Positions 1 through 64,000 of a stretch of 64,000 nt of DNA are shown in pieces. How positions within the stretch are numbered: the stretch's first letter is position 1; each line of letters opens with the position of its first letter. Position numbers and translations under genes: made by a program. Location of the stretch: positions 239,565 to 303,564 of IMG/VR virus record IMGVR_UViG_3300037042_006844, one strand, 5' to 3'. The DNA comes from a virus. The notes under the pieces were generated by a model. It was not told where the DNA came from, did no database searches, and saw only the letters and a program-made list of their open reading frames with translations.

Positions 1-2169
1 TTGCACAGTATATAGTGCATTTAGCTTTCGCAGCCACCAGCCGATTGATATCAATTTTTTGTTCGGGTTGCTGGCAAATTTATCAAAATCAAACTGCACC
101 GCTGGTATTTCAGTTGGATGCAATAAAGATTCAACTTGAACAAACGGCAAATATTGTCTTATGAATCGGGCATGATATTCGCTTAGTGTGAACAGCCCTT
201 TGCATTTGCGCAGACTATCCAGAAAATAAGGGTCGTGTAGGATAATATTGCAAAACGCACTATTGTCACTGAACCAGGGAGACATGTTCGGTGGGTTGTG
301 GAGAAAACCCACCCAGCTTTTGTTGTATGGAATCAATTTTTGAAGAACAGATTCGTTCTTTCTCCAACTAAAATTGTTCTCTAAAAACCCGTCACAATAT
401 ACACCATTGTCGGAATTTAATGCCGACATCTCATTCAACACATAATTCCAACCTGAACGATGTGAGTAGAAACTGAGTTGGCGACCCAGATTGAGTTTTT
501 TTGGATATTTTTGAAGTGCTACTGTTTCTTTGAACTTCAAAACTACATCGCCGTATTCGCCTTTGGTCAACACGTTGCTTTTCTCGACGATGAATCCGGT
601 TTCATTCAACACGTCCGCTTCGAAATTTCTGTCTTTGAGAATTAGTTTGCTGGTATTATTACGAATGCCATTGACAAACAAATCAACTATTTTGATGCCA
701 TACAAACTGGTTGGGGCACGATTGATCAGATCCCCACTGAACACATCTGTTTGAAACTGTATATTTTTAGTGTGTTTGCCGATGATTTTGATGGAATACT
801 GACCTCGTTTCAACTCAAAATTATGAACCGTGCCATCGACTGTGAATTTCAAATCACAATCTTTCATCGACTCGATCAACATTTCTAGTTTGTAAACTTC
901 TCCTCCGACGATTAGTTCGGATGTGCCATTACTCCAAACCCCCGAACTGAGGTTTTCTTGGTGCCATCCATTTTTGAAATAGATGGGAAACAACGAGCTT
1001 TCTTCGGTGAGATCGGTATGGGGCTGATAACTGTCGAGATGTGTGAAATACACGCTGCTGCGAATACTGTCATAATATGCTGCTTTGAAAACATTGCTTA
1101 AATCGTCATATGATGGATCAATACCTTTGGTGCGGGGATCGCAAACGGCATCTGTTACAATGTTGTCTGTGATTTTGATTACACTATAATCTACCTCGTA
1201 TAATTTTTTATATCCAGTGAGATAGTCCACCATACCACCGTGAAGTGGAGTGATGATTCCTTTGTTTTTCTCTTTTGCGGTATAACACGGAATGCTGAAG
1301 CCTTCTCCTCGACTGACGTTTACATACACGTCGCAATTGTCATATAAACTCTGCATCCGATCAAAACTCAATGCATCCGTTATCAACGCTATCGGAGCGT
1401 ATGCAAAATTGGCGTGCTTGTTTTTGATTTTATTGACGATCAGGTTTTGAATCGTTTTGTCAAAACCCTTCAAATTAAATTTGTTGTCCGTCAGTTTGAG
1501 AACCAACAACGTTTCATCATCAAACTCGAACGTGCTCAAATAATTGTCGATCAAAAAAGATGTGTTTTTTCGACCAGCCAACGTGGTTACGTTCAGAAAT
1601 TTGATGCGTTTTTCAAAACGACGATAATTTACGGCAACAGGTGAGAAAATTTTGGCACAATTCAGCGTGTCGATTAAATTGATGCTTTCGTATGGAATGC
1701 TGGGCACCGTATGGGGGTCAACCACAATTTCTTTTTTGACACCTGATTTAATAAATACTTCTTTGGTCCATTGAGACGGAACACTAACAATATTCACAAT
1801 ACTATCATTAATAGCTTTTACCCATTTTTCTGGCAATGGATCAAAATCCCACACGGTTCTGCCAATGATTTTTCGGTCTCCAAACAGATCGGAGTAGTTT
1901 TCAAAAATTTTACCCCACATATTGGGGGTGATATGAACTACTATTTCCGCATCTTTTAGTTTTTCGGATCGCCCAAAAAGGGGAAGTTTGCGTAGGTTGC
2001 TATGGAAATACTTTGCGAACTCCGTGTTGTTTTTGGTGGTAGCGCCGGATACTGGAACAAAATAAACATCTACACCTTGCTGCAAAAGGCTATACATATA
2101 ACCCTTTGCAGCATTGGCATATCCGCTAGAACCGTCTGCACCAAAATATACAACTTGTTTAGAACTCAT
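1..2169 (-). CDS. Glycosyltransferase (GT4-like), partial at window edge
   Basis: An uninterrupted reading frame of 723 codons runs from the ATG at 2169 to base 1 without a stop, so the C-terminus lies outside the window. The N-terminal ~350 residues look like a GT-B fold glycosyltransferase: it opens with KQVVYFGADGSSGYANAAKG, has a central YVNVSRGEGFSIP stretch typical of the nucleotide-sugar-binding half of GT4 enzymes, then HGGMVDYL. A further ~350 residues include SIGWWLRK near the window edge, which may begin a second sugar-transfer or carbohydrate-related domain. Predicted role: sugar transfer in phage glycan synthesis; donor and acceptor unknown. It is downstream of the clamp loader, separated by a transposon-end-like hairpin. 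The family call is from motifs seen by eye. Confidence 0.75.
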   Translation of the reverse strand, partial: MSSKQVVYFGADGSSGYANAAKGYMYSLLQQGVDVYFVPVSGATTKNNTEFAKYFHSNLRKLPLFGRSEKLKDAEIVVHITPNMWGKIFENYSDLFGDRKIIGRTVWDFDPLPEKWVKAINDSIVNIVSVPSQWTKEVFIKSGVKKEIVVDPHTVPSIPYESINLIDTLNCAKIFSPVAVNYRRFEKRIKFLNVTTLAGRKNTSFLIDNYLSTFEFDDETLLVLKLTDNKFNLKGFDKTIQNLIVNKIKNKHANFAYAPIALITDALSFDRMQSLYDNCDVYVNVSRGEGFSIPCYTAKEKNKGIITPLHGGMVDYLTGYKKLYEVDYSVIKITDNIVTDAVCDPRTKGIDPSYDDLSNVFKAAYYDSIRSSVYFTHLDSYQPHTDLTEESSLFPIYFKNGWHQENLSSGVWSNGTSELIVGGEVYKLEMLIESMKDCDLKFTVDGTVHNFELKRGQYSIKIIGKHTKNIQFQTDVFSGDLINRAPTSLYGIKIVDLFVNGIRNNTSKLILKDRNFEADVLNETGFIVEKSNVLTKGEYGDVVLKFKETVALQKYPKKLNLGRQLSFYSHRSGWNYVLNEMSALNSDNGVYCDGFLENNFSWRKNESVLQKLIPYNKSWVGFLHNPPNMSPWFSDNSAFCNIILHDPYFLDSLRKCKGLFTLSEYHARFIRQYLPFVQVESLLHPTEIPAVQFDFDKFASNPNKKLISIGWWLRKLNALYTVQ

Positions 2170-2182
2170 TTGTGAATGAATT

Positions 2183-2206
2183 ACCCACCCGCTAAAGCAG
2201 GTGGGT
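2183..2206 (-). repeat. Solo TnpB-transposon end-like hairpin
   Basis: The perfect 7-bp stem ACCCACC/GGTGGGT encloses a loop containing CTTTAG (minus strand), the same loop core as every IS605-type end hairpin in this window. Minus-strand flanks resemble both ends of the element at 18297-19560: GGGAGCAGAAA before the stem (left-end-like) and ATTCATTCAC after it (right-end-like). It may be a collapsed element with one hairpin, or simply a terminator for the clamp-loader operon. Confidence 0.45.
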
Positions 2207-2223
2207 TTTCTGCTCCCTAAAAG

Positions 2224-2231
2224 ATAAATAG
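2224..2231 (-). promoter_or_regulatory. CTATTTAT motif upstream of the 2169 gene
   Basis: On the minus strand this reads CTATTTAT, about 55 nt upstream of the glycosyltransferase ATG. The same 8-mer occurs in coding sense upstream of several other genes here. It is the reverse complement of a T4-late-like ATAAATAG, so its function (late promoter or other) is unproven. Confidence 0.35.
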
Positions 2232-2263
2232 TGCTGTAACCAGTTTAGTGATTTATTATACAA

Positions 2264-3223
2264 TCACTTCGATGTGGTTTTGATGATTTTGGCTATACAA
2301 GCCATGAATGTGATTTCTTTGTCAACCACCATCGAATTTTGATATAAACTTTCAGATATGTCGATGATCACACTAATGTCATTTCCGTTGCTGTATTCAG
2401 ATACCTTGTTGTAGAGTTCAGAATACAACTCATCAAACATTTTGATTCCCGCATCGTTAACCAGTTGGCGAACTTCATTGAAAACTTTTTTATTGGTTTT
2501 TGCTTCCCGCAACAACTGCACCAATTTTTGTTTTAGATCATGCCCAGCACTTTGGGTCTTGATCAACTCCAAAACTCCATTCGTAGAGCTTTGCTGCATG
2601 AAATTTACAATCTTTCGAATATCTGGATAGAAATCTTTGACAACAGTTGCCACGGTTGGCATGTCGTATTTGATCTTTTCTGCATCTAGGATTTTGATTG
2701 CGTATTTCGCCACATCTTTCATTGTGGGAGGCTCCAGCTTAAACACTTGGAGACGACTCCGCAATGGGTCAATCATCTTTTCATAATAATTGCAGGTTAG
2801 AATAAACCGTGTGGTTTTGCTGTATGTTTCCGTCAGATTACGCAACGATGCCTGAGATGCTGCCGACATATAATCAGCCTCATCCAAAATCACAATCTTC
2901 AAATCGTGAAACCCCATCGATGCAGCGAATGGCTTGATTCTATCGCGAACAAAATCCACGCCCGTATTGTCGGATGCGTTTACATACATCGTATCACACG
3001 GAATATTTTTGGCCAGAATTTTTGCCAGAGTGGTCTTGCCTGTGCCAGGGGAGCCATGAAACAAAAGGTGTGGAACCTCTTTTTTAGAGATGAAACTCGT
3101 GATAATCGTCCGAAGTTGGTCATTGCAAATGTAATTATCTGTCGTCTCTGGGCGGTATTTCTCGACCCAAAGACCATGATCGTTCACAACCGTCCGAGTG
3201 ATGGTTTGTTCAAAAAAACTCAT
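2264..3223 (-). CDS. 44: Sliding clamp loader large subunit (T4 gp44-like AAA+ ATPase)
   Basis: 319 aa, the usual size for T4 gp44. WVEKYRPET at residues 20-28 is the typical clamp-loader start. Walker A GSPGTGKTT is at 57-65, Walker B VILDEAD at 111-117, and a sensor/arginine-finger region with DPLRSRLQVF at ~152-161 (position of the SRC motif). With the small subunit gp62 (28773-29255) it should form the ATP-driven loader that opens the clamp and places it on primer-template DNA. The gene lies 5 nt downstream of the clamp gene, in the same direction and probably the same transcript. The start ATG is in an AATATTTATG context without Shine-Dalgarno. Confidence 0.95.
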   Translation of the reverse strand: MSFFEQTITRTVVNDHGLWVEKYRPETTDNYICNDQLRTIITSFISKKEVPHLLFHGSPGTGKTTLAKILAKNIPCDTMYVNASDNTGVDFVRDRIKPFAASMGFHDLKIVILDEADYMSAASQASLRNLTETYSKTTRFILTCNYYEKMIDPLRSRLQVFKLEPPTMKDVAKYAIKILDAEKIKYDMPTVATVVKDFYPDIRKIVNFMQQSSTNGVLELIKTQSAGHDLKQKLVQLLREAKTNKKVFNEVRQLVNDAGIKMFDELYSELYNKVSEYSNGNDISVIIDISESLYQNSMVVDKEITFMACIAKIIKTTSK

Positions 3224-3228
3224 AAATA

Positions 3229-4005
3229 TTAGTCGATGTTTTTGATTTCAACCAAGAAATAGCTTCCACTGAACGTGTCAGTATCTACTTCGATGTTTGA
3301 CAACCCAGCATCGCTGACTTTCCAAACTGCATTATCACACTCACTGTTGCTGGTGATGATTTCTTTCAAATACTTTGCATTGAAATGCATCGTCTTGCCC
3401 AGCTTATCCTTGCCACCAGTTGGTTTGATTTCGACGTTGATTCGATTGCTGTTGACACTGCTGTATCCCAGCGTCATTTTGATCTTTCCTTTTTTATCGG
3501 TTGTGAGAGTCAAAACATCATTGTCGCTCAAAGCATTTTTTGCCTTGATAAATGTTGCTGTAAACTCTTTGGTCAACGGAATTTCCAAATTGAAATTGGG
3601 AAGCTTTTTGAGAGGAGGAACGACTGGAATGACGCTAAGATCGGCGGTGCAATACTGAACATCTGTTTCGCCACTCACAACTGTCATGGATGTGATTTTC
3701 TCGACACTTTCCGTATTGCCGTCCAAATCTTGTGTTTCAACTTTAATTTTGTTTGGAGTAATTTCAACATCGTCGCCAAGAACCGTGAGCATTTTCTTGA
3801 GCTTGCTGGTATCATTGACACCAATTTCCAAATCTTCAAGACCAGCGTTGTCTTTCAGAGTAACAAAACTAAGAACACCACGATCATCGCTCATAGAGCT
3901 TGTTTTGATGTTTTTATCTTTTGCTGAAACGGTCCATTTGACGCTTTCAATGGTGCCGTTGAGGGAGTATTTATCGATAAACGAATTGAGTGTAGCTTTC
4001 TTCAT
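3229..4005 (-). CDS. 45: DNA polymerase sliding clamp (T4 gp45-like)
   Basis: 258 aa, within the normal range for gp45-type trimeric clamps (about 220-260 aa). The sequence is rich in alternating beta strands; the C-terminal part (MHFNAKYLKEI, then AGLSNIEVDTDTFSGSYFLVEIK) matches the second clamp domain. It tethers the phage polymerase and, in T4, also activates late transcription. Its position directly upstream of the gp44-like loader and downstream of polymerase follows the T4 43-45-44 neighbourhood. A strong sigma70-type promoter (4014-4042) ends only 8 nt before this ATG, so the mRNA may be leaderless. Confidence 0.9.
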   Translation of the reverse strand: MKKATLNSFIDKYSLNGTIESVKWTVSAKDKNIKTSSMSDDRGVLSFVTLKDNAGLEDLEIGVNDTSKLKKMLTVLGDDVEITPNKIKVETQDLDGNTESVEKITSMTVVSGETDVQYCTADLSVIPVVPPLKKLPNFNLEIPLTKEFTATFIKAKNALSDNDVLTLTTDKKGKIKMTLGYSSVNSNRINVEIKPTGGKDKLGKTMHFNAKYLKEIITSNSECDNAVWKVSDAGLSNIEVDTDTFSGSYFLVEIKNID

Positions 4006-4013
4006 ATTTGACT

Positions 4014-4042
4014 ATTCTACCGTATTGTTGTGTGGATGTCAA
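4014..4042 (-). promoter_or_regulatory. Sigma70-type promoter of the clamp gene
   Basis: Minus strand: TTGACA (4037-4042), 17-nt spacer, TAGAAT (4014-4019). The -10 box ends 8 nt before the ATG at 4005, which puts transcription initiation within a few bases of the start codon. Confidence 0.75.
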
Positions 4043-4446
4043 CTGAATTGAAAAAATTCAGATGTGTGTGTATTTATTGTGACTTTCTCGCTGATACATG
4101 GTGTGCCGTCCGATAGGAACAGATCAGTGGGAGAGATATAAAAATTGTTGATGGCATAATCTGCATATGCCACAGTGCGCATTTGATAGTAAACCATGAC
4201 GTTGCTTTCGTCATTGGTGCGAAACTCAATGTAATACACTTTCGGATCGCTCAATCGAAACAGTTGCGAACGGGGGATGTAAAGGTTTTGTTGGTTAAGT
4301 TGAGTTTTTGTGAATTCAACGTATGGTCCACGTTGCCCAATTACGACGCGTTCGTATTTGTCCGCTATAAGGGTGCCAGATTTTGTGTATAGATTGATTT
4401 TACACCCATCTTCAAAAATATTCAATAACTCGCTATCTTTTTTCAT
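4039..4446 (-). CDS. Hypothetical protein between polymerase and clamp
   Basis: 135 aa, not recognised. Predicted mixed alpha/beta soluble protein with no signal peptide or membrane segment; it begins MKKDSELLNIFEDG and ends HTSEFFQFS. It sits between the DNA polymerase and the clamp. When the inserted element at 4447-4754 is removed in silico, its ATG lies 5 nt after the polymerase stop codon, so it was ancestrally co-transcribed with polymerase. Its present 5' leader is entirely transposon sequence, including a candidate outward promoter (4511-4539). A replication-linked role is inferred from position only. Confidence 0.75.
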   Translation of the reverse strand: MKKDSELLNIFEDGCKINLYTKSGTLIADKYERVVIGQRGPYVEFTKTQLNQQNLYIPRSQLFRLSDPKVYYIEFRTNDESNVMVYYQMRTVAYADYAINNFYISPTDLFLSDGTPCISEKVTINTHTSEFFQFS

Positions 4447-4510
4447 AGTTTTGGAGGAAGGAAACCTCTTCGGCTTTAGCCAAGAGGAGGAATTCCGACC
4501 ACTTCTTAAT

Positions 4511-4539
4511 ATCCTATACTAGGGTCAACCGAAAGTCAA
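4511..4539 (-). promoter_or_regulatory. Outward promoter inside element A
   Basis: Minus strand: TTGACT (4534-4539), 17-nt spacer, TAGGAT (4511-4516). It points out of the element across the left-end hairpin into the gene starting at 4446. The equivalent position in the elements at 27436 and 30975 also carries a TTGACA-type promoter. Confidence 0.6.
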
Positions 4540-4585
4540 TACGAAAGTGAATGCTCCCAAGGTCTAAAGACCTTGGGCGTCTGTG

Positions 4586-4723
4586 TTAAGTTGCCTTAAC
4601 AAAAGAGTCCATTCCGACTCTCAAAATGTTTCGTGCTGCGTTAAGGTCTCGTCCAATGTTAAGATTACAAATAGGACATTTGTGCTGTCTCTCCGACAAC
4701 TCCTTCTTAACTATGGTTCCGCA
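4586..4723 (-). pseudogene. 3' fragment of a TnpB gene (zinc finger and RuvC-III)
   Basis: In one frame the minus strand encodes CGTIVKKELSERQHKCPICN, then IGRDLNAARNILRVGMDSF and a stop at 4586-4588. This matches the last ~45 residues of the intact TnpB at 18309-19463 (CGNIETKKLSDRQHKCNLCG, then IGRDLNAARNILRVGMDSF). A stop (TAG) lies just upstream in frame, so the fragment cannot be translated as a TnpB. What survives is the zinc-ribbon tail, the third RuvC aspartate region and the adjoining right-end hairpin. In studied TnpB systems this segment is the source of the guide (omega) RNA, so a trans-acting RNA role is conceivable but only inferred. Confidence 0.85.
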
Positions 4724-4759
4724 CCCCTACGTCTTTAGCGTAGGTGTGGTTGACATATG

Positions 4760-7477
4760 TTAAAATCCGAAAAATTCATTCACTGTATTTTGATTCGCCG
4801 TAGGGAATTGCCATTTCAAAATTGAATAGAAATCTAAAAGTTTATTTTCTAATTCGGCCTCAAACATATGATGTCTATCCACATTTTTAGTAATAAAATC
4901 AAGAATTTGATCTGGATCAGTTCCATCTGCTTTGAGTGCGATACACTCAATTCCAAACTGGTTTTGTTTCAAATAGACATATTTGATTTTCTGTCCATGA
5001 AAAATTGGATGCACCATTTTGCCGATACCCGAATGTTGCAACAAATCGTTGTATGCTAATGCCGCTTTGGCTTGTGCTGTTGCTCCTTTGATAAATTTGA
5101 AACAATGGCGAGTTTTTGGATTGAAATCCGTTTTCTTGTCTTTGCTTTTGAACTTAACACTGGTATTCTTGGCAATATCAATAATACTCGCATTTGGAAG
5201 GTCGTTCAGCAATGCCAGAATTTTGACATCAATCTCTTCCTTGGGAGTTTTGCGAAGAATATCTTGCAGAAACGTTTCCATGAATTTGCGGAAATAAATT
5301 GGGAATGAGCTTTTAACTACGTCAATACCTTTGACTTCCAGTTTAGCAATATGATTTCCATTTTCATCAAAAACGAATTCTGAACGATTGTCGTTTGTGA
5401 CTTCCATCGTTTTGACATCGATGCCGCCCACGTTAATGATGAATTGTGCGTAACGCTTTTTGCTCAACCAAAAACTGGTCTTGGCAATAACTTCTTGCTT
5501 GGCATCGAAACGGTGTTTTTCAATATTGAACATCCGCACTGCCATAACATCATAAAACTTGTTCACGAACGTCTGGACTTCTGTGGTGACTTTGAGAATT
5601 GCCTCGGTCATCAACTTTTCATCGCTCTCATCGATTTCTGGCATGTTTTTCCGAATGATCGGCAGAGCACTGGCGAAACAAGAATCCGTGTCAGTATAGA
5701 TCACCCAATTACCCTCGGTTTCGTTCAACGATTTTTTGAAATACTCGTTGATCGCTTTACCAGTTGTTTTGATAATATCCTGACCAGTTATTGTTACAGC
5801 ACTCGCATTATCCTTGTCATAAAAACGAAAGATAGCCAGACCCAATACACCATATATGGAATTGAGAAGCACTTTCTGCACCTTTTGGCGTTGTTCATAA
5901 AATTCATACTGCTCCCAATCTTTTGCCTTCGCATACTTCTTGGCAAGTGATCGCATTTCTTTACGCTCATCGAACCATTTTACAAGAATGCTTGGCAGCA
6001 CACCCGGAACATCTTTTTGATACAAAACACCGTTGCTGGAAATACTCAACTTACTTTGGTCCAACAGTTCTTTCATTTGTGCATGTGAATAGAACGTCGA
6101 ACCCATATGATATGTGGAAATTTTGTTTTGAGCAAACATGCGAGCATTGTAACTATACAATTTCTGCTCAATATAACGATCAAGTGTAGTTTCCGTCTTG
6201 GCTTTATCACTAAGATTTTCCCAATCGTCGGTTAACTCTTGCTTGCGTTCTGGAACGTGAATATCGTCGTATTCAACACGGTCAATTACTGCTACTTTTG
6301 TTTCAGGACTGAGGTTAAGACTAATGACGATATTCGGATACATTGATGTGAGGTCCAAATCAAACACCCATTCATAACGACCAGGAACAGGTTCTTTTAC
6401 ATAAGCTCCCTCAAATCCTTCTTCATCAGAATTCTTCTGGTTTTCATATTCTTCTCGCCCATCCACGGGTTTGTTTTTGGCGACTTGATTGTTCCTTCGC
6501 AGATACATCAATATTGCGCCCTCAATGAACCGTGAGCTACGATCATAGCACTCGTATGGAACGTGCCCTTTATGACAAATAGCTCGGACTAGATCGATAA
6601 ACTTGAGTTTTTTATCGATTGCTACCATGATCTCTACGTCATTCAAATTGTATTCAACATATTTTTTGATGTCCTCTTTGTAAAGAGTATCGAGACTGCC
6701 ACGATAAGTAATCTTTTCCATGCCCACTTGTTTTTTACCAATCGCGTTCAACGAATAGCTCGCCTCTTTTTTGATATTGAGCTTTTCGTAAACCTTCATG
6801 TAGTCCAAATGGGTAACGCCAGCAATTACCAATTTCTGGCTCCAATCGTTGATATAAACAATGCCGATTGGACTCAATCGTTTGGCATTCTCATACCCCA
6901 CCACAGATTTGAGGCGACGATAGATGTAAGGCATGTCGAATTGATCGCTGTTCCATCCAGTTACAATCGTGGGCTGAATTTCTTCCCATTTGGATAGAAA
7001 GTGCATCAACATACTTTCTTCATTGCGAAAGCTTTTGATTTCTTTGTCGGGGCTGTCAAAGTCCGCCATCAAACCATTGCGGTCCAAAATGAATGCGGTA
7101 TATTTCTTGGCAGCACTATCATATACAGCCAAAGCTGTGATTGTTTTGTCAGCCTCTCCGTCCGCAGCGATTCCACCTTCGATGTCGATTTCGATGTCCA
7201 AAAATAATACGCGATGACCTTCAGAAAGTTCGTCGCTATCTTCATAAGCATCAATCAGAATACGAGTATCAATTGGAACGTCACTTTCAAACAAAGAAGG
7301 ATCGCGAGGATTGAAACTGAACACTTTCTCCAGATCGTCCCCGAACATACTTTTGTATTTACCGCCCGAACGCTTTCTATAAGCGTATGGGCGAAAAACA
7401 AAATTGGTATATCCAAGTTTGTCGTCCCACAGATGGCAGGTGTTTGTTTTACGCTCGAAGTAGATGTTTTGAAACAT
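4760..7477 (-). CDS. 43: Replicative DNA polymerase, family B (T4 gp43-like)
   Basis: 905 aa, close to T4 gp43 (898 aa). All signature motifs are present: exonuclease ExoI FLDIEID (D94/E96), ExoII TGWNSDQFDMPYIYRR (~173-188), ExoIII YNLNDVEI (D280); polymerase motif A DLTSMYPNIV (D375), motif B KVLLNSIYGVLG (~535-546), motif C YTDTDS (D596, D598). The proofreading 3'-5' exonuclease should therefore be active. The extreme C-terminus, NTVNEFFGF, is a plausible clamp-binding tail. No intein or intron interrupts the gene. The start at 7477 (MFQNIYFERKTN) lies 9 nt after the upstream small gene. The stop is 5 bp beyond the right end of element A, so the insertion did not alter the protein. Confidence 0.97.
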   Translation of the reverse strand: MFQNIYFERKTNTCHLWDDKLGYTNFVFRPYAYRKRSGGKYKSMFGDDLEKVFSFNPRDPSLFESDVPIDTRILIDAYEDSDELSEGHRVLFLDIEIDIEGGIAADGEADKTITALAVYDSAAKKYTAFILDRNGLMADFDSPDKEIKSFRNEESMLMHFLSKWEEIQPTIVTGWNSDQFDMPYIYRRLKSVVGYENAKRLSPIGIVYINDWSQKLVIAGVTHLDYMKVYEKLNIKKEASYSLNAIGKKQVGMEKITYRGSLDTLYKEDIKKYVEYNLNDVEIMVAIDKKLKFIDLVRAICHKGHVPYECYDRSSRFIEGAILMYLRRNNQVAKNKPVDGREEYENQKNSDEEGFEGAYVKEPVPGRYEWVFDLDLTSMYPNIVISLNLSPETKVAVIDRVEYDDIHVPERKQELTDDWENLSDKAKTETTLDRYIEQKLYSYNARMFAQNKISTYHMGSTFYSHAQMKELLDQSKLSISSNGVLYQKDVPGVLPSILVKWFDERKEMRSLAKKYAKAKDWEQYEFYEQRQKVQKVLLNSIYGVLGLAIFRFYDKDNASAVTITGQDIIKTTGKAINEYFKKSLNETEGNWVIYTDTDSCFASALPIIRKNMPEIDESDEKLMTEAILKVTTEVQTFVNKFYDVMAVRMFNIEKHRFDAKQEVIAKTSFWLSKKRYAQFIINVGGIDVKTMEVTNDNRSEFVFDENGNHIAKLEVKGIDVVKSSFPIYFRKFMETFLQDILRKTPKEEIDVKILALLNDLPNASIIDIAKNTSVKFKSKDKKTDFNPKTRHCFKFIKGATAQAKAALAYNDLLQHSGIGKMVHPIFHGQKIKYVYLKQNQFGIECIALKADGTDPDQILDFITKNVDRHHMFEAELENKLLDFYSILKWQFPTANQNTVNEFFGF

Positions 7478-7486
7478 AGGCTGTCA

Positions 7487-7717
7487 TTAGGATACACCCA
7501 ACTTGGCAACAAGTCCATCGAAAAGTGGAAGATGTTCTTCTATTACTTTAGGTCGAGCATTTGCTAACCGTTCCATCAACTTTTTATGATTAATGGAAGG
7601 AAACACAGACGGGTCTAGTTCGACTCCAACCAATACAGGAGGTTCGATTTTATTGATACAATACCACAATATCGCTAGTTCGTCTTCGTTTAATTCGTTT
7701 AATTGCTCTCGTCTCAT
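7487..7717 (-). CDS. Small hypothetical protein upstream of DNA polymerase
   Basis: 76 aa, not recognised. Acidic and probably helical (RREQLNELNEDELAILWYCI), without membrane segments. Its ATG overlaps the stop of the secreted-protein gene at 7714 by 4 nt (ATGA type), and its stop is 9 nt before the polymerase start, so it is very likely translated in the polymerase operon. I considered a T4 gp33- or gp62-type accessory protein, but neither fits; gp62 is found at 28773. Confidence 0.7.
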   Translation of the reverse strand: MRREQLNELNEDELAILWYCINKIEPPVLVGVELDPSVFPSINHKKLMERLANARPKVIEEHLPLFDGLVAKLGVS

Positions 7718-8463
7718 TGGTGTAACTTGAGACCAAAAATGTTGGTCCCGTAGTTCACAAATAATACATTAGAGAGCTTGGTTTGTAAAGCTTTAATTTC
7801 AGCAACGTGCGCTTCTCTTTCTACGTCTTCAACTTCTTTGATGCTAAAACTATTACCTAAATTGCGAACCATGGAGTCTTTTGGACTAAGAGTAGCTTGC
7901 GGTGTGATGACCAGATAGTCATTTGGTTTGAGTTCTTTTTTCTTTTTGCTTTTATTGTCAAGAACTGTCACTTTACCATCCACCAAATATACATGCGTGA
8001 ACTTATCTCCTGCTTTGATAAATAGTGTAGCCTTATCAAATACAATTGTGCTCATACTGGTTGCGATGACTGACTGTTTGGTAGACTCACTGGCACAGTA
8101 TAGTTCACCTTGAAACGAAAAATTGAATTGCGAGTCTTTGATTTTCAACACCTCTGGTAGTTTGAAATCGTTGGCGTATTCTGTTGGAGTGACGTTGAAA
8201 AACGCAGAACTGTTTTCTTTTTGATACACAACTATTTTATAAGGCAGTGCGTATGTAGCTGTGGAGTTGGTCGTTGTGACCACCGACAGATTGTTGTTGA
8301 GCGTATATGTATTTCCAATAATAGTAGGCACCACCACCAATTTGTTGCTTACAACGTCACCAAGCTCAATTTTCTCGGTGGTGTCGTAAAGGAACAGATC
8401 GTTCGCGGTAACAGTGTTTACCAGCACAAACATTGATATCAATAATGCGGTTAATTTTTTCAT
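7714..8463 (-). CDS. Secreted protein with signal peptide, FecR-like C-terminal part
   Basis: 249 aa. Residues 1-20 (MKKLTALLISMFVLVNTVTA) form a clear signal peptide with an AxA-like VTA cleavage site. The remainder is beta-rich. The stretch HVYLVDGKVTVLDNKS then LKPNDYLVITPQ resembles the FecR-type 'gel/jelly-roll' seen in periplasmic proteins, followed by a helical tail (VEREAHVAEIKALQTKL). It should act outside the cytoplasm, for example at the cell envelope or as a virion-associated factor; the function is not determined. It is preceded by the CTATTTAT motif at 8470-8477 and diverges from the nuclease gene at 8521. Confidence 0.75.
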   Translation of the reverse strand: MKKLTALLISMFVLVNTVTANDLFLYDTTEKIELGDVVSNKLVVVPTIIGNTYTLNNNLSVVTTTNSTATYALPYKIVVYQKENSSAFFNVTPTEYANDFKLPEVLKIKDSQFNFSFQGELYCASESTKQSVIATSMSTIVFDKATLFIKAGDKFTHVYLVDGKVTVLDNKSKKKKELKPNDYLVITPQATLSPKDSMVRNLGNSFSIKEVEDVEREAHVAEIKALQTKLSNVLFVNYGTNIFGLKLHQ

Positions 8464-8469
8464 ATACTA

Positions 8470-8477
8470 ATAAATAG
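8470..8477 (-). promoter_or_regulatory. CTATTTAT motif upstream of the secreted-protein gene
   Basis: Coding-sense CTATTTAT followed by TAGTATATG, 6 nt before the ATG at 8463. One of several exact copies placed just before start codons in this window. Confidence 0.35.
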
Positions 8478-8486
8478 TTCTTTTAA

Positions 8487-8514
8487 TTGACAGTTGCTGT
8501 TTATACTGTAGCAT
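8487..8514 (+). promoter_or_regulatory. Sigma70-type promoter for the 8521 gene
   Basis: TTGACA (8487-8492), 16-nt spacer, TAGCAT (8509-8514). The -10 box ends 6 nt before the ATG at 8521, the same leaderless geometry as at the clamp gene. Confidence 0.65.
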
Positions 8515-8520
8515 GATGCT

Positions 8521-9441
8521 ATGTCGGATCAAGAACAAAAAATACAAAAGCGGGGTCGAGTGAGTTTCAGTCAATATTCAACTTTTCTGAAATGCCCCCA
8601 TAAATGGTATTTGGATTACGTCAAAAACTTACGAGTTCGTGATGATAATGTAAATACTGCGTTTGGCACTGCGATGCACCATGTATTTCAAACTTATCTG
8701 ACCGCTTTATACAAAGAGAATGCGGTCACAGCCGATGCTTTGGATTTGAAAGCCATGTTCATGACCAAATTCAAAGAAGAAGTTGCAAAAATTCGTGCAG
8801 CAGGAGTTGTTTTAAGTGAAGACGAGTTCACCGAATTTTGCTATGATGGCGATGATATTATTACTACATTCAGCAAAACCAGCAATCGTATCAAACATTT
8901 TCCTTCCAAAAAATATGAACTGGTTGGTATAGAATTGCCATTGGAAATTCCAATCAAAAACAACGTCAATTTCATTGGTTTTGTCGATGTGGTTCTGAAA
9001 GAAATCAACAAAGAGCAATATCGTATTATCGACATCAAAACCAGCAGCAATGGTTGGAATAAATACCAGAAGGCAGATGAAAGTAAATATTCTCAACTAC
9101 ATCTCTACAAAAGCGTTTATAGCAAAAAATTCGGTGTTCCTTTGAGCGCAATCGATGTGGAGTTTTTTATTGTTAAGCGCAAACTATATGAATCTGCCAC
9201 TTATCCACAAAGCAGAATTGATGTATTTGTTCCTGCGCATGGACCTGCTGCCATTAAAGAAAGCATCAACAATTTCATTGAATTTTTGGATCACGGATTT
9301 CATCCAGACGGCACTTACAATGAGACCAGCGACTATCCGAAAATCCCAGGCAACGCAAAAAAGAATTGCAAGTATTGCGCCCACTACAAAAAAGCGTGTG
9401 ATGCTAAAGCAACGAAACTACAACCCGTATTGAAAAAGTAA
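8521..9441 (+). CDS. RecB/Cas4-like PD-(D/E)XK nuclease
   Basis: 306 aa. The N-terminus FSQYSTFLKCPHKWYLDYVK (residues ~16-35) and GTAMHHVFQTYL are typical of the PDDEXK_1 (RecB C-terminal/Cas4) nuclease family. The metal-binding core GFVDVVLK then YRIIDIKTS (~153-180) supplies the D and the DxK residues. A cysteine cluster at the C-terminus (CKYCAHYKKAC) joins the N-terminal cysteine, as in Fe-S-stabilised Cas4/AddB nucleases. Probable role: exonuclease processing DNA ends in replication, recombination or host DNA breakdown. It starts the plus-strand cluster with its own promoter. Its 3' end overlaps the convergent glycosyltransferase by 24 nt. Confidence 0.85.
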   Translation: MSDQEQKIQKRGRVSFSQYSTFLKCPHKWYLDYVKNLRVRDDNVNTAFGTAMHHVFQTYLTALYKENAVTADALDLKAMFMTKFKEEVAKIRAAGVVLSEDEFTEFCYDGDDIITTFSKTSNRIKHFPSKKYELVGIELPLEIPIKNNVNFIGFVDVVLKEINKEQYRIIDIKTSSNGWNKYQKADESKYSQLHLYKSVYSKKFGVPLSAIDVEFFIVKRKLYESATYPQSRIDVFVPAHGPAAIKESINNFIEFLDHGFHPDGTYNETSDYPKIPGNAKKNCKYCAHYKKACDAKATKLQPVLKK

Positions 9442-10083
9442 ACTGGGGAATCTACTGGGGTCTTCAGGAATCTCGTAGTATGGCGATTGTCTCACCGACA
9501 GTTGATACGCAAAATGTTTGACTGGCGCAAAACAATTGAACTCTGGATTTTGATAGAGTTCAATTGTTATATGATCTATTGCTTTGTTATAGACCGAGTT
9601 ATGCACCGCATCAATGATGGGCTGAAAACTTCTTTTTTTGAAAACCATGCAGTGTGTTGTGAAATAATCGGTTGACGGTCTTATTACATATTCATTGACA
9701 GGTATTCGGACTCCCGTGGCAAGTTGACTTGGATGATATCCTAAATTAAGAATATCCCATTCATTTGGTAGATTTGCTAAAAACAGACTTAACGATTCCT
9801 CCCAGTTCTTCGCAAAAAAACAATCGTCTTCGATCACAGCAACACTTTCATAACCACTAATTCGTGCGTTTTCTAAAATTGATACATACGCCGACACAAG
9901 GCTGATGTTTGGTTTATGAAATCCTCCTGACACAGAAATGCTTGAATCTATGAATGAGGTCTCTGGTGCAATGACGTATTCAAATTTGATTCCATTACTT
10001 TTGAGATGATTATCGATATACCCAAACCGTTTCGAAGCAACAGTGGTAATAACGAATATTTTGTCTACAATATTGTGCAACAC
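9418..10083 (-). CDS. Glycosyltransferase family 25-like
   Basis: 221 aa, the expected size of a GT25 (LPS-type) glycosyltransferase. It opens VDKIFVITTVASKRFGYIDNHL, then LVSAYVSILENARISGYESV and the diagnostic AVIEDDCFFAKNW (EDD metal/donor-binding motif, ~82-94). Later PSTDYFTTHCMVFKKRS resembles the second conserved block. It would transfer a hexose from a nucleotide sugar. It lies on the strand opposite to the rest of the sugar cluster, convergent with the nuclease gene. Confidence 0.8.
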   Translation of the reverse strand: MLHNIVDKIFVITTVASKRFGYIDNHLKSNGIKFEYVIAPETSFIDSSISVSGGFHKPNISLVSAYVSILENARISGYESVAVIEDDCFFAKNWEESLSLFLANLPNEWDILNLGYHPSQLATGVRIPVNEYVIRPSTDYFTTHCMVFKKRSFQPIIDAVHNSVYNKAIDHITIELYQNPEFNCFAPVKHFAYQLSVRQSPYYEIPEDPSRFPSLLFQYGL

Positions 10084-10156
10084 ATTAATACATATGGTGC
10101 CAAAATAAAAATAAGCGGTCGCAGCATATTCGCATATGTATATATGTTAATATGTT

Positions 10157-10387
10157 ATGGAACCATTTGTTACAACAGTAAAATTAGACGACGAACTTTA
10201 CACACAGTTCAAAGAAATCAACGTAAGAGGCAAAATCTCTTTTCAGGATTTTGTCAACAAGTGCCTTCAGAAATATATTGACGACGTTGAATTTCGCAAC
10301 GAAATCAGCGAAGGTGTGTGTCACAAGCTGAGTCACAATCAGCCTTTCCAACTTTCAAATCCACATAAAGACAAAAATGAGCGATAA
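10157..10387 (+). CDS. Ribbon-helix-helix DNA-binding protein
   Basis: 76 aa. The N-terminal strand VTTVKLDDELYTQFKEI followed by two helices (ISFQDFVNKCLQKYIDDVE) is the classic CopG/Arc-type ribbon-helix-helix layout. The C-terminal 25 residues are polar and probably flexible. It overlaps the next gene by 11 nt, so it likely leads the glycosyltransferase transcript and could autoregulate it. The role is inferred from fold and position. Confidence 0.7.
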   Translation: MEPFVTTVKLDDELYTQFKEINVRGKISFQDFVNKCLQKYIDDVEFRNEISEGVCHKLSHNQPFQLSNPHKDKNER

Positions 10388-10886
10388 ACGTAAAATTCTA
10401 TTAGCGTCGGACGATCTGCGAATGCACAGTGGCATTTCTACCATGAGCCGAGAACTTATTTTCGGAACAATACATCATTTCGACTGGGTTCAAATGGGAG
10501 GTGCAATTAACCACCCAGATACGAACATCGCAGACATGAGCGATGTTGCCAATAAACTGACCGGGCGCAATGATTGTTATTTGAAAGTCTATCCAGTCAA
10601 AGACTATGGCAACGAGGACGTATTGTTTCAAATTTTGGCAATGGAGAAGCCTCATGCCATTATGCATTTCACAGATCCGCGTTGGTGGCTTTGGTTGTAT
10701 GCGATTGAGCACCAAATTCGCAGCAAAATTCCATTGACCTACCTTACAATTTGGGATGATTTGCCATACCCTATGTGGAATAAGCCTTACTATAAAAGTT
10801 GCGACGCATTGTTTGGGATAAGCCGACAAACGGACAATATTGTCGAACAAGTTTTAGGCTCGGAAAATTGTATACGGATGAAATAG
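10377..10886 (+). CDS. Glycosyltransferase, N-terminal part (split gene)
   Basis: 169 aa. This is the first Rossmann domain of a GT-B glycosyltransferase: RKILLASDDLRMHSGISTMS opens like a GT4 enzyme, and SCDALFGISRQTDNIVEQVLG is the usual end of that domain, just before the inter-domain linker. The frame then stops (ATGAAATAG). The missing C-terminal nucleotide-sugar-binding domain is found 860 bp downstream (11747-12733), beginning with the expected YVPHGIN linker. A homing endonuclease and a small DNA-binding protein lie between the halves. Whether two separate polypeptides assemble or the RNA is spliced cannot be decided by reading; I saw no convincing group I intron core. Confidence 0.8.
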   Translation: MSDKRKILLASDDLRMHSGISTMSRELIFGTIHHFDWVQMGGAINHPDTNIADMSDVANKLTGRNDCYLKVYPVKDYGNEDVLFQILAMEKPHAIMHFTDPRWWLWLYAIEHQIRSKIPLTYLTIWDDLPYPMWNKPYYKSCDALFGISRQTDNIVEQVLGSENCIRMK

Positions 10887-10919
10887 TGAATAAATTTTAT
10901 TCATTTGAATAACACACCA

Positions 10920-10927
10920 CTATTTAT
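10920..10927 (+). promoter_or_regulatory. CTATTTAT motif upstream of homing endonuclease
   Basis: Exact CTATTTAT ending 4 nt before the ATG at 10932 chosen as the endonuclease start. Confidence 0.3.
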
Positions 10928-10931
10928 TAAT

Positions 10932-11603
10932 ATGAATACAAAATATTTCAAAACGTGCATAGTTTGTGGGTCACAAATTTTCTATAAGTCAAAAGAAAGT
11001 TATTGGGCGAATAAAAAGAAAAATGAAAATGCGCCATGTAGAAGTTGCAGTGGAAAAATACATTCTGCGAGATTGAAAGGTCGAACCAGATGTGCATTCT
11101 CTGATGAATGGAGAAAAAATATATCTATTGCACATAAAACATCAAGAATTTGGAAAGCGTCAATGAATACGCCGGAATATAAACAAAAACATAGAGAAAA
11201 AATGCTCCGCCTCATTGGCGAAAATAAAATAAAAGTGCCATTTAACAAAAAATCATGCGACTTTTTCAATCTACTCAATTCGAAACTAAATTTCGATGGC
11301 AGTCATGGGCTAAATCGTGGAGAAGCTCAAATAAGTGGCTATTTTCCAGATTTTTACGATCCAACAAAAAATATCATAATTGAGTGGGATGAACCCTATC
11401 ATGAAAAAACAAAAATAAAACAAAATGATTTGACTCGGCAAAATTATCTATTGAACAAATTAAAATGCCAATTCTATAGAATAAAAGAAATCGACAATAC
11501 AGTATATAAAATCGACGACGATCTATCCGAGGATTACACACAGTCAATACAAAATATATTACATGAATTTCAAAACCAAAAAACGGCGAGTTGTGAACTT
11601 TAA
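10932..11603 (+). CDS. Homing-endonuclease-like protein inserted in a glycosyltransferase gene
   Basis: About 223 aa from the ATG at 10932 (an in-frame ATG also exists at 10905). The N-terminal zinc-ribbon CIVCGSQIFYKS then CRSCSG is followed by a basic region with NUMOD-like character (FSDEWRKNISIAHKTS). The C-terminal part, ISGYFPDFYDPTKNIIIEWDEPYHEK then DLTRQNYLLNKLKCQFYRIKE, resembles the Vsr/PD-(D/E)XK-like (EDxHD-type) homing nuclease core: E-W-D-E..H followed by a basic helix and a final strand. It separates the two halves of a glycosyltransferase gene, a typical invasion site. Its 3' end overlaps a small ribbon-helix-helix gene in another frame. Confidence 0.75.
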   Translation: MNTKYFKTCIVCGSQIFYKSKESYWANKKKNENAPCRSCSGKIHSARLKGRTRCAFSDEWRKNISIAHKTSRIWKASMNTPEYKQKHREKMLRLIGENKIKVPFNKKSCDFFNLLNSKLNFDGSHGLNRGEAQISGYFPDFYDPTKNIIIEWDEPYHEKTKIKQNDLTRQNYLLNKLKCQFYRIKEIDNTVYKIDDDLSEDYTQSIQNILHEFQNQKTASCEL

Positions 11604-11742
11604 TAAAGATGACTTTGACAAAATCAAAAAGCACTGCGATGATAACGCTCTCGACATGTCCAAATGGATCGTAAAAATCGCATTCGAAAAAATCGAAATG
11701 ACGAGCACAATCTCAAATATCAACAACACAAAACACGCTTAA
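11563..11742 (+). CDS. Small ribbon-helix-helix-like protein
   Basis: 59 aa. Basic N-terminus (MNFKTKKRRVVNFNKDDFDK), a strand VVNF, and two helices (DFDKIKKHCDDNALDMSKWI, then VKIAFEKIEMT) match a CopG/Arc-like ribbon-helix-helix protein. It starts inside the endonuclease 3' end and stops 4 nt before the glycosyltransferase C-terminal part, so it may be translationally coupled to it. It parallels the ribbon-helix-helix gene ahead of the N-terminal half (10157). Confidence 0.6.
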   Translation: MNFKTKKRRVVNFNKDDFDKIKKHCDDNALDMSKWIVKIAFEKIEMTSTISNINNTKHA

Positions 11743-11746
11743 AATT

Positions 11747-12733
11747 ATGCCAGTAAACGGAAAACATTTGCTTCATTACGTGCCGCATGGCATCAACAGT
11801 AAAACATTTCAGCCGCTTGAAAAGAACGACGGGGTTCTAAAAAAGTTGCGAAAAGAATACTTTGGTGAGACTCAATATGAATTCGTAGTGGGATTCAATA
11901 GCCGCAATTCACATAGAAAGCATCCATCCAATTTGGTGCTTGGATTCAAAACATTCTGCGACCATTTGCCACCGGAAGATGCCAAGAAATGTGTATTGTT
12001 GATGCACACCGATAAAAGTAGTCAAGAGGGAACAGATTTGATTGCTGTTACTGAAGCGTTGTGTCCACAATACAAAGTGATTGTGGATGACAGTCGCAAA
12101 AGTCCAGAGGAAATGTGCAGATTATACAATCTGTTTGATATGACCGCCAACATTAGCAGCAACGAAGGCTTTGGATTGAGCATTGCCGAAAGTATTATGT
12201 GCGGCACTCCAGTCATTGCCTCCGTCACTGGAGGTTTACAAGACCAACTCGGCTTTGTAGATGACAACGGCAATCCTCCAGAATTCAATCTTGAGTTCGG
12301 CACCAACGTCACTGGGCGTTACAAAAAGCATGGTAGCTGGGCTAAACCGCTTTGGACCACCACTCAAACCATGCAAGGAAGTCCTCCCACGCCATATATC
12401 ATGGATGACTTCGTTGACTACAAACAGATTGCAGATGGTATCATGTATTGGTATTTGGCTGGAAACGAAGTTCGCGAGAAGTTTGGTCTGGAAGGTCGTG
12501 AATGGGCATTAAACAAAGGTGGCATAAATTCAGAGAATATGTGTAACGAGTTCATAAAAGCGATGGACTACACTATTGATAACTTTACACCACCCAAAAA
12601 GTTTGATATGTTTGTATACAGTGAGGATTTCAACATCAGACGGTTGCCTCAAGACAAGGTTGGATTCGACACTCATAAAATTAACATCGAACAGCTTGAA
12701 CAAGAACTAGAACTAAAACAAAAATCGACATGA
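11747..12733 (+). CDS. Glycosyltransferase, C-terminal part (split gene, GT4)
   Basis: 328 aa. Starts with the inter-domain linker YVPHGINSKTFQPL, then FVVGFNSRNSHRKHPSNLVL and the GT4 signature SSNEGFGLSIAESIMCGTPV (E-X7-E, ~137-156), which binds the nucleotide-sugar. The N-terminal acceptor-binding domain is missing from this polypeptide and is encoded at 10377-10886. Its own ATG (AAAATTATGCCAG) allows independent translation. Its end overlaps the dUTPase start by 4 nt (ATGA). Confidence 0.85.
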   Translation: MPVNGKHLLHYVPHGINSKTFQPLEKNDGVLKKLRKEYFGETQYEFVVGFNSRNSHRKHPSNLVLGFKTFCDHLPPEDAKKCVLLMHTDKSSQEGTDLIAVTEALCPQYKVIVDDSRKSPEEMCRLYNLFDMTANISSNEGFGLSIAESIMCGTPVIASVTGGLQDQLGFVDDNGNPPEFNLEFGTNVTGRYKKHGSWAKPLWTTTQTMQGSPPTPYIMDDFVDYKQIADGIMYWYLAGNEVREKFGLEGREWALNKGGINSENMCNEFIKAMDYTIDNFTPPKKFDMFVYSEDFNIRRLPQDKVGFDTHKINIEQLEQELELKQKST

Positions 12734-13293
12734 ACATTAAAAAATTATCCGAAAACGCAGTGATCCCATCCAAAGGCAGTGTTGGGGCAGCTGGTTATGA
12801 TCTGTATACAACCGAATCATATGAACTCAAACCAGGTGAGCGCAAAGCGTTCAAAACCGACATCAGTTTGGCTATACCACAAGGATTCTATGGAAGGGTC
12901 GCTCCACGAAGTGGATTGGCAGTCAAAAACGGCATCGATGTTCTTGCTGGTGTGATCGATCCAGACTATCGTGGAGAAATTCTGGTAGCGTTGATCAACC
13001 TTGGTGATAAACCAGTTCAACTTCCAGTCATTAAAGACGGTAAAGCAACAGCCATTGCCCAAATCATTTTTGAAAACTATTCAACTACCACATTCACAGA
13101 AGTTGATGAATTGACCGCTACACAACGCGGTGATGGTGGATTCGGTAGTAGCGATCAAAAAAAAAGAGAACCGGTCGATCTAGCTTCTAAACAAATGCGA
13201 AGCATGGAAGAAATGTATCAAACTCTTGGGTCTGCTCCTGCGACCCCCGTTAAAAAATATAGTGATCTTGTAAAAGAAAGAACCATTCAATAA
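12730..13293 (+). CDS. dut: dUTPase (trimeric type)
   Basis: 187 aa. The five trimeric dUTPase motifs are visible: AAGYDLYT (I, ~19-26), APRSGLAVKNGI (II, ~58-69), GVIDPDYRGEI (III), a motif IV region with AIAQIIFENY, and RGDGGFGSS (V, ~133-141). It hydrolyses dUTP to dUMP and diphosphate, keeping uracil out of phage DNA and feeding dTMP synthesis. A C-terminal extension of ~45 residues follows motif V, longer than in minimal enzymes and of unknown role. It sits unusually inside the sugar cluster, with 4-nt overlap upstream and a 1-nt gap downstream. Confidence 0.93.
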   Translation: MNIKKLSENAVIPSKGSVGAAGYDLYTTESYELKPGERKAFKTDISLAIPQGFYGRVAPRSGLAVKNGIDVLAGVIDPDYRGEILVALINLGDKPVQLPVIKDGKATAIAQIIFENYSTTTFTEVDELTATQRGDGGFGSSDQKKREPVDLASKQMRSMEEMYQTLGSAPATPVKKYSDLVKERTIQ

Positions 13294-13294
13294 C

Positions 13295-14635
13295 ATGAGT
13301 AACCAACCATTTTGTTTAATCTCTGGTCCCGTATTCAGCCGCAGTGGCTATGGTGACTGGTCTACAGCAGTTGCCAAAAGTATTGTCCGATACGGCAAGT
13401 TCGATGTCAAAATTGCTCCTCAAAGATGGGGCAACTGTCAAAGCAAACGCTTTTTGGATGATTTGACCGATCCAGAAGACAAACTATTGACCACAAAAAT
13501 CTTAACAACCCAACTGCAAAAACAACCAGATTTGTTTATTCAGTTGAGCATTCCCAGTGAGTTTCAACGAGTGGGCAAATTCAATATTGGCATGACTGCT
13601 GGTATCGAGACCACCATTGCAAGCGGAGATTTCATTGAGGGCGTTAATCGTGCTGATCTGACCATTGCTTTGAGCAAACACGCCAAAGACGTATTCATTA
13701 ATACAAAAATGACAAAACAGCTTCCCAATGGGCAAAAAGAAGAGGTGGCTGTGAAAAAGCCCATCGAAGTGTGTTTCTGGGGAGCAGATACCAACATCTA
13801 CAAAAAAACCGACGAGCGAGTTGCGACAGTCGATGAAGCATTCAGCAAAATTCCAGAAGAGTTTGCTTTTCTGTTCGTCGGACAACTTACTCATTCCGGT
13901 TTGTATCACGACCGAAAAGATATCTGCAATCTCATCAAAAGTTTTTGCGAAGCATTCAGTAATAATACCCCGGTGAAACCATGCTTGGTGCTCAAAACAT
14001 CTGGTGTTGGATTCAGCACAATGGACAGATTTGAAGTGATGAACGTTGTTAACAAAATCCGTTCGTCTGTGAAAGGAAACGTTCCCCAAGTATATGTGAT
14101 ACACGGTGAGTTGACCGATGTGGAAATGAATGCCATGTTCAACCATCCAAAAGTAAAAGCGCACGTATCGTTCACCCACGGTGAAGGCTATGGTCATCCA
14201 ATGCTGCTACAAACGCTCAGTGGCAAACCATTGTTGGCACCAAATTGGAGTGGTCATTTGGACTTTTTGAATCCGAAATATGCCAATTTGTTGCCAGGGT
14301 CTTTGGTTGATATTGATAAAAAAGCTGCGAACCAATGGCTATTGAAAGAAAGTAAATGGTTCAAAGTATCGTATAGCCTCGCCCAAGACAGAATGAAATA
14401 TCTGTTCAACAGCTATGGCGGTCAAAAACTACAAAACAACGCCGAGCTTTTGCGTGTTGAAAACGCAGAAAAGTTTAGTATGCAGGCTATGGATAAACGA
14501 CTGTGGGAAATTTTGGACAAACACGTTCCAAAATTTGCTGTGGAAGGGCAATTTGTGCTACCAAAGCTCAAAATTTCTGGTGATGCTCCAGCACAACAAA
14601 ACCAAATTGTGCTGCCAAAACTCAAAATCGGATAA
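13295..14635 (+). CDS. Glycosyltransferase (GT4-like)
   Basis: 446 aa. GT-B type: N-terminal GPVFSRSGYGDWSTAVAKSI, a central FLFVGQLTHSGLYHDRKDI, and a C-terminal SFTHGEGYGHPMLLQTLSGK then APNWSGHLDFL, the nucleotide-sugar-binding block. The last ~25 residues contain a short duplicated segment, LPKLKI, seen twice (about 17 residues apart), probably a flexible tail. Likely transfers a sugar in the phage glycan pathway. Tightly packed with dut (1-nt gap) and the next GT2 gene (3-nt gap). Confidence 0.85.
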   Translation: MSNQPFCLISGPVFSRSGYGDWSTAVAKSIVRYGKFDVKIAPQRWGNCQSKRFLDDLTDPEDKLLTTKILTTQLQKQPDLFIQLSIPSEFQRVGKFNIGMTAGIETTIASGDFIEGVNRADLTIALSKHAKDVFINTKMTKQLPNGQKEEVAVKKPIEVCFWGADTNIYKKTDERVATVDEAFSKIPEEFAFLFVGQLTHSGLYHDRKDICNLIKSFCEAFSNNTPVKPCLVLKTSGVGFSTMDRFEVMNVVNKIRSSVKGNVPQVYVIHGELTDVEMNAMFNHPKVKAHVSFTHGEGYGHPMLLQTLSGKPLLAPNWSGHLDFLNPKYANLLPGSLVDIDKKAANQWLLKESKWFKVSYSLAQDRMKYLFNSYGGQKLQNNAELLRVENAEKFSMQAMDKRLWEILDKHVPKFAVEGQFVLPKLKISGDAPAQQNQIVLPKLKIG

Positions 14636-14638
14636 TCT

Positions 14639-15298
14639 ATGTTTTTGTCATATCTAGTTACGTGCCACAACGAAACTCGCAGTTTGAGTGATTTGTTATC
14701 AAAACTCTACTCATCACTCAAACCGAATCATGAAATTGTTATTGTCGATGACTATAGCGATTCTCCCGAGACGCTGAAAATTTTGGATGAATACCAAGGA
14801 CTGGAAAGAGTCAATATCCAAAAACACAGACTAGATAACAACTACAGTGCTCAAAAAAACTTTGGCATTGATCAATGTAAAGGAGACTGGATTTTTCAGT
14901 TGGACTCCGACGAACTTCCGACTGACATCCTTCTCAACAACATCGATCTGATTTTGGAAAATAATAGCCAATTTGAATTATTGTGGTTGCCACGGTGCAA
15001 TTATTTTTCTGGTGTGACGCAAAAAGATATTGACGATTGGGGTTGGCGGATGACTGAAGGCATGGTATCATTTCCAGATTATCAGTCCAGACTATTTCGC
15101 AACAAGCCTCACATCCGATTTCGTCGCCGTGTCCACGAAAGAGTGGAAGGCCACACCCTGTATGCCTCGTTTCCCCCACAAAAAGATGTGGCGATCATAC
15201 ATACCAAAACCATTGAAAAGCAACGTGAAAGCAATCAGAACTATATGAAAAATTTCACGTTGGATGAAAACCGTGGAATTCCAATAGACCAAATATGA
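14639..15298 (+). CDS. Glycosyltransferase family 2
   Basis: 219 aa. N-terminal FLSYLVTCHNETRSLSDLL, then HEIVIVDDYSDSPETL (the conserved VDDxS of GT2) and GDWIFQLDSDELPTDIL, where DSDE is the DXD-type metal-binding motif. RNKPHIRFRRRVHERVEG is typical of the acceptor-side loop in 'glycosyltransferase involved in cell wall biosynthesis' GT2 proteins. Overlaps the following methyltransferase by 4 nt. Confidence 0.88.
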   Translation: MFLSYLVTCHNETRSLSDLLSKLYSSLKPNHEIVIVDDYSDSPETLKILDEYQGLERVNIQKHRLDNNYSAQKNFGIDQCKGDWIFQLDSDELPTDILLNNIDLILENNSQFELLWLPRCNYFSGVTQKDIDDWGWRMTEGMVSFPDYQSRLFRNKPHIRFRRRVHERVEGHTLYASFPPQKDVAIIHTKTIEKQRESNQNYMKNFTLDENRGIPIDQI

Positions 15299-15942
15299 CA
15301 ACCCGAGAACTAAGAGCAAAATACGGGGATTTTACAAAAACCGACTATTACACATATCCCGCTCACTTTTTTAGTCCTTGGGATGATTTCACAATGCATA
15401 TTCCAAACTGGAAAGCATTTCTCGCCAGATTTGAAGACCAGTCGGACTGTAAATTTTTGGAGCTTGGAACTGCACAAGGAAGGTCTGCTGTATGGATGCT
15501 AGAAAATATTCTGACGCACCCAACAAGTATTTTGGATGCCGTCGATATCGATCACACAACGTGGTTATCGCAGTCCCGTCTAAAAGGAAAATTGGACGGA
15601 CAAGAGTTTTATTTGGATTGTCTGCAAAACCTAGAGCCATATACTACATCTGGAAAATGTCGGTTTAACCTGCAAACCACCCAAAACTTTTTTAGAAAAC
15701 TATGCGCCGATAACTTAAACGGAACTTATGATTTTGTGTATATCGATGCTTCTCATGAGCCAGATGATGTTTTACGCGATGCAATTTGCAGTTACGACGC
15801 ACTAAAACAAAACGGTTTGATGCTGTTCGACGATTATGGATGGAAAGATTGTCCCCGTGGTATTGATGCGTTTCTACACGCATTTAACTCAAAAACAAAA
15901 GTGCTACATAAAGCATATCAAGTATTAGTAGAAAAATTATGA
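15295..15942 (+). CDS. Class I SAM-dependent methyltransferase (Methyltransf_24-like)
   Basis: 215 aa. KFLELGTAQGRSAVWMLENI (~54-73) is the SAM-binding motif I; DAVDIDHTTW follows the second strand; YDFVYIDASHEPDDVLRDAI and GLMLFDDYGWKD are the characteristic D-x-SH and DDY segments of this family. In such clusters these enzymes usually O-methylate sugars or sugar-linked groups. ATGA-type overlaps with both neighbours argue for coupled translation. Confidence 0.82.
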   Translation: MTTRELRAKYGDFTKTDYYTYPAHFFSPWDDFTMHIPNWKAFLARFEDQSDCKFLELGTAQGRSAVWMLENILTHPTSILDAVDIDHTTWLSQSRLKGKLDGQEFYLDCLQNLEPYTTSGKCRFNLQTTQNFFRKLCADNLNGTYDFVYIDASHEPDDVLRDAICSYDALKQNGLMLFDDYGWKDCPRGIDAFLHAFNSKTKVLHKAYQVLVEKL

Positions 15943-16589
15943 CACACGCATTTAACACATCTTATAACCAAAAACTACAATACAATTACCAACCCGCAAA
16001 TAGTTTTCATCCGAAAACCCATAATTATTATGGCTCCGTATCTCAGGTTTTACATTTGTTGGAAAATAAAAAAAATCTAACAATTGCCGAAATCGGTGTG
16101 TTTAGGGGAGAGAGTTCACTGGCACTGTTCAACTATTGTGATATCAAAAAAGCATATTTGATAGATCCGTTTGATAGAGATATCGCCGATTCATTCAACG
16201 ACTCCGATGGCACAAACGTGCATATATCGCAGACATTATTTTTAGAAACATCCTCTAAACTGGAGAAATTTCAAGACAGAATTGTGTTTATTAAAGAAAT
16301 TTCAGATACGGCTCATATGCACATTCAAGATGATGAGCTTGATTTTGTTTTTATAGATGGGTGTCACACACACGAGTGTGTATATAAAGACCTTATGAAC
16401 TACATTCCAAAAGTAAAAAAAGGAGGGATTGTTGCCGGTGACGATTTTTCAAATAAATTTAATGGATTTGGGATTCTAGAAGCCGTCAATGATGTGCTCC
16501 CAGAATTTGGATATACCGAAATAAACGTGTATAAACACCAATACAAACCGAAAGACTATTATTCAGCGTTTGCGTTTGAAAAAATATGA
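15939..16589 (+). CDS. Class I SAM-dependent methyltransferase (Methyltransf_24-like)
   Basis: 216 aa. Same family as the preceding gene but clearly diverged: TIAEIGVFRGESSLALFNYC (motif I), AYLIDPFDRDI, then ELDFVFIDGCHTHECVYKDL and GGIVAGDDFSNKF. The pair suggests two different methylations, or a duplication followed by specialisation. Overlaps its upstream and downstream genes by 4 nt. Confidence 0.82.
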   Translation: MTHAFNTSYNQKLQYNYQPANSFHPKTHNYYGSVSQVLHLLENKKNLTIAEIGVFRGESSLALFNYCDIKKAYLIDPFDRDIADSFNDSDGTNVHISQTLFLETSSKLEKFQDRIVFIKEISDTAHMHIQDDELDFVFIDGCHTHECVYKDLMNYIPKVKKGGIVAGDDFSNKFNGFGILEAVNDVLPEFGYTEINVYKHQYKPKDYYSAFAFEKI

Positions 16590-17317
16590 AAAACGTTATC
16601 GTATTTCAAGATTTTGTGGACACCATCACATACGGTCGAAACTACAAAATTGCCGAATTGTTCAAATATTTTCGTGCTCAAATTGATAACAGTTTGCGGA
16701 TGGGTTGGCAACCAAAAGATATCGTTGTAGTTACCAACCTCGATTTTTCATATAAAAATGCCACCATCATTCGCACAAAACAGCTATGCCGATACAACCG
16801 ATATTTTAACAAGCAATATGGAATTTTGGAGTTGCTGGAAGAAAATTTAATCGACGACGATTTTTGGTTTCACGATTTTGATGACTGGCAGATTCATCCA
16901 TTCGAATTCCCTCTGTTTGATGGATCAATTGGTATGTGCAAATACATCGACGATTCGCAATGGAACACCGGATCAATCTTTATCAAAAAATCGAGCAAAA
17001 ACATTTGGCGGTTGATCGTGGATTTCATGGATGCCAACCAAAACTTTTTGAAAAACACAGGCGACGAAAACGTTGTGAATTTTGTATATCAAACATACCA
17101 CGACGAGATTAAAAACTATTTTACTCATCTAAACAATCAGTTTAACGTTGGAGTGACTGGTTTCATATATCGACACGATACCGCCGAAAAACCAGTTTGC
17201 GTATTGGCATTCAAACCCGATGATGACACAGGTTACAACTTAATGGACCAAAACAATTTGTTGGATGCTGGTATCAAAACAATTTTTCAACAACACAATC
17301 TAACCAATGATCCTTAA
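16586..17317 (+). CDS. Putative glycosyltransferase (GT-A-like), family unassigned
   Basis: 243 aa. KNVIVFQDFVDTITYGRNYK opens; KDIVVVTNLDFSYK and DDFWFHDFDDWQIHPFEFPL look like a GT-A core, with D-F-D-D in the place of a DXD metal site; NTGSIFIKKSSKNIWRLIVD fits the acceptor-side helix. I infer glycosyl transfer from this pattern and from the surrounding cluster; a specific family is not recognised. Overlaps the next gene by 11 nt. Confidence 0.55.
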   Translation: MKNVIVFQDFVDTITYGRNYKIAELFKYFRAQIDNSLRMGWQPKDIVVVTNLDFSYKNATIIRTKQLCRYNRYFNKQYGILELLEENLIDDDFWFHDFDDWQIHPFEFPLFDGSIGMCKYIDDSQWNTGSIFIKKSSKNIWRLIVDFMDANQNFLKNTGDENVVNFVYQTYHDEIKNYFTHLNNQFNVGVTGFIYRHDTAEKPVCVLAFKPDDDTGYNLMDQNNLLDAGIKTIFQQHNLTNDP

Positions 17318-18317
17318 ACATAAATACGCAATTGGAGTCCATGTCATGTTTTATGAAATTAATATGGTATCGACATACATTGATGGGTTGTTGAACATGT
17401 TGAGCACCGTCGAAAACAAAGAAACCGTGTATCTGGATTTTGCGTTTAACGTGTCACAATTTTTCGAAAAAATCGACACAGCACAAATTAGCAAAAAAGA
17501 ACTGATTGCTCGCTTCTATGCCGACATGTCCCGTTTATCAGGGCATCTACACCAAAACGTCAGAATTATTGACAACGATGATGATTGGTATACTCAAACC
17601 AGTTACCGTCGAGAATTCAATGCCAACTATTGCAACAAAGTTGATATACTGATGTGGGGTGAAACGGACAGTTGCTTTCCAAAAGAAGCGTTTATGGCAT
17701 TGGAATCACTAGTTCCGAGCGTGAACAATTTATCAGTATATAGGTTTACCGCATGTTTCGCGGATCGTAAAATGTGGGACAGCAGTTGGGACTGCACTGT
17801 GCATCCTAATTTTATCGATCATGTTTATGACGACAATGACGTTGACAACGTAAATCAAGCCAAATCTAGCATTCCAATTAAAATAATGAATGCCATCAAT
17901 GCAACCATCGATGACCTACAAATCACCGTATTGCGAGAACCAAAAATTGACGGCAGCTGTTTTGTTATCAGCAGCGATTTGGTGAGAAGTGGAGTGAACA
18001 TTCCAGGTTGTTTCATTCATAACGACGATGAAAGTTTTGCGTTCATTGCGAAAAAACTAATGGGCACCAAATATGTGCAATATGTATTCAAGAATTTGTT
18101 GAAAATTCATGCTCGCAGATGCCCTGATAAACGAGCATTTGTTCGTGGAGAAAATAACAATAGGGGTTTTTGCGGTAAAGAAAAAGGCGAATGGTGGACG
18201 TTGTTCAAAGAACTCTCCCAAAAAAATATGAACGTATTGACCAGTGGGGACGGGAAATTTCTGACATATCAAGATTTCAAATCCAAATTGAACGATGTGA
18301 ATGCTCCCCTACCCTAA
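17307..18317 (+). CDS. Putative glycosyltransferase-like protein, 3' end altered by a transposon
   Basis: 336 aa, family not recognised; a GT-A-like fold is suggested by DILMWGETDSCFP and by the cluster. The last residues (NAPLP and stop) are encoded by the right end of the TnpB element inserted at 18297. Joining the flanks of that element (…AACGAT to GTAAAATAA…) restores an ending Asp-Val-Lys-stop, so the insertion exchanged only the last few residues and probably left the protein functional. Confidence 0.6.
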   Translation: MILKHKYAIGVHVMFYEINMVSTYIDGLLNMLSTVENKETVYLDFAFNVSQFFEKIDTAQISKKELIARFYADMSRLSGHLHQNVRIIDNDDDWYTQTSYRREFNANYCNKVDILMWGETDSCFPKEAFMALESLVPSVNNLSVYRFTACFADRKMWDSSWDCTVHPNFIDHVYDDNDVDNVNQAKSSIPIKIMNAINATIDDLQITVLREPKIDGSCFVISSDLVRSGVNIPGCFIHNDDESFAFIAKKLMGTKYVQYVFKNLLKIHARRCPDKRAFVRGENNNRGFCGKEKGEWWTLFKELSQKNMNVLTSGDGKFLTYQDFKSKLNDVNAPLP

Positions 18318-19560
18318 AGGGATAGGGGCTTCTATGCTTCTTTTGGAAGCAAAAGAGTCCATTCCGACTCTCAAAATGTTTCGTGCAGCATTTAAGTCCC
18401 GTCCAATGTCCAATCCACAAAGATTACATTTGTGTTGTCTATCAGAGAGTTTCTTTGTCTCAATGTTGCCACAACCAGAACACATCTGACTCGTATAGGC
18501 AGGATTTACGTCATTCACTTCACAGCCAGCTTCTACCGCTTTACTATGTAGCATTTGTCTAAACGTAGTCCATCCTGAGTCTAATATGCTCTTATTCAAA
18601 CTTCGCCAATTGTCATTCAACATCTGACTTGGTTTAATATCCTCTACACAAATATGTGTGTATTCGCTCACGAACTTCTTGCTCAACTTGTGTAGGAAAT
18701 CTTTTCGTTGGTTCTTAATCTTACAGTGAACCGACACCAATGCTCTCTTGGTCTTAATCTTCTGCTTATCATCCCTTGGTTTCTTTTTTAGTTTGGAATA
18801 CTTACCTTGGATTTTGGAAAGTTTCTCGGAAGATTGTCGTAAGAAATGAGGATGAGAAATGGTTGTCCCATCGGAACAAGTGGCAAAGTCAATACATCCA
18901 ACGTCAATTCCAACTGCTCGCTTCCACTTCTTCACTTCTGGTTTAATCTCAACCTCACAAGAGAAGATAGCATACCAGTGGTTGCCTTCACGTTTAATGG
19001 TCAAGGTCTTAATCTTGCCTTCCATTTTACGATGGAGGTTAATCCGAACATCACCAATCTTGGACATCCATAATTTCTTCTTTCCTATCTTAAATCCTGT
19101 TTGTGGAAAGGTGAATGAGTCGTATCGGTCATATGACTTAAATCTTGGAAATCCTGCTTTGCCTGTCTTATCCTTCAATCTTCGGAAGAAACCAAGATAG
19201 GCAAGGTCAACTCTAGCAGATACATTTTGGAGGATTTGTGAATGGACTGGCGTTTTCAGTTTCATCTTTTTAATCACTTTACAACAATCAAAATGAGTGA
19301 GTGTCTTCTTGGTTTTCTCATAGTGGTCGTTTCGCTTCTCAAGGAGTTGGTTATAGACGTAGCGACAAGTTTCTCTCGTCTGTTCAAGACGGGTCAACGT
19401 TCCTCCTTTGGGAGACAACCTAAACTTGTAGTTTCGTTTTACATTCACAGACATACATATCATTGACTTTAAGGAAAATGTTATTTTATTTTTATTTCCT
19501 TAATATGGTCGTCATTCATCCCCTTGGCTAAAGCCGAAGGGGCTTTCTGACTCCAAGGAT
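18297..19560 (-). mobile_element. Complete IS605-type TnpB element (element B), TnpB only
   Basis: 1264 bp. Left end at 19560 with hairpin 19520-19542 (CCCCTT..GGCTTTAGCC..AAGGGG, minus sense), right end at 18297 with hairpin 18306-18328 followed by AGCATTCAC. The element follows TTTTAC on the minus strand and ends in TTCAC, the related target/right-end pairs expected for IS200/IS605 single-strand transposition, which makes no target duplication. The empty site reconstructs cleanly. It encodes TnpB but no TnpA (Y1 transposase), so mobility would need TnpA in trans; TnpB would cut empty sites guided by RNA from its 3' end (established for this family, inferred here). Confidence 0.88.
18309..19463 (-). 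CDS. tnpB: TnpB RNA-guided nuclease (type 1, zinc-finger form)
   Basis: 384 aa from the first ATG (a second at codon 4, 19454, may be the real start). Catalytic RuvC residues are all present: D187 in AVGIDVGCIDF, E274 in CVEDIKPS, D356 in GRDLNAARN. The zinc ribbon CSGC (328-331) and CNLC (346-349) is intact, after the NPAYTSQ motif. The stop codon lies inside the right-end hairpin, as usual for TnpB genes whose 3' region also produces the guide RNA. Looks fully functional. A truncated relative of its 3' end lies at 4586-4723. Confidence 0.93.
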   Translation of the reverse strand: MICMSVNVKRNYKFRLSPKGGTLTRLEQTRETCRYVYNQLLEKRNDHYEKTKKTLTHFDCCKVIKKMKLKTPVHSQILQNVSARVDLAYLGFFRRLKDKTGKAGFPRFKSYDRYDSFTFPQTGFKIGKKKLWMSKIGDVRINLHRKMEGKIKTLTIKREGNHWYAIFSCEVEIKPEVKKWKRAVGIDVGCIDFATCSDGTTISHPHFLRQSSEKLSKIQGKYSKLKKKPRDDKQKIKTKRALVSVHCKIKNQRKDFLHKLSKKFVSEYTHICVEDIKPSQMLNDNWRSLNKSILDSGWTTFRQMLHSKAVEAGCEVNDVNPAYTSQMCSGCGNIETKKLSDRQHKCNLCGLDIGRDLNAARNILRVGMDSFASKRSIEAPIPLG

Positions 19561-19573
19561 GTAAAATAAACTC

Positions 19574-19602
19574 TTTACATATCAAAATACCTGTGATAAA
19601 CT
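19574..19602 (+). promoter_or_regulatory. Promoter downstream of element B
   Basis: TTTACA (19574-19579), 17-nt spacer, TAAACT (19597-19602), ending 6 nt before the ATG at 19609: leaderless geometry again. It restarts transcription of the sugar cluster beyond the insertion. Confidence 0.5.
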
Positions 19603-19608
19603 GATGTA

Positions 19609-20571
19609 ATGGAAATTTGCTTTATCACGCCAAACAATCACTTCGGGCTTTTGCCCCGAACGTTTGATAATTTGCGCACCGAGTTTGCTTGGCAAATAGC
19701 ACTACAAGCAACCCATTACCCAATCCAACACATATTGGATCTTCAAGCATATGGATATGGTCCAGACACATATGATGTCGGCATCATCATTCTGCCAAAA
19801 AAGCTAGAAACCATAAACACAAACGCTCTATTATTGCGAGCGAAACGCGTGTGCAAAAAACTGGCTGTGATGCAGGAAGGTCCGGCGTGGTATTTTCAAG
19901 ATTATGACTGTGCGAACCAGATCAATTATCTAAACTTCCTTGGTGAAATGGATTTCTTGCTGGTTCACAATGCGGCAGATATTCCATATTTCAGAGGCAT
20001 TTTCAAAAAACCCACATTCCATCTACCATCTTTAATGCTCACAGATGGCATTGAAAGTGTTAAACGTGAAGATACGGGAAACGTTATCATTGGAGGAAAT
20101 TTTTGCAGTTGGTATGGTGGCATCGACAGTTATTTCGTGGCTCAAGCATTCAAACAACCAATCTATGCTCCATCGATGGGACGCAAAATCGCCAATGAGG
20201 ATCAATTCCCAAACTTAACGCATCTGCCGTTTCTGTGGTGGAAAGATTGGATGCACCAACTTTCCAAATTTCATGTCGGTGTGCATTTGATGCGAACTCA
20301 TGCCGCCGGAACCTTTGCGCTCAACTGTGCATATTGGGGAATCCCTTGCATTGGTTACAGAGGATTGGACACCCAAGAAACACTTCACCCATTGTTGACG
20401 GTGAATATTGGCGATATAGAAAAAGCCAACGATCTGGCAATAAAATTACGTGACGATAAACACTTTTATAATTTTGCTTCGGAATGCGCCGTAGATAATT
20501 ATACTGTGTATTACAAAGAATCTGTTTGGTTACGATATTGGGAAACAATATATGGACAAATCAAAAACTAA
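19609..20571 (+). CDS. Putative GT-B-fold glycosyltransferase
   Basis: 320 aa. MEICFITPNNHFGLLPRTFD at the start, a mid-protein GGNFCSWYGGIDSYFVAQAF beginning a second Rossmann domain, and FHVGVHLMRTHAAGTFALNC then WGIPCIGYRGLDTQETLHP in the place of the nucleotide-sugar-binding block of GT-B enzymes. The exact family is not recognised. Its end overlaps the UDP-sugar dehydrogenase start by 20 nt. Confidence 0.65.
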   Translation: MEICFITPNNHFGLLPRTFDNLRTEFAWQIALQATHYPIQHILDLQAYGYGPDTYDVGIIILPKKLETINTNALLLRAKRVCKKLAVMQEGPAWYFQDYDCANQINYLNFLGEMDFLLVHNAADIPYFRGIFKKPTFHLPSLMLTDGIESVKREDTGNVIIGGNFCSWYGGIDSYFVAQAFKQPIYAPSMGRKIANEDQFPNLTHLPFLWWKDWMHQLSKFHVGVHLMRTHAAGTFALNCAYWGIPCIGYRGLDTQETLHPLLTVNIGDIEKANDLAIKLRDDKHFYNFASECAVDNYTVYYKESVWLRYWETIYGQIKN

Positions 20572-21358
20572 AAAAATAGGAATCATCGGATATGGTTATG
20601 TAGGAAAGGCATTTGATGCTTTTTTCAAAACTCATTATGACGTTTGTATTTACGATCCATATCTGCTTATGGGTAGTAAAGAGGAAATTAACACATGCGA
20701 CGTTGCAGTTATTTGCGTCCCAACTCCATCCAATCCAGATGGCAGTTGCAATACGGATTCAGTTGAGGATGCCGTATCTTGGTTGCAAACTCCAATCATA
20801 CTTATTAAATCCACCGTTGAAATTGGAACCACTCGACGGTTGAGCATGAAATACAGTAAAAATGTTGTGTTTAGTCCAGAGTTTGCTGGCGAAAGCAAAT
20901 ATTGGACCCCACAAGGTTTTACTACCGATGTAAAACAGACTCCATTTTTCATTTTCGGCTCCGACAACAAACATCTTGGACACGAACTCGTCAACATTTA
21001 TATGCCCATTACAGGACCGAGTAAAACGTATCGTGTGACAGACAGCATTAGTGCCGAGATTACCAAATACGTTGAAAATACGTATTTCGCCATGAAAGTT
21101 GCATTTGTCAATGAGCTATACGATTTATGTCAACGTAGCGGCACCCATTGGAACGAAGTAAGGGATTTGTGGCTGCTCGATCCACGCACCAACAAAAGCC
21201 ATACAGCCGTATTTTCAAACGAACGTGGTTTTGGTGGAAAGTGTCTACCCAAAGACACTAAAGCTATGGTTGCGTATGGTGATAAAATTGGAATCGATCT
21301 GAGCATTCTTAAAACGGTGCTGACAAGCAATGATAGCATGACAAAGCGAAACGAATAA
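20552..21358 (+). CDS. UDP-glucose/GDP-mannose dehydrogenase-like, short form
   Basis: 268 aa, against ~390-450 aa for the usual enzymes. The N-terminal NAD-binding GIIGYGYVGKAFDAFF, the CDVAVICVPTPSNPDGS segment, IKSTVEIGTTR, SPEFAGES and the catalytic-cysteine motif GFGGKCLPKD are all present. What is missing is the C-terminal UDP-binding domain. Full enzymes oxidise UDP-glucose to UDP-glucuronate in two steps; this version keeps the catalytic half, so its substrate could differ. It implies the phage makes or modifies an acidic sugar for its glycosyltransferases. Confidence 0.85.
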   Translation: MDKSKTKKIGIIGYGYVGKAFDAFFKTHYDVCIYDPYLLMGSKEEINTCDVAVICVPTPSNPDGSCNTDSVEDAVSWLQTPIILIKSTVEIGTTRRLSMKYSKNVVFSPEFAGESKYWTPQGFTTDVKQTPFFIFGSDNKHLGHELVNIYMPITGPSKTYRVTDSISAEITKYVENTYFAMKVAFVNELYDLCQRSGTHWNEVRDLWLLDPRTNKSHTAVFSNERGFGGKCLPKDTKAMVAYGDKIGIDLSILKTVLTSNDSMTKRNE

Positions 21359-21363
21359 TTTAT

Positions 21364-22005
21364 ATGCGCCTCCACATAAACTATTTTGATATTGGACTCT
21401 GGAAAACTGCTCCGGAGATAGACATGATGATAAATAAAGTGCTTATCGATTTCCCAGACATAACTTATTCTGTATATGGTATTGAAGCGCACCCAGAATA
21501 CTGCCAGACAGTCCGGTCGCAGTATGCAAACAACTCGAATGTGAAAATATACAATTTGGCGATTGCGGACTCAAAATCACATGTTAATTTGCATTTAGAA
21601 AAGCAAACGGGTCTGGGTAATTCGATTTTTCAAACTAAAAATAACGTCGATCCAAACACTTATATTAAAATTCCGGCAAACACATTTTCCGGTTGGCTAA
21701 TCGAGAACAATATCTGTCTAGAAAACTCAATCAATATACTCAAAGTCAATATCGAAGGGGCAGAACTATATCTGTGGGAAGACTTCGATAAAAACAATCT
21801 TCGTTGTAAATTTCATATTTTTTGCGGACATCCTTCTCACGACATCTATAAAATAAAAGAGTTGAGTGGCAAAATTAGTGAGTATCATAATTTGATGAAA
21901 AAACTAAACATCCAGCTTGACTATTTCTGTCATACAAACGTAAATTTGTCTGTGACTTCTATGAAACAAACACTTGCCACAAAACTACACAATTTATGCC
22001 TATAA
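21364..22005 (+). CDS. FkbM-family SAM methyltransferase
   Basis: 213 aa. Features of FkbM proteins: VYGIEAHPEYCQTVRSQYAN (acidic end of strand 2), VKIYNLAIADSKSHVNLHL, TFSGWLIENN and ILKVNIEGAELYLWEDFDKN (the conserved K-x-D/N-x-E-G-x-E). The usual glycine-rich motif I near the N-terminus is weak (INYFDIGLWKTAPEID). FkbM enzymes O-methylate sugars and polyketides; here a sugar acceptor is likely. Overlaps the next gene by 10 nt. Confidence 0.8.
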   Translation: MRLHINYFDIGLWKTAPEIDMMINKVLIDFPDITYSVYGIEAHPEYCQTVRSQYANNSNVKIYNLAIADSKSHVNLHLEKQTGLGNSIFQTKNNVDPNTYIKIPANTFSGWLIENNICLENSINILKVNIEGAELYLWEDFDKNNLRCKFHIFCGHPSHDIYKIKELSGKISEYHNLMKKLNIQLDYFCHTNVNLSVTSMKQTLATKLHNLCL

Positions 22006-22772
22006 TTGATGAACTACTACAAACTGACAAAAAAATTAAATTCGTGGTGCCTACGCTTTTCCACAGAAAAGACTCCGAAATTGCCTGCATAGAATCGCTA
22101 TGTTCTCAAGCATTGGCGCATAACAAAAAAAATGAAATTCATGTGGTTTGTAATTACGAGAATGACGATTTTGTAAAATGGGAGCCGAGTCGTCCTCAGA
22201 TTCAAAAACACGTTTCCAATTTAATGCATAATATTTCGAAAGCATTAAACATCGTTGCTTCACAAAATAACACGAGCGATTTTGATTATTTTTGTTTTTT
22301 GCACTCAGATATGCTTTTTACAGACCACCATTGGATACAAAAATGTATTGATATTCACAACACAAATAAAAACATTGGTATAATTGGCTCTCGCGGACAC
22401 TCCACTTTCAGTTTGTATCACAAACCAATTACTGATGTGAACATATCCGGTGTGGACAGGCTATATGAAGTTTTATGGTCGGACGGAATAATGTTTTTTG
22501 CAACAAACCTATTTGAGACTATCGGATATTTTGACGAGCAGTATTTTGGTGATTGTGAAAGCCAAGATTTTTGTTATAAAGCATTCGAAAAAGGTTTTAT
22601 CAATCTGTATGTTCCGATTATTTACCTAAACGGAACTCATGGCGTAACTGGATTTGGAGGAAAATCTCCCAAATCAAGCCCATTACTCGATAGTGTCAAA
22701 CAGTCCCAAAATTTGTTTAAGAAGAAGTGGGGACCCATCTCTAACTCTTGGATAAACAAACAAAAACTCTAA
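21996..22772 (+). CDS. Glycosyltransferase family 2-like
   Basis: 258 aa. KFVVPTLFHRKDSEIACIES opens a GT-A core; FDYFCFLHSDMLFTDHHWIQ contains HSDM in the DXD position; GVDRLYEVLWSDGIMFFATN then GYFDEQYFGDCESQDFCYKA is the standard GT2 acceptor/base region (D-x-x-F..C.D..D). The first ten residues, MPIIDELLQT, are identical to those of the next gene (22788), as if a short leader peptide had been copied. Weak start context without Shine-Dalgarno. Confidence 0.78.
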   Translation: MPIIDELLQTDKKIKFVVPTLFHRKDSEIACIESLCSQALAHNKKNEIHVVCNYENDDFVKWEPSRPQIQKHVSNLMHNISKALNIVASQNNTSDFDYFCFLHSDMLFTDHHWIQKCIDIHNTNKNIGIIGSRGHSTFSLYHKPITDVNISGVDRLYEVLWSDGIMFFATNLFETIGYFDEQYFGDCESQDFCYKAFEKGFINLYVPIIYLNGTHGVTGFGGKSPKSSPLLDSVKQSQNLFKKKWGPISNSWINKQKL

Positions 22773-22787
22773 AACTGACCGATATTT

Positions 22788-23366
22788 ATGCCTATAATTG
22801 ACGAGCTTCTACAAACTATTCCCGATAAATTTCAACATCATACAACGACGAGCCATCGATTCAAACGGGACATATTCGAATTTTTCGACCGCGAGGAATT
22901 CAAAAATAAAATCTGTGTCGAATGGGGAAGCAACCTTGGATACACAACGCGAGTGCTGAGTTATTTGTTCAAAGAGGTGACTGGATTCAATAAAGAAAGA
23001 ATCGTGGAAGCAGTCGAATTTAACAAAGATCGTCCAAATATTCGATACTATGCCCAAAATATTTACACAACGGACATACCAATCAACACAGGGGATGTGT
23101 TTTTAGTCGATGCGCTTCACACTTACGATGCTGTGATCGATGATACTATGAGATCACTGACATTCAAATCATCTGGGAAAAAATATTTCATTTACGATGA
23201 TTACGGCGCATATCCAGAAATCAAACAGGCCATTGACGATTTGATTTCGTGTGAAAAAATCAAACTCGTCAAAAAAATCGGACACGCTCCAAACGATCCA
23301 TTTATACGTAAATTGACGGACTATGAGGGTCTGATTTGCGAAGAGGTCGTTTCTACAAATGAATAA
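22788..23366 (+). CDS. Methyltransferase-like protein
   Basis: 192 aa. ICVEWGSNLGYTTRVLSYLF (~41-60) fits SAM-binding motif I, TGFNKERIVEAVEFNKDRPN follows as strand 2, and DVFLVDALHTYDAVIDDTMR with YFIYDDYGAYPEIKQAIDDL matches the D-A-x-H and DDYG segments seen in the two Methyltransf_24-like genes at 15295 and 15939. Shares the N-terminal decapeptide MPIIDELLQT with the preceding gene. Probably a sugar methyltransferase. Confidence 0.65.
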   Translation: MPIIDELLQTIPDKFQHHTTTSHRFKRDIFEFFDREEFKNKICVEWGSNLGYTTRVLSYLFKEVTGFNKERIVEAVEFNKDRPNIRYYAQNIYTTDIPINTGDVFLVDALHTYDAVIDDTMRSLTFKSSGKKYFIYDDYGAYPEIKQAIDDLISCEKIKLVKKIGHAPNDPFIRKLTDYEGLICEEVVSTNE

Positions 23367-24120
23367 AAACTGCATAATGATGGTGGCGATTGAGGATGAG
23401 CTATCAAAGCATTCTCACAAAATCTATTTTGAACACACCATAAACGCTTGGCAATATTATTGTAATAAGAACAGCATCGATTTTATTGTGGTTCGGGAAA
23501 AAATGCCAAACGTTAAATACAGCGTTTGGCACAAAGAGTTTGTGTTCGACTATGTTGGGGACAAATATGATAAAATCGGCATTGTTGATTTCGATACAAT
23601 GATTAAATGGGATGCCCCAAACATTTTTGAATTATACGATGATGAGTTTGTTGGTGTATTGGATCAAACATCCATTAACTGGATGAACCTCAGTCAGACT
23701 GCATATCGAAATACATTTCCACAATTCAAAAATATGCATGTTGGATTGAGCGAGCACATTAATGGTGGAGTTCTATTTTTCACCAAAAATCACAAACCGT
23801 TTTTTGAAACACTCAAACAGTTTTATTTTGATAACAAACCAGTTTTGGACAACTGGAATATTCCAAACACAGGAAAAGAACAAACTCTTTTGAATTTCCA
23901 CTTGAAACGAGATGGCATTAAATGCAAATATCTGCCATATGCGTGGAACACTGTTGGTATGATAAAAAAAGGATTGTTGTGGCACAACGATAAACTAAAC
24001 GATCCGATTCCGTTCTTTTTCAAATACACCTATATTTGGCATTTCACTGGGTTTCCAATTGAAGAGCGAGTTCAACTGATCAACCAAATCTGGTCCCAAA
24101 TCCAAGGATACTATCGATGA
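23359..24120 (+). CDS. GT-A glycosyltransferase (GT8-like)
   Basis: 253 aa. KIGIVDFDTMIKWDAPNIFE carries the D-F-D metal-binding motif followed by the 'W..P.lFe' pattern; HINGGVLFFTKNHKPFFETL and TGKEQTLLNFHLKRDGIKCK are the conserved nucleotide-sugar and acceptor regions of GT8-like enzymes. A paralogue follows immediately (24117), overlapping by 4 nt, so the two arose by tandem duplication and may add consecutive sugars. Confidence 0.72.
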   Translation: MNKNCIMMVAIEDELSKHSHKIYFEHTINAWQYYCNKNSIDFIVVREKMPNVKYSVWHKEFVFDYVGDKYDKIGIVDFDTMIKWDAPNIFELYDDEFVGVLDQTSINWMNLSQTAYRNTFPQFKNMHVGLSEHINGGVLFFTKNHKPFFETLKQFYFDNKPVLDNWNIPNTGKEQTLLNFHLKRDGIKCKYLPYAWNTVGMIKKGLLWHNDKLNDPIPFFFKYTYIWHFTGFPIEERVQLINQIWSQIQGYYR

Positions 24121-24890
24121 AAAACGTCATTTTCATTCCTGCGGTAATTTCAACGCAAGGCGAGAAAAAACTGCGTAGCACTCCACTTCTTAGCAAAATA
24201 TTTGATTACAGCATTCGCAGTTGGAAGCATTTTGCTAAAAACCATAACTGCGAAGTTGTGATTTTGGATCAGCCTTTGATGGATAGCAATATTGCCAGCA
24301 TGGCATGGCAACGTTACTACGTTCTGGATTTATTGGAAAACAGCAATATAGCATACGATCAAGTTTTGATCGTTGATGCCGACACAATCGTGCATCCTGA
24401 ATGTCCCAATTTCTTTGAAATGACAGACGGGTTATATACTGGTGTTCATGACGGTGTGGTATATGAATGGGTGATGCGTAGCGTGGAGTGCTATAGCAAA
24501 GCACTGTTCAATGATTACAAGCTTGATATTTGGAGCTACATCAATGGGGGCTTTCAAATCATAAATACATCTCATAAACCTAATTTGAACAAATTTAAGC
24601 AGTTCTATTTGGATAACCGTGATCTGATATACCAATGTGAAACTCAAATCAAACTTGGAACTGATCAAACTCCCATGAACTTCTTTTTGCAGATGAACCG
24701 CGTTCCGACCAAAATATTGCCATATGAGTTCAACATGATGGGGTTAAATTTATTGGAGGGTCTGACCGATGACCTCCCATTCACAAAATTTGGATGGGTG
24801 TATCACTTTAACGGAATCCCGGATACTACTTATGGAAATAACGTTGAGTTCTGGATGAACAAAACTTATAATAAACTCTATACTGTATGA
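24117..24890 (+). CDS. GT-A glycosyltransferase (GT8-like), paralogue of the previous gene
   Basis: 257 aa. Parallel motif order to the preceding gene: DQVLIVDADTIVHPECPNFF (D-A-D), YINGGFQIINTSHKPNLNKF, KLGTDQTPMNFFLQMNRVPT and a C-terminal FGWVYHFNGIP, the equivalent of WHFTGFP in its neighbour. Overall similarity is modest, so specificity may differ. Confidence 0.72.
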   Translation: MKNVIFIPAVISTQGEKKLRSTPLLSKIFDYSIRSWKHFAKNHNCEVVILDQPLMDSNIASMAWQRYYVLDLLENSNIAYDQVLIVDADTIVHPECPNFFEMTDGLYTGVHDGVVYEWVMRSVECYSKALFNDYKLDIWSYINGGFQIINTSHKPNLNKFKQFYLDNRDLIYQCETQIKLGTDQTPMNFFLQMNRVPTKILPYEFNMMGLNLLEGLTDDLPFTKFGWVYHFNGIPDTTYGNNVEFWMNKTYNKLYTV

Positions 24891-24937
24891 ACCACACACG
24901 ACTCTAAAAAAAGTAGTCGAACTAAAAATACTAAATT

Positions 24938-26140
24938 ATGAATATTAGCCTGGTTATACCTGCAAGAAACAACCTCAAATACCTCAAGTGGTGTTATGAC
25001 GCTATTCGCACCAATCTGAGCCACCGCAACCATGAAATTTGCGTGGCGGATGATGCTAGCACCGATGGCACTTGGGAATGGTGTGAGGCGATGCATAAAC
25101 AAGATCCATATTTCAAAGCCGTCCGCAATGAGGGTCCTGCTCGCAAAGGCATGACTGAGCTTTACAATATTTTGGTAGAGAAGGTCGCCACATGCGAAGT
25201 GGTGATGATTTATCACGCCGACATGTATATCAGTCGCAACGCCGATCTTTTAATAGAAAAGCACCTCAAACCGCAAACAGTTGTGTGTTTGACCAGAGTT
25301 GAACCGCCATTGCACCCAGGAGGTCCAGAAAAAATCGTGATGGATTTTGGCGTGGAACCAGAATCATTCAAAAAAATGGAGTTCGATAAATGGCTGTTGG
25401 AAACAAAAGCAACTCGTAAAGATAAAACCACTGAGGGTGTATTTGCTCCTTGGGCGATCTACAAACAAGACTTCCTTAGCATTGGAGGTCACGACTTATT
25501 GTTTGCTCCCACAAGCAAAGAAGACAGTGATATTTTCAACCGATTCCTTTTGAGTGGATACAAATTCGTTCAGCTATGGGAAGCGTGTGTGTATCATTTG
25601 ACTTGCCGTGGAAGTCGTTTCAATCCAACCATCACATCAATAGGCACCGATAGCACAGAATGGCAAGAGCAGAACGTCAAAAGTGCCAGAAATTTCATTC
25701 GTAAATGGGGTCATTTTGTCAAACACAATGACATGATGAAACCGGTTGTTCCGAACCGTTACAACGTTGGTTTTGTTGTTCTCAATTGCGACGAATATCG
25801 TGTGGCATTACTGGAGCCTTGGTGCGACACGCTATATACAGACGTTCCCTATAGCCGATACATCGCCGCCGAACAAAAGAACACCAAATTCGATCTTGTT
25901 AAAAAGTTGAAAACTTACGAAGAACCAAAAACCAATGACGTTCTGGTTACATTCGACGGCAATAAAGTGACCAACCAAAGCTTTGAATTTTTCAACATGC
26001 TGCAAATGATGTTGGAGGACAGTGGAACGGTTGGTGAACTTGAATACGATATCTTCAAACTTAAAATCAATCGTTTGGTTGATTATAAACAAAGCCTAAT
26101 AAACGTCAATGACGACGACTACAAAAAACGATTGCTATGA
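24938..26140 (+). CDS. Glycosyltransferase family 2 with C-terminal extension
   Basis: 400 aa. Residues 1-~250 form a GT2 domain: NISLVIPARNNLKYLKWCYD, ICVADDASTDGTWEWCEAMH, VVMIYHADMYISRNADLLIE (H-A-D-M as DXD), then GGHDLLFAPTSKEDSDIFNR (E-D base region). The last ~150 residues (from NRYNVGFVVLNCDEYRVALL) are a separate domain I do not recognise. A 47-nt gap precedes the gene, the largest break in this part of the cluster apart from the insertions. Confidence 0.88.
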   Translation: MNISLVIPARNNLKYLKWCYDAIRTNLSHRNHEICVADDASTDGTWEWCEAMHKQDPYFKAVRNEGPARKGMTELYNILVEKVATCEVVMIYHADMYISRNADLLIEKHLKPQTVVCLTRVEPPLHPGGPEKIVMDFGVEPESFKKMEFDKWLLETKATRKDKTTEGVFAPWAIYKQDFLSIGGHDLLFAPTSKEDSDIFNRFLLSGYKFVQLWEACVYHLTCRGSRFNPTITSIGTDSTEWQEQNVKSARNFIRKWGHFVKHNDMMKPVVPNRYNVGFVVLNCDEYRVALLEPWCDTLYTDVPYSRYIAAEQKNTKFDLVKKLKTYEEPKTNDVLVTFDGNKVTNQSFEFFNMLQMMLEDSGTVGELEYDIFKLKINRLVDYKQSLINVNDDDYKKRLL

Positions 26141-26502
26141 ACAACATGTGGTATTTGAATTTTGGGCTTGTATGCTATGTTGCATTTTTCTTGATACTCT
26201 GGTTTAACAGCGACATAGTTGAAACTGTGGCAAAACTGACATGGACCAAGAAACTATTCAGAATCGAAGAGTTCCACACATATAAAATGGAAGTCGATGT
26301 TATGGCTGAATATCCAGATTTTTTGATTGGACAATATCGAGGGTGGATAACGATGCTGTTGTCATGCCCAGTGTGTTTGACATTCTGGTCAACATTGATA
26401 CACACATGCATTTTATGGCCCTGGCAAGCCGCTCTAGTATTGTTTCCCGTCAACTATTGTTTGAGTCTGTCTATTTATTTACTGATACGTAAATTGTTAT
26501 GA
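26137..26502 (+). CDS. Small membrane protein (CPVC motif, DUF1360-like)
   Basis: 121 aa. An N-terminal transmembrane helix (YLNFGLVCYVAFFLILWF), then a cytoplasmic stretch, CPVCLTFWSTLIHTCILW and a final hydrophobic helix ending LLIRKLL. The C-P-x-C-L-x-F-W pattern is reminiscent of DUF1360-type membrane proteins; function unknown. ATGA-type overlaps with both neighbours place it in the sugar operon. Confidence 0.6.
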   Translation: MNNMWYLNFGLVCYVAFFLILWFNSDIVETVAKLTWTKKLFRIEEFHTYKMEVDVMAEYPDFLIGQYRGWITMLLSCPVCLTFWSTLIHTCILWPWQAALVLFPVNYCLSLSIYLLIRKLL

Positions 26503-26780
26503 CCGTTGGAAGCTATCAAGCATTCTATAACATGGTGAAAGATGACCAACCCGCCATTGGAAAGCCTCTTGGCGACTGTCTGCGTTCTTTGTCCGGCATT
26601 TGCGCATGTCGCAAACAGCAAAAAACTCAAAAATCCAACGAGTGTAACCAGCTTTACATTAACTTTGTAAAAACAAGTGGCGAAGCACTCAAAGAATACT
26701 TCGCCACGAAAACTACTGATGCTGAGATTTTATTTAGCCACGACTCGCATCATGAGATACTTAGACTGAAACTTAGGTAA
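26499..26780 (+). CDS. Small hypothetical protein at the end of the sugar cluster
   Basis: 93 aa, not recognised. Cysteine pairs (GICACRKQQ, NECNQ) and a helical C-terminal half (YINFVKTSGEALKEYFATKT); no signal or membrane segment. Overlaps the preceding gene by 4 nt and the convergent dNMP kinase by 8 nt. A CTATTTAT copy lies within the upstream gene about 25 nt before this ATG. Confidence 0.6.
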   Translation: MTVGSYQAFYNMVKDDQPAIGKPLGDCLRSLSGICACRKQQKTQKSNECNQLYINFVKTSGEALKEYFATKTTDAEILFSHDSHHEILRLKLR

Positions 26781-27435
26781 TCACTCCTATTGATTTGAGT
26801 GCTGTTTTTACGTGATCGATGATATACGGAGAGTTTCTCAATGATTCGGCAGTTGGACACTCATCGCTCACATCCACCCATTCAAACGCATAATCTGCTC
26901 TGGCTTTGACTTTTGGATTATTAAACTGTTCATGGTCGTTCGGTGCTGCGTCATATATTTTCACTGGAGTTGCGGTTGTAACGTGACGCTTGCTGGGTGC
27001 TGGACCCAATTTGAAACGAGTTATGTGAATCAATTTCCCCATCATTTTGTTTTGCACCCAGTAACACTCATCCTCTGGATAGCTATCATATCGAATATCT
27101 GTGATGATATCAAAATCAATCTCATTACTAACTGACGCTAGGTAATTAATTCGATCTTCTACTTTTTGGGTCCAATACTTACCATGCGTTAATTTTCGCA
27201 TCATGTCCCCATACGCAACCAATAGTGGACGAATGATATTTTTCTCCTTTGTATTTTCTGTGAATGCGGAGATTAGTGCTTTGTCAAAAATCAAATCTTT
27301 TAGATCACTTTTCAATTCGGTCGCCAATGCGTGTCGAGCAACCCTAAGACCACGTTCTTTGAGAATGTCGGCGGCGACAGTTGCAAACAAATCTTTGCCG
27401 CTTCTTGCAAGACCAGATATACCAATAATTTTCAT
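26773..27435 (-). CDS. Deoxynucleoside monophosphate kinase (T4 gp1-like)
   Basis: 220 aa from the ATG at 27435. A longer frame exists, but its first 20 codons are transposon left-end sequence, nearly identical to the frame in front of uvdE, so they are not part of the protein. The P-loop GISGLARSGKDLFA is at the N-terminus and is typical of dNMP kinases such as T4 gp1, which phosphorylate dNMPs to dNDPs; FDIITDIRYDSYPEDECYW resembles the DVR/lid region. In the ancestral arrangement its ATG followed the gp62 stop by 3 nt; element C now separates them. Confidence 0.82.
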   Translation of the reverse strand: MKIIGISGLARSGKDLFATVAADILKERGLRVARHALATELKSDLKDLIFDKALISAFTENTKEKNIIRPLLVAYGDMMRKLTHGKYWTQKVEDRINYLASVSNEIDFDIITDIRYDSYPEDECYWVQNKMMGKLIHITRFKLGPAPSKRHVTTATPVKIYDAAPNDHEQFNNPKVKARADYAFEWVDVSDECPTAESLRNSPYIIDHVKTALKSIGVIT

Positions 27436-27497
27436 ATTTTTGGAGGAAGGAAACCTCTTCGGCTTTAGCCAAGAGGAGGAATTCCGACCATTCAATT

Positions 27498-27527
27498 ATC
27501 TTAGCACAGTCTTCTTGGATTTGTCAA
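27498..27527 (-). promoter_or_regulatory. Outward promoter inside element C
   Basis: Minus strand: TTGACA (27522-27527), 18-nt spacer, TAAGAT (27498-27503), reading out of the element through the left-end hairpin into dNMP kinase. The GTTGACAAATC start is shared with element D. Confidence 0.6.
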
Positions 27528-27597
27528 CCACAAAAATAGTTTCTCTGTATGAAAGATTTTTTGTATCTTGGACGTTTTTAAGTGTATTTATATGTAG

Positions 27598-28758
27598 ATG
27601 AGCAAATTGACATACAACACAAAATTGATATTCAAGAGCGACGATGATAAAAATAATATCATTAAAATGCTTGAATCCCAACTGTTTGCATGGAATGAGT
27701 GCTCGAAAATCCAATTTACTCTTCCCAAAAACTCTATCATAGACCTGCATTCTAAGTTCTATTCTAGTTTTAGATTAAAAAATCCTAATATACCCTCCCA
27801 AGTCGTAATATCTGCCGAACAGTCAGTTCTGTCCTCGTTTAGATCGATTAAATCAAATAAGCAGAAGGTAAAAACTCCTCCGATTAAAAAGAATTTGTCA
27901 ATCCGACTTGATAAAAGGACATTCTCTTTTAAGAATGGGAAATTTAGCATAATAAGCCTTGGAAAGCGTATCAAATGTCATCCGCTAATCTTCCCCAAAC
28001 TTAAAGAGTATATGGATAAATATACATTTTGCGATCCACTTCTTTTCGTTCGAAACGGAGAAGTCCACATATCTTTAACATTTAATATTCCAGAAATTAA
28101 ATCTCAAAATAAACTTGCGGTTGGGGTCGATTTGGGGTGCGTTAACTTGGCGGCTACCAGTGAAGGAAGGCTGTATAAGGATAAATCATTTAACTCTAGG
28201 AAACGGCAATTGAGGTATCTTAAATCCGCTCTGAAATCGAAAGGCTCAAAGTCTTCCAGAAGGCATATTAATAAATTACATCATAAAGAACATAATATTA
28301 ATAAAAATTTGTCTCATAATTTAGCAAATAGGATCATTCAAGATACAGATGCCGACACGATTGTTCTTGAAAACCTCAAATCATTAAAAGTCAAAAAGCA
28401 TAAATATCAGAATAAAAATAGAATTTCTCAAATTCCAATTTTTGAATTGAGAAGAATAATTACCTATAAGGCACTCTTAAACGAGAAAACGGTTATTGTA
28501 GTAAATCCATCATACACAAGTCAAATTGACCATAGGACAGGCAAACTAGATGGCAAAAGAATTGGTGGTAGGTATATCGGAAAAGATGGTCAAATACTCC
28601 ATGCGGACGTAAATGCCGCTTGTAATATTGCCATTCGATCCAAACTCCCATGTTCAATAAAAAATTATTATACATGGCAGGCGACAGTCAATTCGCCAAT
28701 CGTATGTAAATCTTCTGGTTCGTCGGAAGTATTACAAGCACCTATCCCTTTAGGGTAG
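27598..28758 (+). CDS. tnpB: TnpB RNA-guided nuclease (type 2, no zinc finger)
   Basis: 386 aa. RuvC residues are present: AVGVDLGCVNLAA (first Asp), IVLENLKSLKVKKHKYQ (Glu), LHADVNAACNIA (last Asp). Unlike the type-1 protein, the region after NPSYTSQ reads IDHRTGKLDGKRIGG and has no CxxC pairs, so the zinc ribbon is absent. A bridge/lysine-rich helix (LKSALKSKGSKSSRRHINKL) is present. The C-terminal APIPLG and stop lie within the right-end hairpin. Homologous along its length to the copy at 31127 but well diverged, so the two are separate acquisitions or old duplicates. Confidence 0.9.
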   Translation: MSKLTYNTKLIFKSDDDKNNIIKMLESQLFAWNECSKIQFTLPKNSIIDLHSKFYSSFRLKNPNIPSQVVISAEQSVLSSFRSIKSNKQKVKTPPIKKNLSIRLDKRTFSFKNGKFSIISLGKRIKCHPLIFPKLKEYMDKYTFCDPLLFVRNGEVHISLTFNIPEIKSQNKLAVGVDLGCVNLAATSEGRLYKDKSFNSRKRQLRYLKSALKSKGSKSSRRHINKLHHKEHNINKNLSHNLANRIIQDTDADTIVLENLKSLKVKKHKYQNKNRISQIPIFELRRIITYKALLNEKTVIVVNPSYTSQIDHRTGKLDGKRIGGRYIGKDGQILHADVNAACNIAIRSKLPCSIKNYYTWQATVNSPIVCKSSGSSEVLQAPIPLG

Positions 28759-28772
28759 GTGTTGTTGACGTG

Positions 28773-29255
28773 TTAACTTTCAAATAATTTTTCAATTTCC
28801 GTTTCTGAATATCCGAATGATGAAACCAAAGAAACCAGTTCAGTGGTTCCGCGTTCAGTCTGAATAAGTAGTTTGTAATAATCGGATGCATCACCACTAC
28901 CTATTTGAAAATTTTTGCATATGCAACTCAATACAGTTGCCTCCACATCTTTGTTGCTTTTTTTGATGTATGGATAGAACCTATAGTCTTTCGGAATACA
29001 TTTGATAAGCAATTGATAAAACTGTTTGTCTGGTAAAACTTCCATGTATTTTGAGATGTAAGAGATTTCCTCGATGATTTTCGAATCCATGCTCAATACA
29101 CGCAGAATCATAAACTTGTTGAAAGTTTTACGTTCAGCTTCCGAAAACGTATCGTAATAATCTGGACTTTGAGCTTGTCGTATGTGTTTTACGTGATCAA
29201 ATAACCCTCTGGTTCTAACTACGTCGTCTTTCGACAGTGTTCCTTTTCGTTTCAT
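28773..29255 (-). CDS. 62: Clamp loader small subunit (T4 gp62-like)
   Basis: 160 aa (T4 gp62 is 187). The block KTFNKFMILRVLSMDSKIIE, then FYQLLIKCIPKDYRFYPYIK and VLSCICKNFQIGSGDASDYY, aligns in order and spacing with the conserved core of T4 gp62 (YSKFMVENALS, FNYLMAAVPRGKRYGKW, IIKLLAKRYQVNTNDAINYK) from memory of that protein. It completes the gp44/gp62 loader although encoded 25 kb away from gp44. Overlaps the upstream membrane-protein gene by 41 nt. Ends 3 nt before the right end of element C. Confidence 0.75.
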   Translation of the reverse strand: MKRKGTLSKDDVVRTRGLFDHVKHIRQAQSPDYYDTFSEAERKTFNKFMILRVLSMDSKIIEEISYISKYMEVLPDKQFYQLLIKCIPKDYRFYPYIKKSNKDVEATVLSCICKNFQIGSGDASDYYKLLIQTERGTTELVSLVSSFGYSETEIEKLFES

Positions 29256-29634
29256 TGCTAGTCATTCTAACACGGCGTTTCAATTCCGCAAGGTCTTTAA
29301 TCATCTGGGTGCGTTCGGTGTTGATAAATTCAAATGCATCCGTTATAGTTTCGAAGATTTTTGTTGTTTCAGCTTTATGCCCTTCGATTCCCTTTGCATT
29401 TACCGTGTCGTTTGTATCGCACAATTGTTTGTGTGCTTCCAAATCTTTATGCAACCCCACCAAATCACTGTTAAATTGTGCCTCCATTGCTTTGGAAGCC
29501 TTATCCAATTGATTTTGTTGTTCAAACTTCGTCTGCATTGGTTTAATCCAACTGCGATAAACAAAGAAAAGCGTGGCTCCCAGTGATAGGAGCCACGCTG
29601 CAACAACAATTAGAATTGTTGTTTGTGCAGTCAT
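29215..29634 (-). CDS. Membrane-anchored coiled-coil protein
   Basis: 139 aa. One N-terminal transmembrane helix (ILIVVAAWLLSLGATLFFVY, residues ~7-26) followed by an ~85-residue helical, coiled-coil-like domain and a very basic tail (KRRVRMTSNETKRNTVERRR). The topology recalls i-spanins or inner-membrane anchors, but a lysis role is not supported by neighbouring genes. Overlaps gp62 by 41 nt, so it could be translationally coupled to it. Confidence 0.65.
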   Translation of the reverse strand: MTAQTTILIVVAAWLLSLGATLFFVYRSWIKPMQTKFEQQNQLDKASKAMEAQFNSDLVGLHKDLEAHKQLCDTNDTVNAKGIEGHKAETTKIFETITDAFEFINTERTQMIKDLAELKRRVRMTSNETKRNTVERRRS

Positions 29635-29642
29635 AGCTTGAG

Positions 29643-29846
29643 TTAGGCTTTATAACCTGCTGCAAGAACTTCACGCAGTGCTCGAATCTGGCGACCATTG
29701 AGATCGAGCCGAGTTTGCCCAGCGCGAAGCGTCAAACGTGCCGCCTTCTTGGTTCCGGGCATTGGGGTCGAGAGGTAAACTTCAACGCCAGTTGAATTGT
29801 GTCCGACGAATTTGGTCTTGTTCTTGCTATTCTTACGCGTATACAT
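29643..29846 (-). CDS. Small basic hypothetical protein
   Basis: 67 aa, basic (MYTRKNSKNKTKFVGHNSTG, then ALREVLAAGYKA), not recognised. First gene of the operon running through the coiled-coil protein and gp62. A promoter lies at 29909-29936, leaving a ~60-nt leader. Confidence 0.65.
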   Translation of the reverse strand: MYTRKNSKNKTKFVGHNSTGVEVYLSTPMPGTKKAARLTLRAGQTRLDLNGRQIRALREVLAAGYKA

Positions 29847-29908
29847 ATGTATGTGTCCTTTAGTTTTGTGTTTTTTTGTTTTCGTTAGTTGTTCGCTAAC
29901 TTGATATC

Positions 29909-29936
29909 AATTTACACCCGAATCTTTGACTGTCAA
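29909..29936 (-). promoter_or_regulatory. Promoter for the 29846-gp62 operon
   Basis: Minus strand: TTGACA (29931-29936), 16-nt spacer, TAAATT (29909-29914). The GTGTAAATTG context is shared with the gp32 promoter at 47478-47506. Confidence 0.6.
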
Positions 29937-29951
29937 CAGGTTACACTTTTT

Positions 29952-30974
29952 TTAATTTTCGAGTGGCAACTCGCGCAGTAAATATTCATGACAGTTTTTA
30001 GCCATCTGAACATATGCATCGGAAAATTTGTTGGGCTTAGTTCCCTCTTGGAACAGAACGTGATTTTCAATCACCATTTCAAAAAAGTTTATAGCGTAAT
30101 CTTTGAGTTTGAATTCAAACTCCAAATCAACGTCGAGGTCCACAAATTCAACTGGGAATTTTAATGGCGTGTCGCGATGGCTACGCTTGTCGATACCAAA
30201 CTCACCTCTACTTTCACTATAATGAAACAACGGGCGATACTTGCCCCACGACGACATAGCCAACGCAACTGCATTTTTAGCAGAAAGATGACCTGGGTTG
30301 CATTTATGATGTAAATTGTCGTAAGTGATTGGTATGCCGATACGTTGATGAATATGCTCGTAAAGCTGCTCAACATTCCAACTATTGGGCTTGTCCTCGT
30401 TCTCCAGAACCAAACGACTCTGAACACCCTCAGAAAGCGTTTTATACGCCTCTATAAAGCGTTTGGCGATATCGGGGAGTGATCCCTTGAAACAATTCAT
30501 GTGAATGTTTATAGGGGCATTGTAAGAGCGCGGCAGGCCCATTCTGTCCATAAGCAAAGCGTGATGCTCCAATTCCACTAATGATTTGGCAGCTACAGAA
30601 GGGTTTGCGCTGGCTGGGACCACAAACTGGTCGGGGTGCATACTGCACCTGATACTGTTATTTGCAATAGTTTGCGCAATGTCTGCAAATGTGGCGTTGA
30701 TGAGTGCCTTGTCTGGAAGAACGTCGAAGCTAAGATTAGCATCTGGTAGAGTCGCTAAAGGAAACAGACTGCTGCTGATGCGATAGTTCCAATTATTGGC
30801 AATACAATGTTTAATCGTATCGTGCGTCAGATCCAAATTATTAACAACCCGACTACTTAATATCGATAATGCTTTGGTGCGCTCCAATGCCAAAAACCGT
30901 GTTTTGGTCATTGTGCTGGCTCTACGCCCAGATTTTTGCAGTTCGAGTGATATACAACAGAGACTTTTTTTCAT
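29952..30974 (-). CDS. uvdE: UV-damage endonuclease (UvdE/UVDE family)
   Basis: 340 aa from the ATG at 30974; the 20 codons upstream in frame are transposon left-end sequence and are excluded. TIM-barrel UVDE features are visible: SLCCISLELQ, then IRCSMHPDQFVVPASANP, INIHMNCFKGS, RLVLENEDKPNSWNVEQLYE (metal-binding Glu), GIPITYDNLHHKCNP and LFHYSESRGE. Family members nick DNA 5' of UV photoproducts and other lesions to start repair. Its native promoter (32311-32338) is now on the far side of element D, 1.3 kb away. Confidence 0.92.
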   Translation of the reverse strand: MKKSLCCISLELQKSGRRASTMTKTRFLALERTKALSILSSRVVNNLDLTHDTIKHCIANNWNYRISSSLFPLATLPDANLSFDVLPDKALINATFADIAQTIANNSIRCSMHPDQFVVPASANPSVAAKSLVELEHHALLMDRMGLPRSYNAPINIHMNCFKGSLPDIAKRFIEAYKTLSEGVQSRLVLENEDKPNSWNVEQLYEHIHQRIGIPITYDNLHHKCNPGHLSAKNAVALAMSSWGKYRPLFHYSESRGEFGIDKRSHRDTPLKFPVEFVDLDVDLEFEFKLKDYAINFFEMVIENHVLFQEGTKPNKFSDAYVQMAKNCHEYLLRELPLEN

Positions 30975-31036
30975 ATTTTTGGAGGAAGGAAACCTCTTCG
31001 GCTTTAGCCAAGAGGAGGAATTCCGACCATGCATTT

Positions 31037-31065
31037 AATATAATACATATTCTCCGATTTGTCAA
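31037..31065 (-). promoter_or_regulatory. Outward promoter inside element D
   Basis: Minus strand: TTGACA (31060-31065), 17-nt spacer, TATATT (31037-31042), directed through the left-end hairpin into uvdE, presumably replacing the native promoter displaced by the element. Confidence 0.65.
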
Positions 31066-31126
31066 CATTAAAAATATTTTTCATTATTTTTCAACTTTTT
31101 GTATTTCAAGTGTATACTTATATGAA

Positions 31127-32293
31127 GTGATAAGCTATAATACACAACTTTTAATGAAAACTCAAGATGACTTTGATAATCTCAAGTCAATTCTTGATAT
31201 GCATAAAATTGTGTTTAATTTCGCTTCAAATCTACAATTCAATGAATTAAAAAATAGTTTAGTTGTTTTACATTCAAAAGTCTATTACAATATTCGTAAA
31301 CAATATCCAAACATTCCATCTCAAGTCATAATCAAAGCTGAACAGGAATGCCTGTCAAGTTATAAAACTACTAAATCTAATAAACATAAATTGAAGAAGC
31401 CGATTGAGAAAAAGAATCTCTCAGTGAGATTGGATAAAAGACTTTATTCCAAAAATAAAGATGATAAATACTCTATTCGTATAACGTCTGCGGTTGGAAG
31501 ACAGTCGTATAAATTTGTAGTATATCACAAATTAAAAGAGTTGTTGGATAAGTATGAGTATGCGGACCCATTGATTTATGAAAATGGTGGCAAATTATTT
31601 ATATCATTTTGTTTTGATACTAAACCAAAAGACAAAATCAAGCAAAAATTAGCTTTAGGAGTTGATATCGGAATTCGTCGTAGTGTTGCTTGTAGCGACG
31701 GAAGAATCGTTATTGATAGAAAATTTAATGGTGACAAACGCAAGTTAAGGCATCTGAAAGATGCCCTAAAATCAAAAGGATCAAAGTCTACCAGAAGACA
31801 TCTTAGTAAATTGAGACGCAAAGAGCACAACAAAAACAAAAACCAAACTCATCTTGTTGCCAATGAAGTTTTGAGAACAAAAGCAGACACCATCGTTCTT
31901 GAAAATCTAAAAGGCATAAAGAAAAAGAAACACAAATATCAAAATAAGCGTTCAATTGGACAAGTTCCAATGTTTGAATTTCGCAGAGTAATAACCTATA
32001 AGGCAGAGAACCAAGGTAAGACGGTTCTACTAGTTCGCCCTTATTACACATCACAAACTGATTGCGTAACTGGCAATCGTGAAGGTGAAAGAAGAGGTTG
32101 TAGATTTTACTCTAAGAATGGGCTTATTTATGATGCGGACATCAATGCTGCAATCAATATTGCAAAACTGTCCAAACTTCCCGTATCACAGACTAATTAT
32201 CTGACTTATGGGCAGGCACTCGTCAACGTGCCAATCGTATGTAAATCTTCTGCTAGTAGGGAAGTATTACAAGCCCCTATGGCTTTAGCCTAG
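31127..32293 (+). CDS. tnpB: TnpB RNA-guided nuclease (type 2, no zinc finger)
   Basis: 388 aa from a GTG at 31127, chosen because the next residues (ISYNTQLLMKTQDDF) align with the start of the related protein at 27598 (LTYNTKLIFKSDDD). An ATG at 31154 is the alternative; the upstream ATG at 31122 is out of frame. RuvC residues: LGVDIGIRRSVAC (Asp), IVLENLKGIKKKKHKYQ (Glu), YDADINAAINIA (Asp). As in the 27598 copy, the zinc-ribbon CxxC pairs are missing (YTSQTDCVTGNREGE). The stop lies in the right-end hairpin (32274-32296). Confidence 0.88.
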   Translation: MISYNTQLLMKTQDDFDNLKSILDMHKIVFNFASNLQFNELKNSLVVLHSKVYYNIRKQYPNIPSQVIIKAEQECLSSYKTTKSNKHKLKKPIEKKNLSVRLDKRLYSKNKDDKYSIRITSAVGRQSYKFVVYHKLKELLDKYEYADPLIYENGGKLFISFCFDTKPKDKIKQKLALGVDIGIRRSVACSDGRIVIDRKFNGDKRKLRHLKDALKSKGSKSTRRHLSKLRRKEHNKNKNQTHLVANEVLRTKADTIVLENLKGIKKKKHKYQNKRSIGQVPMFEFRRVITYKAENQGKTVLLVRPYYTSQTDCVTGNREGERRGCRFYSKNGLIYDADINAAINIAKLSKLPVSQTNYLTYGQALVNVPIVCKSSASREVLQAPMALA

Positions 32294-32310
32294 GGGTAGT
32301 TGACTCTCCG

Positions 32311-32338
32311 AATATACCACGTTCTATAAAAATGTCAA
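32311..32338 (-). promoter_or_regulatory. Displaced native promoter of uvdE
   Basis: Minus strand: TTGACA (32333-32338), 16-nt spacer, TATATT (32311-32316), then CGGAGA running directly into element D. Without the element the uvdE ATG would follow 6 nt after the -10 box. Confidence 0.7.
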
Positions 32339-32740
32339 TTAGGCACTTCCGCTGATAAACGAGCCTGTGGCGCAACAATTAATGCCCAGAATAGGACAGA
32401 AATATCCCAGTAGTTTCCATGTTGCTGGACCCGCTGCCGTTTTGACCCAAGATGCCTTTTTATTGATGCCTTGAGCCAATACGTATGAAGTTTGTCTGGT
32501 GAGATTTGGAAATTGATCACTCAACGAATTGAAATCAGCGTCGCTATTGTTACGATAATAAATGGTGTTATCGTTTTTTATCAACAAATCCCCAGGGTCG
32601 CCAGTGAAAATACCGTTCGGACTCGCATCGACTTCTTTGTTTGACCTAGCCTTTTGGGCAAACTGCGTCAATTTAGATACGAACTGTTGGTATCGATCTG
32701 CGAACGTATAGTTTACTGATGGATTTTTACTTTTGCCCAT
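32339..32740 (-). CDS. Hypothetical protein, possible virion component
   Basis: 133 aa, not recognised. The middle reads like a bead-and-loop structural protein (GIFTGDPGDLLIKNDNTIYY, then TSYVLAQGINKKASWVKTA); the last 30 residues are hydrophobic (LLGYFCPILGINCCATGSFI). The start is preceded by CTATTTAT (32752-32759), a motif also found before tail genes, so late expression is possible. Confidence 0.6.
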   Translation of the reverse strand: MGKSKNPSVNYTFADRYQQFVSKLTQFAQKARSNKEVDASPNGIFTGDPGDLLIKNDNTIYYRNNSDADFNSLSDQFPNLTRQTSYVLAQGINKKASWVKTAAGPATWKLLGYFCPILGINCCATGSFISGSA

Positions 32741-32751
32741 GTGTTTACCTT

Positions 32752-32759
32752 ATAAATAG
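32752..32759 (-). promoter_or_regulatory. CTATTTAT motif upstream of the 32740 gene
   Basis: Coding-sense CTATTTATA, 11 nt before the ATG at 32740. On the plus strand the same bases read TATAAATAG, a T4-late-type sequence pointing to the gene at 32834, so the orientation of function is ambiguous. Confidence 0.35.
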
Positions 32760-32833
32760 TAAAAATCTCATCTTCCAACCGCATCAATACAAAGTTTTTT
32801 CCAGACTATCTATATTTATGCATAGATAATATC

Positions 32834-33073
32834 ATGCAGTTAAAAAAACTCAATCCAGCCGAAACAACGTTTTATGTGTTTGAAACGTCCAGCACAACAT
32901 TCAGCCTTTTTGATAGTCAGCTGGATGTTGCTATTTATTATGGAAGCTGGAACATGTGCGAAGGCTTGATTAAAAATATAAAAAAGCACATGAAATCTGC
33001 TTCGATCCTCTACTACACAAAAAACAAAAGCGGAACTCTTGTTTCAGAGTCCGCTTGGTCACACAAAGCTTGA
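32834..33073 (+). CDS. Small hypothetical protein
   Basis: 79 aa (MQLKKLNPAETTFYVFETSS...). Not recognised. Lone plus-strand gene between two minus-strand genes. Its last ~15 codons coincide with a hairpin that is a good terminator for the opposite-strand gene at 33089, which makes the true C-terminus or even the gene less certain. Confidence 0.5.
   Translation: MQLKKLNPAETTFYVFETSSTTFSLFDSQLDVAIYYGSWNMCEGLIKNIKKHMKSASILYYTKNKSGTLVSESAWSHKA
33028..33056 (-). terminator. Rho-independent terminator of the 33089-33463 gene
   Basis: On the minus strand AAGCGGACTCT pairs with AGAGTTCCGCTT (one bulge) and is followed by TTGTTTTTTG. It overlaps the 3' end of the plus-strand frame 32834-33073. Confidence 0.65.
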
Positions 33074-33088
33074 AGCTTTATATCGAGG

Positions 33089-33463
33089 TTAGACTGTGAC
33101 GGATGTTGGTTTTGAAAGGACCGTTGCAATGTTTGGCACAGCAACAGAATCGACTTCGGGTGTTTGAATATTCATAACATTGATACTCAATGCGGATTTG
33201 AGAAGCACACCTCTACTCTTGGCATCCGCAATATGCTCTTGAGTGATGGGACCATGCACCATAACGATGCGGGGACGACCTTTACCGTTTGGTAAATACC
33301 CAAGCTCATTCACAATTGCTTCTCGAACGGCATTTTTAATCCGAACCCGCAACGTAATGTTGACGAAATCGGGATTTGCCGTATGACAATCCTCGACAGT
33401 AAAAAGGTTTTTGGGCCAATTCACTGTGAGTCCAGTTTTGTTTTTTCTATCAGTTTTCTTCAT
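33089..33463 (-). CDS. Hypothetical protein with strong early promoter
   Basis: 124 aa, not recognised. Basic N-terminus (MKKTDRKNKTGLTVNWPKNL), a possible DNA/RNA-binding stretch LGYLPNGKGRPRIVMVHGPI, and a low-complexity Thr/Val-rich end. Has the best sigma70 consensus promoter in the window (33521-33549) and its own terminator, so it is probably an independently and highly expressed early gene. Confidence 0.65.
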   Translation of the reverse strand: MKKTDRKNKTGLTVNWPKNLFTVEDCHTANPDFVNITLRVRIKNAVREAIVNELGYLPNGKGRPRIVMVHGPITQEHIADAKSRGVLLKSALSINVMNIQTPEVDSVAVPNIATVLSKPTSVTV

Positions 33464-33520
33464 ATTTTGTCCGTTTGTTTGTTTGTTTTTACTTTGTGTT
33501 AAGTAAAGTCTACTTTCTAA

Positions 33521-33549
33521 ATTATATCACCCAAATGCTTAATTGTCAA
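33521..33549 (-). promoter_or_regulatory. Consensus sigma70 promoter
   Basis: Minus strand: TTGACA (33544-33549), 17-nt spacer, TATAAT (33521-33526): a perfect match to the bacterial consensus. It lies across the 3' end of the VWA gene and drives the gene starting at 33463 after a ~50-nt leader. Confidence 0.85.
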
Positions 33550-35680
33550 TGCTTTCCAACATCTTTTTATTGAGAGTTGAAACGATCTGGTTAATGTTTC
33601 CCACATTGATATAGATGGCATCTTGACCATACATCATTTTGAACAGTTCAGATAGTTTGTTACCGTAACCACCCGAATCGCTAATGAAATAGGAAATGAC
33701 ATTGTAATTATAATCACGAATCTTTTTGGTCTGGTTACGAGTGTGACGGGCAGCAGCTTCGCCGCTATAACTGATATGTTGATCGCTACCGTCTGGCGCG
33801 AATGTGTAGCAAGGCTCGCCATCGCTAATATTGATGAAATAATTATCAGTATTCTCTTCTGCTTTCGGCAGAACCCGCATAATTGCTTCAAAAGCCAGTC
33901 CTTCTGGAGTCAAACCGTTTGGTTGCAAAAATGAAAAAATGCTTTTGATTTTGACAAATTTATCCACGGCACTATCATAGCCAATAACAACATATGGAAG
34001 CTTATCCATAGTGGTTCGGAAACTAATACTGACCCGAATGTTTTCCAACATACTAGCTGCCTTGGCAATTGCCGTGCAGAGTCGCATAGTTCTATTCCAC
34101 TTGTCGCCGCGCATACTAGAACTTGCATCCACACTGATATGGAAATTCATTTTCTTGTATTTATGGGCAGAAATAGAGTAGAAAACGTTTTCCGTTTCAC
34201 AACCCAATTCATGCAACAAACGCTTATCAATCTTGCCAGTCTCTCTACGGCTGAACTTGTCAATATTCACTTCGTTGCGGAACTGAAGACGCTTTCCGAT
34301 TTTGACTCCCATCGAAATTCCTTCATCAATATACCGCTGCAATTCCACAACCGAAGAAACCTTGTGTGGATCATTATTGGAACCATATAGATAATGCACG
34401 GACGACCCCAAAGGAAACTCTACAGTGAGAACCAATTCACGGGTCATATTTTTGACCAAAACGCATTCGATTGCTCCCACACCATTTTGGCTTTTGACAT
34501 ACTCACCACCAACGTCAACCAAATCAATTTTGCTCTGTTCCAACACAGTGAGCACCAACGATTCTTTTCTGGCGATTTTCTTTTTCTTAATATCACCAGA
34601 CACAAAATTTTTCTGCTTTTCGAATGCCTTTTGGATTCTCTTCAATTTGCTTAGGCTGACATCTTTATCCTCACCAATGTCGGTTACTTGTGCATCTTGG
34701 TTAACGTCCGCCACGTTAGTTGCATTACCACCAAATATCGAATCCAAGTTGCCGTTGCCGGGTTTAGAGTCGTCTTTGTCAGATGAATCAGCCTCGCCTT
34801 CTCCAGCTTCTCCAGAACTGCCAGAAATGCCAGAAATGCCAGAAATATCAGAAATGGTTCGCTCGTCCTTGCGCCCAGCAGCAGGGTTCTGCTCCTGTGA
34901 ATCATACTCGGTGACGTTTTTGAACATCTGTGTAGCAATATCCAGAGCAACCTCAAGTCGCTTTTCTGGTGTATCCAGACGAATCATGTTGCTAAGATCG
35001 AGTGTTTTTGCGATATCATACAAACCAGGCAAAGCATTCAAATCAGTATGCTTATTGGTAATGTTGATCAACCGATACATGTAGGATTCGATACTGGGAT
35101 TACGATATAATTTGCTTTTCAAACCGTCATCAATCGCGGATGAGTTGAAATACTTATCGTAAAGGCTCTGATAATACCCACGGTAGCCCGGAGCATTTTT
35201 GTAGATCATGTAGTCGATGTATCGATCTTCAACGAGATTGAGCATCATGCGACAAATATCAGCAACCGACTCCTTGTTGATCCCTAACTTTTCGGTATAA
35301 TCATAAATTTCCCGAGGAATGCGCTGCCAAATTGTTTTGAACAAATCAAAATTACTATAACGAATGTGACTACCTTCGTGTAGAGCCAGACCCACTGCAA
35401 CGTCGAAATTTTCCTTTTCGTTGATGTCAGCACCAATATAAACCGTTTTTCCGTCAGTCATGCTCACATTTTGATCATTAAACATGACGGGAATGGTTTT
35501 GTTGGTGAGAATAGTAACGTAATTCGCCACGGCTCTGCGAGCCGCACTCATGCGAATCAGAGTAGCAGTTCGCCGACTCTGTGAGTTCGACACATCAACA
35601 AAGTTGGAATTTTCACTAAAATCCCAATCGATGTCAAACTCGTCCAACCAAAAATCGCTACTGTGCTTTGTTTTGTCCAT
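33539..35680 (-). CDS. VWA-domain protein with HEXXH motif (CobT-like partner of a MoxR ATPase)
   Basis: 713 aa from the ATG at 35680; an 18-codon in-frame extension overlaps the ATPase gene and is not favoured. An N-terminal domain contains ALHEGSHIRYSNF (HEXXH zincin-like motif, ~100-110). A low-complexity linker rich in Ser, Gly and acidic residues (DISGISGISGSSGEAGEGEA) follows. The C-terminal part is a von Willebrand A domain with MIDAS HISVDASSSMRGDKW and later NISDGEPCYTF. The gene follows the MoxR/CobS-like ATPase by 13 nt, the usual ATPase-VWA pair. Such pairs insert metals or remodel proteins (CobS/CobT for cobalt chelation); which applies here is unknown. Confidence 0.82.
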   Translation of the reverse strand: MDKTKHSSDFWLDEFDIDWDFSENSNFVDVSNSQSRRTATLIRMSAARRAVANYVTILTNKTIPVMFNDQNVSMTDGKTVYIGADINEKENFDVAVGLALHEGSHIRYSNFDLFKTIWQRIPREIYDYTEKLGINKESVADICRMMLNLVEDRYIDYMIYKNAPGYRGYYQSLYDKYFNSSAIDDGLKSKLYRNPSIESYMYRLINITNKHTDLNALPGLYDIAKTLDLSNMIRLDTPEKRLEVALDIATQMFKNVTEYDSQEQNPAAGRKDERTISDISGISGISGSSGEAGEGEADSSDKDDSKPGNGNLDSIFGGNATNVADVNQDAQVTDIGEDKDVSLSKLKRIQKAFEKQKNFVSGDIKKKKIARKESLVLTVLEQSKIDLVDVGGEYVKSQNGVGAIECVLVKNMTRELVLTVEFPLGSSVHYLYGSNNDPHKVSSVVELQRYIDEGISMGVKIGKRLQFRNEVNIDKFSRRETGKIDKRLLHELGCETENVFYSISAHKYKKMNFHISVDASSSMRGDKWNRTMRLCTAIAKAASMLENIRVSISFRTTMDKLPYVVIGYDSAVDKFVKIKSIFSFLQPNGLTPEGLAFEAIMRVLPKAEENTDNYFINISDGEPCYTFAPDGSDQHISYSGEAAARHTRNQTKKIRDYNYNVISYFISDSGGYGNKLSELFKMMYGQDAIYINVGNINQIVSTLNKKMLESIDN

Positions 35681-35693
35681 ATTGTTATTGATA

Positions 35694-36671
35694 TTAAAAC
35701 GGAACTTCGCCGACCTTTTCTTTAACAGGATCATTAAACAGATCGGTCTTTGTGTCGATCCTCACATACTTCTGAACCAACTGCTTCATATAGGTGCGCT
35801 CGCTGTCAACGCCACCATCTTCCGAGAAATTGGGATAAATCGTCATTTCAGCAATCTCAAGAAGGCTGAATCCATCCACAATAAGCTCGGCAATTTCAAC
35901 CGTGCTACGAGTGGGAAGGAAGTTGGTGATTTTACTTTCATCTTGCTTGACCTGCTTGCGGGTGTGATCTGCGATATCACACACAGCCATCAATGTTTCG
36001 AGATGGTTATTGTCAGAAATGCTGAATCGGCTTTTTAGCAGATTATATTCACTGTCCTTGTCAAGGGGAGTCATTTCAATTTTGACAGGAAATCGAGACA
36101 ACAGAGCACGGTCCATGACTCGGGTTGCGGTATATTCATTACCCACGTTGGCAGTGGCAATGAACGTCACTCCTTCAGCAACATTCACAATCTCATTATC
36201 TTCCTTTTCATCCAACCGCAAATAACGTTGCAGATCATCCAAAACCGTCATGAGAATATTCACACCGTCATGGTGAGAACGGGAAATTTCATCGAGCAGA
36301 ATAATAGCATTGGGAGTGCGAATTGCTTTGACAAAGCTGGACTCTTTGAAAAATGTGCCAGAGCTTTTATCAAAATGTGTGTTGCCGATCAGTGCCGATC
36401 TTGCATCTTGGGTCGCGCCCAAATTGAAATAGAAAAACTTGTTGTCCTTACCAATTGCCTTGGCAACAGTTTGGGCAGCAAGAGTCTTTCCGCAGCCGGT
36501 TGGTCCGAGTAACAAAATGTTCTTGCCACGGACGGCACTGCGAACCATATATTTCCATTTCACCTCATCCATGATGAGTGAGGGAGGAAGAAGCTTTTTA
36601 CAATCGGCAAGATACTTCTTCATATCGAAGTTCTCCGATGTCGTGAGGTTGACGTTGTTTTTATGTTTCAT
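35694..36671 (-). CDS. AAA+ ATPase of the MoxR/CobS type
   Basis: 325 aa from the ATG at 36671 (an in-frame TTG six codons earlier is less likely). Walker A LLLGPTGCGKTLAAQ, Walker B AIILLDEISRSHHDG, sensor 1 VTFIATANVGNEYTATR and the arginine segment DRALLSRFPVKIEM are all intact. Myoviruses often carry a 'cobS'-annotated ATPase of this size. With the downstream VWA protein it forms a probable two-component remodelling or metal-chelation machine. Promoter at 36698-36725. Confidence 0.88.
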   Translation of the reverse strand: MKHKNNVNLTTSENFDMKKYLADCKKLLPPSLIMDEVKWKYMVRSAVRGKNILLLGPTGCGKTLAAQTVAKAIGKDNKFFYFNLGATQDARSALIGNTHFDKSSGTFFKESSFVKAIRTPNAIILLDEISRSHHDGVNILMTVLDDLQRYLRLDEKEDNEIVNVAEGVTFIATANVGNEYTATRVMDRALLSRFPVKIEMTPLDKDSEYNLLKSRFSISDNNHLETLMAVCDIADHTRKQVKQDESKITNFLPTRSTVEIAELIVDGFSLLEIAEMTIYPNFSEDGGVDSERTYMKQLVQKYVRIDTKTDLFNDPVKEKVGEVPF

Positions 36672-36697
36672 AGATTGTATGTTCTGCAACTAAGATT

Positions 36698-36725
36698 ATT
36701 CTAACACAGCTTGTTATACTGTCAA
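36698..36725 (-). promoter_or_regulatory. Promoter of the ATPase-VWA operon
   Basis: Minus strand: TTGACA (36720-36725), 16-nt spacer, TAGAAT (36698-36703), 26 nt before the ATG at 36671. Confidence 0.72.
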
Positions 36726-36740
36726 CAGGGGAAAATAAAA

Positions 36741-36768
36741 AAACCGCCAACATTGCTGCTGACGGTTT
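36741..36768 (-). terminator. Rho-independent terminator after the 37141 gene
   Basis: Minus strand: AAACCGTC pairs with GGCGGTTT (one G-U) around a 12-nt loop, followed by TTTTATTTT. Separates the secreted-protein gene from the ATPase operon. Confidence 0.75.
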
Positions 36769-36796
36769 GTTAAGTTATTGAAAGGATATGTTTACT

Positions 36797-37141
36797 TTAT
36801 CGCCTATGATGCCAATGGGATTGGCGGTATTCATATCTCACCACAACTGGGGTCGGCGGGGCATAATAGTAGTAATAATAATAAACCGGAGTTGGTTGAA
36901 CGTAAACCACTGGAGCAGCCACAACCACTGGTTGCTGATAAACTATGGGTTGTTGAACAACCACTGGTTGCTGGTAGATTATGGTTGGTCTTGGCGGGTT
37001 CACAATATGATCAATTGTATGAATTACGGCAACCCCAGTTAAAATCTTACCTGCTGTTGCCCATTCTCTGTCTCCAGCCGAAACAGTTTGACCCAACAAA
37101 AACGATGCCAAAAGAGCACCAACGATTAATAGTTTCTTCAT
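36797..37141 (-). CDS. Small secreted Pro/Val/Tyr-rich protein
   Basis: 114 aa. A clear signal peptide (MKKLLIVGALLASFLLGQTV, cleavage after SAG or VSA). The mature part has repeated Q-Q-P-V-V-V blocks (~57-80), then a run of seven tyrosines and a His/Arg-rich end (QSHWHHRR). Similar compositions occur in small envelope-associated or matrix-like bacterial proteins. Own promoter (37170-37198) and own terminator (36741-36768), i.e. a single-gene early unit. Function unknown; export to the periplasm or surface is inferred. Confidence 0.75.
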   Translation of the reverse strand: MKKLLIVGALLASFLLGQTVSAGDREWATAGKILTGVAVIHTIDHIVNPPRPTIIYQQPVVVQQPIVYQQPVVVAAPVVYVQPTPVYYYYYYYAPPTPVVVRYEYRQSHWHHRR

Positions 37142-37169
37142 ATATTTTTATAGTTACACTTTCACTAGC

Positions 37170-37198
37170 ATTCTAACATACGTTAGAAGCAGAGTCAA
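37170..37198 (-). promoter_or_regulatory. Promoter of the small secreted protein
   Basis: Minus strand: TTGACT (37193-37198), 17-nt spacer, TAGAAT (37170-37175), 28 nt before the ATG. Confidence 0.72.
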
Positions 37199-37225
37199 GT
37201 GGTCGTATTCAAACGATGAATACGT

Positions 37226-37867
37226 TTACTTTTTGCGAGCTTTACCACCTTTGGTGTATTTAATCACCAACTTTTGAAGATTTTTAGGCAGTTTTGGTGG
37301 CTCGTAACTGGGTTTCTTAGACTTATAATCGATTTGTTTTTCAGTCTTGCCCATTGGACGCATAGGTTGAGTTGGATCATCCTTTTCGTCGTTCATTTTT
37401 TCTGCTTTGATGTTCTTGACAATCTTATTGTCTTTTTCTGGGTTTACCACGTTTTGCTCATCAGCAGCTTTATCGGATTTCTTACCACCCTCTTTATCTT
37501 TACTGTTCTCCACGTTACGAGAATATGCAGTATCAACGTAATTCAAATCTTTGTTGGTCAACCACCCCTTGACAAGCTTCTTGGTCTCTTCAAATGGAAC
37601 ATACAGAACCTTTTTACGTTCCACACCGTCTTTGAAATATTGCAAATCGAAGATGTCGTGAACAATAGGGCGGACGCTTATATGATGTGGTTCGCACTCA
37701 CACACATTATAGTTGCCTTTATCATCGAGCTTCACTGGCTTTTTGATATCTTTCTCAAGCTCGATCATCATTTCAGCCCAAGAATCTGAAACGTCAGTCT
37801 TCTTTTCCTCGATGACCTCTCTAACCAATTTGCGAAAGCCTTGAATAATTCGTTGTCTTTTGTTCAT
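37226..37867 (-). CDS. Hypothetical charged protein
   Basis: 213 aa. The N-terminal half (KRQRIIQGFRKLVREVIEEK, then YNVCECEPHHISVRPIVHDI and FEETKKLVKGWLTNKDLNYV) seems folded. The C-terminal half is highly charged and probably disordered (KDKEGGKKSDKAADEQNVVN) and ends KGGKARKK. Not recognised. The charged tail and the CATATTTATATG sequence upstream are compatible with a virion or DNA-associated protein, but this is weak. Confidence 0.6.
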   Translation of the reverse strand: MNKRQRIIQGFRKLVREVIEEKKTDVSDSWAEMMIELEKDIKKPVKLDDKGNYNVCECEPHHISVRPIVHDIFDLQYFKDGVERKKVLYVPFEETKKLVKGWLTNKDLNYVDTAYSRNVENSKDKEGGKKSDKAADEQNVVNPEKDNKIVKNIKAEKMNDEKDDPTQPMRPMGKTEKQIDYKSKKPSYEPPKLPKNLQKLVIKYTKGGKARKK

Positions 37868-37884
37868 ACAATAAGTCTAACATA

Positions 37885-37923
37885 TAAATATGTGCTACTC
37901 TTGAAAAATAGCACATATTTATC
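37885..37923. terminator. Strong bidirectional hairpin between nrdJ and the 37867 gene
   Basis: A perfect 14-bp stem (ATAAATATGTGCTA and its complement) with an 11-nt loop. It lies just after the stop of the last nrdJ fragment on the minus strand and probably terminates that transcript. The stem itself contains ATATTTAT. Confidence 0.7.
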
Positions 37924-37932
37924 GTATTATTG

Positions 37933-38586
37933 TTATCGGATTGGGCAGGCCCCACCTTCACACTCAATACCAACCAAAACCTCGCCAGCATTGATATTCA
38001 AATTCGGCAACGGCTTGACTCGTTCTTTGGCTTTGAGGTAGGTGGCTTCATCAATTTCTTGATAAGGAGCTTGTTTGAATCCATGTTCTTTGTGCAGCAG
38101 AAAACTCACGCTCTTGATACTATTTTTGTAGTTTTCTTTCAACCACTCTTTGATCTCACCCAGTTCTTCGGGCTTGTAATACGCGGTGATGCTCACAGCA
38201 TTATCACTCCAAATGTTCTGCACTTTCTTGACCAAATTCAATTGATCAATAATATTGGCATCTTCCTTCAACAAAGCACCGGCTGGCGTTTCGCATGGAA
38301 AATACACAACCATAGTGTCGTGGTTTTGACTTCCATCAAAATTCAAAAGGAACTCTGTATGATAACCAAGGTCTTTGCATATTTGCACCAGCTTATCACT
38401 GCTGCTCATGCGAATGGTGCGGAAATAGTGCTTGCTATATGCGGGATGAATTCCAGGAGTAGCACCTCCAAGCAAACTCAATGTATTATGACTTACTATA
38501 CCATTTTCCAATTGATAACAATGTGTATCCTCAACTTCACAATCCACTGTGAAATTTTCTTTAACTTCTTTTTTGATCAATTTCAT
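37933..38586 (-). CDS. nrdJ: Class II ribonucleotide reductase, C-terminal fragment with split-intein C-half (IntC-2)
   Basis: 217 aa. Residues 1-34 (MKLIKKEVKENFTVDCEVED ... GIVSHN) are the C-terminal half of an intein, ending in the canonical His-Asn. The extein follows at T35: TLSLLGGATPGIHPAYSK, the continuation of the TVKPSG that ends the previous fragment, so Thr is the +1 nucleophile. The remaining 183 residues complete the reductase barrel and end ECEGGACPIR, a CX4C pair fitting the C-terminal redox cysteines of monomeric B12-dependent reductases. Works only after trans-splicing to the product of 38616-39422. Confidence 0.9.
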   Translation of the reverse strand: MKLIKKEVKENFTVDCEVEDTHCYQLENGIVSHNTLSLLGGATPGIHPAYSKHYFRTIRMSSSDKLVQICKDLGYHTEFLLNFDGSQNHDTMVVYFPCETPAGALLKEDANIIDQLNLVKKVQNIWSDNAVSITAYYKPEELGEIKEWLKENYKNSIKSVSFLLHKEHGFKQAPYQEIDEATYLKAKERVKPLPNLNINAGEVLVGIECEGGACPIR

Positions 38587-38615
38587 ATTTTAATTGTTCT
38601 TTTATTAGTTCTTTT

Positions 38616-39422
38616 TTAGGTTTTTTTGTAGAAACTTTCATCCAATTCATCATCACTAGATAATAGAGATGCTTGTTTCCACTCGCCTGTTTTTAGCAAA
38701 AATTTATGGTTTGGTGTGCATTCAACTATAAACCCGTCATCGAAAGTTAGTTTTATAGTTTGCTCATATCCGTTGATAAACAATTTATTGACGGATTTCC
38801 AGTCTCCGTTCATGTCCAACACTTTAATTGGCGTTTTAACTTCATACCACTCTCTATATTCTTGCGTTTTTTTAGACAAATCAATGCCGTTTAACTTAAA
38901 CACCTCTTCAAATGACAGGGTTCCTTTATTTGTTTTTATTTTAGTTGTTGGAACGACACAACCACTTGGCTTCACCGTGGTCAGTTTGATGCTCTCAGGC
39001 CAGCCCCTTTGCTTGCTCCATTCTTTATCAAACTTACGCAGATTGACATAGCACTTATCCAACCAATCGATTTTATTAAAAGATTGACAAATGCCAGTCA
39101 CGCCCAAGCCCAAACGCATGTTCTTGTGAACGATCTTGGTGGTCTCTTCGTGAATGAACGGTAGTGAAGCAATTGCTTTCTGCGATTTATAAAGAAGTTT
39201 CGCACACTCATTGAGTTCTTCTTCACTTTCAATATTGTTCAAATACAGTTCGCAAAGATTACAGCACTCGTAGTTGCTCAAACTAATTTCCCCACAATTA
39301 TGCACCAATACATTATTGGCAAAAAAATTGTTATTTTTGGTTACACTTATGTCATATACATCCGCATTTTCTATGACTCTAACTCTTTTAATTTTTGATT
39401 TTTTAATATTTCGATTTTCCAT
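38616..39422 (-). CDS. nrdJ: Class II ribonucleotide reductase, middle fragment flanked by two split-intein halves (IntC-1, extein, IntN-2)
   Basis: 268 aa in three parts. (1) Residues 1-42 are intein 1 C-half (DVYDISVTKNNNFFANNVLV, then HN). (2) Residues 43-154 are reductase: CGEISLSNYECCNLCEL, where the first Cys matches the catalytic thiyl-radical cysteine (C408 of the Lactobacillus enzyme) and the Cys 11 residues later its redox partner (C419), ending KLTTVKPSG. (3) Residues 155-268 are intein 2 N-half, from CVVPTTKIKTNKGTLS with block B ECTPNHKFLL. Two trans-splicing reactions are needed. The start lies inside the 3' end of the endonuclease gene. Confidence 0.92.
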   Translation of the reverse strand: MENRNIKKSKIKRVRVIENADVYDISVTKNNNFFANNVLVHNCGEISLSNYECCNLCELYLNNIESEEELNECAKLLYKSQKAIASLPFIHEETTKIVHKNMRLGLGVTGICQSFNKIDWLDKCYVNLRKFDKEWSKQRGWPESIKLTTVKPSGCVVPTTKIKTNKGTLSFEEVFKLNGIDLSKKTQEYREWYEVKTPIKVLDMNGDWKSVNKLFINGYEQTIKLTFDDGFIVECTPNHKFLLKTGEWKQASLLSSDDELDESFYKKT

Positions 39423-40138
39423 AATTTCAAGTCCCGATTGTAGTTTTCACTATAACACGTTATGTCATCTAACACAACAATTTTCACAGTGGGATACTCA
39501 TTTCTCAGCATGTCTATTTTGTATAACCTATTTTTGAAATAACCTTTTATTTCAACAATATAATTCCCAAGCTCCGATTCTATCCAAAAATCGGGTCTAT
39601 ACGATTCTCCGTTACGAAATTTATATTGTTTTCCTTCATACTCCCATTCTATGTTATTTTTATCCAACCATTTCGCATAAATATATTCCCATGTCGATCG
39701 TAGCCAAACAAAACGATTGTCTTTTTTTCTATAATATCCTTGTATCCCTCTGCTATTTTTTACTATATTAGTATTCGTCCAATCATACCAAGGATTTTTT
39801 TCTTTTTTTACACGATCACTTCTAAACTGTTTAGTTGATTCCAATATGATTTTATACCCTTTTCTTGTTGGAATTTTCGCCCAGTTATTTATTAAGCTTC
39901 TACAGACAGTATATGTGATTCCTATTGATGCAGCAATTGTTTTATATCCATATTTATTATATAATTCCGATAAAACCAATTTGCTGTTCTCATCAATAGG
40001 AACTCTATTACATACTTTCGTTTTTTTTCTATTGTTAATATAATTAATGATATTTAACTTTACAATTTCATCAATTATTATTACATTTTTAATATTCCAC
40101 GGTTTAGTCATATCAATATATATGAATCCGTGTGTCAT
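39371..40138 (-). CDS. Free-standing homing endonuclease inside split intein 1 (PD-(D/E)XK type)
   Basis: 255 aa. The nuclease core is at ~175-230: WLRSTWEYIYAKWLDKNNIE, then GESYRPDFWIESELGNYIVE leading into IKGYFKNR. The R-P-D and E-I-K-G pair matches a PD-(D/E)XK/Vsr-like nuclease. The N-terminal half contains a helix-turn-helix-like segment (KLVLSELYNKYGYKTIAASI, then GITYTVCRSLINNW) suited to site recognition. It starts immediately after the stop of the N-terminal reductase fragment and overlaps the next fragment by 52 nt, occupying the place an endonuclease domain has in a contiguous intein. This is the 'fractured gene' layout reported for phage split inteins. Confidence 0.85.
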   Translation of the reverse strand: MTHGFIYIDMTKPWNIKNVIIIDEIVKLNIINYINNRKKTKVCNRVPIDENSKLVLSELYNKYGYKTIAASIGITYTVCRSLINNWAKIPTRKGYKIILESTKQFRSDRVKKEKNPWYDWTNTNIVKNSRGIQGYYRKKDNRFVWLRSTWEYIYAKWLDKNNIEWEYEGKQYKFRNGESYRPDFWIESELGNYIVEIKGYFKNRLYKIDMLRNEYPTVKIVVLDDITCYSENYNRDLKLWKIEILKNQKLKELES

Positions 40139-41542
40139 TTAATCAACTTTAATTAAAACATCCTCTGCCGTCAATTCACATGCTTTAATATAACCACGGG
40201 TTTCTGTATATACCAAATGATCCGGAGTCAATTTTAATATCTCTCCATCTTCCAATTCCAATTCTATAACATTCGAATCCTTTTTAGATAATTGGCCAGA
40301 TAATATCTGTTGATATTCCAGTTTTTCTTCGTCGGTGCAATAACTTAAACAATTTACAATTTCGCCATTTTCAACCAACTCAACTACAGATTTAATTGAA
40401 ATTTCACCTCTATCAGTCATTATTTTTGTATCAGCTGATAGACAGGGATTCGTTCCAACCACATTATCCATGTCGGCTGGATACAACAAACTATCTTTCA
40501 TTGGACCGTCTTTCAACCGTCCGTATTTTTGTGAAAGTGGTAGATTGAAAAATCCATAAGGTTCACCATTGGCACTACCCGTTTCGGGATTGATTTCATA
40601 CCCATTTGTCCAAAACTCATCCATTAAATGACTATAATCGTCTACATACAGCGTGTTATTACTCATACCGCGCCAATTTGGAATATTGGCGGTAGCCCAA
40701 TTTTTGGCTCGCATATACAAAATGTCGTCTGGGTCGCCCAACGCAATCTCTGCGCTGCGACGAACATTACCAGCCACAACGATGCTTCCGATAATATTGC
40801 AAATGTCCAGTGCATCGATGCTACGCAGCTTTTTACCTTCACGGCTTTGGAAAAGAGAAGTAATCTTGGTCATGCCCTCTATCAAAATTCCAGGGCCGCT
40901 TGCCTTGCCGCCAAACCCATTGATTTTCTCACCAGCACCTCTGATCAGAATGGTGGAGTAGGTGAAGCTTTTGCCAGTGACATAAAATGCGCTCAACACG
41001 TTCTCCAGCAACTTGACCCACCCCTCACGGGTATCTGGAACAATGAAGTCGGCATCTTTTGCAGCTAAATGTGTAATAACAACATCTTTTTTGATTTTTG
41101 GAAGTTCCATCACATCTTCACGGCGAATGCTGAACCCCACACCTCCGCCCAACATCAAATTTTCAAATAAAAACAAAAATGCTTTGGGTTCATTGATACT
41201 GGTAAACCAACAATTTAACAAACTATTTGCTCCGAATCTATCAACCGTGCTGGTTCCCAATTGCCAAAGCATACGCCCCGCAAAATTGCACTTCAAATTG
41301 AAAATGTAATCAAACAGTTTCTCCGCTTCGTCCTTGGTATATCCCGCGCCAATTTTCTGAGCACCGTTGATGCACCTTTCAATAGTTTCATGCCACTCTT
41401 CTGTGTTGCCGTCATCTTTCAATCGGGCGTATGTTCGTTTATAGACGATATATCCCAATCCATTGAAACCCCATTTGGGTTGTTTATTTTTATATTTACG
41501 GACGAACTCTTTTGAGAGAACAGTGTTACTATTATTATTCAT
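40139..41542 (-). CDS. nrdJ: Class II (B12-dependent) ribonucleotide reductase, N-terminal fragment with split-intein N-half (IntN-1)
   Basis: 467 aa. Residues 1-366 are reductase: KWGFNGLGYIVYKRTYAR and SLLNCWFTSINEP (Cys matching C119) with LGGGVGFSI, typical of monomeric adenosylcobalamin-dependent enzymes (RTPR type). The extein ends VVGTNP and is followed by Cys367, the first residue of intein 1 (CLSADTKIMTDRGEISIKSV) with block B KLTPDHLVYT; the frame stops 101 residues in. Splicing joins NP to CGEI, creating the active-site N-P-C-G-E motif. The three exteins total about 661 residues. Makes dNTPs from rNTPs without oxygen or a small subunit, using host-supplied B12. Confidence 0.92.
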   Translation of the reverse strand: MNNNSNTVLSKEFVRKYKNKQPKWGFNGLGYIVYKRTYARLKDDGNTEEWHETIERCINGAQKIGAGYTKDEAEKLFDYIFNLKCNFAGRMLWQLGTSTVDRFGANSLLNCWFTSINEPKAFLFLFENLMLGGGVGFSIRREDVMELPKIKKDVVITHLAAKDADFIVPDTREGWVKLLENVLSAFYVTGKSFTYSTILIRGAGEKINGFGGKASGPGILIEGMTKITSLFQSREGKKLRSIDALDICNIIGSIVVAGNVRRSAEIALGDPDDILYMRAKNWATANIPNWRGMSNNTLYVDDYSHLMDEFWTNGYEINPETGSANGEPYGFFNLPLSQKYGRLKDGPMKDSLLYPADMDNVVGTNPCLSADTKIMTDRGEISIKSVVELVENGEIVNCLSYCTDEEKLEYQQILSGQLSKKDSNVIELELEDGEILKLTPDHLVYTETRGYIKACELTAEDVLIKVD

Positions 41543-41598
41543 ATATTTCTTTTTCGTTTAGGCAGGAGATAACTATGATCAGTTTACGTTTGATTTCA

Positions 41599-41649
41599 AA
41601 AAGAGCCAGAAAAATTGTGGAAAAATTTCTGGCTCTTTTCTATATTCGC
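41599..41649 (-). terminator. Rho-independent terminator after gp41
   Basis: A 14-bp perfect stem AAAAGAGCCAGAAA / TTTCTGGCTCTTTT, followed by T-rich sequence on the minus strand, 12 nt beyond the helicase stop. Confidence 0.8.
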
Positions 41650-41661
41650 TACTATGGATTT

Positions 41662-43050
41662 TTACGACGCATCATCATCGTCGGACGAATGTGCATTCCA
41701 TTTGTTCTTCAAAACATTTTTTACTTGGTTTTCGCCGTTCATCATTTCGTTTTGCAGAGCAACACCTTCTCGGCTATTCTCGCTGTATATCTCGATATGT
41801 CCACAACCCGCGTTCATTTTGCTCGGAAACGTCAAACCGTCTGGTCCGAAACGATTCTTGATGATGTGGAATCGTGCGGTGTGATTTACTTTGTCTTGAA
41901 CTTTGCGAGACAGTGAGATTACAAAATCCGCTGTCATGATTTTACGATAGCTGTCAGCAATGTTGTTTGCTTGAATAATGTCTTCATCCATCGCAGCACG
42001 ATTGCTTTGTGATGCTGTCCAAATCGGAACTTGCAACTCACCAGCGATACTGCGCAGTTCTTCGTAAATGCCGCCAGCCTCTTGATAACTATTGCTGTTA
42101 CGATCACTATGAATGGGGCGCAGAATATCTGCGTAATCCACGACAATCATATCGATTTTGGTTCCCAACATCTGAATACGCTCGCAGTGGTTTTTAAGAC
42201 TTTGCGCGGACACCGTTTTGATCGGAAAATACTTGATTTTCAACTTACCTGGCACTTCCGCAATCTTCTTTTTAACAATATCAATGTTGTTACGAATATT
42301 CTGGAAATCGATTCCAGTGAAACACGCGTCATAGCGCAGGCCCACATAATTTTCGTTGAGTTCGAGCGTAAAATGCAAAACGTTTCTGCCTTGCTTCATT
42401 GCCTCTGCACCAATTCTGGACAACACCCAACTCTTTCCACTACCAGCACACGCTGTAACAACGCCAAGCTCGCCAGGTCCAAGACCACCGTCCATTAAAG
42501 AATCAACGACTTCCCAGTTTGTGGGAATTGAATCACGAGCCATGAGCGTCATGCGCTTGTCGATATCATCTTCATAACTGTGACCAAGGTTGCGCTCCAT
42601 ACCAGCTTTGAGAGCTTCATCAACCTTGCTCTTGATTTTCTCGTATTCACCAGTGACCAGCAAATCCATACTCTCGCTGATTGCATTTTTGAGCTTTTGA
42701 TTTTTACAAAATTCCAAAAACTGCTCTTTGATAAACGTAAGATCACCATCGTTCATTTTCATGTAAACAACTTTGAGGTTGTTGACAATACTCTGCTTCA
42801 AAACATCGTTGTTAACTTGATCAAGCTTTACTTTGAATACATTCAGTGTTGGTAGGTCTTTATAATCCGTGAAATACTGAATGCTTTCTTTCACGATCCA
42901 TTTATGCGCGTCACTTTCAAAAAAGTCCGCTTCAACAATATCTGCCAGCCGTTCAATAAATGGACGGTCTGATACCAGTCCAGATATGCATTTGATTTGG
43001 AATTCACTTCCAAACTTCTTTAGGTTATCGATTATGTGTTTTTCGTTCAT
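41662..43050 (-). CDS. 41: Replicative DNA helicase (DnaB/T4 gp41-like)
   Basis: 462 aa, as T4 gp41 (475). RecA-type core: Walker A ACAGSGKS (200-207), VLHFTLELNENYVGLRYDAC (H1a region), IDMIVVDYADIL (Walker B), VPIWTASQSNRAAMDEDI and HIIKNRFGPDGLTFP. An N-terminal helical domain occupies ~1-140. The acidic C-terminus (HSSDDDDAS) may contact partners. It unwinds the fork as a hexamer. No intein here, although gp41 genes of related phages are known split-intein hosts. Single-gene unit with promoter 43090-43118 and terminator 41599-41649. Confidence 0.95.
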   Translation of the reverse strand: MNEKHIIDNLKKFGSEFQIKCISGLVSDRPFIERLADIVEADFFESDAHKWIVKESIQYFTDYKDLPTLNVFKVKLDQVNNDVLKQSIVNNLKVVYMKMNDGDLTFIKEQFLEFCKNQKLKNAISESMDLLVTGEYEKIKSKVDEALKAGMERNLGHSYEDDIDKRMTLMARDSIPTNWEVVDSLMDGGLGPGELGVVTACAGSGKSWVLSRIGAEAMKQGRNVLHFTLELNENYVGLRYDACFTGIDFQNIRNNIDIVKKKIAEVPGKLKIKYFPIKTVSAQSLKNHCERIQMLGTKIDMIVVDYADILRPIHSDRNSNSYQEAGGIYEELRSIAGELQVPIWTASQSNRAAMDEDIIQANNIADSYRKIMTADFVISLSRKVQDKVNHTARFHIIKNRFGPDGLTFPSKMNAGCGHIEIYSENSREGVALQNEMMNGENQVKNVLKNKWNAHSSDDDDAS

Positions 43051-43089
43051 TTATGTTTTTTTCGTTTTAGAGTAATTGTCGTTGATGTC

Positions 43090-43118
43090 ATGATACACCA
43101 CAGGTGTGAGATGTTCAA
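43090..43118 (-). promoter_or_regulatory. Promoter of gp41
   Basis: Minus strand: TTGAAC (43113-43118), 17-nt spacer, TATCAT (43090-43095), 39 nt before the helicase ATG. Confidence 0.6.
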
Positions 43119-43157
43119 TCTATATGAAGCCGGAATCCTAATTTAGAGCACGAAGCT

Positions 43158-43188
43158 GTTTATAGTGACAAAAAATTACACTATAAAC
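43158..43188 (-). terminator. Hairpin at the 3' end of rnh
   Basis: A 10-bp perfect stem GTTTATAGTG/CACTATAAAC with an 11-nt loop containing TAATTTTTTG; the rnh stop codon lies in the loop. Probable terminator, though the T-run is inside the loop rather than after the stem. Confidence 0.45.
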
Positions 43189-44248
43189 GAATTAATTCTA
43201 GAATATGTCTCATTCAACCACACAGTGTAATTAGGAATATTGTTCCACATTTTATCCTCATTGATCAACTTGCTGAATGCCATTTTGTTGATACGAGGCA
43301 CTGGTTTCTGAATGATCTCTTCGATGCGTAGTTGCGTAAAACTCTGAATTTGTGTGCTTTTCAGCTGCATTAATTCATGATTACGCTCCATTGTCAGCTT
43401 ATCTGCCAACACACGCTCGTAGATTTTGTATTTCCCGTTATTGTTCTCCGCATAGTTGTAGATTTCTTGCAGATTTGTTACACGTTCTTCGGCTAGAAAT
43501 GGAAACCCTTGTAGAATTCGTTTGATCCCCGCGCCTTCGATTCCAGGAATGTTATCACTATTGTCACCTTCCATCACACGATAAAAAATGAAATTGCTGC
43601 AACTGATTCCGTATTCGTCCACGATTTCTTTGCAACCGAAAATCTTTTTCTTGGTTGGACTCCAGATTTTCACTTTATCACTGGCAAGTTGCAAAAAGTC
43701 CTTGTCAGATGACATGATGGTGACATTGCTGTCCTTGAAAGTTTGTTCTGCCAAATAAGCAATAGCATCGTCAGCCTCAATGTTGTCGATTGCCATTGTG
43801 GTCAATGGTAAAACGTCCAAATAATTGATCAGCCGCAGAAGTTCCATTCTGATGTTTTTGTGTTCGATATCAGAACTGGTCATTTCTTCATATGATCGGT
43901 TGAACCGAATTCGAGTCTTGCGACCCTTTTTGTAGTCTGGATAAATTTTGCGGCGTTTTTGCGAGCCACCGTTGCCATCAAACACAACAATAACTCGGGT
44001 TGGATTGAGCAATTTGATTGCGTATCCAACACTTTTTAGAAATCCTGCGATTCCTCCGGTGTGCAGCCCATCGTCGTTCATTGACGGAACTGCCATGAAA
44101 GATCGAATAAACGTATTCACTACAGTCCGTCAACCAACAGGACATCACTATTAAGTGATTTTCTTAGCCCCATTGTGACGGACTCTCCTTTCACATTTTG
44201 GAAAATTGAAAATAATTTTTTCATTTCCGTTTTACTGAATTCAGTCAT
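43176..44248 (-). pseudogene. rnh: RNase H / 5'-3' exonuclease (T4 rnh-like, FEN family) with frame break near the N-terminus
   Basis: The body (43176-44117) encodes an intact flap/5'-exonuclease: NTFIRSFMAVPSMNDDG, RVIVVFDGNGGSQKRRKIYP, NIEADDAIAYLAEQ, VTIMSSDKDFLQLAS and EGDNSDNIPGIEGAG carry the acidic metal-binding residues. The expected first strand LLVDGL is encoded just upstream in another frame: from the ATG at 44248 one reads MTEFSKTEMKKLFSIF, ending VLLVDGL at 44123, then TAG. Five bases (TAGTG, 44118-44122) separate CTG from AAT; deleting them gives the family-like DGLNTFIRSF. Either the gene is disrupted, or ribosomes hop the 5 nt, or an internal start (GTG at 44120) makes a protein lacking the first catalytic strand. 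Confidence 0.85.
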
Positions 44249-45152
44249 TTAGTATTCTTTCAACAAATTCTGATTTGTTTTTACAAGTTTCCCAATCGTG
44301 CTGCCATATCGCTTTGATGATATAGCCATTAGCTTCAGCAGTCAACTTTTTATTTTCGTCTCGCTCCCAAATAACTTTCACGGAGTCGTCTGATTGATAA
44401 AATCTTGGGTCTCGATGCCAATAAGTTCCATTGAACTCTATCAACATATTTTTTTGAATTACGAACACATCATACGGTTTACCACCGACAAAATGTTCAT
44501 CTTCCACAGCATACCCTTTCTGTTTCAGAATATCTATTAATTCGATCTGCCCTTTTGATTTATACACGGGCTTATGAATCCCGTGCAGCCATTGCGTTTT
44601 AGTAATAGACGAAAGTGTCTGTTTCGTTTCCGTCGAATGTCTGAATCCAAATCTTTTAGTTTTTTTAGGCTTTTTCAGTCTAGATATGTGTTCGTCGGAT
44701 AGCCGTTTTCCTTTTTGAGCAACCGAAATTTTGTTTTTTGTAGTCTCACTATGAACAAATCCAATTCGGCTATTTTGTCGGTTTCGGCGAGCTATTTCTG
44801 TTTGTGAGTTTGGTAAGCAATGCTCTATCATCAACTTTCTACTTCGCTCTTTAGCTTCTGGGTGGTCGGCGTAGTATTTTTTAATACCCACTATCATTTT
44901 TTTCCGTCTCGCATCTGAAATTTGATAGCTTTCTTTCGATCTATTTCTATGGGCGGCGTTGGATGTTCTAACCGCACTCATTTTTTTAAGAAAATCTTTT
45001 CCATACTTTCGATACATCAGATTTTTTAATTTCTCCCCGGTTTTACTACCAATGCCATTCAGCTTAAAAAGACTTTTCAAACCGCAGATTTTCTCATCTC
45101 TAATATACTGGTTATACAGCGAATCTATTAATACATCACATTCATTTTCCAT
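44241..45152 (-). CDS. Vsr-like homing endonuclease with NUMOD-type repeats
   Basis: 303 aa. N-terminal helical region (LYNQYIRDEKICGLKSLFKL) and an HTH-like segment (GIGSKTGEKLKNLMYRKYG). Two NUMOD3-like DNA-binding repeats follow: GFVHSETTKNKISVAQKGKR and GFRHSTETKQTLSSITKTQW. The C-terminal Vsr-like (EDxHD) nuclease reads KPYDVFVIQKNMLIEFNGTY, WHRDPRFY, then WERDENKKLTAEANGYIIKA and IWQHDW. It lies between two diverged copies of the rnh 5' end (44120-44248 and 45211-45318). Its TGA overlaps the downstream rnh ATG (ATGACTGA). It evidently invaded rnh and brought a replacement 5' end with it. Confidence 0.88.
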   Translation of the reverse strand: MENECDVLIDSLYNQYIRDEKICGLKSLFKLNGIGSKTGEKLKNLMYRKYGKDFLKKMSAVRTSNAAHRNRSKESYQISDARRKKMIVGIKKYYADHPEAKERSRKLMIEHCLPNSQTEIARRNRQNSRIGFVHSETTKNKISVAQKGKRLSDEHISRLKKPKKTKRFGFRHSTETKQTLSSITKTQWLHGIHKPVYKSKGQIELIDILKQKGYAVEDEHFVGGKPYDVFVIQKNMLIEFNGTYWHRDPRFYQSDDSVKVIWERDENKKLTAEANGYIIKAIWQHDWETCKNKSEFVERILND

Positions 45153-45210
45153 ATATACATAACTATATGGATTCCGCCGAAAAACACCGCAGAAACGTAT
45201 TTATTTTGAG

Positions 45211-45318
45211 TCAATCGGAGTTAACGGTTTTTTGAAGTCCGCTAACTCCGATCTCTTCTTTGACGTTCTCAAACAGAGAGAACAGTCGCTTCTTCTCATT
45301 GGAAGTGAAACCACTCAT
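45211..45318 (-). pseudogene. Orphan 5' fragment of rnh (35 codons), upstream of the homing endonuclease
   Basis: Minus strand from the ATG at 45318, 7 nt after the uvsX stop: MSGFTSNEKKRLFSLFENVK then EEIGVSGLQKTVNSD and TGA. It aligns without gaps to the first 35 residues of the rnh frame starting at 44248 (MTEFSKTEMKKLFSIFQNVK, GESVTMGLRKSLNSD), with 18 identities, while the DNA is strongly diverged. The stop sits where VLLVDGL should follow; just after it the sequence AATACGTTT recalls the NTF codons of rnh. This is best read as the original rnh N-terminus, cut off by the endonuclease insertion. Confidence 0.8.
45216..45250. repeat. Inverted repeat after the rnh fragment
   Basis: CGGAGTTA/TAACTCCG stem (8 bp) with an additional inner CGG/CCG pairing. 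No T-run follows on either strand, so a terminator function is doubtful; it overlaps the last codons of the 35-codon frame. Confidence 0.35.
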
Positions 45319-45324
45319 GATAAT

Positions 45325-46473
45325 TTACGGCTCTTCTATTACCACCAATTCGTCGGTCGATACTTCAACATCTTCAACAATTTTGCTGTTTGGGTCTTTG
45401 TATTTCATGATCAGCGCATCGCAGATTCTCAAATAAATTTCTTCCTTGAGAACACCATCGCTTTGCAACGTCGATATGAAATCTTTTGATTGGAATTTCC
45501 ATTCAGTGCCGTCATTCTTAACGTAGGTGTAATAAGCTCCACCTTGCTTGAGGATGTTATTGTCTTTTAGGACTTTAATCCAACTGCTATAGTCCGCAAT
45601 TCCGCTATCAAAATAGATGTCGAAATTTGCAATTCGTTGTGGCGGTCCCATTCGGTTCTTCACAACCACGGCTTTGCACTCATTTCCAATGACCTCGTCA
45701 CCCTTTTTGAGTTTGCCTGCGTTGTTCAGCCGAACACGAACGCTACAATGATATGCGAGAGCTTTACCACCACTTACCACATACGGATCACTAAAAGCCA
45801 TCGCTTTGAGGTTCTGACGTAGTTGATTGGTGAATACAATAAGCACTTTCTGCTTGCCAATCATGTTGGTAATCTTACGCATCGCTTTACTGATAATGAT
45901 ACTCTTACCAGTTGCATATCCGTCTTTGCCGTGCTCGCTTTCAATTTCAGCCTTGGTTGATGCAGCTGCCACGGAGTCAACAATGATCGTAAGAATACGG
46001 TTCTTGTTGCTTTTTCTGACAATCGCGACCATACGTTCCATCTGCTCAAAAATATCTTCAACCGTTTCGCATTGAACATACAAAAGTTTCGATAGATTAA
46101 CGCCAAGACTTTTCCAGAACTCCGGTGCCGCCGAATTCTCGGTATCAATAACTACAGCGATACCGTTTTTCTGCTGTGTTTCTGCGACAACGTGAGCACT
46201 CACAAGACTTTTACCAGTTCCTTCCAAACCATTGAACTCTACCAATTTCCCCACTGGCAGTCCACCGTGCGGGCGATTGCTAATGGCGAGGTCCAGAATA
46301 GATGAACCAGTGCTGATCCAGTCCGTAACATCGGCGGGACTATCTTGTTCGTCCAACCTATACGCAATCTTTCCGCCATCTTTATTTGCTTTATTAAGCT
46401 CAGTTTGAAGCAGATCAATTAAATCGTCTTTGTTGGAATCTATCCCGCTGGTATTTGTTGATTTTTTTGCCAT
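45325..46473 (-). CDS. uvsX: UvsX/RecA-like recombinase
   Basis: 382 aa (T4 UvsX 391). Walker A NGLEGTGKS (81-89), AVVIDTENSAAPEFW, ILTIIVDSVAAASTKAEIES (Walker B), VLIVFTNQLRQNLKAMAFSD and SDPYVVSGGKALAYHCSVRVR (L2/DNA-binding region). Forms filaments on gp32-coated ssDNA for strand exchange and recombination-dependent replication. The acidic C-terminal tail (VEDVEVSTDELVVIEEP) is typical. Flanked by gp32 upstream (hairpin terminator between them) and, downstream, the original rnh start, suggesting an ancestral uvsX-rnh operon. Confidence 0.95.
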   Translation of the reverse strand: MAKKSTNTSGIDSNKDDLIDLLQTELNKANKDGGKIAYRLDEQDSPADVTDWISTGSSILDLAISNRPHGGLPVGKLVEFNGLEGTGKSLVSAHVVAETQQKNGIAVVIDTENSAAPEFWKSLGVNLSKLLYVQCETVEDIFEQMERMVAIVRKSNKNRILTIIVDSVAAASTKAEIESEHGKDGYATGKSIIISKAMRKITNMIGKQKVLIVFTNQLRQNLKAMAFSDPYVVSGGKALAYHCSVRVRLNNAGKLKKGDEVIGNECKAVVVKNRMGPPQRIANFDIYFDSGIADYSSWIKVLKDNNILKQGGAYYTYVKNDGTEWKFQSKDFISTLQSDGVLKEEIYLRICDALIMKYKDPNSKIVEDVEVSTDELVVIEEP

Positions 46474-46485
46474 AACGTATATTTG

Positions 46486-46521
46486 AATAGTTGGGGGAAT
46501 TTTTAGGCTCCCCCAACTATT
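46486..46521. terminator. Terminator between gp32 and uvsX
   Basis: A 12-bp perfect stem AATAGTTGGGGG/CCCCCAACTATT with a 12-nt loop. Probably attenuates transcription after the highly expressed gp32 gene, as in T4, where gene 32 is separately expressed. Confidence 0.75.
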
Positions 46522-46531
46522 TTATTTCTGA

Positions 46532-47380
46532 CTAGGCGTTGAATAGATCGCCAAACATTTTATCAACGTCTGATGATGCATCTGCCTTTGCTTTTGCGGC
46601 TGATGGGGATGCCGCAGGTTTTGATGCCACTGGTGGCTTGACTGCTGCCGTTGGCACCTCTGCGTCATCGTCGGTGCTGTCAGCAACAGCGACAGGAGCA
46701 CTTTCTCCTTCAACGGTTTCTGGGTTGAGCCACTTGTCCATCACATCCTTGAGTTCATCATAACTCAACTCTGGAAACAGATCCAGAATATTCGTCTGAT
46801 TCTTCAGACTCTCGACCAATGTAGGGTTCTTTGGATCGACCGCAGTAGATACATTCGGACGAGGACGAATCTTGGTTACTGGGAAGCTCTTGCCAGTATC
46901 GTCGCCAGTTGTGAATTCAACAGTAATATCACGTCCGTTCATCACGTCGGTAATATCTCCATATTCACCATCAAGAATGAGCGCACCAATTTCTTGATAC
47001 ACAGTCTTGCCGAAGCCCCAAAACTTGACTCCTTCTGTCTCTTCGCCACGAACGATGACGGGAGCAAAAGTTCTCATCTTAGGTTCCATCTTGCGACCCA
47101 TCTGCCAATCTTCCTTCGAACCCGTTTTCTTCAAACGGTTTGCAAATTCCACGATTGGATCGGGACGACCAAAACTATCTGGAGACAGATACGTCTTGCC
47201 GTTGATATTATAATGGAACTTGAGTTCGATGAAGGGATTCTCTGGATTGAACTTGTAAGGGACGATTCTTACAACTTGCTTACCAGGCTTTGGTTTCCAA
47301 ATGAGGTCTGACTTTTTGTTGCTGCCTTGATTCTGAAGGGAGTTAAGGCGACTCTTTAATTGAGCAATGTTTAATGCCAT
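46532..47380 (-). CDS. 32: Single-stranded DNA-binding protein (T4 gp32-like)
   Basis: 282 aa (T4 gp32 301). The N-terminal basic cooperative segment IAQLKSRLNSLQNQGSNKKS resembles the LAST-type N-domain. The OB core follows (KQVVRIVPYKFNPENPFIEL, FHYNINGKTYLSPDSFGRPD). A Cys-containing zinc ribbon is not apparent. The C-terminal third is low-complexity Ala/Pro/Val and ends with the acidic DASSDVDKMFGDLFNA, the usual protein-interaction tip. It coats ssDNA at the fork and in recombination. Promoter at 47478-47506 with a ~95-nt leader, long enough for autoregulatory translation control as known for T4 gp32. Confidence 0.9.
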   Translation of the reverse strand: MALNIAQLKSRLNSLQNQGSNKKSDLIWKPKPGKQVVRIVPYKFNPENPFIELKFHYNINGKTYLSPDSFGRPDPIVEFANRLKKTGSKEDWQMGRKMEPKMRTFAPVIVRGEETEGVKFWGFGKTVYQEIGALILDGEYGDITDVMNGRDITVEFTTGDDTGKSFPVTKIRPRPNVSTAVDPKNPTLVESLKNQTNILDLFPELSYDELKDVMDKWLNPETVEGESAPVAVADSTDDDAEVPTAAVKPPVASKPAASPSAAKAKADASSDVDKMFGDLFNA

Positions 47381-47477
47381 AATTATGTATTGTTTGTTTT
47401 AATTATCTAACGTTTTAATTAGCCATCCAAGTTCCTCAACTCACGAGAGCAGAGACTTGTGTAACTAACTTGAGTCC

Positions 47478-47506
47478 AATTTACACTATAGGTCTAACTG
47501 GGTCAA
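47478..47506 (-). promoter_or_regulatory. Promoter of gp32
   Basis: Minus strand: TTGACC (47501-47506), 17-nt spacer, TAAATT (47478-47483). The downstream leader (47381-47470) contains no gene. The GTGTAAATTG context is shared with the promoter at 29909-29936. Confidence 0.55.
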
Positions 47507-47519
47507 GCTATAATAACTA

Positions 47520-47918
47520 TCACAGAGAAAGGATAGAGAATAATTTTAATCCGACTATTTTTACACCTGGATCGGCGACCAGAATGATGCTATTCTTATA
47601 CAGATCCCAGTTTAATTGGAAAGTTTTATCGAACACACCATTGTTCTCATCTGAAATGAGTCGATTCATGGCGTTGAGAGTATACAGTGTATTGGTGTGT
47701 TTCTTCCTATGCACACCAATCGTGTTGGGGTATTTAACCTTGCAGTCTGGATTTCTGACCACGTTGAAAGTCATATAGACCTCACGCAAATTCTTTTCGT
47801 TAACAAAGAGAAACACTCTGTTGTCGATAAGCTCATACACCTTTTTGATGTCGTTCACCGCACCAGAGTAGTTTTCACTGTTCGTGAACGTGCAAAGAAG
47901 TTGTTTTTGCGGAATCAT
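47520..47918 (-). CDS. Hypothetical protein between gp32 and the 661-aa protein
   Basis: 132 aa, not recognised; mixed alpha/beta (LLCTFTNSENYSGAVNDIKK, VYMTFNVVRNPDCKVKYPNT, IGVHRKKHTNTLYTLNAMNR). Its ATG overlaps the stop of the large gene upstream by 4 nt (ATGA), so it is translationally coupled to it. No membrane segment. Confidence 0.7.
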   Translation of the reverse strand: MIPQKQLLCTFTNSENYSGAVNDIKKVYELIDNRVFLFVNEKNLREVYMTFNVVRNPDCKVKYPNTIGVHRKKHTNTLYTLNAMNRLISDENNGVFDKTFQLNWDLYKNSIILVADPGVKIVGLKLFSILSL

Positions 47919-49900
47919 GGTGTTGTCGTTGAATCTGGATCATTGATGGGTTCTTCAACTGGAACATCAATAGCTGCTCCAGAGTTTGGCATTTGCCAAA
48001 CCCACTGACCTTCAGCATGACCTTCGAAACCCAGCCAGTCTGTAAATGTCGTCCATCCTTGCAAAGTGACTTCTTTCAAAAATCTTCCAATTTTGATGAT
48101 GGATTCGTAAATGCTTTGCAGACCGGATTTTACATCCTCCCACAACTCCATAAAGAAATTTTTGAGTTCTCCAGACAAAGATTTGATTCTGTTCCAAACG
48201 TCACCAAAATATTTTGTGATACTGGCTCCCATTTGATTGATTACGTCCATTGCACCCTCATCAAGCTGGTTTTCTCCGATATACTCTTTCATTTTGGATT
48301 TGATATCACCTCTGATCGAAATACCTCTGGTTCCACCACGGTTCGAAAACCTAAACGAAATGTTTTTATCATTCGCTTTGATAAAATCCATCACCGTATA
48401 CATGTGAAAATTCCCTCCGCACATCCAAGTCATCATATGGTCTGCAACGCAATCTGGCGGTTCAGACGAAGATGCGAATCGACGCTTTCCAGTGGCAAGT
48501 TCTTCGATGATCAAAGTTCGACGGGGTTGTTGAACAAACAAGCTGTTCAGCTTCAACATAATTTTTGTCACATCAACTGGAATATCGCCACCCTCAACGA
48601 AATCTATATTCTTGCGAATAATCTTTTTTACATCTTCGGCTTGTTTTTTGATGTCATCGATTGATGCCTGACCTTTAATAGCCGATGTCAACGCTTTGTT
48701 TAGCGTTTCTTTGGCTTCATCTTGCAGAGAGATGTAATAGCCTTTTTCCAGACCGTGCATGATAAACGAAGAGACCTCATCCATAACCGCTTGGGACTCG
48801 TTTGTTTCTTTCAGCACAGAGGACACTACCGAATTGATTTCTGCATTTTGTGCGCTGCAAATTTGTGCAGCTTTGTCTTTCAAACTAGCTTTGACTTTGG
48901 AGCCTTTACCATAAAAAATCAAATCCGTTTTGGATGTGCCTTTTATGTTGGCAAAAATTGGATTGGTAATTCGGCATTCCAAGTTACCCAGTAATTTTGA
49001 ACTGACTACTCCGAATTTCGATTTCAGTCCGTCCACAATAATTTGAGCGGTTCTATCGCCAGTATTCTGTCCACCAAACTCTTGGTCAATGTGAATTTCC
49101 ATTTGCTGGGCGTTACATTCCATATTGGCGACGACTTTATCATTATTAGCCGCCTTTTTTTCTGGTGGCTTTTCTTTAGTAGACTTTTCTGCCGACGGTT
49201 TGGGATTCTTTCGCCTCATGGGAGCACCACGCTCTGCTTGAATTGTGACGCTACCAGTGGATTCATCGTAAATCTGCTCGCCCACCAACTTGCCATCGGA
49301 ATCAAACCAATCAAAACCTCGATTGACATATCCCAAAGAAACTGCCTCATCAATGCTGAAATTCACCAATGGCATATCGCCAGTGAGCATCGACTTCACT
49401 GCTTGAGCGTCTTGAACTTTATCCTTTGCGGAGCGATTATCATCCGCATCGTCCCCAGCAATTTTTTTGTTCAGTTCTTGGTCGAGAGAGACTGTGCCAG
49501 TTTTGGTGGCATCGGCGGGATTTTCTTCAGCGCCTGGCTCGGCGGGTTTTGCTACATCGGCGGTTGCGAGTCCTCCAGCATCATCTGGTGAAAATAAAGT
49601 CCCCGTGTTCTTTTTTGGGTTCTCCGCAAAATGAGTGCCTTTGTCAACAGCGCGGTCTCGGTAGTCTTTGCTAGGAAAGGTTACGAGAATGCCATCTTTA
49701 TTGTATGCTTGACGGTCTGGGAAACGACCCGCTTCAAACAATTTAGCGGTTTTGTCAAGAATTTCGTCCAACGAATAACCCGCCTTTTCCAAATACTCCT
49801 GTAGAATAAAAACATGATCGGCGTTTTCTAGACGAAATACACCATCTCTGATTCTAGCGTCACAGCAAACGTCATTTATAATCGACTTAAATTTCATCAA
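47915..49900 (-). CDS. Large protein of unknown function, possible PD-(D/E)XK-like core
   Basis: 661 aa. Residues ~1-80 resemble a small helical N-domain; ~90-270 are low-complexity, with many Ala, Asp and Lys (AEPGAEENPADATKTGTVSL, EKSTKEKPPEKKAANNDKVV). At ~320-360 lies KTDLIFYGKGSKVKASLKDK followed by AAQICSAQNAEINSVVSSVL; K-T-D then K-x-S-L-K with a 'AQ.cSAQ' tail resembles a conserved phage domain related to PD-(D/E)XK nucleases. The C-terminal ~130 residues are amphipathic (WNRIKSLSGELKNFFMELWE) and could be structural. CATATTTATAATTG precedes the ATG. Confidence 0.7.
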   Translation of the reverse strand: MMKFKSIINDVCCDARIRDGVFRLENADHVFILQEYLEKAGYSLDEILDKTAKLFEAGRFPDRQAYNKDGILVTFPSKDYRDRAVDKGTHFAENPKKNTGTLFSPDDAGGLATADVAKPAEPGAEENPADATKTGTVSLDQELNKKIAGDDADDNRSAKDKVQDAQAVKSMLTGDMPLVNFSIDEAVSLGYVNRGFDWFDSDGKLVGEQIYDESTGSVTIQAERGAPMRRKNPKPSAEKSTKEKPPEKKAANNDKVVANMECNAQQMEIHIDQEFGGQNTGDRTAQIIVDGLKSKFGVVSSKLLGNLECRITNPIFANIKGTSKTDLIFYGKGSKVKASLKDKAAQICSAQNAEINSVVSSVLKETNESQAVMDEVSSFIMHGLEKGYYISLQDEAKETLNKALTSAIKGQASIDDIKKQAEDVKKIIRKNIDFVEGGDIPVDVTKIMLKLNSLFVQQPRRTLIIEELATGKRRFASSSEPPDCVADHMMTWMCGGNFHMYTVMDFIKANDKNISFRFSNRGGTRGISIRGDIKSKMKEYIGENQLDEGAMDVINQMGASITKYFGDVWNRIKSLSGELKNFFMELWEDVKSGLQSIYESIIKIGRFLKEVTLQGWTTFTDWLGFEGHAEGQWVWQMPNSGAAIDVPVEEPINDPDSTTTP

Positions 49901-49918
49901 TTATAAATATGAAAGACT

Positions 49919-51223
49919 TCACACTAACTGCAAATCATTGTAACTTTTTCCCACGTAAACCTTAACCTTGAACTTGTTGTTGCGAATAATACCAACAATG
50001 TCGTTAATTTCGGACTGGGTAACACTGTCAGCGATGTCAAACAGAATGCTGTCGTAAATGTATAAAATCGGTGTAATTGGTTTGCCCGTCGAATATTTTA
50101 GGCAATTGCTCAAACTGTTCAATCCATACTCGGTTTCAGCAGCTTGAATGATGTATGCGAACAACTTGTTTTTGTTGGGATCGGAAATGTGTTCTTTGGT
50201 AATTTTGCGTTTATAGACTGGGGTTTTCACATATCCTTTGTCCAAAAACGTAGCCCAATATTTGTCTTTCAGTTTATCAGTTTGCTCAAAATACGGAATG
50301 TGAATATGCTGGCTGGAAATCTGTCCATACAAATTGATCATTGTCAGTTTTTTGGCTTTACCCAACAATTCCTTACTTACTGTCTCAACATTGTAATATT
50401 GCTTTGCCAAGTGCTCATAAACCGTTTCATCGTCTGGAACTTTATACCCAATTAAATTGGCGACGATATAAGGATGAAACCCAGTGAAATCGACCATCAA
50501 CAATTTTCCGTTGGAATATCGCGAGGTGAAACTGGCTCGGCACCCATCCTCTTTATTGAGAGCTACATAATTAACACCGTCAAATTTATTGCTGGGGCGA
50601 CCAGTTGGATTGTAAATATTGTATTCACTGAACACTTTGTTATCCACGATTCTCACATCAAAAAACTTCGTGAATATATCTGAATCAACATGCAGACCGA
50701 CTCGTTCCACTTCAAACAAAGTATCAGTTACCACGTTGTTAAAAAATTTGTAGCAATATGTTTCAGTTTTTTCGAGGTCGTAATTTTTTATATACTCAAC
50801 CTCTGTGTCAAACTCTGTTTGATGAATCGCAAACGGAGTAATCATTCCCATGCGATTCACGTTGCTGTGAGCTATATGTGAGCGCGTTGTAAACGCATGT
50901 TTTGGCACTTCTATAATATCGCCATCTTTTAAGAATTGAAACAGATTGAGATCATACAAAGCGAACTCTGGCAACTGGTATTTGTTGCGCTTTTTGTTGA
51001 TTACGTAAACCTTTTTTCCAGTTATGATGTTTTTGAATTCATCCCAAGAACAATTGGGAACAATATCTGGATGAGAAAAATTGCAATATATCGACTGTTG
51101 GGTGTCGAGTTCATAAACAAAAGCGGCAATAACCACATCTTGAGACGGATGAATATGTCCGTCCTGCAAAACAAGTTTGAGGTATATTTTTCGCTGTTCT
51201 ATCACAGCTTGAGTGTAACTCAA
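49919..51223 (-). CDS. Divergent family A DNA polymerase-like protein
   Basis: 434 aa. Order and spacing of family A palm/fingers motifs: YNIYNPTGRPSNKFDGVNYV (~201-220; cf. TGRLSS...PNLQNI of Pol I) with CRASFTSR, motif A LLMVDFTGFHPYIVA (D245; cf. DYSQIELR), motif B-like AKKLTMINLYGQIS (K291, YG 299-300; cf. K..NFG..YG) and motif C ILYIYDSILFDI (D391; cf. VHDE). Both catalytic aspartates are kept, but the protein is too short for a full thumb plus exonuclease. It coexists with the gp43-like polymerase. Roles could include repair, translesion synthesis or a non-polymerase use of the fold. Located next to the baseplate genes. Confidence 0.7.
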   Translation of the reverse strand: MSYTQAVIEQRKIYLKLVLQDGHIHPSQDVVIAAFVYELDTQQSIYCNFSHPDIVPNCSWDEFKNIITGKKVYVINKKRNKYQLPEFALYDLNLFQFLKDGDIIEVPKHAFTTRSHIAHSNVNRMGMITPFAIHQTEFDTEVEYIKNYDLEKTETYCYKFFNNVVTDTLFEVERVGLHVDSDIFTKFFDVRIVDNKVFSEYNIYNPTGRPSNKFDGVNYVALNKEDGCRASFTSRYSNGKLLMVDFTGFHPYIVANLIGYKVPDDETVYEHLAKQYYNVETVSKELLGKAKKLTMINLYGQISSQHIHIPYFEQTDKLKDKYWATFLDKGYVKTPVYKRKITKEHISDPNKNKLFAYIIQAAETEYGLNSLSNCLKYSTGKPITPILYIYDSILFDIADSVTQSEINDIVGIIRNNKFKVKVYVGKSYNDLQLV

Positions 51224-51244
51224 ACTATTCGGAAGTCAACCTGC

Positions 51245-51631
51245 TCAATATCCGCGCCAAAACTGCAATGGATTTGTCAACACGTTTTCAATCCCCGGCA
51301 TCGTTTTTTTAAGATTGGAAATTTGCAAACGATTGAACTCCTCCACCCCAGACTCCACGAGCATAGAGCCTTTACGTAGATTATTTTTGATCCCACTGAT
51401 TTGCCATTTCAATTCGCCTTTGATAAAAAAACCATCATCGGTGGCTGAATAATCTCTTGCGTTGGTTTCTATGATTTGATTTTGGTTACGCTTGGTGACA
51501 AAATATCGTGACATGAACCCGACCTCATACATATTTGGGCTTGGAGTGGGCAAATATGTGGCCGGTATCAGAAACGAGAAATTATCCAGCCCCAATCTAT
51601 ATTTCAATTTTGGATCGGTATTGAGAATCAT
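51245..51631 (-). CDS. Probable tail/baseplate component
   Basis: 128 aa, beta-rich (LGLDNFSFLIPATYLPTPSP, MYEVGFMSRYFVTKRNQNQI, FFIKGELKWQISGIKNNLRK), not recognised by family. Its ATG overlaps the stop of the 1017-aa baseplate gene by 4 nt, so it belongs to that operon and is probably a virion or assembly protein. Confidence 0.65.
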   Translation of the reverse strand: MILNTDPKLKYRLGLDNFSFLIPATYLPTPSPNMYEVGFMSRYFVTKRNQNQIIETNARDYSATDDGFFIKGELKWQISGIKNNLRKGSMLVESGVEEFNRLQISNLKKTMPGIENVLTNPLQFWRGY

Positions 51632-54600
51632 ATTGTTGTGTATTTAAGATTTCGTCCGCCAGTGGTTTTCAACATCGCGGTCACAATGGTTTCCCATTTA
51701 CCAGCATTGAGTTGATGCTCCACTTCACTGATCATAAATATGACGTTACCAGGAACATATGGTTTTGGCAAATTCGAAATCGCAAAATGTTGAAACATTC
51801 TAAACCCGAAAATACCGTCGAGTGACATCGTTATTGTAAAATTGTCAGCTGGACCAGCATAACGAGCAGTGTTGTTCTGCAAGTCTCCATCATCCAACAT
51901 TTCTCGCAATTTTGGCTTCAACGTGGGAGGTAGATTTAGATAAACCCAACCGAAATAATTTTCAGTTCCTGGTGGGATTGGACCGTATGGGTCTTCATCG
52001 GGCTTCATGGCTCTGATACGCATCACCAACACTTCTTGGTCTTGCTTGCCTTGTGTTTGTAGCTGGCGTATTTCTTCATTTTTATCCATCAATGGACCGT
52101 GCGGCACACCTTTGTCGTGCTCAACGGGTGCCGCATCATTTTCTTTTGCGAGCTTTGCTTCGGAAGCCAATTGGTTGATTTTTTCTCTGACCAATTTTTT
52201 CAATTCTTCATCGTCGAACCGATCCACATAAGAAACAGCTGGAACACCACGACCAATTTGGGTGATCTTCTCAATTTTTTCGGCTGTATTTAGTTTGGTA
52301 TCACCAGCAACTTCGGTTATCTGTCCCGCTGCTGTTGCTGCATTCTGACCACTTCCATACAATACTTGATTGACTTGATCGTTGGTCATGGTCACATCAA
52401 AATTGATTTTTTTGATCACGTTGGAAGTTGACCCGAGTTCGAACTGATAAATTGGTGTTCCTTCCGATACCGTGATGTTTTTATCAATGATGGACAATCC
52501 GCCCAAAGGATTGTTGACCACTTCAAAATTCCAAAAATTGTCAACCGATTCATTGATCGTGTTCAAAATTTTATTGACCATTTGCTGCAATGTTTTGATC
52601 GAGCCATCCTTGCCAATTTCGATCAACTTGCTTTTACTCATGTAAATGTGTTTGAAATAGCCGTGATAATATCCACGATACTGTCTTGGTCCCAGAGTTT
52701 TTGTTTCTTTGAACGGAAACGCCGCCGATGCTGCTTTCTTGCCTCCACGCATGTAATACAGTTTGTTGATGAGCATATCCAAATCATCACGAACGGCTCC
52801 CAATGTTTTGAATGTGTTTCTTGCTTTACGGGCTGCTTTCCAAATTGAAAACGACTGCGTTTTGTTTGGATTGTTTCCAGACTCTTTTTCAGCTTTTTCG
52901 CCAGCAGTAATCTCATGATTGAGATTCTTGCCATAATATTGCAACAAAAACGAATTGTTGGCTGCATCGATTGCTTCCAAATAACCATCTCTAGGCTTTG
53001 GACCGTTTGGATTCGGTGTTCTTCCAATGTTGACTTTTGGAGCAATGGAATTTGGGATCAGCACATTCTTGTCACAAGAAATTAGGTTGGGGTGAGCACT
53101 CACAACAAAATCCGAAATATCGATCCTATTATTGTTGGTCGTTTTTTCAGAACAGAAAAGATTGATCAACTCAAAAACAAAATCCATCTGGAACCACACT
53201 TCATCGTTGCCGCTATCATTGTAATCGAAATCCACATCTTTGTCGGCAAATGAAACAATCTTTCGACCTGCGAATGTCGGTTCGGTTGCGGCTCCATATT
53301 GGATCGCTGGCTTGGTTGACGGCTCCACCATGCTTTGAGTCAATGCGTCTTCTTGAGATTTGGAAAAATTCGACGCAATTGCCATTAAACCTTGGACGGA
53401 TTTTTTCACTATAGTGTCTGCTGTGCTGGCTTGTTGCGGCAGTTTGTATGCTCCATAAACATCCTCATATCTTCCCATGAAAATTCGGTTTTCCATTTTG
53501 CCATTGTAAAAAACCTTTCCTGGGTTTTTCGTATTGGCCGGGGCTTTCATTATGGCAGCAATCGCTTCGCTTTTTTCTTTGCTTTGAGCCTCTTTTTTAT
53601 TTGATGACAATAAACGCTCGGCGTTTTTGATAATATAGTCGATGAAATTACCATTGTCCTTCACCACTTGTTTGATGAACGAAAGATATGTGACGAGGCA
53701 CTCTTTCAAATTAATATATTCGGTGGTGCTACCGTCTTTGTTTTCTGTGACCGTTGGGTTGTCAACTCTAAATCCAGAATACATCGCTTGTCTAGAAATG
53801 AGTTCAGTATTACAATTGTATACAAATCCATCTTCAGTTGAAAAATTGTATTTGCTGATGATACCAGTTATAAGCCCATAATTACCCAAAGATTCGTAAT
53901 AACGGTTCAATGCCAATTCTGGGCGTTGAATCAGTTCCCAACATTTTTCTTTGTTGTTGAAATCCAACAGAGAATCGTTGTTGAACAAATTCCAACCGAT
54001 TTCCAGAAATACATTGATTTTTGGACTCAGCCAAAACGGCATCATATATTCCAACTGAGCAAGACTGTAGCATTTCCACTGAATCGTGGCATTGCTCATC
54101 ATATCTCTGTTGGTTTTGATCGATACTGATGTGATACCTGGGGGAGGCAACACAGACGGCACGACTGAATTTTGCGGAAACTGTGGATTGTTTTCTTGGT
54201 TGTTATACCAAGTCAGCGATCTATATTTTGGGTCAATATAATGTGGCTGACCATCGGCTTGATATCCAATAATGGCTCGGTCTTCTGACAATACTCCATT
54301 TTTTTGTTGAAAGCCATATGCGTTTGCAAAGCCCTCTCCACCTTGCAGCAAAAATCCTTTGTAGATCGGCATTTTCCCGTCTTTGAAAAGATAGCTGCTC
54401 ATTGGCACCGCTGGATTGATAATGTTCCCCGTGCCGTTGGAAAATGCTCGAACCCAAGGAGTCATTGGACCTTTGTATTTTGCGTGGTCCACTGGAAAAT
54501 TGAAAGTTGCTTGTGTGGTGCCAAACTGTCCAATATTGTTGGTATTGCTTCTGCGTCTCAATTCTCGCACTAACTGCCAGGGAATGTTTTGAGCCTCCCA

Positions 54601-54681
54601 CCAACGAATTTCTTCAACGATATCGTTTCGGTCTGGCGTTGCCCACGTTGGAACTTTGCTCACATCAATCTCTTTTGCCAT
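51628..54681 (-). CDS. Large baseplate structural protein (hub-like)
   Basis: 1017 aa. No signal peptide. ITSVSIKTNRDMMSNATIQW (~195) and QLEYMMPFWLSPKINVFLEI resemble the core of tail-hub/baseplate proteins. The last ~120 residues (FTITMSLDGIFGFRMFQHFA, VPGNVIFMISEVEHQLNAGK, WETIVTAMLKTTGG) look like the C-terminal domain of gp27/gpD-type hub proteins, which end with a 'W.T.i...l' strand. A helical, charged region (~860-920) lies before it. Placement just after a LysM/gp53-like gene and the tail-tube-associated gene supports a baseplate role. The precise T4 equivalent is not determined. Confidence 0.75.
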   Translation of the reverse strand: MAKEIDVSKVPTWATPDRNDIVEEIRWWEAQNIPWQLVRELRRRSNTNNIGQFGTTQATFNFPVDHAKYKGPMTPWVRAFSNGTGNIINPAVPMSSYLFKDGKMPIYKGFLLQGGEGFANAYGFQQKNGVLSEDRAIIGYQADGQPHYIDPKYRSLTWYNNQENNPQFPQNSVVPSVLPPPGITSVSIKTNRDMMSNATIQWKCYSLAQLEYMMPFWLSPKINVFLEIGWNLFNNDSLLDFNNKEKCWELIQRPELALNRYYESLGNYGLITGIISKYNFSTEDGFVYNCNTELISRQAMYSGFRVDNPTVTENKDGSTTEYINLKECLVTYLSFIKQVVKDNGNFIDYIIKNAERLLSSNKKEAQSKEKSEAIAAIMKAPANTKNPGKVFYNGKMENRIFMGRYEDVYGAYKLPQQASTADTIVKKSVQGLMAIASNFSKSQEDALTQSMVEPSTKPAIQYGAATEPTFAGRKIVSFADKDVDFDYNDSGNDEVWFQMDFVFELINLFCSEKTTNNNRIDISDFVVSAHPNLISCDKNVLIPNSIAPKVNIGRTPNPNGPKPRDGYLEAIDAANNSFLLQYYGKNLNHEITAGEKAEKESGNNPNKTQSFSIWKAARKARNTFKTLGAVRDDLDMLINKLYYMRGGKKAASAAFPFKETKTLGPRQYRGYYHGYFKHIYMSKSKLIEIGKDGSIKTLQQMVNKILNTINESVDNFWNFEVVNNPLGGLSIIDKNITVSEGTPIYQFELGSTSNVIKKINFDVTMTNDQVNQVLYGSGQNAATAAGQITEVAGDTKLNTAEKIEKITQIGRGVPAVSYVDRFDDEELKKLVREKINQLASEAKLAKENDAAPVEHDKGVPHGPLMDKNEEIRQLQTQGKQDQEVLVMRIRAMKPDEDPYGPIPPGTENYFGWVYLNLPPTLKPKLREMLDDGDLQNNTARYAGPADNFTITMSLDGIFGFRMFQHFAISNLPKPYVPGNVIFMISEVEHQLNAGKWETIVTAMLKTTGGRNLKYTTI

Positions 54682-54692
54682 AAAACAGTTTT

Positions 54693-54986
54693 TTAAGAAT
54701 TGGCTGCTTTCAAACGTCGCATAATCTCTGGTAAATTTCCAGGGATGCGCAACTGTTTGCCTACAGGTATCGATAACTTGCCCTTGCCAATGTTATTGGC
54801 ATTGGCTATAATCCAATAATATCCCTCATCACCATAATACGTTTTTGCCAAACTGTCAAGATAATCTTGCTCACTCGCAATAATGTAAATATCGGATGGG
54901 TCGGTTGGGATGACTGGATAATAAGTGGTTTGATACACTCTACTACCGTCGAACCGTTTTTCAATTGGTGTATACTGATATCTCAT
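54693..54986 (-). CDS. LysM-like / T4 gp53-like baseplate wedge protein
   Basis: 97 aa from the ATG at 54986 (CAAATATGAGATATC context, 5 nt after the upstream stop); the ATG at 55010 would overlap the upstream gene by 19 nt. DIYIIASEQDYLDSLAKTYY and GDEGYYWIIANANNIGKGKL leading into SIPVGKQLRIP form a LysM-type fold as in gp53 wedge proteins and other myovirus 'LysM' baseplate proteins, which join wedges or bind peptidoglycan-like surfaces. Confidence 0.78.
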   Translation of the reverse strand: MRYQYTPIEKRFDGSRVYQTTYYPVIPTDPSDIYIIASEQDYLDSLAKTYYGDEGYYWIIANANNIGKGKLSIPVGKQLRIPGNLPEIMRRLKAANS

Positions 54987-54991
54987 ATTTG

Positions 54992-57604
54992 TTATTGTCC
55001 CATGCCCCACACTTCTCTATCGGCTGATACTCCTAGCCCTCCTGTCTGTTGAATTTGTGGACTGTAATCGATACGGTTTTTAGGGTTGGTATCAGGATCG
55101 CCTCCCAGCATCGCATCGTTATCATAACGAATCTTTGTGGAGAAAGTTTTGGGACGTTTCAATGAAGTATTTCCAGATTCTCCCGGTAAATATCCATACA
55201 CATCAAGCCCATTGTCATTCACGACTGGAGCATCTCCCCAGATTGCTCTGCCAGTTTTTGGGCGATCCTTCTCAAGCACATTCATTTCAATTTGAATGTC
55301 TGCCGTTCTTGGAAATTGTGCAAACCGTCCCTCAGAACTAGCTCGATTTGAATTACCGTCATTCGAAAGAATACTTGTCAACAAAGTATTTTCATCTTCC
55401 CATGAAATTTTAGCTCGGGGACCATAACTCCAAATTTTTGCTTCTTCTGGCATCGTTTCCCAACTAGCCTCATCTGGAATACTTACATTACAACTATTGA
55501 TCACCACGTTGTGATTTTTGTAAAAATCGCCCAATGTCAATTGCACCATCGGACTGATCATAAAACCTCCGGCTGCTTGCATAGTATAATTTGCTGGGCG
55601 AGTCAAACCAACAAGATAGTTGATTCTACTCCACATCGGCATCAACTCTTTGATACTATGTGCGTTGACTGTGAAATTGAAACTCACACTACGAGTGAAC
55701 CCTTTGTAATAATATAGCTTGTCAGGACGACCCAAATATTCAATCGACTCCCACTGTGCTTGATTGTTGTCGGTCAAACTTTTTACTGTGGCATTGAACG
55801 GAATGTAATTTTTATTGACTATATCATAAAAAAAGAATTTGATGATATCGGGACCATAAACGCCATAAGTGTCGGTTTCTGAATACAACGTTTTGAACTG
55901 ACCGATACTCAATACTTCCAACGCATTGACGTAATCAACATCGTTTGTAGGACGAATGAATCGAGCATTTTTTCCGACGCGAAGAGGAAAATTAGCTAAC
56001 TCATCATTTACAGTGGCTCTACCATCTACATATTTAAGATAATTAATATTATCAATAACTTCGTCCATGCCCACTTTGTCAGTGCCATACTTGGCAAACT
56101 GAATCGGTGCGAGCATTTCTTTATTCACGGAATATTTTGGGTTCGAACTTTCAAACCCGCCAATATTGGATGCCAGAATATTATTTCTGATTTCTATCGC
56201 TTGAGCTTCTCTGCTCTGCGGATCACTGAACTGATCTTTGAAATCTTTTACATTTTGGACCAAAACTTTATAATTGAAAAGTTGATCACTTCGCTCTGTA
56301 TCCTTCTCATTTCCAAATGACGACCCAACGACTGCGCCATATTTAAGCGTTCCGTCTTTAGCAAGGTCTTTGATATTACCAACTGTTATCGAGGTATCTG
56401 TTGCCAATGAAACTCCATCGTCAACCAAAATACCAACTTGATTTGATTGGAATGTTGCAACCGATGCAACACTTGGCGCATAGTAATTTCCGTTGATGAT
56501 CAAACGACTATAATCTGGTGGGTTTTTGCTTTTATTATAGAACCGCTGCGGAACCGCAAGCGAATAACTAGCTTTCTTGCCAAACCCAATTGAATTTAAC
56601 AAACCGCTTACGATTCCAGCTTTGGCTCCAGCAGGAGATGTTTGACTAAACATTTTGCCAGAGTTCAGCATCATGTCGTAGGTTTCTTCGTCGGCACGAT
56701 AATTTGCAGCCCAAGGTTGCTTTGGTGGAAGAATGCCGCCAAGAAGAGTTTTATTTTGAATGAACTTACCCGCCGCTGTGAGCAGCTTGCTAAAAAATCC
56801 TCCTCCACCACCACTATTGATCCAACGACTGTATCGTGGCGCATTGTATGCATTTGTGGCAGTATTACCACGCAGCAAATCTTTGACATCGTTACGAGCA
56901 ATTGATGTGACCACCTCATCGGAACGATCTCCACCTCCAATTAAACTACTAAACGTGCCAGTATTGATTCCCAAAAATCCACCCGGGCGGCTTGCTGTGC
57001 TTGCCACAGAACTGCGTGGCGGAGGAGGCACGGGTGGTCCACCCCCAAGAAAACCTCCGATTGTCGAAACAACACTGCCCAAACCCATGCTGTTCACAAG
57101 ACCACCAATAATATTGCTAGTATCCAAATGGCGAGTGGGCGAATCGAGCAAACCAAATGATGCTGGCTTGAGCGCGGCAATCAGTGGTGAAGCCGGATTG
57201 TAAACCTTAGTTTCATCAAAAGCTTGGTATCCTTGTAAAATCAATTGTTTGCCAATGAACTGAAAACCTTTGTTTGACCCCAAATATTTGCGCACCAAAT
57301 TTGCATCTTGAGCAGCAGATGACATCATGGTGTTGGCTTTGCTTTTCTGGCCCTGATTTGGGTTTTTGTAATCGAAACGATGTTTTAATACATTGGAAAG
57401 ACCAACATCTTCTGGTTTGTTGACGCTATACAACTTCTCCGCATTACCGTTATTGGAAAACAATGCTTCGATCTTACCAGGGGATCTGATATTAATAAAA
57501 TTGCCAGACGGCAGTGACAAACCCGACCCTTGCACTTGTGACAGTGTAGTTACTTGTTCTCCACCGGACGTAAAGCCCTCAACGAATGTATTGCTATTTG
57601 CCAT
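54992..57604 (-). CDS. Baseplate/tail-tube-associated structural protein
   Basis: 870 aa. The N-terminal ~340 residues are low-complexity Gly/Pro/Ser (IGGFLGGGPPVPPPPRSSVA, NSGGGGGFFSKLL). The C-terminal ~300 residues, with WESIEYLGRPDKLYYYKGFT, RSVSFNFTVNAHSIKELMPM, WSRINYLVGLTRPANY and VVINSCNVSIPDEASWE, match the pattern of conserved myovirus baseplate proteins at the tube end (T4 gp48/gp54 neighbourhood). Directly downstream of the tape measure gene, as in the T4 order 29-48-54. Preceded by CTATTTATATA before its ATG. Confidence 0.75.
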   Translation of the reverse strand: MANSNTFVEGFTSGGEQVTTLSQVQGSGLSLPSGNFINIRSPGKIEALFSNNGNAEKLYSVNKPEDVGLSNVLKHRFDYKNPNQGQKSKANTMMSSAAQDANLVRKYLGSNKGFQFIGKQLILQGYQAFDETKVYNPASPLIAALKPASFGLLDSPTRHLDTSNIIGGLVNSMGLGSVVSTIGGFLGGGPPVPPPPRSSVASTASRPGGFLGINTGTFSSLIGGGDRSDEVVTSIARNDVKDLLRGNTATNAYNAPRYSRWINSGGGGGFFSKLLTAAGKFIQNKTLLGGILPPKQPWAANYRADEETYDMMLNSGKMFSQTSPAGAKAGIVSGLLNSIGFGKKASYSLAVPQRFYNKSKNPPDYSRLIINGNYYAPSVASVATFQSNQVGILVDDGVSLATDTSITVGNIKDLAKDGTLKYGAVVGSSFGNEKDTERSDQLFNYKVLVQNVKDFKDQFSDPQSREAQAIEIRNNILASNIGGFESSNPKYSVNKEMLAPIQFAKYGTDKVGMDEVIDNINYLKYVDGRATVNDELANFPLRVGKNARFIRPTNDVDYVNALEVLSIGQFKTLYSETDTYGVYGPDIIKFFFYDIVNKNYIPFNATVKSLTDNNQAQWESIEYLGRPDKLYYYKGFTRSVSFNFTVNAHSIKELMPMWSRINYLVGLTRPANYTMQAAGGFMISPMVQLTLGDFYKNHNVVINSCNVSIPDEASWETMPEEAKIWSYGPRAKISWEDENTLLTSILSNDGNSNRASSEGRFAQFPRTADIQIEMNVLEKDRPKTGRAIWGDAPVVNDNGLDVYGYLPGESGNTSLKRPKTFSTKIRYDNDAMLGGDPDTNPKNRIDYSPQIQQTGGLGVSADREVWGMGQ

Positions 57605-57609
57605 TGTAT

Positions 57610-57617
57610 ATAAATAG
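57610..57617 (-). promoter_or_regulatory. CTATTTAT motif upstream of the 57604 baseplate gene
   Basis: Coding-sense CTATTTAT, 5 nt before the ATG at 57604. Confidence 0.35.
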
Positions 57618-57622
57618 AGATA

Positions 57623-60295
57623 TTATCCGATTGTTACTTGTCCGAATGAACCTCTTTGTGAAGTTGTTTTAGCCAATACGTAACTAACTTTGACTCCGTC
57701 CAAATTGACAGCGATGCCGCCGCTTGCCATCATATTGGCCAGCACATCGAACTTATCTGCAAGAACTTGAAGACCAGCTTTGATGTCGCTATTGTTATCA
57801 TCCTTATTATTTGAGCCAGCAGCGAGCACTCCAGACGATCCGGCGGCTCCTCCTCCAAAATCAAGTGCTGGTAATTTCATAGACCCCAATTCTTTCAAAG
57901 AGCCAACTGCCACTTGCAAACCTTCGGCAGACTGACTGAGCATATCAATTTGAGCCGTGATGCTTTCCAATTGCGCCGTCGGGAACGCGGTCAGGCTTTG
58001 TCCCAACTCAACCATAGCCGATGATATTTGCCCAATTCCTATGGCAGCTTTTGTCAATTTTACAAGCCCAATATCAGCAATAATCGATAAGCCAGTTGCT
58101 ACACTCATTATAACTTCGGGTAAAGCTTGAAATACAGCAAGCATTGTATCAAAGGCTTTGACAATAACTCCCCCCACAACCGTTGCCAGTGCGCTAATGG
58201 TTTTGCCTATGGAGTCGAGTGCTGGTGCTGCCATTTTAAGAGCAAAACCAACTTCCATAGCTGCTAATCCCATGCCCAACAAAGCGACTGTCAAAATAAG
58301 TAGACCCGGAGCTATAGCTTCCGCCATCAAAGCAAATGCTCCAAGTGCCAACATCATAATTGACATACCAATAGTAAATGCGAGGATTTGACCCACGCTC
58401 ACAGTTCCTAAATTCTGAAGGGCTTTGCTTACTCCCCATGCAGCCGCTGCCATAGCCAACATCAATACTGCGATTTTGGCGATACTACCGGGGGAAATTG
58501 CATTCATTGCGTTTCCCAAATCTTTCAGCCCAGTTGACACTGCACTTAATGCTGATCCAACTCCCTGACCCGCCGATTGTGCTGCTTTTGCAAACACATT
58601 TCCAAGAAAGTCAACGAGTTTTGATAAACCGAATTTCAATCCATAAAATGCCGTAACGAGTAGTCCGATTCCAACAACCGCAGTCATAGACCATTTTGCG
58701 AGAGGATTTTCCAAATTAGTAATATATGAAATGAATTTGAAAAATACTGTCTGAATACTCATAATCAGTCTGTAAATTGGTTCCAACAACTTACCAATAT
58801 TAATCAGTGCTTCTTGTTTAGATTTGTTTAATTTTTCAAGTTCGGCTTCCGCAGTTTTTTGTTTGAGCATCAATTCCAACTCTGCTTTTCGAGCTTCCGG
58901 TCCCTTTTTTTGCAGCGCATTTAACTCTTCTTGCGCCTTCTTCATTTTCTTTGCTTCCTCTGGGAACATGCGCTCGGCTTCAATCAAATTTTTCTTTTGG
59001 GTTTGAATTTTCAACAATTCACCAAAATCTTTACCCGTTGCATCTGCCAAAGCTTTGCGCTGATTGTAGTTCAGCTTGTCGAGATCGCCAACTCGTGCGA
59101 TTTCTTTTTGTAGTGCCTTTTCACCCTCGATGACGTTTCCTTGGAAAAACAATCGGCGAGATTCATTGAAATTGATACCTTGCCCCAATAATGCACTGGC
59201 TTTGAGTTCCGCTCCAATACTACTTTCGAAATTCAACAAAGAATCTGCACTTTTTGCGGCGGCTTCCAAACTAGTTCCCAATTTTCTTGCTTCGGCAGCC
59301 TGTTTAATCAACTCAGTTGTGTTGCCTTTGAACACGACTTTTACAGCGTTGCTTGCATTGGCAACGTCCTTCATCACCATGCCCATTGGAACACCAGCAG
59401 CTTCAGCCGCTTTTGCAGCAATCACAGTCATCGCCTCTTGCGCCATGACAGATGTTCCGCCTACTTCAGCAAGCGTGGTTTGAAATTTTACTGCTTCATC
59501 GACAGAAAGACCGGTGAGACGGCTAATATTTGCGGATTCTTTACCAATGGATGCCAACTGCGAATCTGTCATCGCATATTCTTTTCGGATCGCCGTTACT
59601 GCTTTTAGAATTTCTTGATTAGATGCTAGGTTCGATGCTACACCAGTATTTATTTTCTGAATCGCTTCATATTGACGATTGATCTCGTCTTTGGTAGTGC
59701 CCTGCGCTTTGGCTTCTTCACTTAACAATTTATCATATCCTTCGCCCAATGACATCATTGTTGAGTATATGGAATGAATCCATTCCAGTGTTCGTTTCTG
59801 TTTTCCAAGCGATTCCAATTGACTATCAGTGTCAGCTTTAAGCTTGTTGGCTTCGCGACCGATATCGGCATAGATTTTTATAGAATCTATTAAATTTGTC
59901 TCTTGCGATTGTAAATGTGATAATCGTTTAGCTTCTATAGCGGTTAATGCAGCGCCGCCAGTGGTTGCTGCCGCTGTATTTTTCTTTTCTAATGCCGCTA
60001 GCTCTAAGAGCTGATCGCGAATAGCTTGCTTCGAAGACAAAGCTTGCTCAATTGTCTTATTATATGCAGCAGATTGATTTTTAAGAGCGTCATATTGAAC
60101 ACCCATGCGGCTCAACTGTTTTTCCAACATTGCCGCTGGATCGACGGCACTGCCCATTTTCTTTCCAAACTCTTCAGCACTTTTGGATAGAGATAATAAT
60201 TTTTTATTTCCCGCATCCACTTCTTTTTGGAACTCGGTCATAACCTTACCAAGTTCCGTTCGAAGATCCCGTATGTCTTTGGTATAATCAGCCAT
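57623..60295 (-). CDS. Tail tape measure protein
   Basis: 890 aa. The N-terminal ~520 residues are long coiled-coil helices (DIRDLRTELGKVMTEFQKEV, KMKKAQEELNALQKKGPEAR). The C-terminal ~350 are alternating hydrophobic, Ala/Gly-rich helices (SIAKIAVLMLAMAAAAWGVS, FALMAEAIAPGLLILTVALL), the classic tape-measure design in which the protein fills the tail tube, sets its length and may form a channel in the host membrane. Follows the gp26-like assembly gene and precedes the tube-end gene. The length implies a tail of roughly T4-like size or longer. Confidence 0.88.
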   Translation of the reverse strand: MADYTKDIRDLRTELGKVMTEFQKEVDAGNKKLLSLSKSAEEFGKKMGSAVDPAAMLEKQLSRMGVQYDALKNQSAAYNKTIEQALSSKQAIRDQLLELAALEKKNTAAATTGGAALTAIEAKRLSHLQSQETNLIDSIKIYADIGREANKLKADTDSQLESLGKQKRTLEWIHSIYSTMMSLGEGYDKLLSEEAKAQGTTKDEINRQYEAIQKINTGVASNLASNQEILKAVTAIRKEYAMTDSQLASIGKESANISRLTGLSVDEAVKFQTTLAEVGGTSVMAQEAMTVIAAKAAEAAGVPMGMVMKDVANASNAVKVVFKGNTTELIKQAAEARKLGTSLEAAAKSADSLLNFESSIGAELKASALLGQGINFNESRRLFFQGNVIEGEKALQKEIARVGDLDKLNYNQRKALADATGKDFGELLKIQTQKKNLIEAERMFPEEAKKMKKAQEELNALQKKGPEARKAELELMLKQKTAEAELEKLNKSKQEALINIGKLLEPIYRLIMSIQTVFFKFISYITNLENPLAKWSMTAVVGIGLLVTAFYGLKFGLSKLVDFLGNVFAKAAQSAGQGVGSALSAVSTGLKDLGNAMNAISPGSIAKIAVLMLAMAAAAWGVSKALQNLGTVSVGQILAFTIGMSIMMLALGAFALMAEAIAPGLLILTVALLGMGLAAMEVGFALKMAAPALDSIGKTISALATVVGGVIVKAFDTMLAVFQALPEVIMSVATGLSIIADIGLVKLTKAAIGIGQISSAMVELGQSLTAFPTAQLESITAQIDMLSQSAEGLQVAVGSLKELGSMKLPALDFGGGAAGSSGVLAAGSNNKDDNNSDIKAGLQVLADKFDVLANMMASGGIAVNLDGVKVSYVLAKTTSQRGSFGQVTIG

Positions 60296-60357
60296 ATGTT
60301 CCTAAATATATTCTATAATAATAAATATCCAACCTTCTGAAAGTAGGAGTATCTATT

Positions 60358-60594
60358 TTAGAAGGGTCTATCAATTTTCCCGGAACGAGACTGCTGTGAA
60401 GATTGCTGTTTTGACTGCTCAGATTCCCTGTCTTTGGCTTCTATGAGCTTTTTATAGTAGAAATTGCGGAGATATATGGGTAATTCATATACCTCCGATG
60501 GAAAGAATCCGCCATTGCCATAATAGCAAAGGTCGAATATTACTTGCTGAATGTAGAGTCTATACTCCGGCGTCAGGCCAAAAAAATGTGACCG
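60358..60594 (-). CDS. Frameshift-dependent downstream ORF between gp26-like gene and tape measure
   Basis: An open frame without any ATG: after a run of seven T (60580-60586, minus strand) it reads GLTPEYRLYIQQVIFDLCYY, then GNGGFFPSEVYELPIYLRNF and YYKKLIEAKDRESEQSKQQS, stopping at 60358-60360 (73 residues from Gly). It overlaps the 3' end of the gp26-like gene in the +1 frame relative to it. The T7 slippery run and the position directly before the tape measure gene match the tail-assembly-chaperone frameshift arrangement of many tailed phages (a +1 or -2 shift would be needed here). A non-AUG start (CTG at 60576) is the alternative. Confidence 0.65.
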   Translation of the reverse strand, partial: RSHFFGLTPEYRLYIQQVIFDLCYYGNGGFFPSEVYELPIYLRNFYYKKLIEAKDRESEQSKQQSSQQSRSGKIDRPF

Positions 60595-61366
60595 TCATAG
60601 GAACGGCTCCCCTTTCTTCAGCACCGCATTCAGAGCATGTGAACGGAAATTCCGTGTTGATGTCTGGCGTAATTGAACGAGCATACTGCCTAAATGCCAG
60701 ACTGTCGCGACTTGGCATGGTGTCAATAAACTGTTTGACTTGAGCAGGATCACTGTCACCATTAACTTCAACAATCATCTTTTTGAGACGAGTTGTAACT
60801 TCGGTGGATGATGCTTTGTTGATCTTGGTCAACGTCACCATTTCTTTTTCAATAGCTTTCTCATCACCGTCTGTCAATAGCTTGAATTTGACGGTGACTT
60901 TGCTTACTGGCAGTGCGTATTCAAAAAGATTTTCTCCGGGCTGATATAGGCTCATATCCAGCTCTTTTTCTTTGAGTTGCGACAAATCGATTGTGACTTT
61001 TGTTTTGGCAGCGCACTTGGGGCAAGCAATCTCAACTGGACCGTAATTATCTCCGTATGCCAAACGACGCACAGCAAAAATAACAGCGTTTTTGTCACCA
61101 ATCAACATATCACTGAGCTTGATACTTTTATCAACCACCAATGATTCCACCAATTTGTCGATGGCAAGACCTTTTTGAAGCAAATTTCTGCTGCTGAGAA
61201 TATCTTCTTCCTTGGCAGTCATGAGTTTCAACTCAATCCGTCCACTGCTGAGTGGATTGTCGGCAGAATATGAAACCCCTTGGCTGGGAAGATCAATAAC
61301 TTCGGTTGGAAATGTGGATGCCTTTGGTGCGGCACTACTACGCTGTAAAATAATTTGATCGCTCAT
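60560..61366 (-). CDS. T4 gp26-like baseplate hub / tail assembly protein
   Basis: 268 aa. TFPTEVIDLPSQGVSYSADN, then SGRIELKLMTAKEEDILSSR are the hallmark of the T4 gp26 baseplate-protein family. Two CxxC pairs (ACPKCAAK at ~112-119 and TCSECGAE near 252) probably bind zinc. The C-terminus FFWPDAGV is encoded across a run of seven T, where a frameshift would extend it by 73 residues. In T4, gp26 acts in assembly of the central hub. Located immediately upstream of the tape measure gene. Confidence 0.82.
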   Translation of the reverse strand: MSDQIILQRSSAAPKASTFPTEVIDLPSQGVSYSADNPLSSGRIELKLMTAKEEDILSSRNLLQKGLAIDKLVESLVVDKSIKLSDMLIGDKNAVIFAVRRLAYGDNYGPVEIACPKCAAKTKVTIDLSQLKEKELDMSLYQPGENLFEYALPVSKVTVKFKLLTDGDEKAIEKEMVTLTKINKASSTEVTTRLKKMIVEVNGDSDPAQVKQFIDTMPSRDSLAFRQYARSITPDINTEFPFTCSECGAEERGAVPMTVTFFWPDAGV

Positions 61367-61415
61367 AACTTGCTATATAACAATACATATGCTCATATCC
61401 AAATTCTTGGTTATT

Positions 61416-62210
61416 TTATTTAGGTGCATTTTTCTTGGTGGCATCTTGAGCAGTCTTTGTCAAGATAGTAGCACGTTGATTAATTTTGTCAAGTGCCGTC
61501 TTAAAATCCTTTTCTGGACCCACCAATGCACTCATAAACGAGTCTTGCTCCTCTTGAATGAGCTTGATAATGATTGCTTTCAATTTTGATTTTTTTGATT
61601 CGTCCATATCTGATTTTCTCTTGGTTAAAATTTTGTAGATACTTTTTACAACCCCGGTTTTTACACCTGGATAGTTGGTCTGAAATGATTCATAGTCTCC
61701 ATTTGCCAAATCTTGTCGTAGTGTGCTGGCACTGATGCTTTGACCGTTTTTGCTGTCTTTTCTACCAGCGTAATTACTTGGAGCATCGTCGGTCATTTCC
61801 GCAGAATGAATCCCAGGAGGTGCTGTCAGACCATCTTTGGTTGCTTTGGTTTTGTAGCGTTCAACCGATGCTGCAAAAATCTTGCTGCGTTTTGCATCTT
61901 CTGGACTTTTGGCACTGGCACCCAATGCAATGGTGTCGGTGCTGTCTTTTGGAAGATTGAATACATAGCCAAATGCTGCATTCATGGGACTATCGTCGTT
62001 AACAGGAACAACTTTGATTTTTGGATTGATTGGAAGTAGATTCCATATGGCAATGCTTTGTTGGCGATTGATTCCATCACGCTCGCTTGGACCCACCATA
62101 ACAATCACTTTATCAACATCGGAGCGACTGGCAAATTTGTTCGCCAACCCCAAATGTCCCATGTGCGGCGGCTTGAATCCTCCTGGTAATAGCACTGTTA
62201 CTTTACTCAT
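61416..62210 (-). CDS. Cytidylyltransferase-like (HIGH-motif nucleotidyltransferase)
   Basis: 264 aa. The N-terminus VTVLLPGGFKPPHMGHLGLA (~4-23) contains the H-x-G-H signature of the nucleotidyltransferase superfamily (NMN adenylyltransferase, CTP:phosphocholine cytidylyltransferase). VIVMVGPSERDGINRQQSIA and SISASTLRQDLANGD (cf. ISxTxxR near the C-terminal end of the domain) complete the fold. The last ~70 residues are a helical extension. Such genes are often found in T4-like phages near structural genes; the substrate is unknown (NAD, lipid-head or sugar activation). Preceded by CTATTTAT (62219-62226). Confidence 0.82.
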   Translation of the reverse strand: MSKVTVLLPGGFKPPHMGHLGLANKFASRSDVDKVIVMVGPSERDGINRQQSIAIWNLLPINPKIKVVPVNDDSPMNAAFGYVFNLPKDSTDTIALGASAKSPEDAKRSKIFAASVERYKTKATKDGLTAPPGIHSAEMTDDAPSNYAGRKDSKNGQSISASTLRQDLANGDYESFQTNYPGVKTGVVKSIYKILTKRKSDMDESKKSKLKAIIIKLIQEEQDSFMSALVGPEKDFKTALDKINQRATILTKTAQDATKKNAPK

Positions 62211-62218
62211 ATCTAATA

Positions 62219-62226
62219 ATAAATAG
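62219..62226 (-). promoter_or_regulatory. CTATTTAT motif upstream of the nucleotidyltransferase gene
   Basis: Coding-sense CTATTTATTATTAG then ATATG; the 8-mer ends 8 nt before the ATG at 62210. Confidence 0.35.
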
Positions 62227-62239
62227 CGATAAACAAAAA

Positions 62240-62265
62240 AACCTCTGCATTTTTGTGCAGAGGTT
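62240..62265. terminator. Terminator after the HNH endonuclease gene
   Basis: A 10-bp perfect stem AACCTCTGCA/TGCAGAGGTT with a 6-nt loop, followed on the minus strand by TTTTTTG. Confidence 0.8.
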
Positions 62266-62286
62266 GAAAGGTATAAAAGGTTTACC

Positions 62287-63147
62287 CTAGAAATTCAAAC
62301 TCGGATGCAATTTGTTGTGACAAACTCTGCATAGAGTGATACCAGACACAGCGGCGTTAACATGGTATGCTATGATTTTATCTGTAATATGCTGCTTCGT
62401 TTCGTAATTTTCTATGTGCTCATAGTCTTCCAGCGTCATTACTCTTTTAATAATTTCACTGAATGTTTCTCTATCATGGTGGACATGCAAATCGTCCGAT
62501 GATCCACAATTTTTGCATTTGAACCCATCTCTTTGCAGTATTGGTCGTTTCCATTGCTCATATAACCGTCGATCATTTCTTGCCACATTTTGTATTGTAG
62601 ATACGCCACCTTTCCACTGCGACGACATTTCTTTGTATAACGTTGGAATAGTTCCATCATTTCTATGTTTGGCCATTCGTTCACTGCGTCGTTTTAATTC
62701 GTCTGGGTTTGAATTGATTGATAATTTTGTGCTTTCTGCTAATTTTTTTACTCGCTCATCTGTATCAATAGATAAGCCATAGCACCATCCGCGTCTCTCT
62801 CCACTCGCATATTGTTTACGTCTTGTTTCTGCCGATTTGGTTTGTGCTTGTTTGTTATGACCCCAATTATTGATTACTCTGTTGTTGTGCCCATTTATAT
62901 ATGGATTGAACTTGCCGTGACCTTTATTTTTGCCGTGCCATTTTGTTGGCTGACCACAGCCACACGCACATACTGGATGAACACCATCCAACAAATAATC
63001 TATACACGTTTGCGACGAGTGAATTGTGTGTGTTTTGCTGCAATGCTTTCGCAGCGATTCATATTTTTCAAATTTGACACCACATTGTTTACATATATAG
63101 TTACTTAATATATTGAAAATTTTCAATATGTAAAGTTTTTTGAACAC
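62287..63147 (-). CDS. HNH homing endonuclease; natural start uncertain
   Basis: 286 aa if a GTG at 63147 is used. N-terminal C2H2-like finger YICKQCGVKFEKYESLRKHC, a second cysteine cluster HPVCACGCGQPTKWHGKNKG, basic middle region, and a C-terminal HNH nuclease: GFKCKNCGSSDDLHVHHDRE then ITLCRVCHNKLHPSLNF. The first ~14 residues are encoded by the 3' end of the neighbouring TnpB gene in another frame and there is no ATG before the finger, so a transposon insertion may have replaced the original start. Free-standing phage HNH genes of this kind home into neighbouring genes. Confidence 0.85.
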   Translation of the reverse strand: MFKKLYILKIFNILSNYICKQCGVKFEKYESLRKHCSKTHTIHSSQTCIDYLLDGVHPVCACGCGQPTKWHGKNKGHGKFNPYINGHNNRVINNWGHNKQAQTKSAETRRKQYASGERRGWCYGLSIDTDERVKKLAESTKLSINSNPDELKRRSERMAKHRNDGTIPTLYKEMSSQWKGGVSTIQNVARNDRRLYEQWKRPILQRDGFKCKNCGSSDDLHVHHDRETFSEIIKRVMTLEDYEHIENYETKQHITDKIIAYHVNAAVSGITLCRVCHNKLHPSLNF

Positions 63148-64000
63148 TAGGAACTATAGGTTCCTTGCTCACAACATTCCAATAGAAACCGTTTCTATTT
63201 TTCTGCTGCAATCGTTCCTGTTTCGTTATTGAAACAAGATTGAGACTTAAGTTAATTGAAGCATTCAAATCCGCATCACATGCATTCGCACATTTATCAC
63301 ACTTGAACTGCTTTCGCTTACGATTAAGCTTCCGAGTCCAACCACATTGTGAGCATCTTTGACTTGTGTATGTCGGATTCAACTTGTATACAAGGACACC
63401 TTGCATTTCAAGTTTTTGATCCAACACATCAAATAGTTCACTATAATTCCAATGCTTCATGCGGCGAGAAGTATTGGTAAATTTTCTTAGGTGTCGTATG
63501 TTTTCTCTGTTTACAATTTTAACACCATCCAAATTAAGCGTATTAACAATATAACGAAGATAGTTGCTTCTATGCGCAACAGTCTTATTGAAGTTTTTGC
63601 TATTCTTCTTTTTTCGGGCAAGTTTGTTGCAAATAGAAGCGTAGGTATGGTTATGTGGGCACTTATCTAATAATTGACCATCACTACAACTCAAAGTTGT
63701 TGTCTGTCCAATATCAATTCCAAGTGTTTTTCCTTCATTTTTTAATTCTACATCAACCAAATCAAACATAAATGTGATGTTATGTTTGGAAAGTCTAATT
63801 CCTTTTTTTAATGTTCCACTTTGCAACATTTTATTGAAATGTTTGTGTTTCTTAAATGGAATTTGTAACTTCAATTTATTACCTAAACTGCTTAGTGTCA
63901 ACCAACCATCAAAACTTGTTTTTTGATCTAAATCAATCTTAACAAATCTTTCATCCAATTCACATTCAATGTTTTCAATGTTCGGTTTGGATTGTTTAGT
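63101..64000 (-). CDS. tnpB: TnpB RNA-guided nuclease (type 3), partial at window edge
   Basis: The frame is open to the window end (300 codons visible); the N-terminus lies beyond. RuvC residues: TLGIDIGQTTTLSCSDG (Asp), VKIVNRENIRHLRKF (Glu), ANACDADLNASINLSLN (Asp). The zinc ribbon is intact: YTSQRCSQCGWTRKLNR, FKCDKCANAC. It differs from both other TnpB types in the window. A hairpin AGGAAC/GTTCCT (63149-63165) lies within its 3' end and probably marks the right end. Overlaps the HNH gene by 47 bp. Confidence 0.88.
   Translation of the reverse strand, partial: TKQSKPNIENIECELDERFVKIDLDQKTSFDGWLTLSSLGNKLKLQIPFKKHKHFNKMLQSGTLKKGIRLSKHNITFMFDLVDVELKNEGKTLGIDIGQTTTLSCSDGQLLDKCPHNHTYASICNKLARKKKNSKNFNKTVAHRSNYLRYIVNTLNLDGVKIVNRENIRHLRKFTNTSRRMKHWNYSELFDVLDQKLEMQGVLVYKLNPTYTSQRCSQCGWTRKLNRKRKQFKCDKCANACDADLNASINLSLNLVSITKQERLQQKNRNGFYWNVVSKEPIVPSVQKTLHIENFQYIK

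What the first reader, a model, noticed from the sequence alone, without database searches (positions are those of the whole stretch)
37933..41542. B12-dependent ribonucleotide reductase broken into three genes by two split inteins, one carrying a free-standing endonuclease gene
Seen: three minus-strand genes encode, in order, extein-1 + IntN-1, IntC-1 + extein-2 + IntN-2, IntC-2 + extein-3. Intein junctions are explicit: NP/C..., ...VLVHN/C, TVKPSG/C..., ...VSHN/T. A 255-aa PD-(D/E)XK endonuclease gene lies exactly between the halves of intein 1; intein 2 halves are only 29 nt apart with no endonuclease. Established: phage 'fractured genes' with split inteins and separate endonucleases are known (gp41, NrdA, NrdJ, IMPDH types). 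What stands out is two split inteins in one class II reductase, one already without an endonuclease. Inference: both are fast natural trans-splicing inteins usable as an orthogonal pair, since the middle protein carries IntC of one and IntN of the other and must not cyclise.
Basis: partly seen in the sequence, partly recalled or inferred. Interest (0 to 1): 0.92.

Follow-up and report, generated by a model that had tools for sequence, protein, structure and literature searches.

The report
Phage enzyme built from three pieces
A 303,564-base phage record encodes its only detected DNA-building-block enzyme, a vitamin-B12-dependent ribonucleotide reductase, as three separate proteins that two different self-splicing tags should stitch together; this is a doubled and recurrent form of a gene layout already known in phages.

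Summary
Three minus-strand genes (37933-41542) encode extein 1 + IntN-1, IntC-1 + extein 2 + IntN-2, and IntC-2 + extein 3. The joined exteins make a gapless 661-aa class II reductase (TIGR02505, above cut-off) that aligns end to end with Lactobacillus leichmannii RTPR. Relatives 62-89% identical carry the same protein uninterrupted. The thiyl-radical cysteine is the +1 residue of intein 1, and the catalytic cysteines are spread over all three proteins, so both trans-splicing reactions should be obligatory (inferred). Intein 1 is a NrdJ-1 relative (39% identity) with a T7-endonuclease-I-like PD-(D/E)XK gene between its halves. Intein 2 belongs to a family that normally carries a Vsr/I-Bth0305I-like endonuclease; here only a 29-nt gap is left, and other endonuclease-less copies keep recognisable endonuclease tails. 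'Fast' and 'orthogonal' are untested, and the arrangement is not unique: at least five further reductase lineages have two or three split inteins, including cultured Klebsiella phage KP13-7. The kind (Dassa 2009 'fractured genes') is known. The new parts are the multiplicity, the use of the same sites across reductase classes, and the endonuclease-loss series. The same genome holds four more inteins, one of them split in terminase.

The parts
40445..41542 (-). extein 1 (366 aa): reductase N-terminal part, contains the C119-equivalent Cys (SLLNCWF)
   Evidence: PF17975 and PF21995 above cut-off
40142..40444 (-). IntN-1 (101 aa): Cys1 and TPDH block B; NrdJ-1-like
   Evidence: 39% identity to NrdJ-1 (8UBS)
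39371..40138 (-). free-standing homing endonuclease gene (255 aa): helix-turn-helix-like N-part plus T7-endonuclease-I-like PD-(D/E)XK domain (RPDF...VEIKG)
   Evidence: alignment A1, PDB profile hit Endo I 2e-4, fold matches to PD-(D/E)XK nucleases, phrog_945 and phrog_9019
39297..39422 (-). IntC-1 (42 aa, ends VLVHN); starts inside the 3' end of the endonuclease gene
   Evidence: ME(K) starts in homologues
38961..39296 (-). extein 2 (112 aa): begins with the thiyl-radical Cys (C408 equivalent), also holds the C419 equivalent
   Evidence: alignment to 1L1L
38619..38960 (-). IntN-2 (114 aa): Cys1 and TPNH block B
38587..38615 (-). 29-nt gap where relatives carry a Vsr-like endonuclease gene; possible 3' tail of it in the endonuclease frame
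   Evidence: not significant in the window alone
38485..38586 (-). IntC-2 (34 aa, ends IVSHN)
37936..38484 (-). extein 3 (183 aa): begins with +1 Thr, ends with the CEGGAC reducing pair

Best explanation
This is the phage's only detected ribonucleotide reductase, a monomeric-type adenosylcobalamin-dependent class II enzyme (RTPR/NrdJ), made as three precursor proteins. IntN-1 and IntC-1 join extein 1 to extein 2 at NP/C. IntN-2 and IntC-2 join extein 2 to extein 3 at PSG/T. Two protein trans-splicing reactions, each a Cys1 acyl shift, transesterification to the +1 Cys or Thr and Asn cyclisation, give a 661-aa enzyme. Because the radical cysteine and its redox partners lie in different precursors, no precursor can be active. 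The split inteins arose as homing elements: an endonuclease gene inserted in a mini-intein broke the reading frame. Intein 1 still carries its T7-endonuclease-I-like endonuclease and is probably still mobile. Intein 2 has lost its Vsr-like endonuclease, leaving a gene that stays split. Shown: gene layout, junctions, family memberships, uninterrupted and partly interrupted relatives, endonuclease-loss scars in homologues. Inferred: splicing, enzyme activity, homing.
For: Gapless 661-aa join above the RTPR cut-off and seamless alignment to 1L1L, with the C119, C408, C419 and C-terminal CX4C cysteines all present. Both inteins carry the expected splicing residues and match intein models. Uninterrupted relatives at 62-89% identity. 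All three exteins are under strong purifying selection against the uninterrupted relative L002 (pN 0.05-0.13, pS 0.71-0.80), and intein 2 against L090-L092 (pN 0.15-0.19, pS 0.74-0.80). No other reductase in the record. Intein 1 relatives always flank the same endonuclease family at the same cysteine in several reductase types. Intein 2 series: contiguous (L093), split with Vsr-like endonuclease (L090, L092, L095-L098), split without one (window, L091, L100, L115, L187, L195) with scars. Patchy intein 2 carriage on the reductase tree, each carrier nearest to an intein-free row. Inserts are AT-richer (GC 0.25-0.34) than exteins (0.42-0.43).
Against: No splicing, activity or cleavage data. Synonymous sites are saturated, so selection after the fracture cannot be dated. 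The endonuclease scar is not significant in the window itself (1459 of 5000 shuffles as good). No close homologue of the window's intein 1 in the same reductase lineage was found. Whether the endonuclease is active is unknown.
Confidence: 0.9

Rival explanations
1. The reductase is a decaying pseudogene: two parasites have broken it, the fragments do not splice efficiently, and the phage relies on the host reductase.
For: A Campylobacter phage nrdA has been described as a degenerating remnant disrupted by inteins and other genes (PMC3653736). No splicing data here.
Against: All three exteins are gapless with every catalytic cysteine, low pN (0.05-0.13) against an intact relative, both inteins keep all splicing residues, and intein 2 is itself conserved across four phages.
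Confidence: 0.06
2. The precursors assemble without splicing: fragments associate non-covalently into an active enzyme, as in the genes-in-pieces NrdA created by a mobE insertion in an Aeromonas phage.
For: A precedent for an active two-piece NrdA exists (Friedrich 2007, cited in PMC3653736 and PMC3322345).
Against: The radical cysteine would be buried inside an IntC-extein fusion and the intein halves would fill the active site; complete splicing motifs would have no reason to be kept.
Confidence: 0.02
3. The splits are assembly or sequencing errors in otherwise contiguous inteins.
For: Record from the IMG/VR collection of metagenome-derived virus contigs; contiguous intein 2 homologues exist (L093).
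Against: Intein 1 holds a whole 255-aa gene, and the same split recurs in more than 20 contigs. Intein 2 is split in L090-L092 and others, with starts MKLIKK/MRLIKK conserved.
Confidence: 0.02

Closest known systems
Fractured genes with split inteins and free-standing endonucleases (Dassa et al. 2009; paper not held here, known from citing papers and my own knowledge)
   Same: Enzyme gene broken by split intein halves with an endonuclease gene between them; mostly phage; reductase genes (7 nrdA, 2 nrdJ) among the cases; Vsr-related endonuclease family
   Different: Two split inteins in one gene with two unrelated endonuclease families, one endonuclease lost
NrdJ-1 split intein (PDB 8UBS)
   Same: Intein 1: E 3.7e-25, 39% identity, reductase catalytic-cysteine region, typical split position
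   Different: Window junction is NP/C..HN/C (the +1 residue is the radical Cys); other relatives (L112, L139, L141, L142), like NrdJ-1 as I recall it, sit one codon later at NPC/..HN/S
gp41-1 split intein (PDB 6QAZ)
   Same: Closest solved relative of intein 2 (E 2.7e-5)
   Different: Very distant; different host gene and site
I-Bth0305I / Vsr-like homing endonucleases (PDB 3R3P, 1CW0)
   Same: Endonuclease that accompanies intein 2 in L090, L092 and others matches Vsr by profile (1e-4) and Vsr and I-Bth0305I by fold
   Different: Absent from the window
NrdA of Klebsiella phage KP13-7 (OP617745)
   Same: Two split inteins in one reductase, at the catalytic cysteine and at the later ...HN/TSS site, each with an endonuclease gene
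   Different: Class I enzyme, GIY-YIG-like and HNH-like endonucleases (by eye), plus an intron-like break; annotated as hypothetical proteins

Membership tests
Class II (AdoCbl) RTPR-type ribonucleotide reductase | Full-length match to the family model | tested here: met
   TIGR02505 369.5 bits, cut-off 340; 1L1L E 4.9e-91
Class II (AdoCbl) RTPR-type ribonucleotide reductase | Radical Cys, partner Cys pair and C-terminal CX4C present; no small subunit gene | tested here: met
   Alignment; no PF00268 hit in the record
Class II (AdoCbl) RTPR-type ribonucleotide reductase | B12-dependent activity | not testable with these tools
   needs an enzyme assay
Split inteins / fractured genes | N and C intein halves in separate genes, fused to consecutive exteins that join without gap | tested here: met
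   for both inteins
Split inteins / fractured genes | Catalytic residues: Cys1, TxxH, terminal His-Asn, +1 Cys/Ser/Thr | tested here: met
   sequence
Split inteins / fractured genes | Free-standing endonuclease gene between the halves | tested here: met
   Met for intein 1. Not met for intein 2, but relatives have it
Split inteins / fractured genes | Trans-splicing in vitro or in vivo | not testable with these tools
   no experiment
Vsr-like (EDxHD) homing endonuclease family | Intein 1 endonuclease belongs to this family | tested here: not met
   Its profile matches T7 endonuclease I, not Vsr; the Vsr-like family goes with intein 2 relatives
NrdJ-1 split intein family | Sequence relation and insertion at the radical-Cys motif | tested here: met
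   (39% identity); insertion register of NrdJ-1 itself recalled, not tested

The most novel reading that the evidence does not exclude
The catalytic-cysteine and PSG/T codons of reductases are hot spots where different split-intein/endonuclease systems stack up independently in many phages, and once the endonucleases die the phage keeps a permanently multi-part enzyme whose assembly by two mutually orthogonal splicing reactions acts as a built-in control on when dNTP synthesis starts.
Probability: 0.1. Interest if true: 0.8.

Novelty: new variant of a known kind. Interest (0 to 1): 0.55.

Why it matters
It supplies a natural three-part protein whose middle piece carries IntC of one intein and IntN of another, a test of natural orthogonality and a source of split-intein pairs. 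The relatives give a readable series, from contiguous mini-intein to split with endonuclease to split with an endonuclease scar, that makes the proposed origin of split inteins by endonuclease insertion and loss directly testable. Cultured phage KP13-7 makes the multi-split form accessible.

Tried and rejected
Endonuclease tail in the window's intein 2 gap as proof by itself: rejected, K-rich and not better than shuffles (1459/5000), though significant in L091, L115, L187 and L100. Co-conversion tracts next to the insertion sites against L002: no clear pattern, synonymous sites saturated. Trees of intein 1 and of its endonuclease to date the one-codon shift of the insertion site: mostly unresolved. 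Relatives of the intein 1 endonuclease in bacterial and archaeal genome contigs: pattern hits but none confirmed. T4-like late promoters and sigma-70 promoters inside the locus: nothing convincing. Own-genome search for the Vsr-like endonuclease: none. Dassa 2009 is not in the library, so whether it already contains a double-split case could not be checked; library searches found no description of one.

Full report
WHAT IS THERE. The window is bases 239565-303564 of a 303,564-base virus record. On its minus strand three genes code for extein 1 + IntN-1 (41542-40139), IntC-1 + extein 2 + IntN-2 (39422-38616) and IntC-2 + extein 3 (38586-37933), with a 255-aa gene (40138-39371) between the halves of intein 1 and a 29-nt gap between the halves of intein 2.

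EXTEINS. Joined at NP/CGE and PSG/TLS they give 661 aa that score 369.5 bits against TIGR02505 (adenosylcobalamin-dependent ribonucleoside-triphosphate reductase, cut-off 340) and align from end to end with Lactobacillus leichmannii RTPR, 1L1L. From that alignment the radical Cys408 equivalent is the first residue of extein 2, so it is the +1 nucleophile of intein 1. The Cys119 equivalent is in extein 1, Cys419 in extein 2, and the C-terminal CX4C pair in extein 3 (sequence; roles from established knowledge of RTPR). No second large subunit, no small subunit and no class III reductase was found in the record.

UNINTERRUPTED RELATIVES. IMG/VR holds many close relatives with the gene whole, the nearest (L002) at 89% identity. 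The three exteins differ from L002 at 5-13% of non-synonymous but 71-80% of synonymous sites: the protein is under strong constraint, though saturation prevents dating it relative to the fracture.

INTEIN 1. It is related to the split intein NrdJ-1 (E 3.7e-25, 39% identity). A scan for its endonuclease found the same trio (IntN, endonuclease, IntC) at the same radical-cysteine codon in reductases of different types. Most sit at NP/C..HN/C; L112, L139, L141 and L142 sit one codon later, NPC/..HN/S, with the same endonuclease family. The endonuclease has an N-terminal helical part and a PD-(D/E)XK domain (invariant E151, P182-D183, E196-x-K198) whose profile matches T7 endonuclease I (2e-4) and whose predicted fold (mean pLDDT 84) matches PD-(D/E)XK nucleases only weakly (best E 6e-3).

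INTEIN 2. Four phages of this reductase lineage carry it: the window, L090, L091 and L092. On the reductase tree each sits next to an intein-free row (L002, L007, L030, L053), so carriage is patchy, as homing or repeated loss would give. L090 and L092 have a 340-aa endonuclease gene between the halves; that family matches Vsr by profile (1e-4) and Vsr and homing endonuclease I-Bth0305I by fold. A contiguous homologue exists (L093). Copies without the endonuclease are the window, L091, L100, L115, L187 and L195. L115 (GYIVITIWDTDWYSSKD), L195 (IIWEQDW), L091 and L187 still show its C-terminal tail just upstream of, or overlapping, the IntC start, better than all or nearly all of 5000 shuffles in L091 (0 as good), L115 (0) and L187 (2), and 21 in L100. 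In the window the same frame reads KKELIKEQLKYEIDQKRS, but this short K-rich stretch is not significant (1459/5000). A likely reason why the tail survives is that it overlaps the translation start of IntC (inference).

HOW COMMON. Two or three split inteins in one reductase also occur in L082-L084 (both with endonucleases), L115 (three split), L101 (two split plus one contiguous), L154 (two, both with endonuclease genes) and, in a cultured isolate, Klebsiella phage KP13-7, where the pieces are annotated as hypothetical proteins. Campylobacter phage IBB_35 has three inteins in nrdA, the middle one with a separate ORF between its halves. The window is therefore one clean example of a recurrent pattern. 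The sample is biased by the queries, so no frequency is claimed.

WORKING MODEL. Two trans-splicing reactions assemble the enzyme. The inteins are divergent from each other (IntC alignment score 11) and closest to different known split inteins, NrdJ-1 and, very distantly, gp41-1. NrdJ-1 and gp41-1 have been used as an orthogonal pair in engineered multi-part assembly (PMC7090010), which makes orthogonality here plausible but does not show it. Intein 1 has the usual charge pairing (IntN -12, IntC +4); intein 2 has not (-1, -3), so its fragments must associate some other way.

SAME GENOME. Four more inteins were found: an atypically split one in terminase (short IntN, long IntC), two contiguous ones in the next gene (portal-like) and one in an SbcD/SbcC-like gene. 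The phage is unusually rich in inteins.

NOVELTY. The kind, fractured genes with split inteins and free-standing endonucleases, is known (Dassa 2009, cited in PMC3653736 and others; the paper itself is not held). I found no description of two split inteins in one gene in the library, but absence there is weak evidence. I rate it a new variant of a known kind.

Noticed in passing
L125:3333-5392 (-), i.e. record 26832-28891, outside the window: Terminase large subunit of the same phage is broken by an atypically split intein: short IntN (CLWGDSTVKIL...SHLI) and long IntC (MNIPDVKLN...VSHN/CDFS), like the AceL-TerL/GOS-TerL type as I recall it.
   Followed up: partly
L125:3-3311 (-), record 23007-26810: Portal-like protein with two contiguous inteins (CVGPDT...VICGN/T and CLAKNS...VVHN/S), the second with LAGLIDADG-like motifs.
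   Followed up: partly
record 36357-40520 (-): SbcD/SbcC-like (gp47-gp46) fused protein with a contiguous LAGLIDADG-like intein at the GNHD/C metal-site motif.
   Followed up: partly
OP617745.1 30877-36407 (L221:2029-7559): Cultured Klebsiella phage KP13-7: NrdA in pieces with two split inteins, each with its own endonuclease gene, plus an intron-like break with an HNH gene; annotated as hypothetical proteins.
   Followed up: partly
L115:3314-3538 (+): In the gap of a third split intein (at LLLGG/C..HN/TGVG) of a class II reductase lies an ORF ending like TnpB (zinc ribbon, DRDLNAALNIL), as if an RNA-guided nuclease had taken the endonuclease place. Judged by eye only.
   Followed up: no
window 27598-28758 (+) and 30869-32293 (+): Two TnpB-family RNA-guided endonuclease genes in the phage (NF040570 above cut-off); the second ORF overlaps a UvdE-like gene (29952-31034, -).
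   Followed up: partly
window 33539-36689 (-): AAA (MoxR/CobS-like) ATPase gene, phrog_249 'porphyrin biosynthesis', next to a 731-aa gene that looks like a vWA protein by eye, just downstream of the B12-dependent reductase; a cobaltochelatase-like role is possible but untested.
   Followed up: partly
L112, L139, L141, L142, L147: Intein 1 relatives inserted one codon later (NPC/..HN/S or C) although they carry the same endonuclease family as the NP/C ones.
   Followed up: partly
L057 and L060 (about 6295-7275): Third intein site in the same reductase lineage, LLN/CWF at the C119 equivalent, occupied by contiguous inteins.
   Followed up: partly
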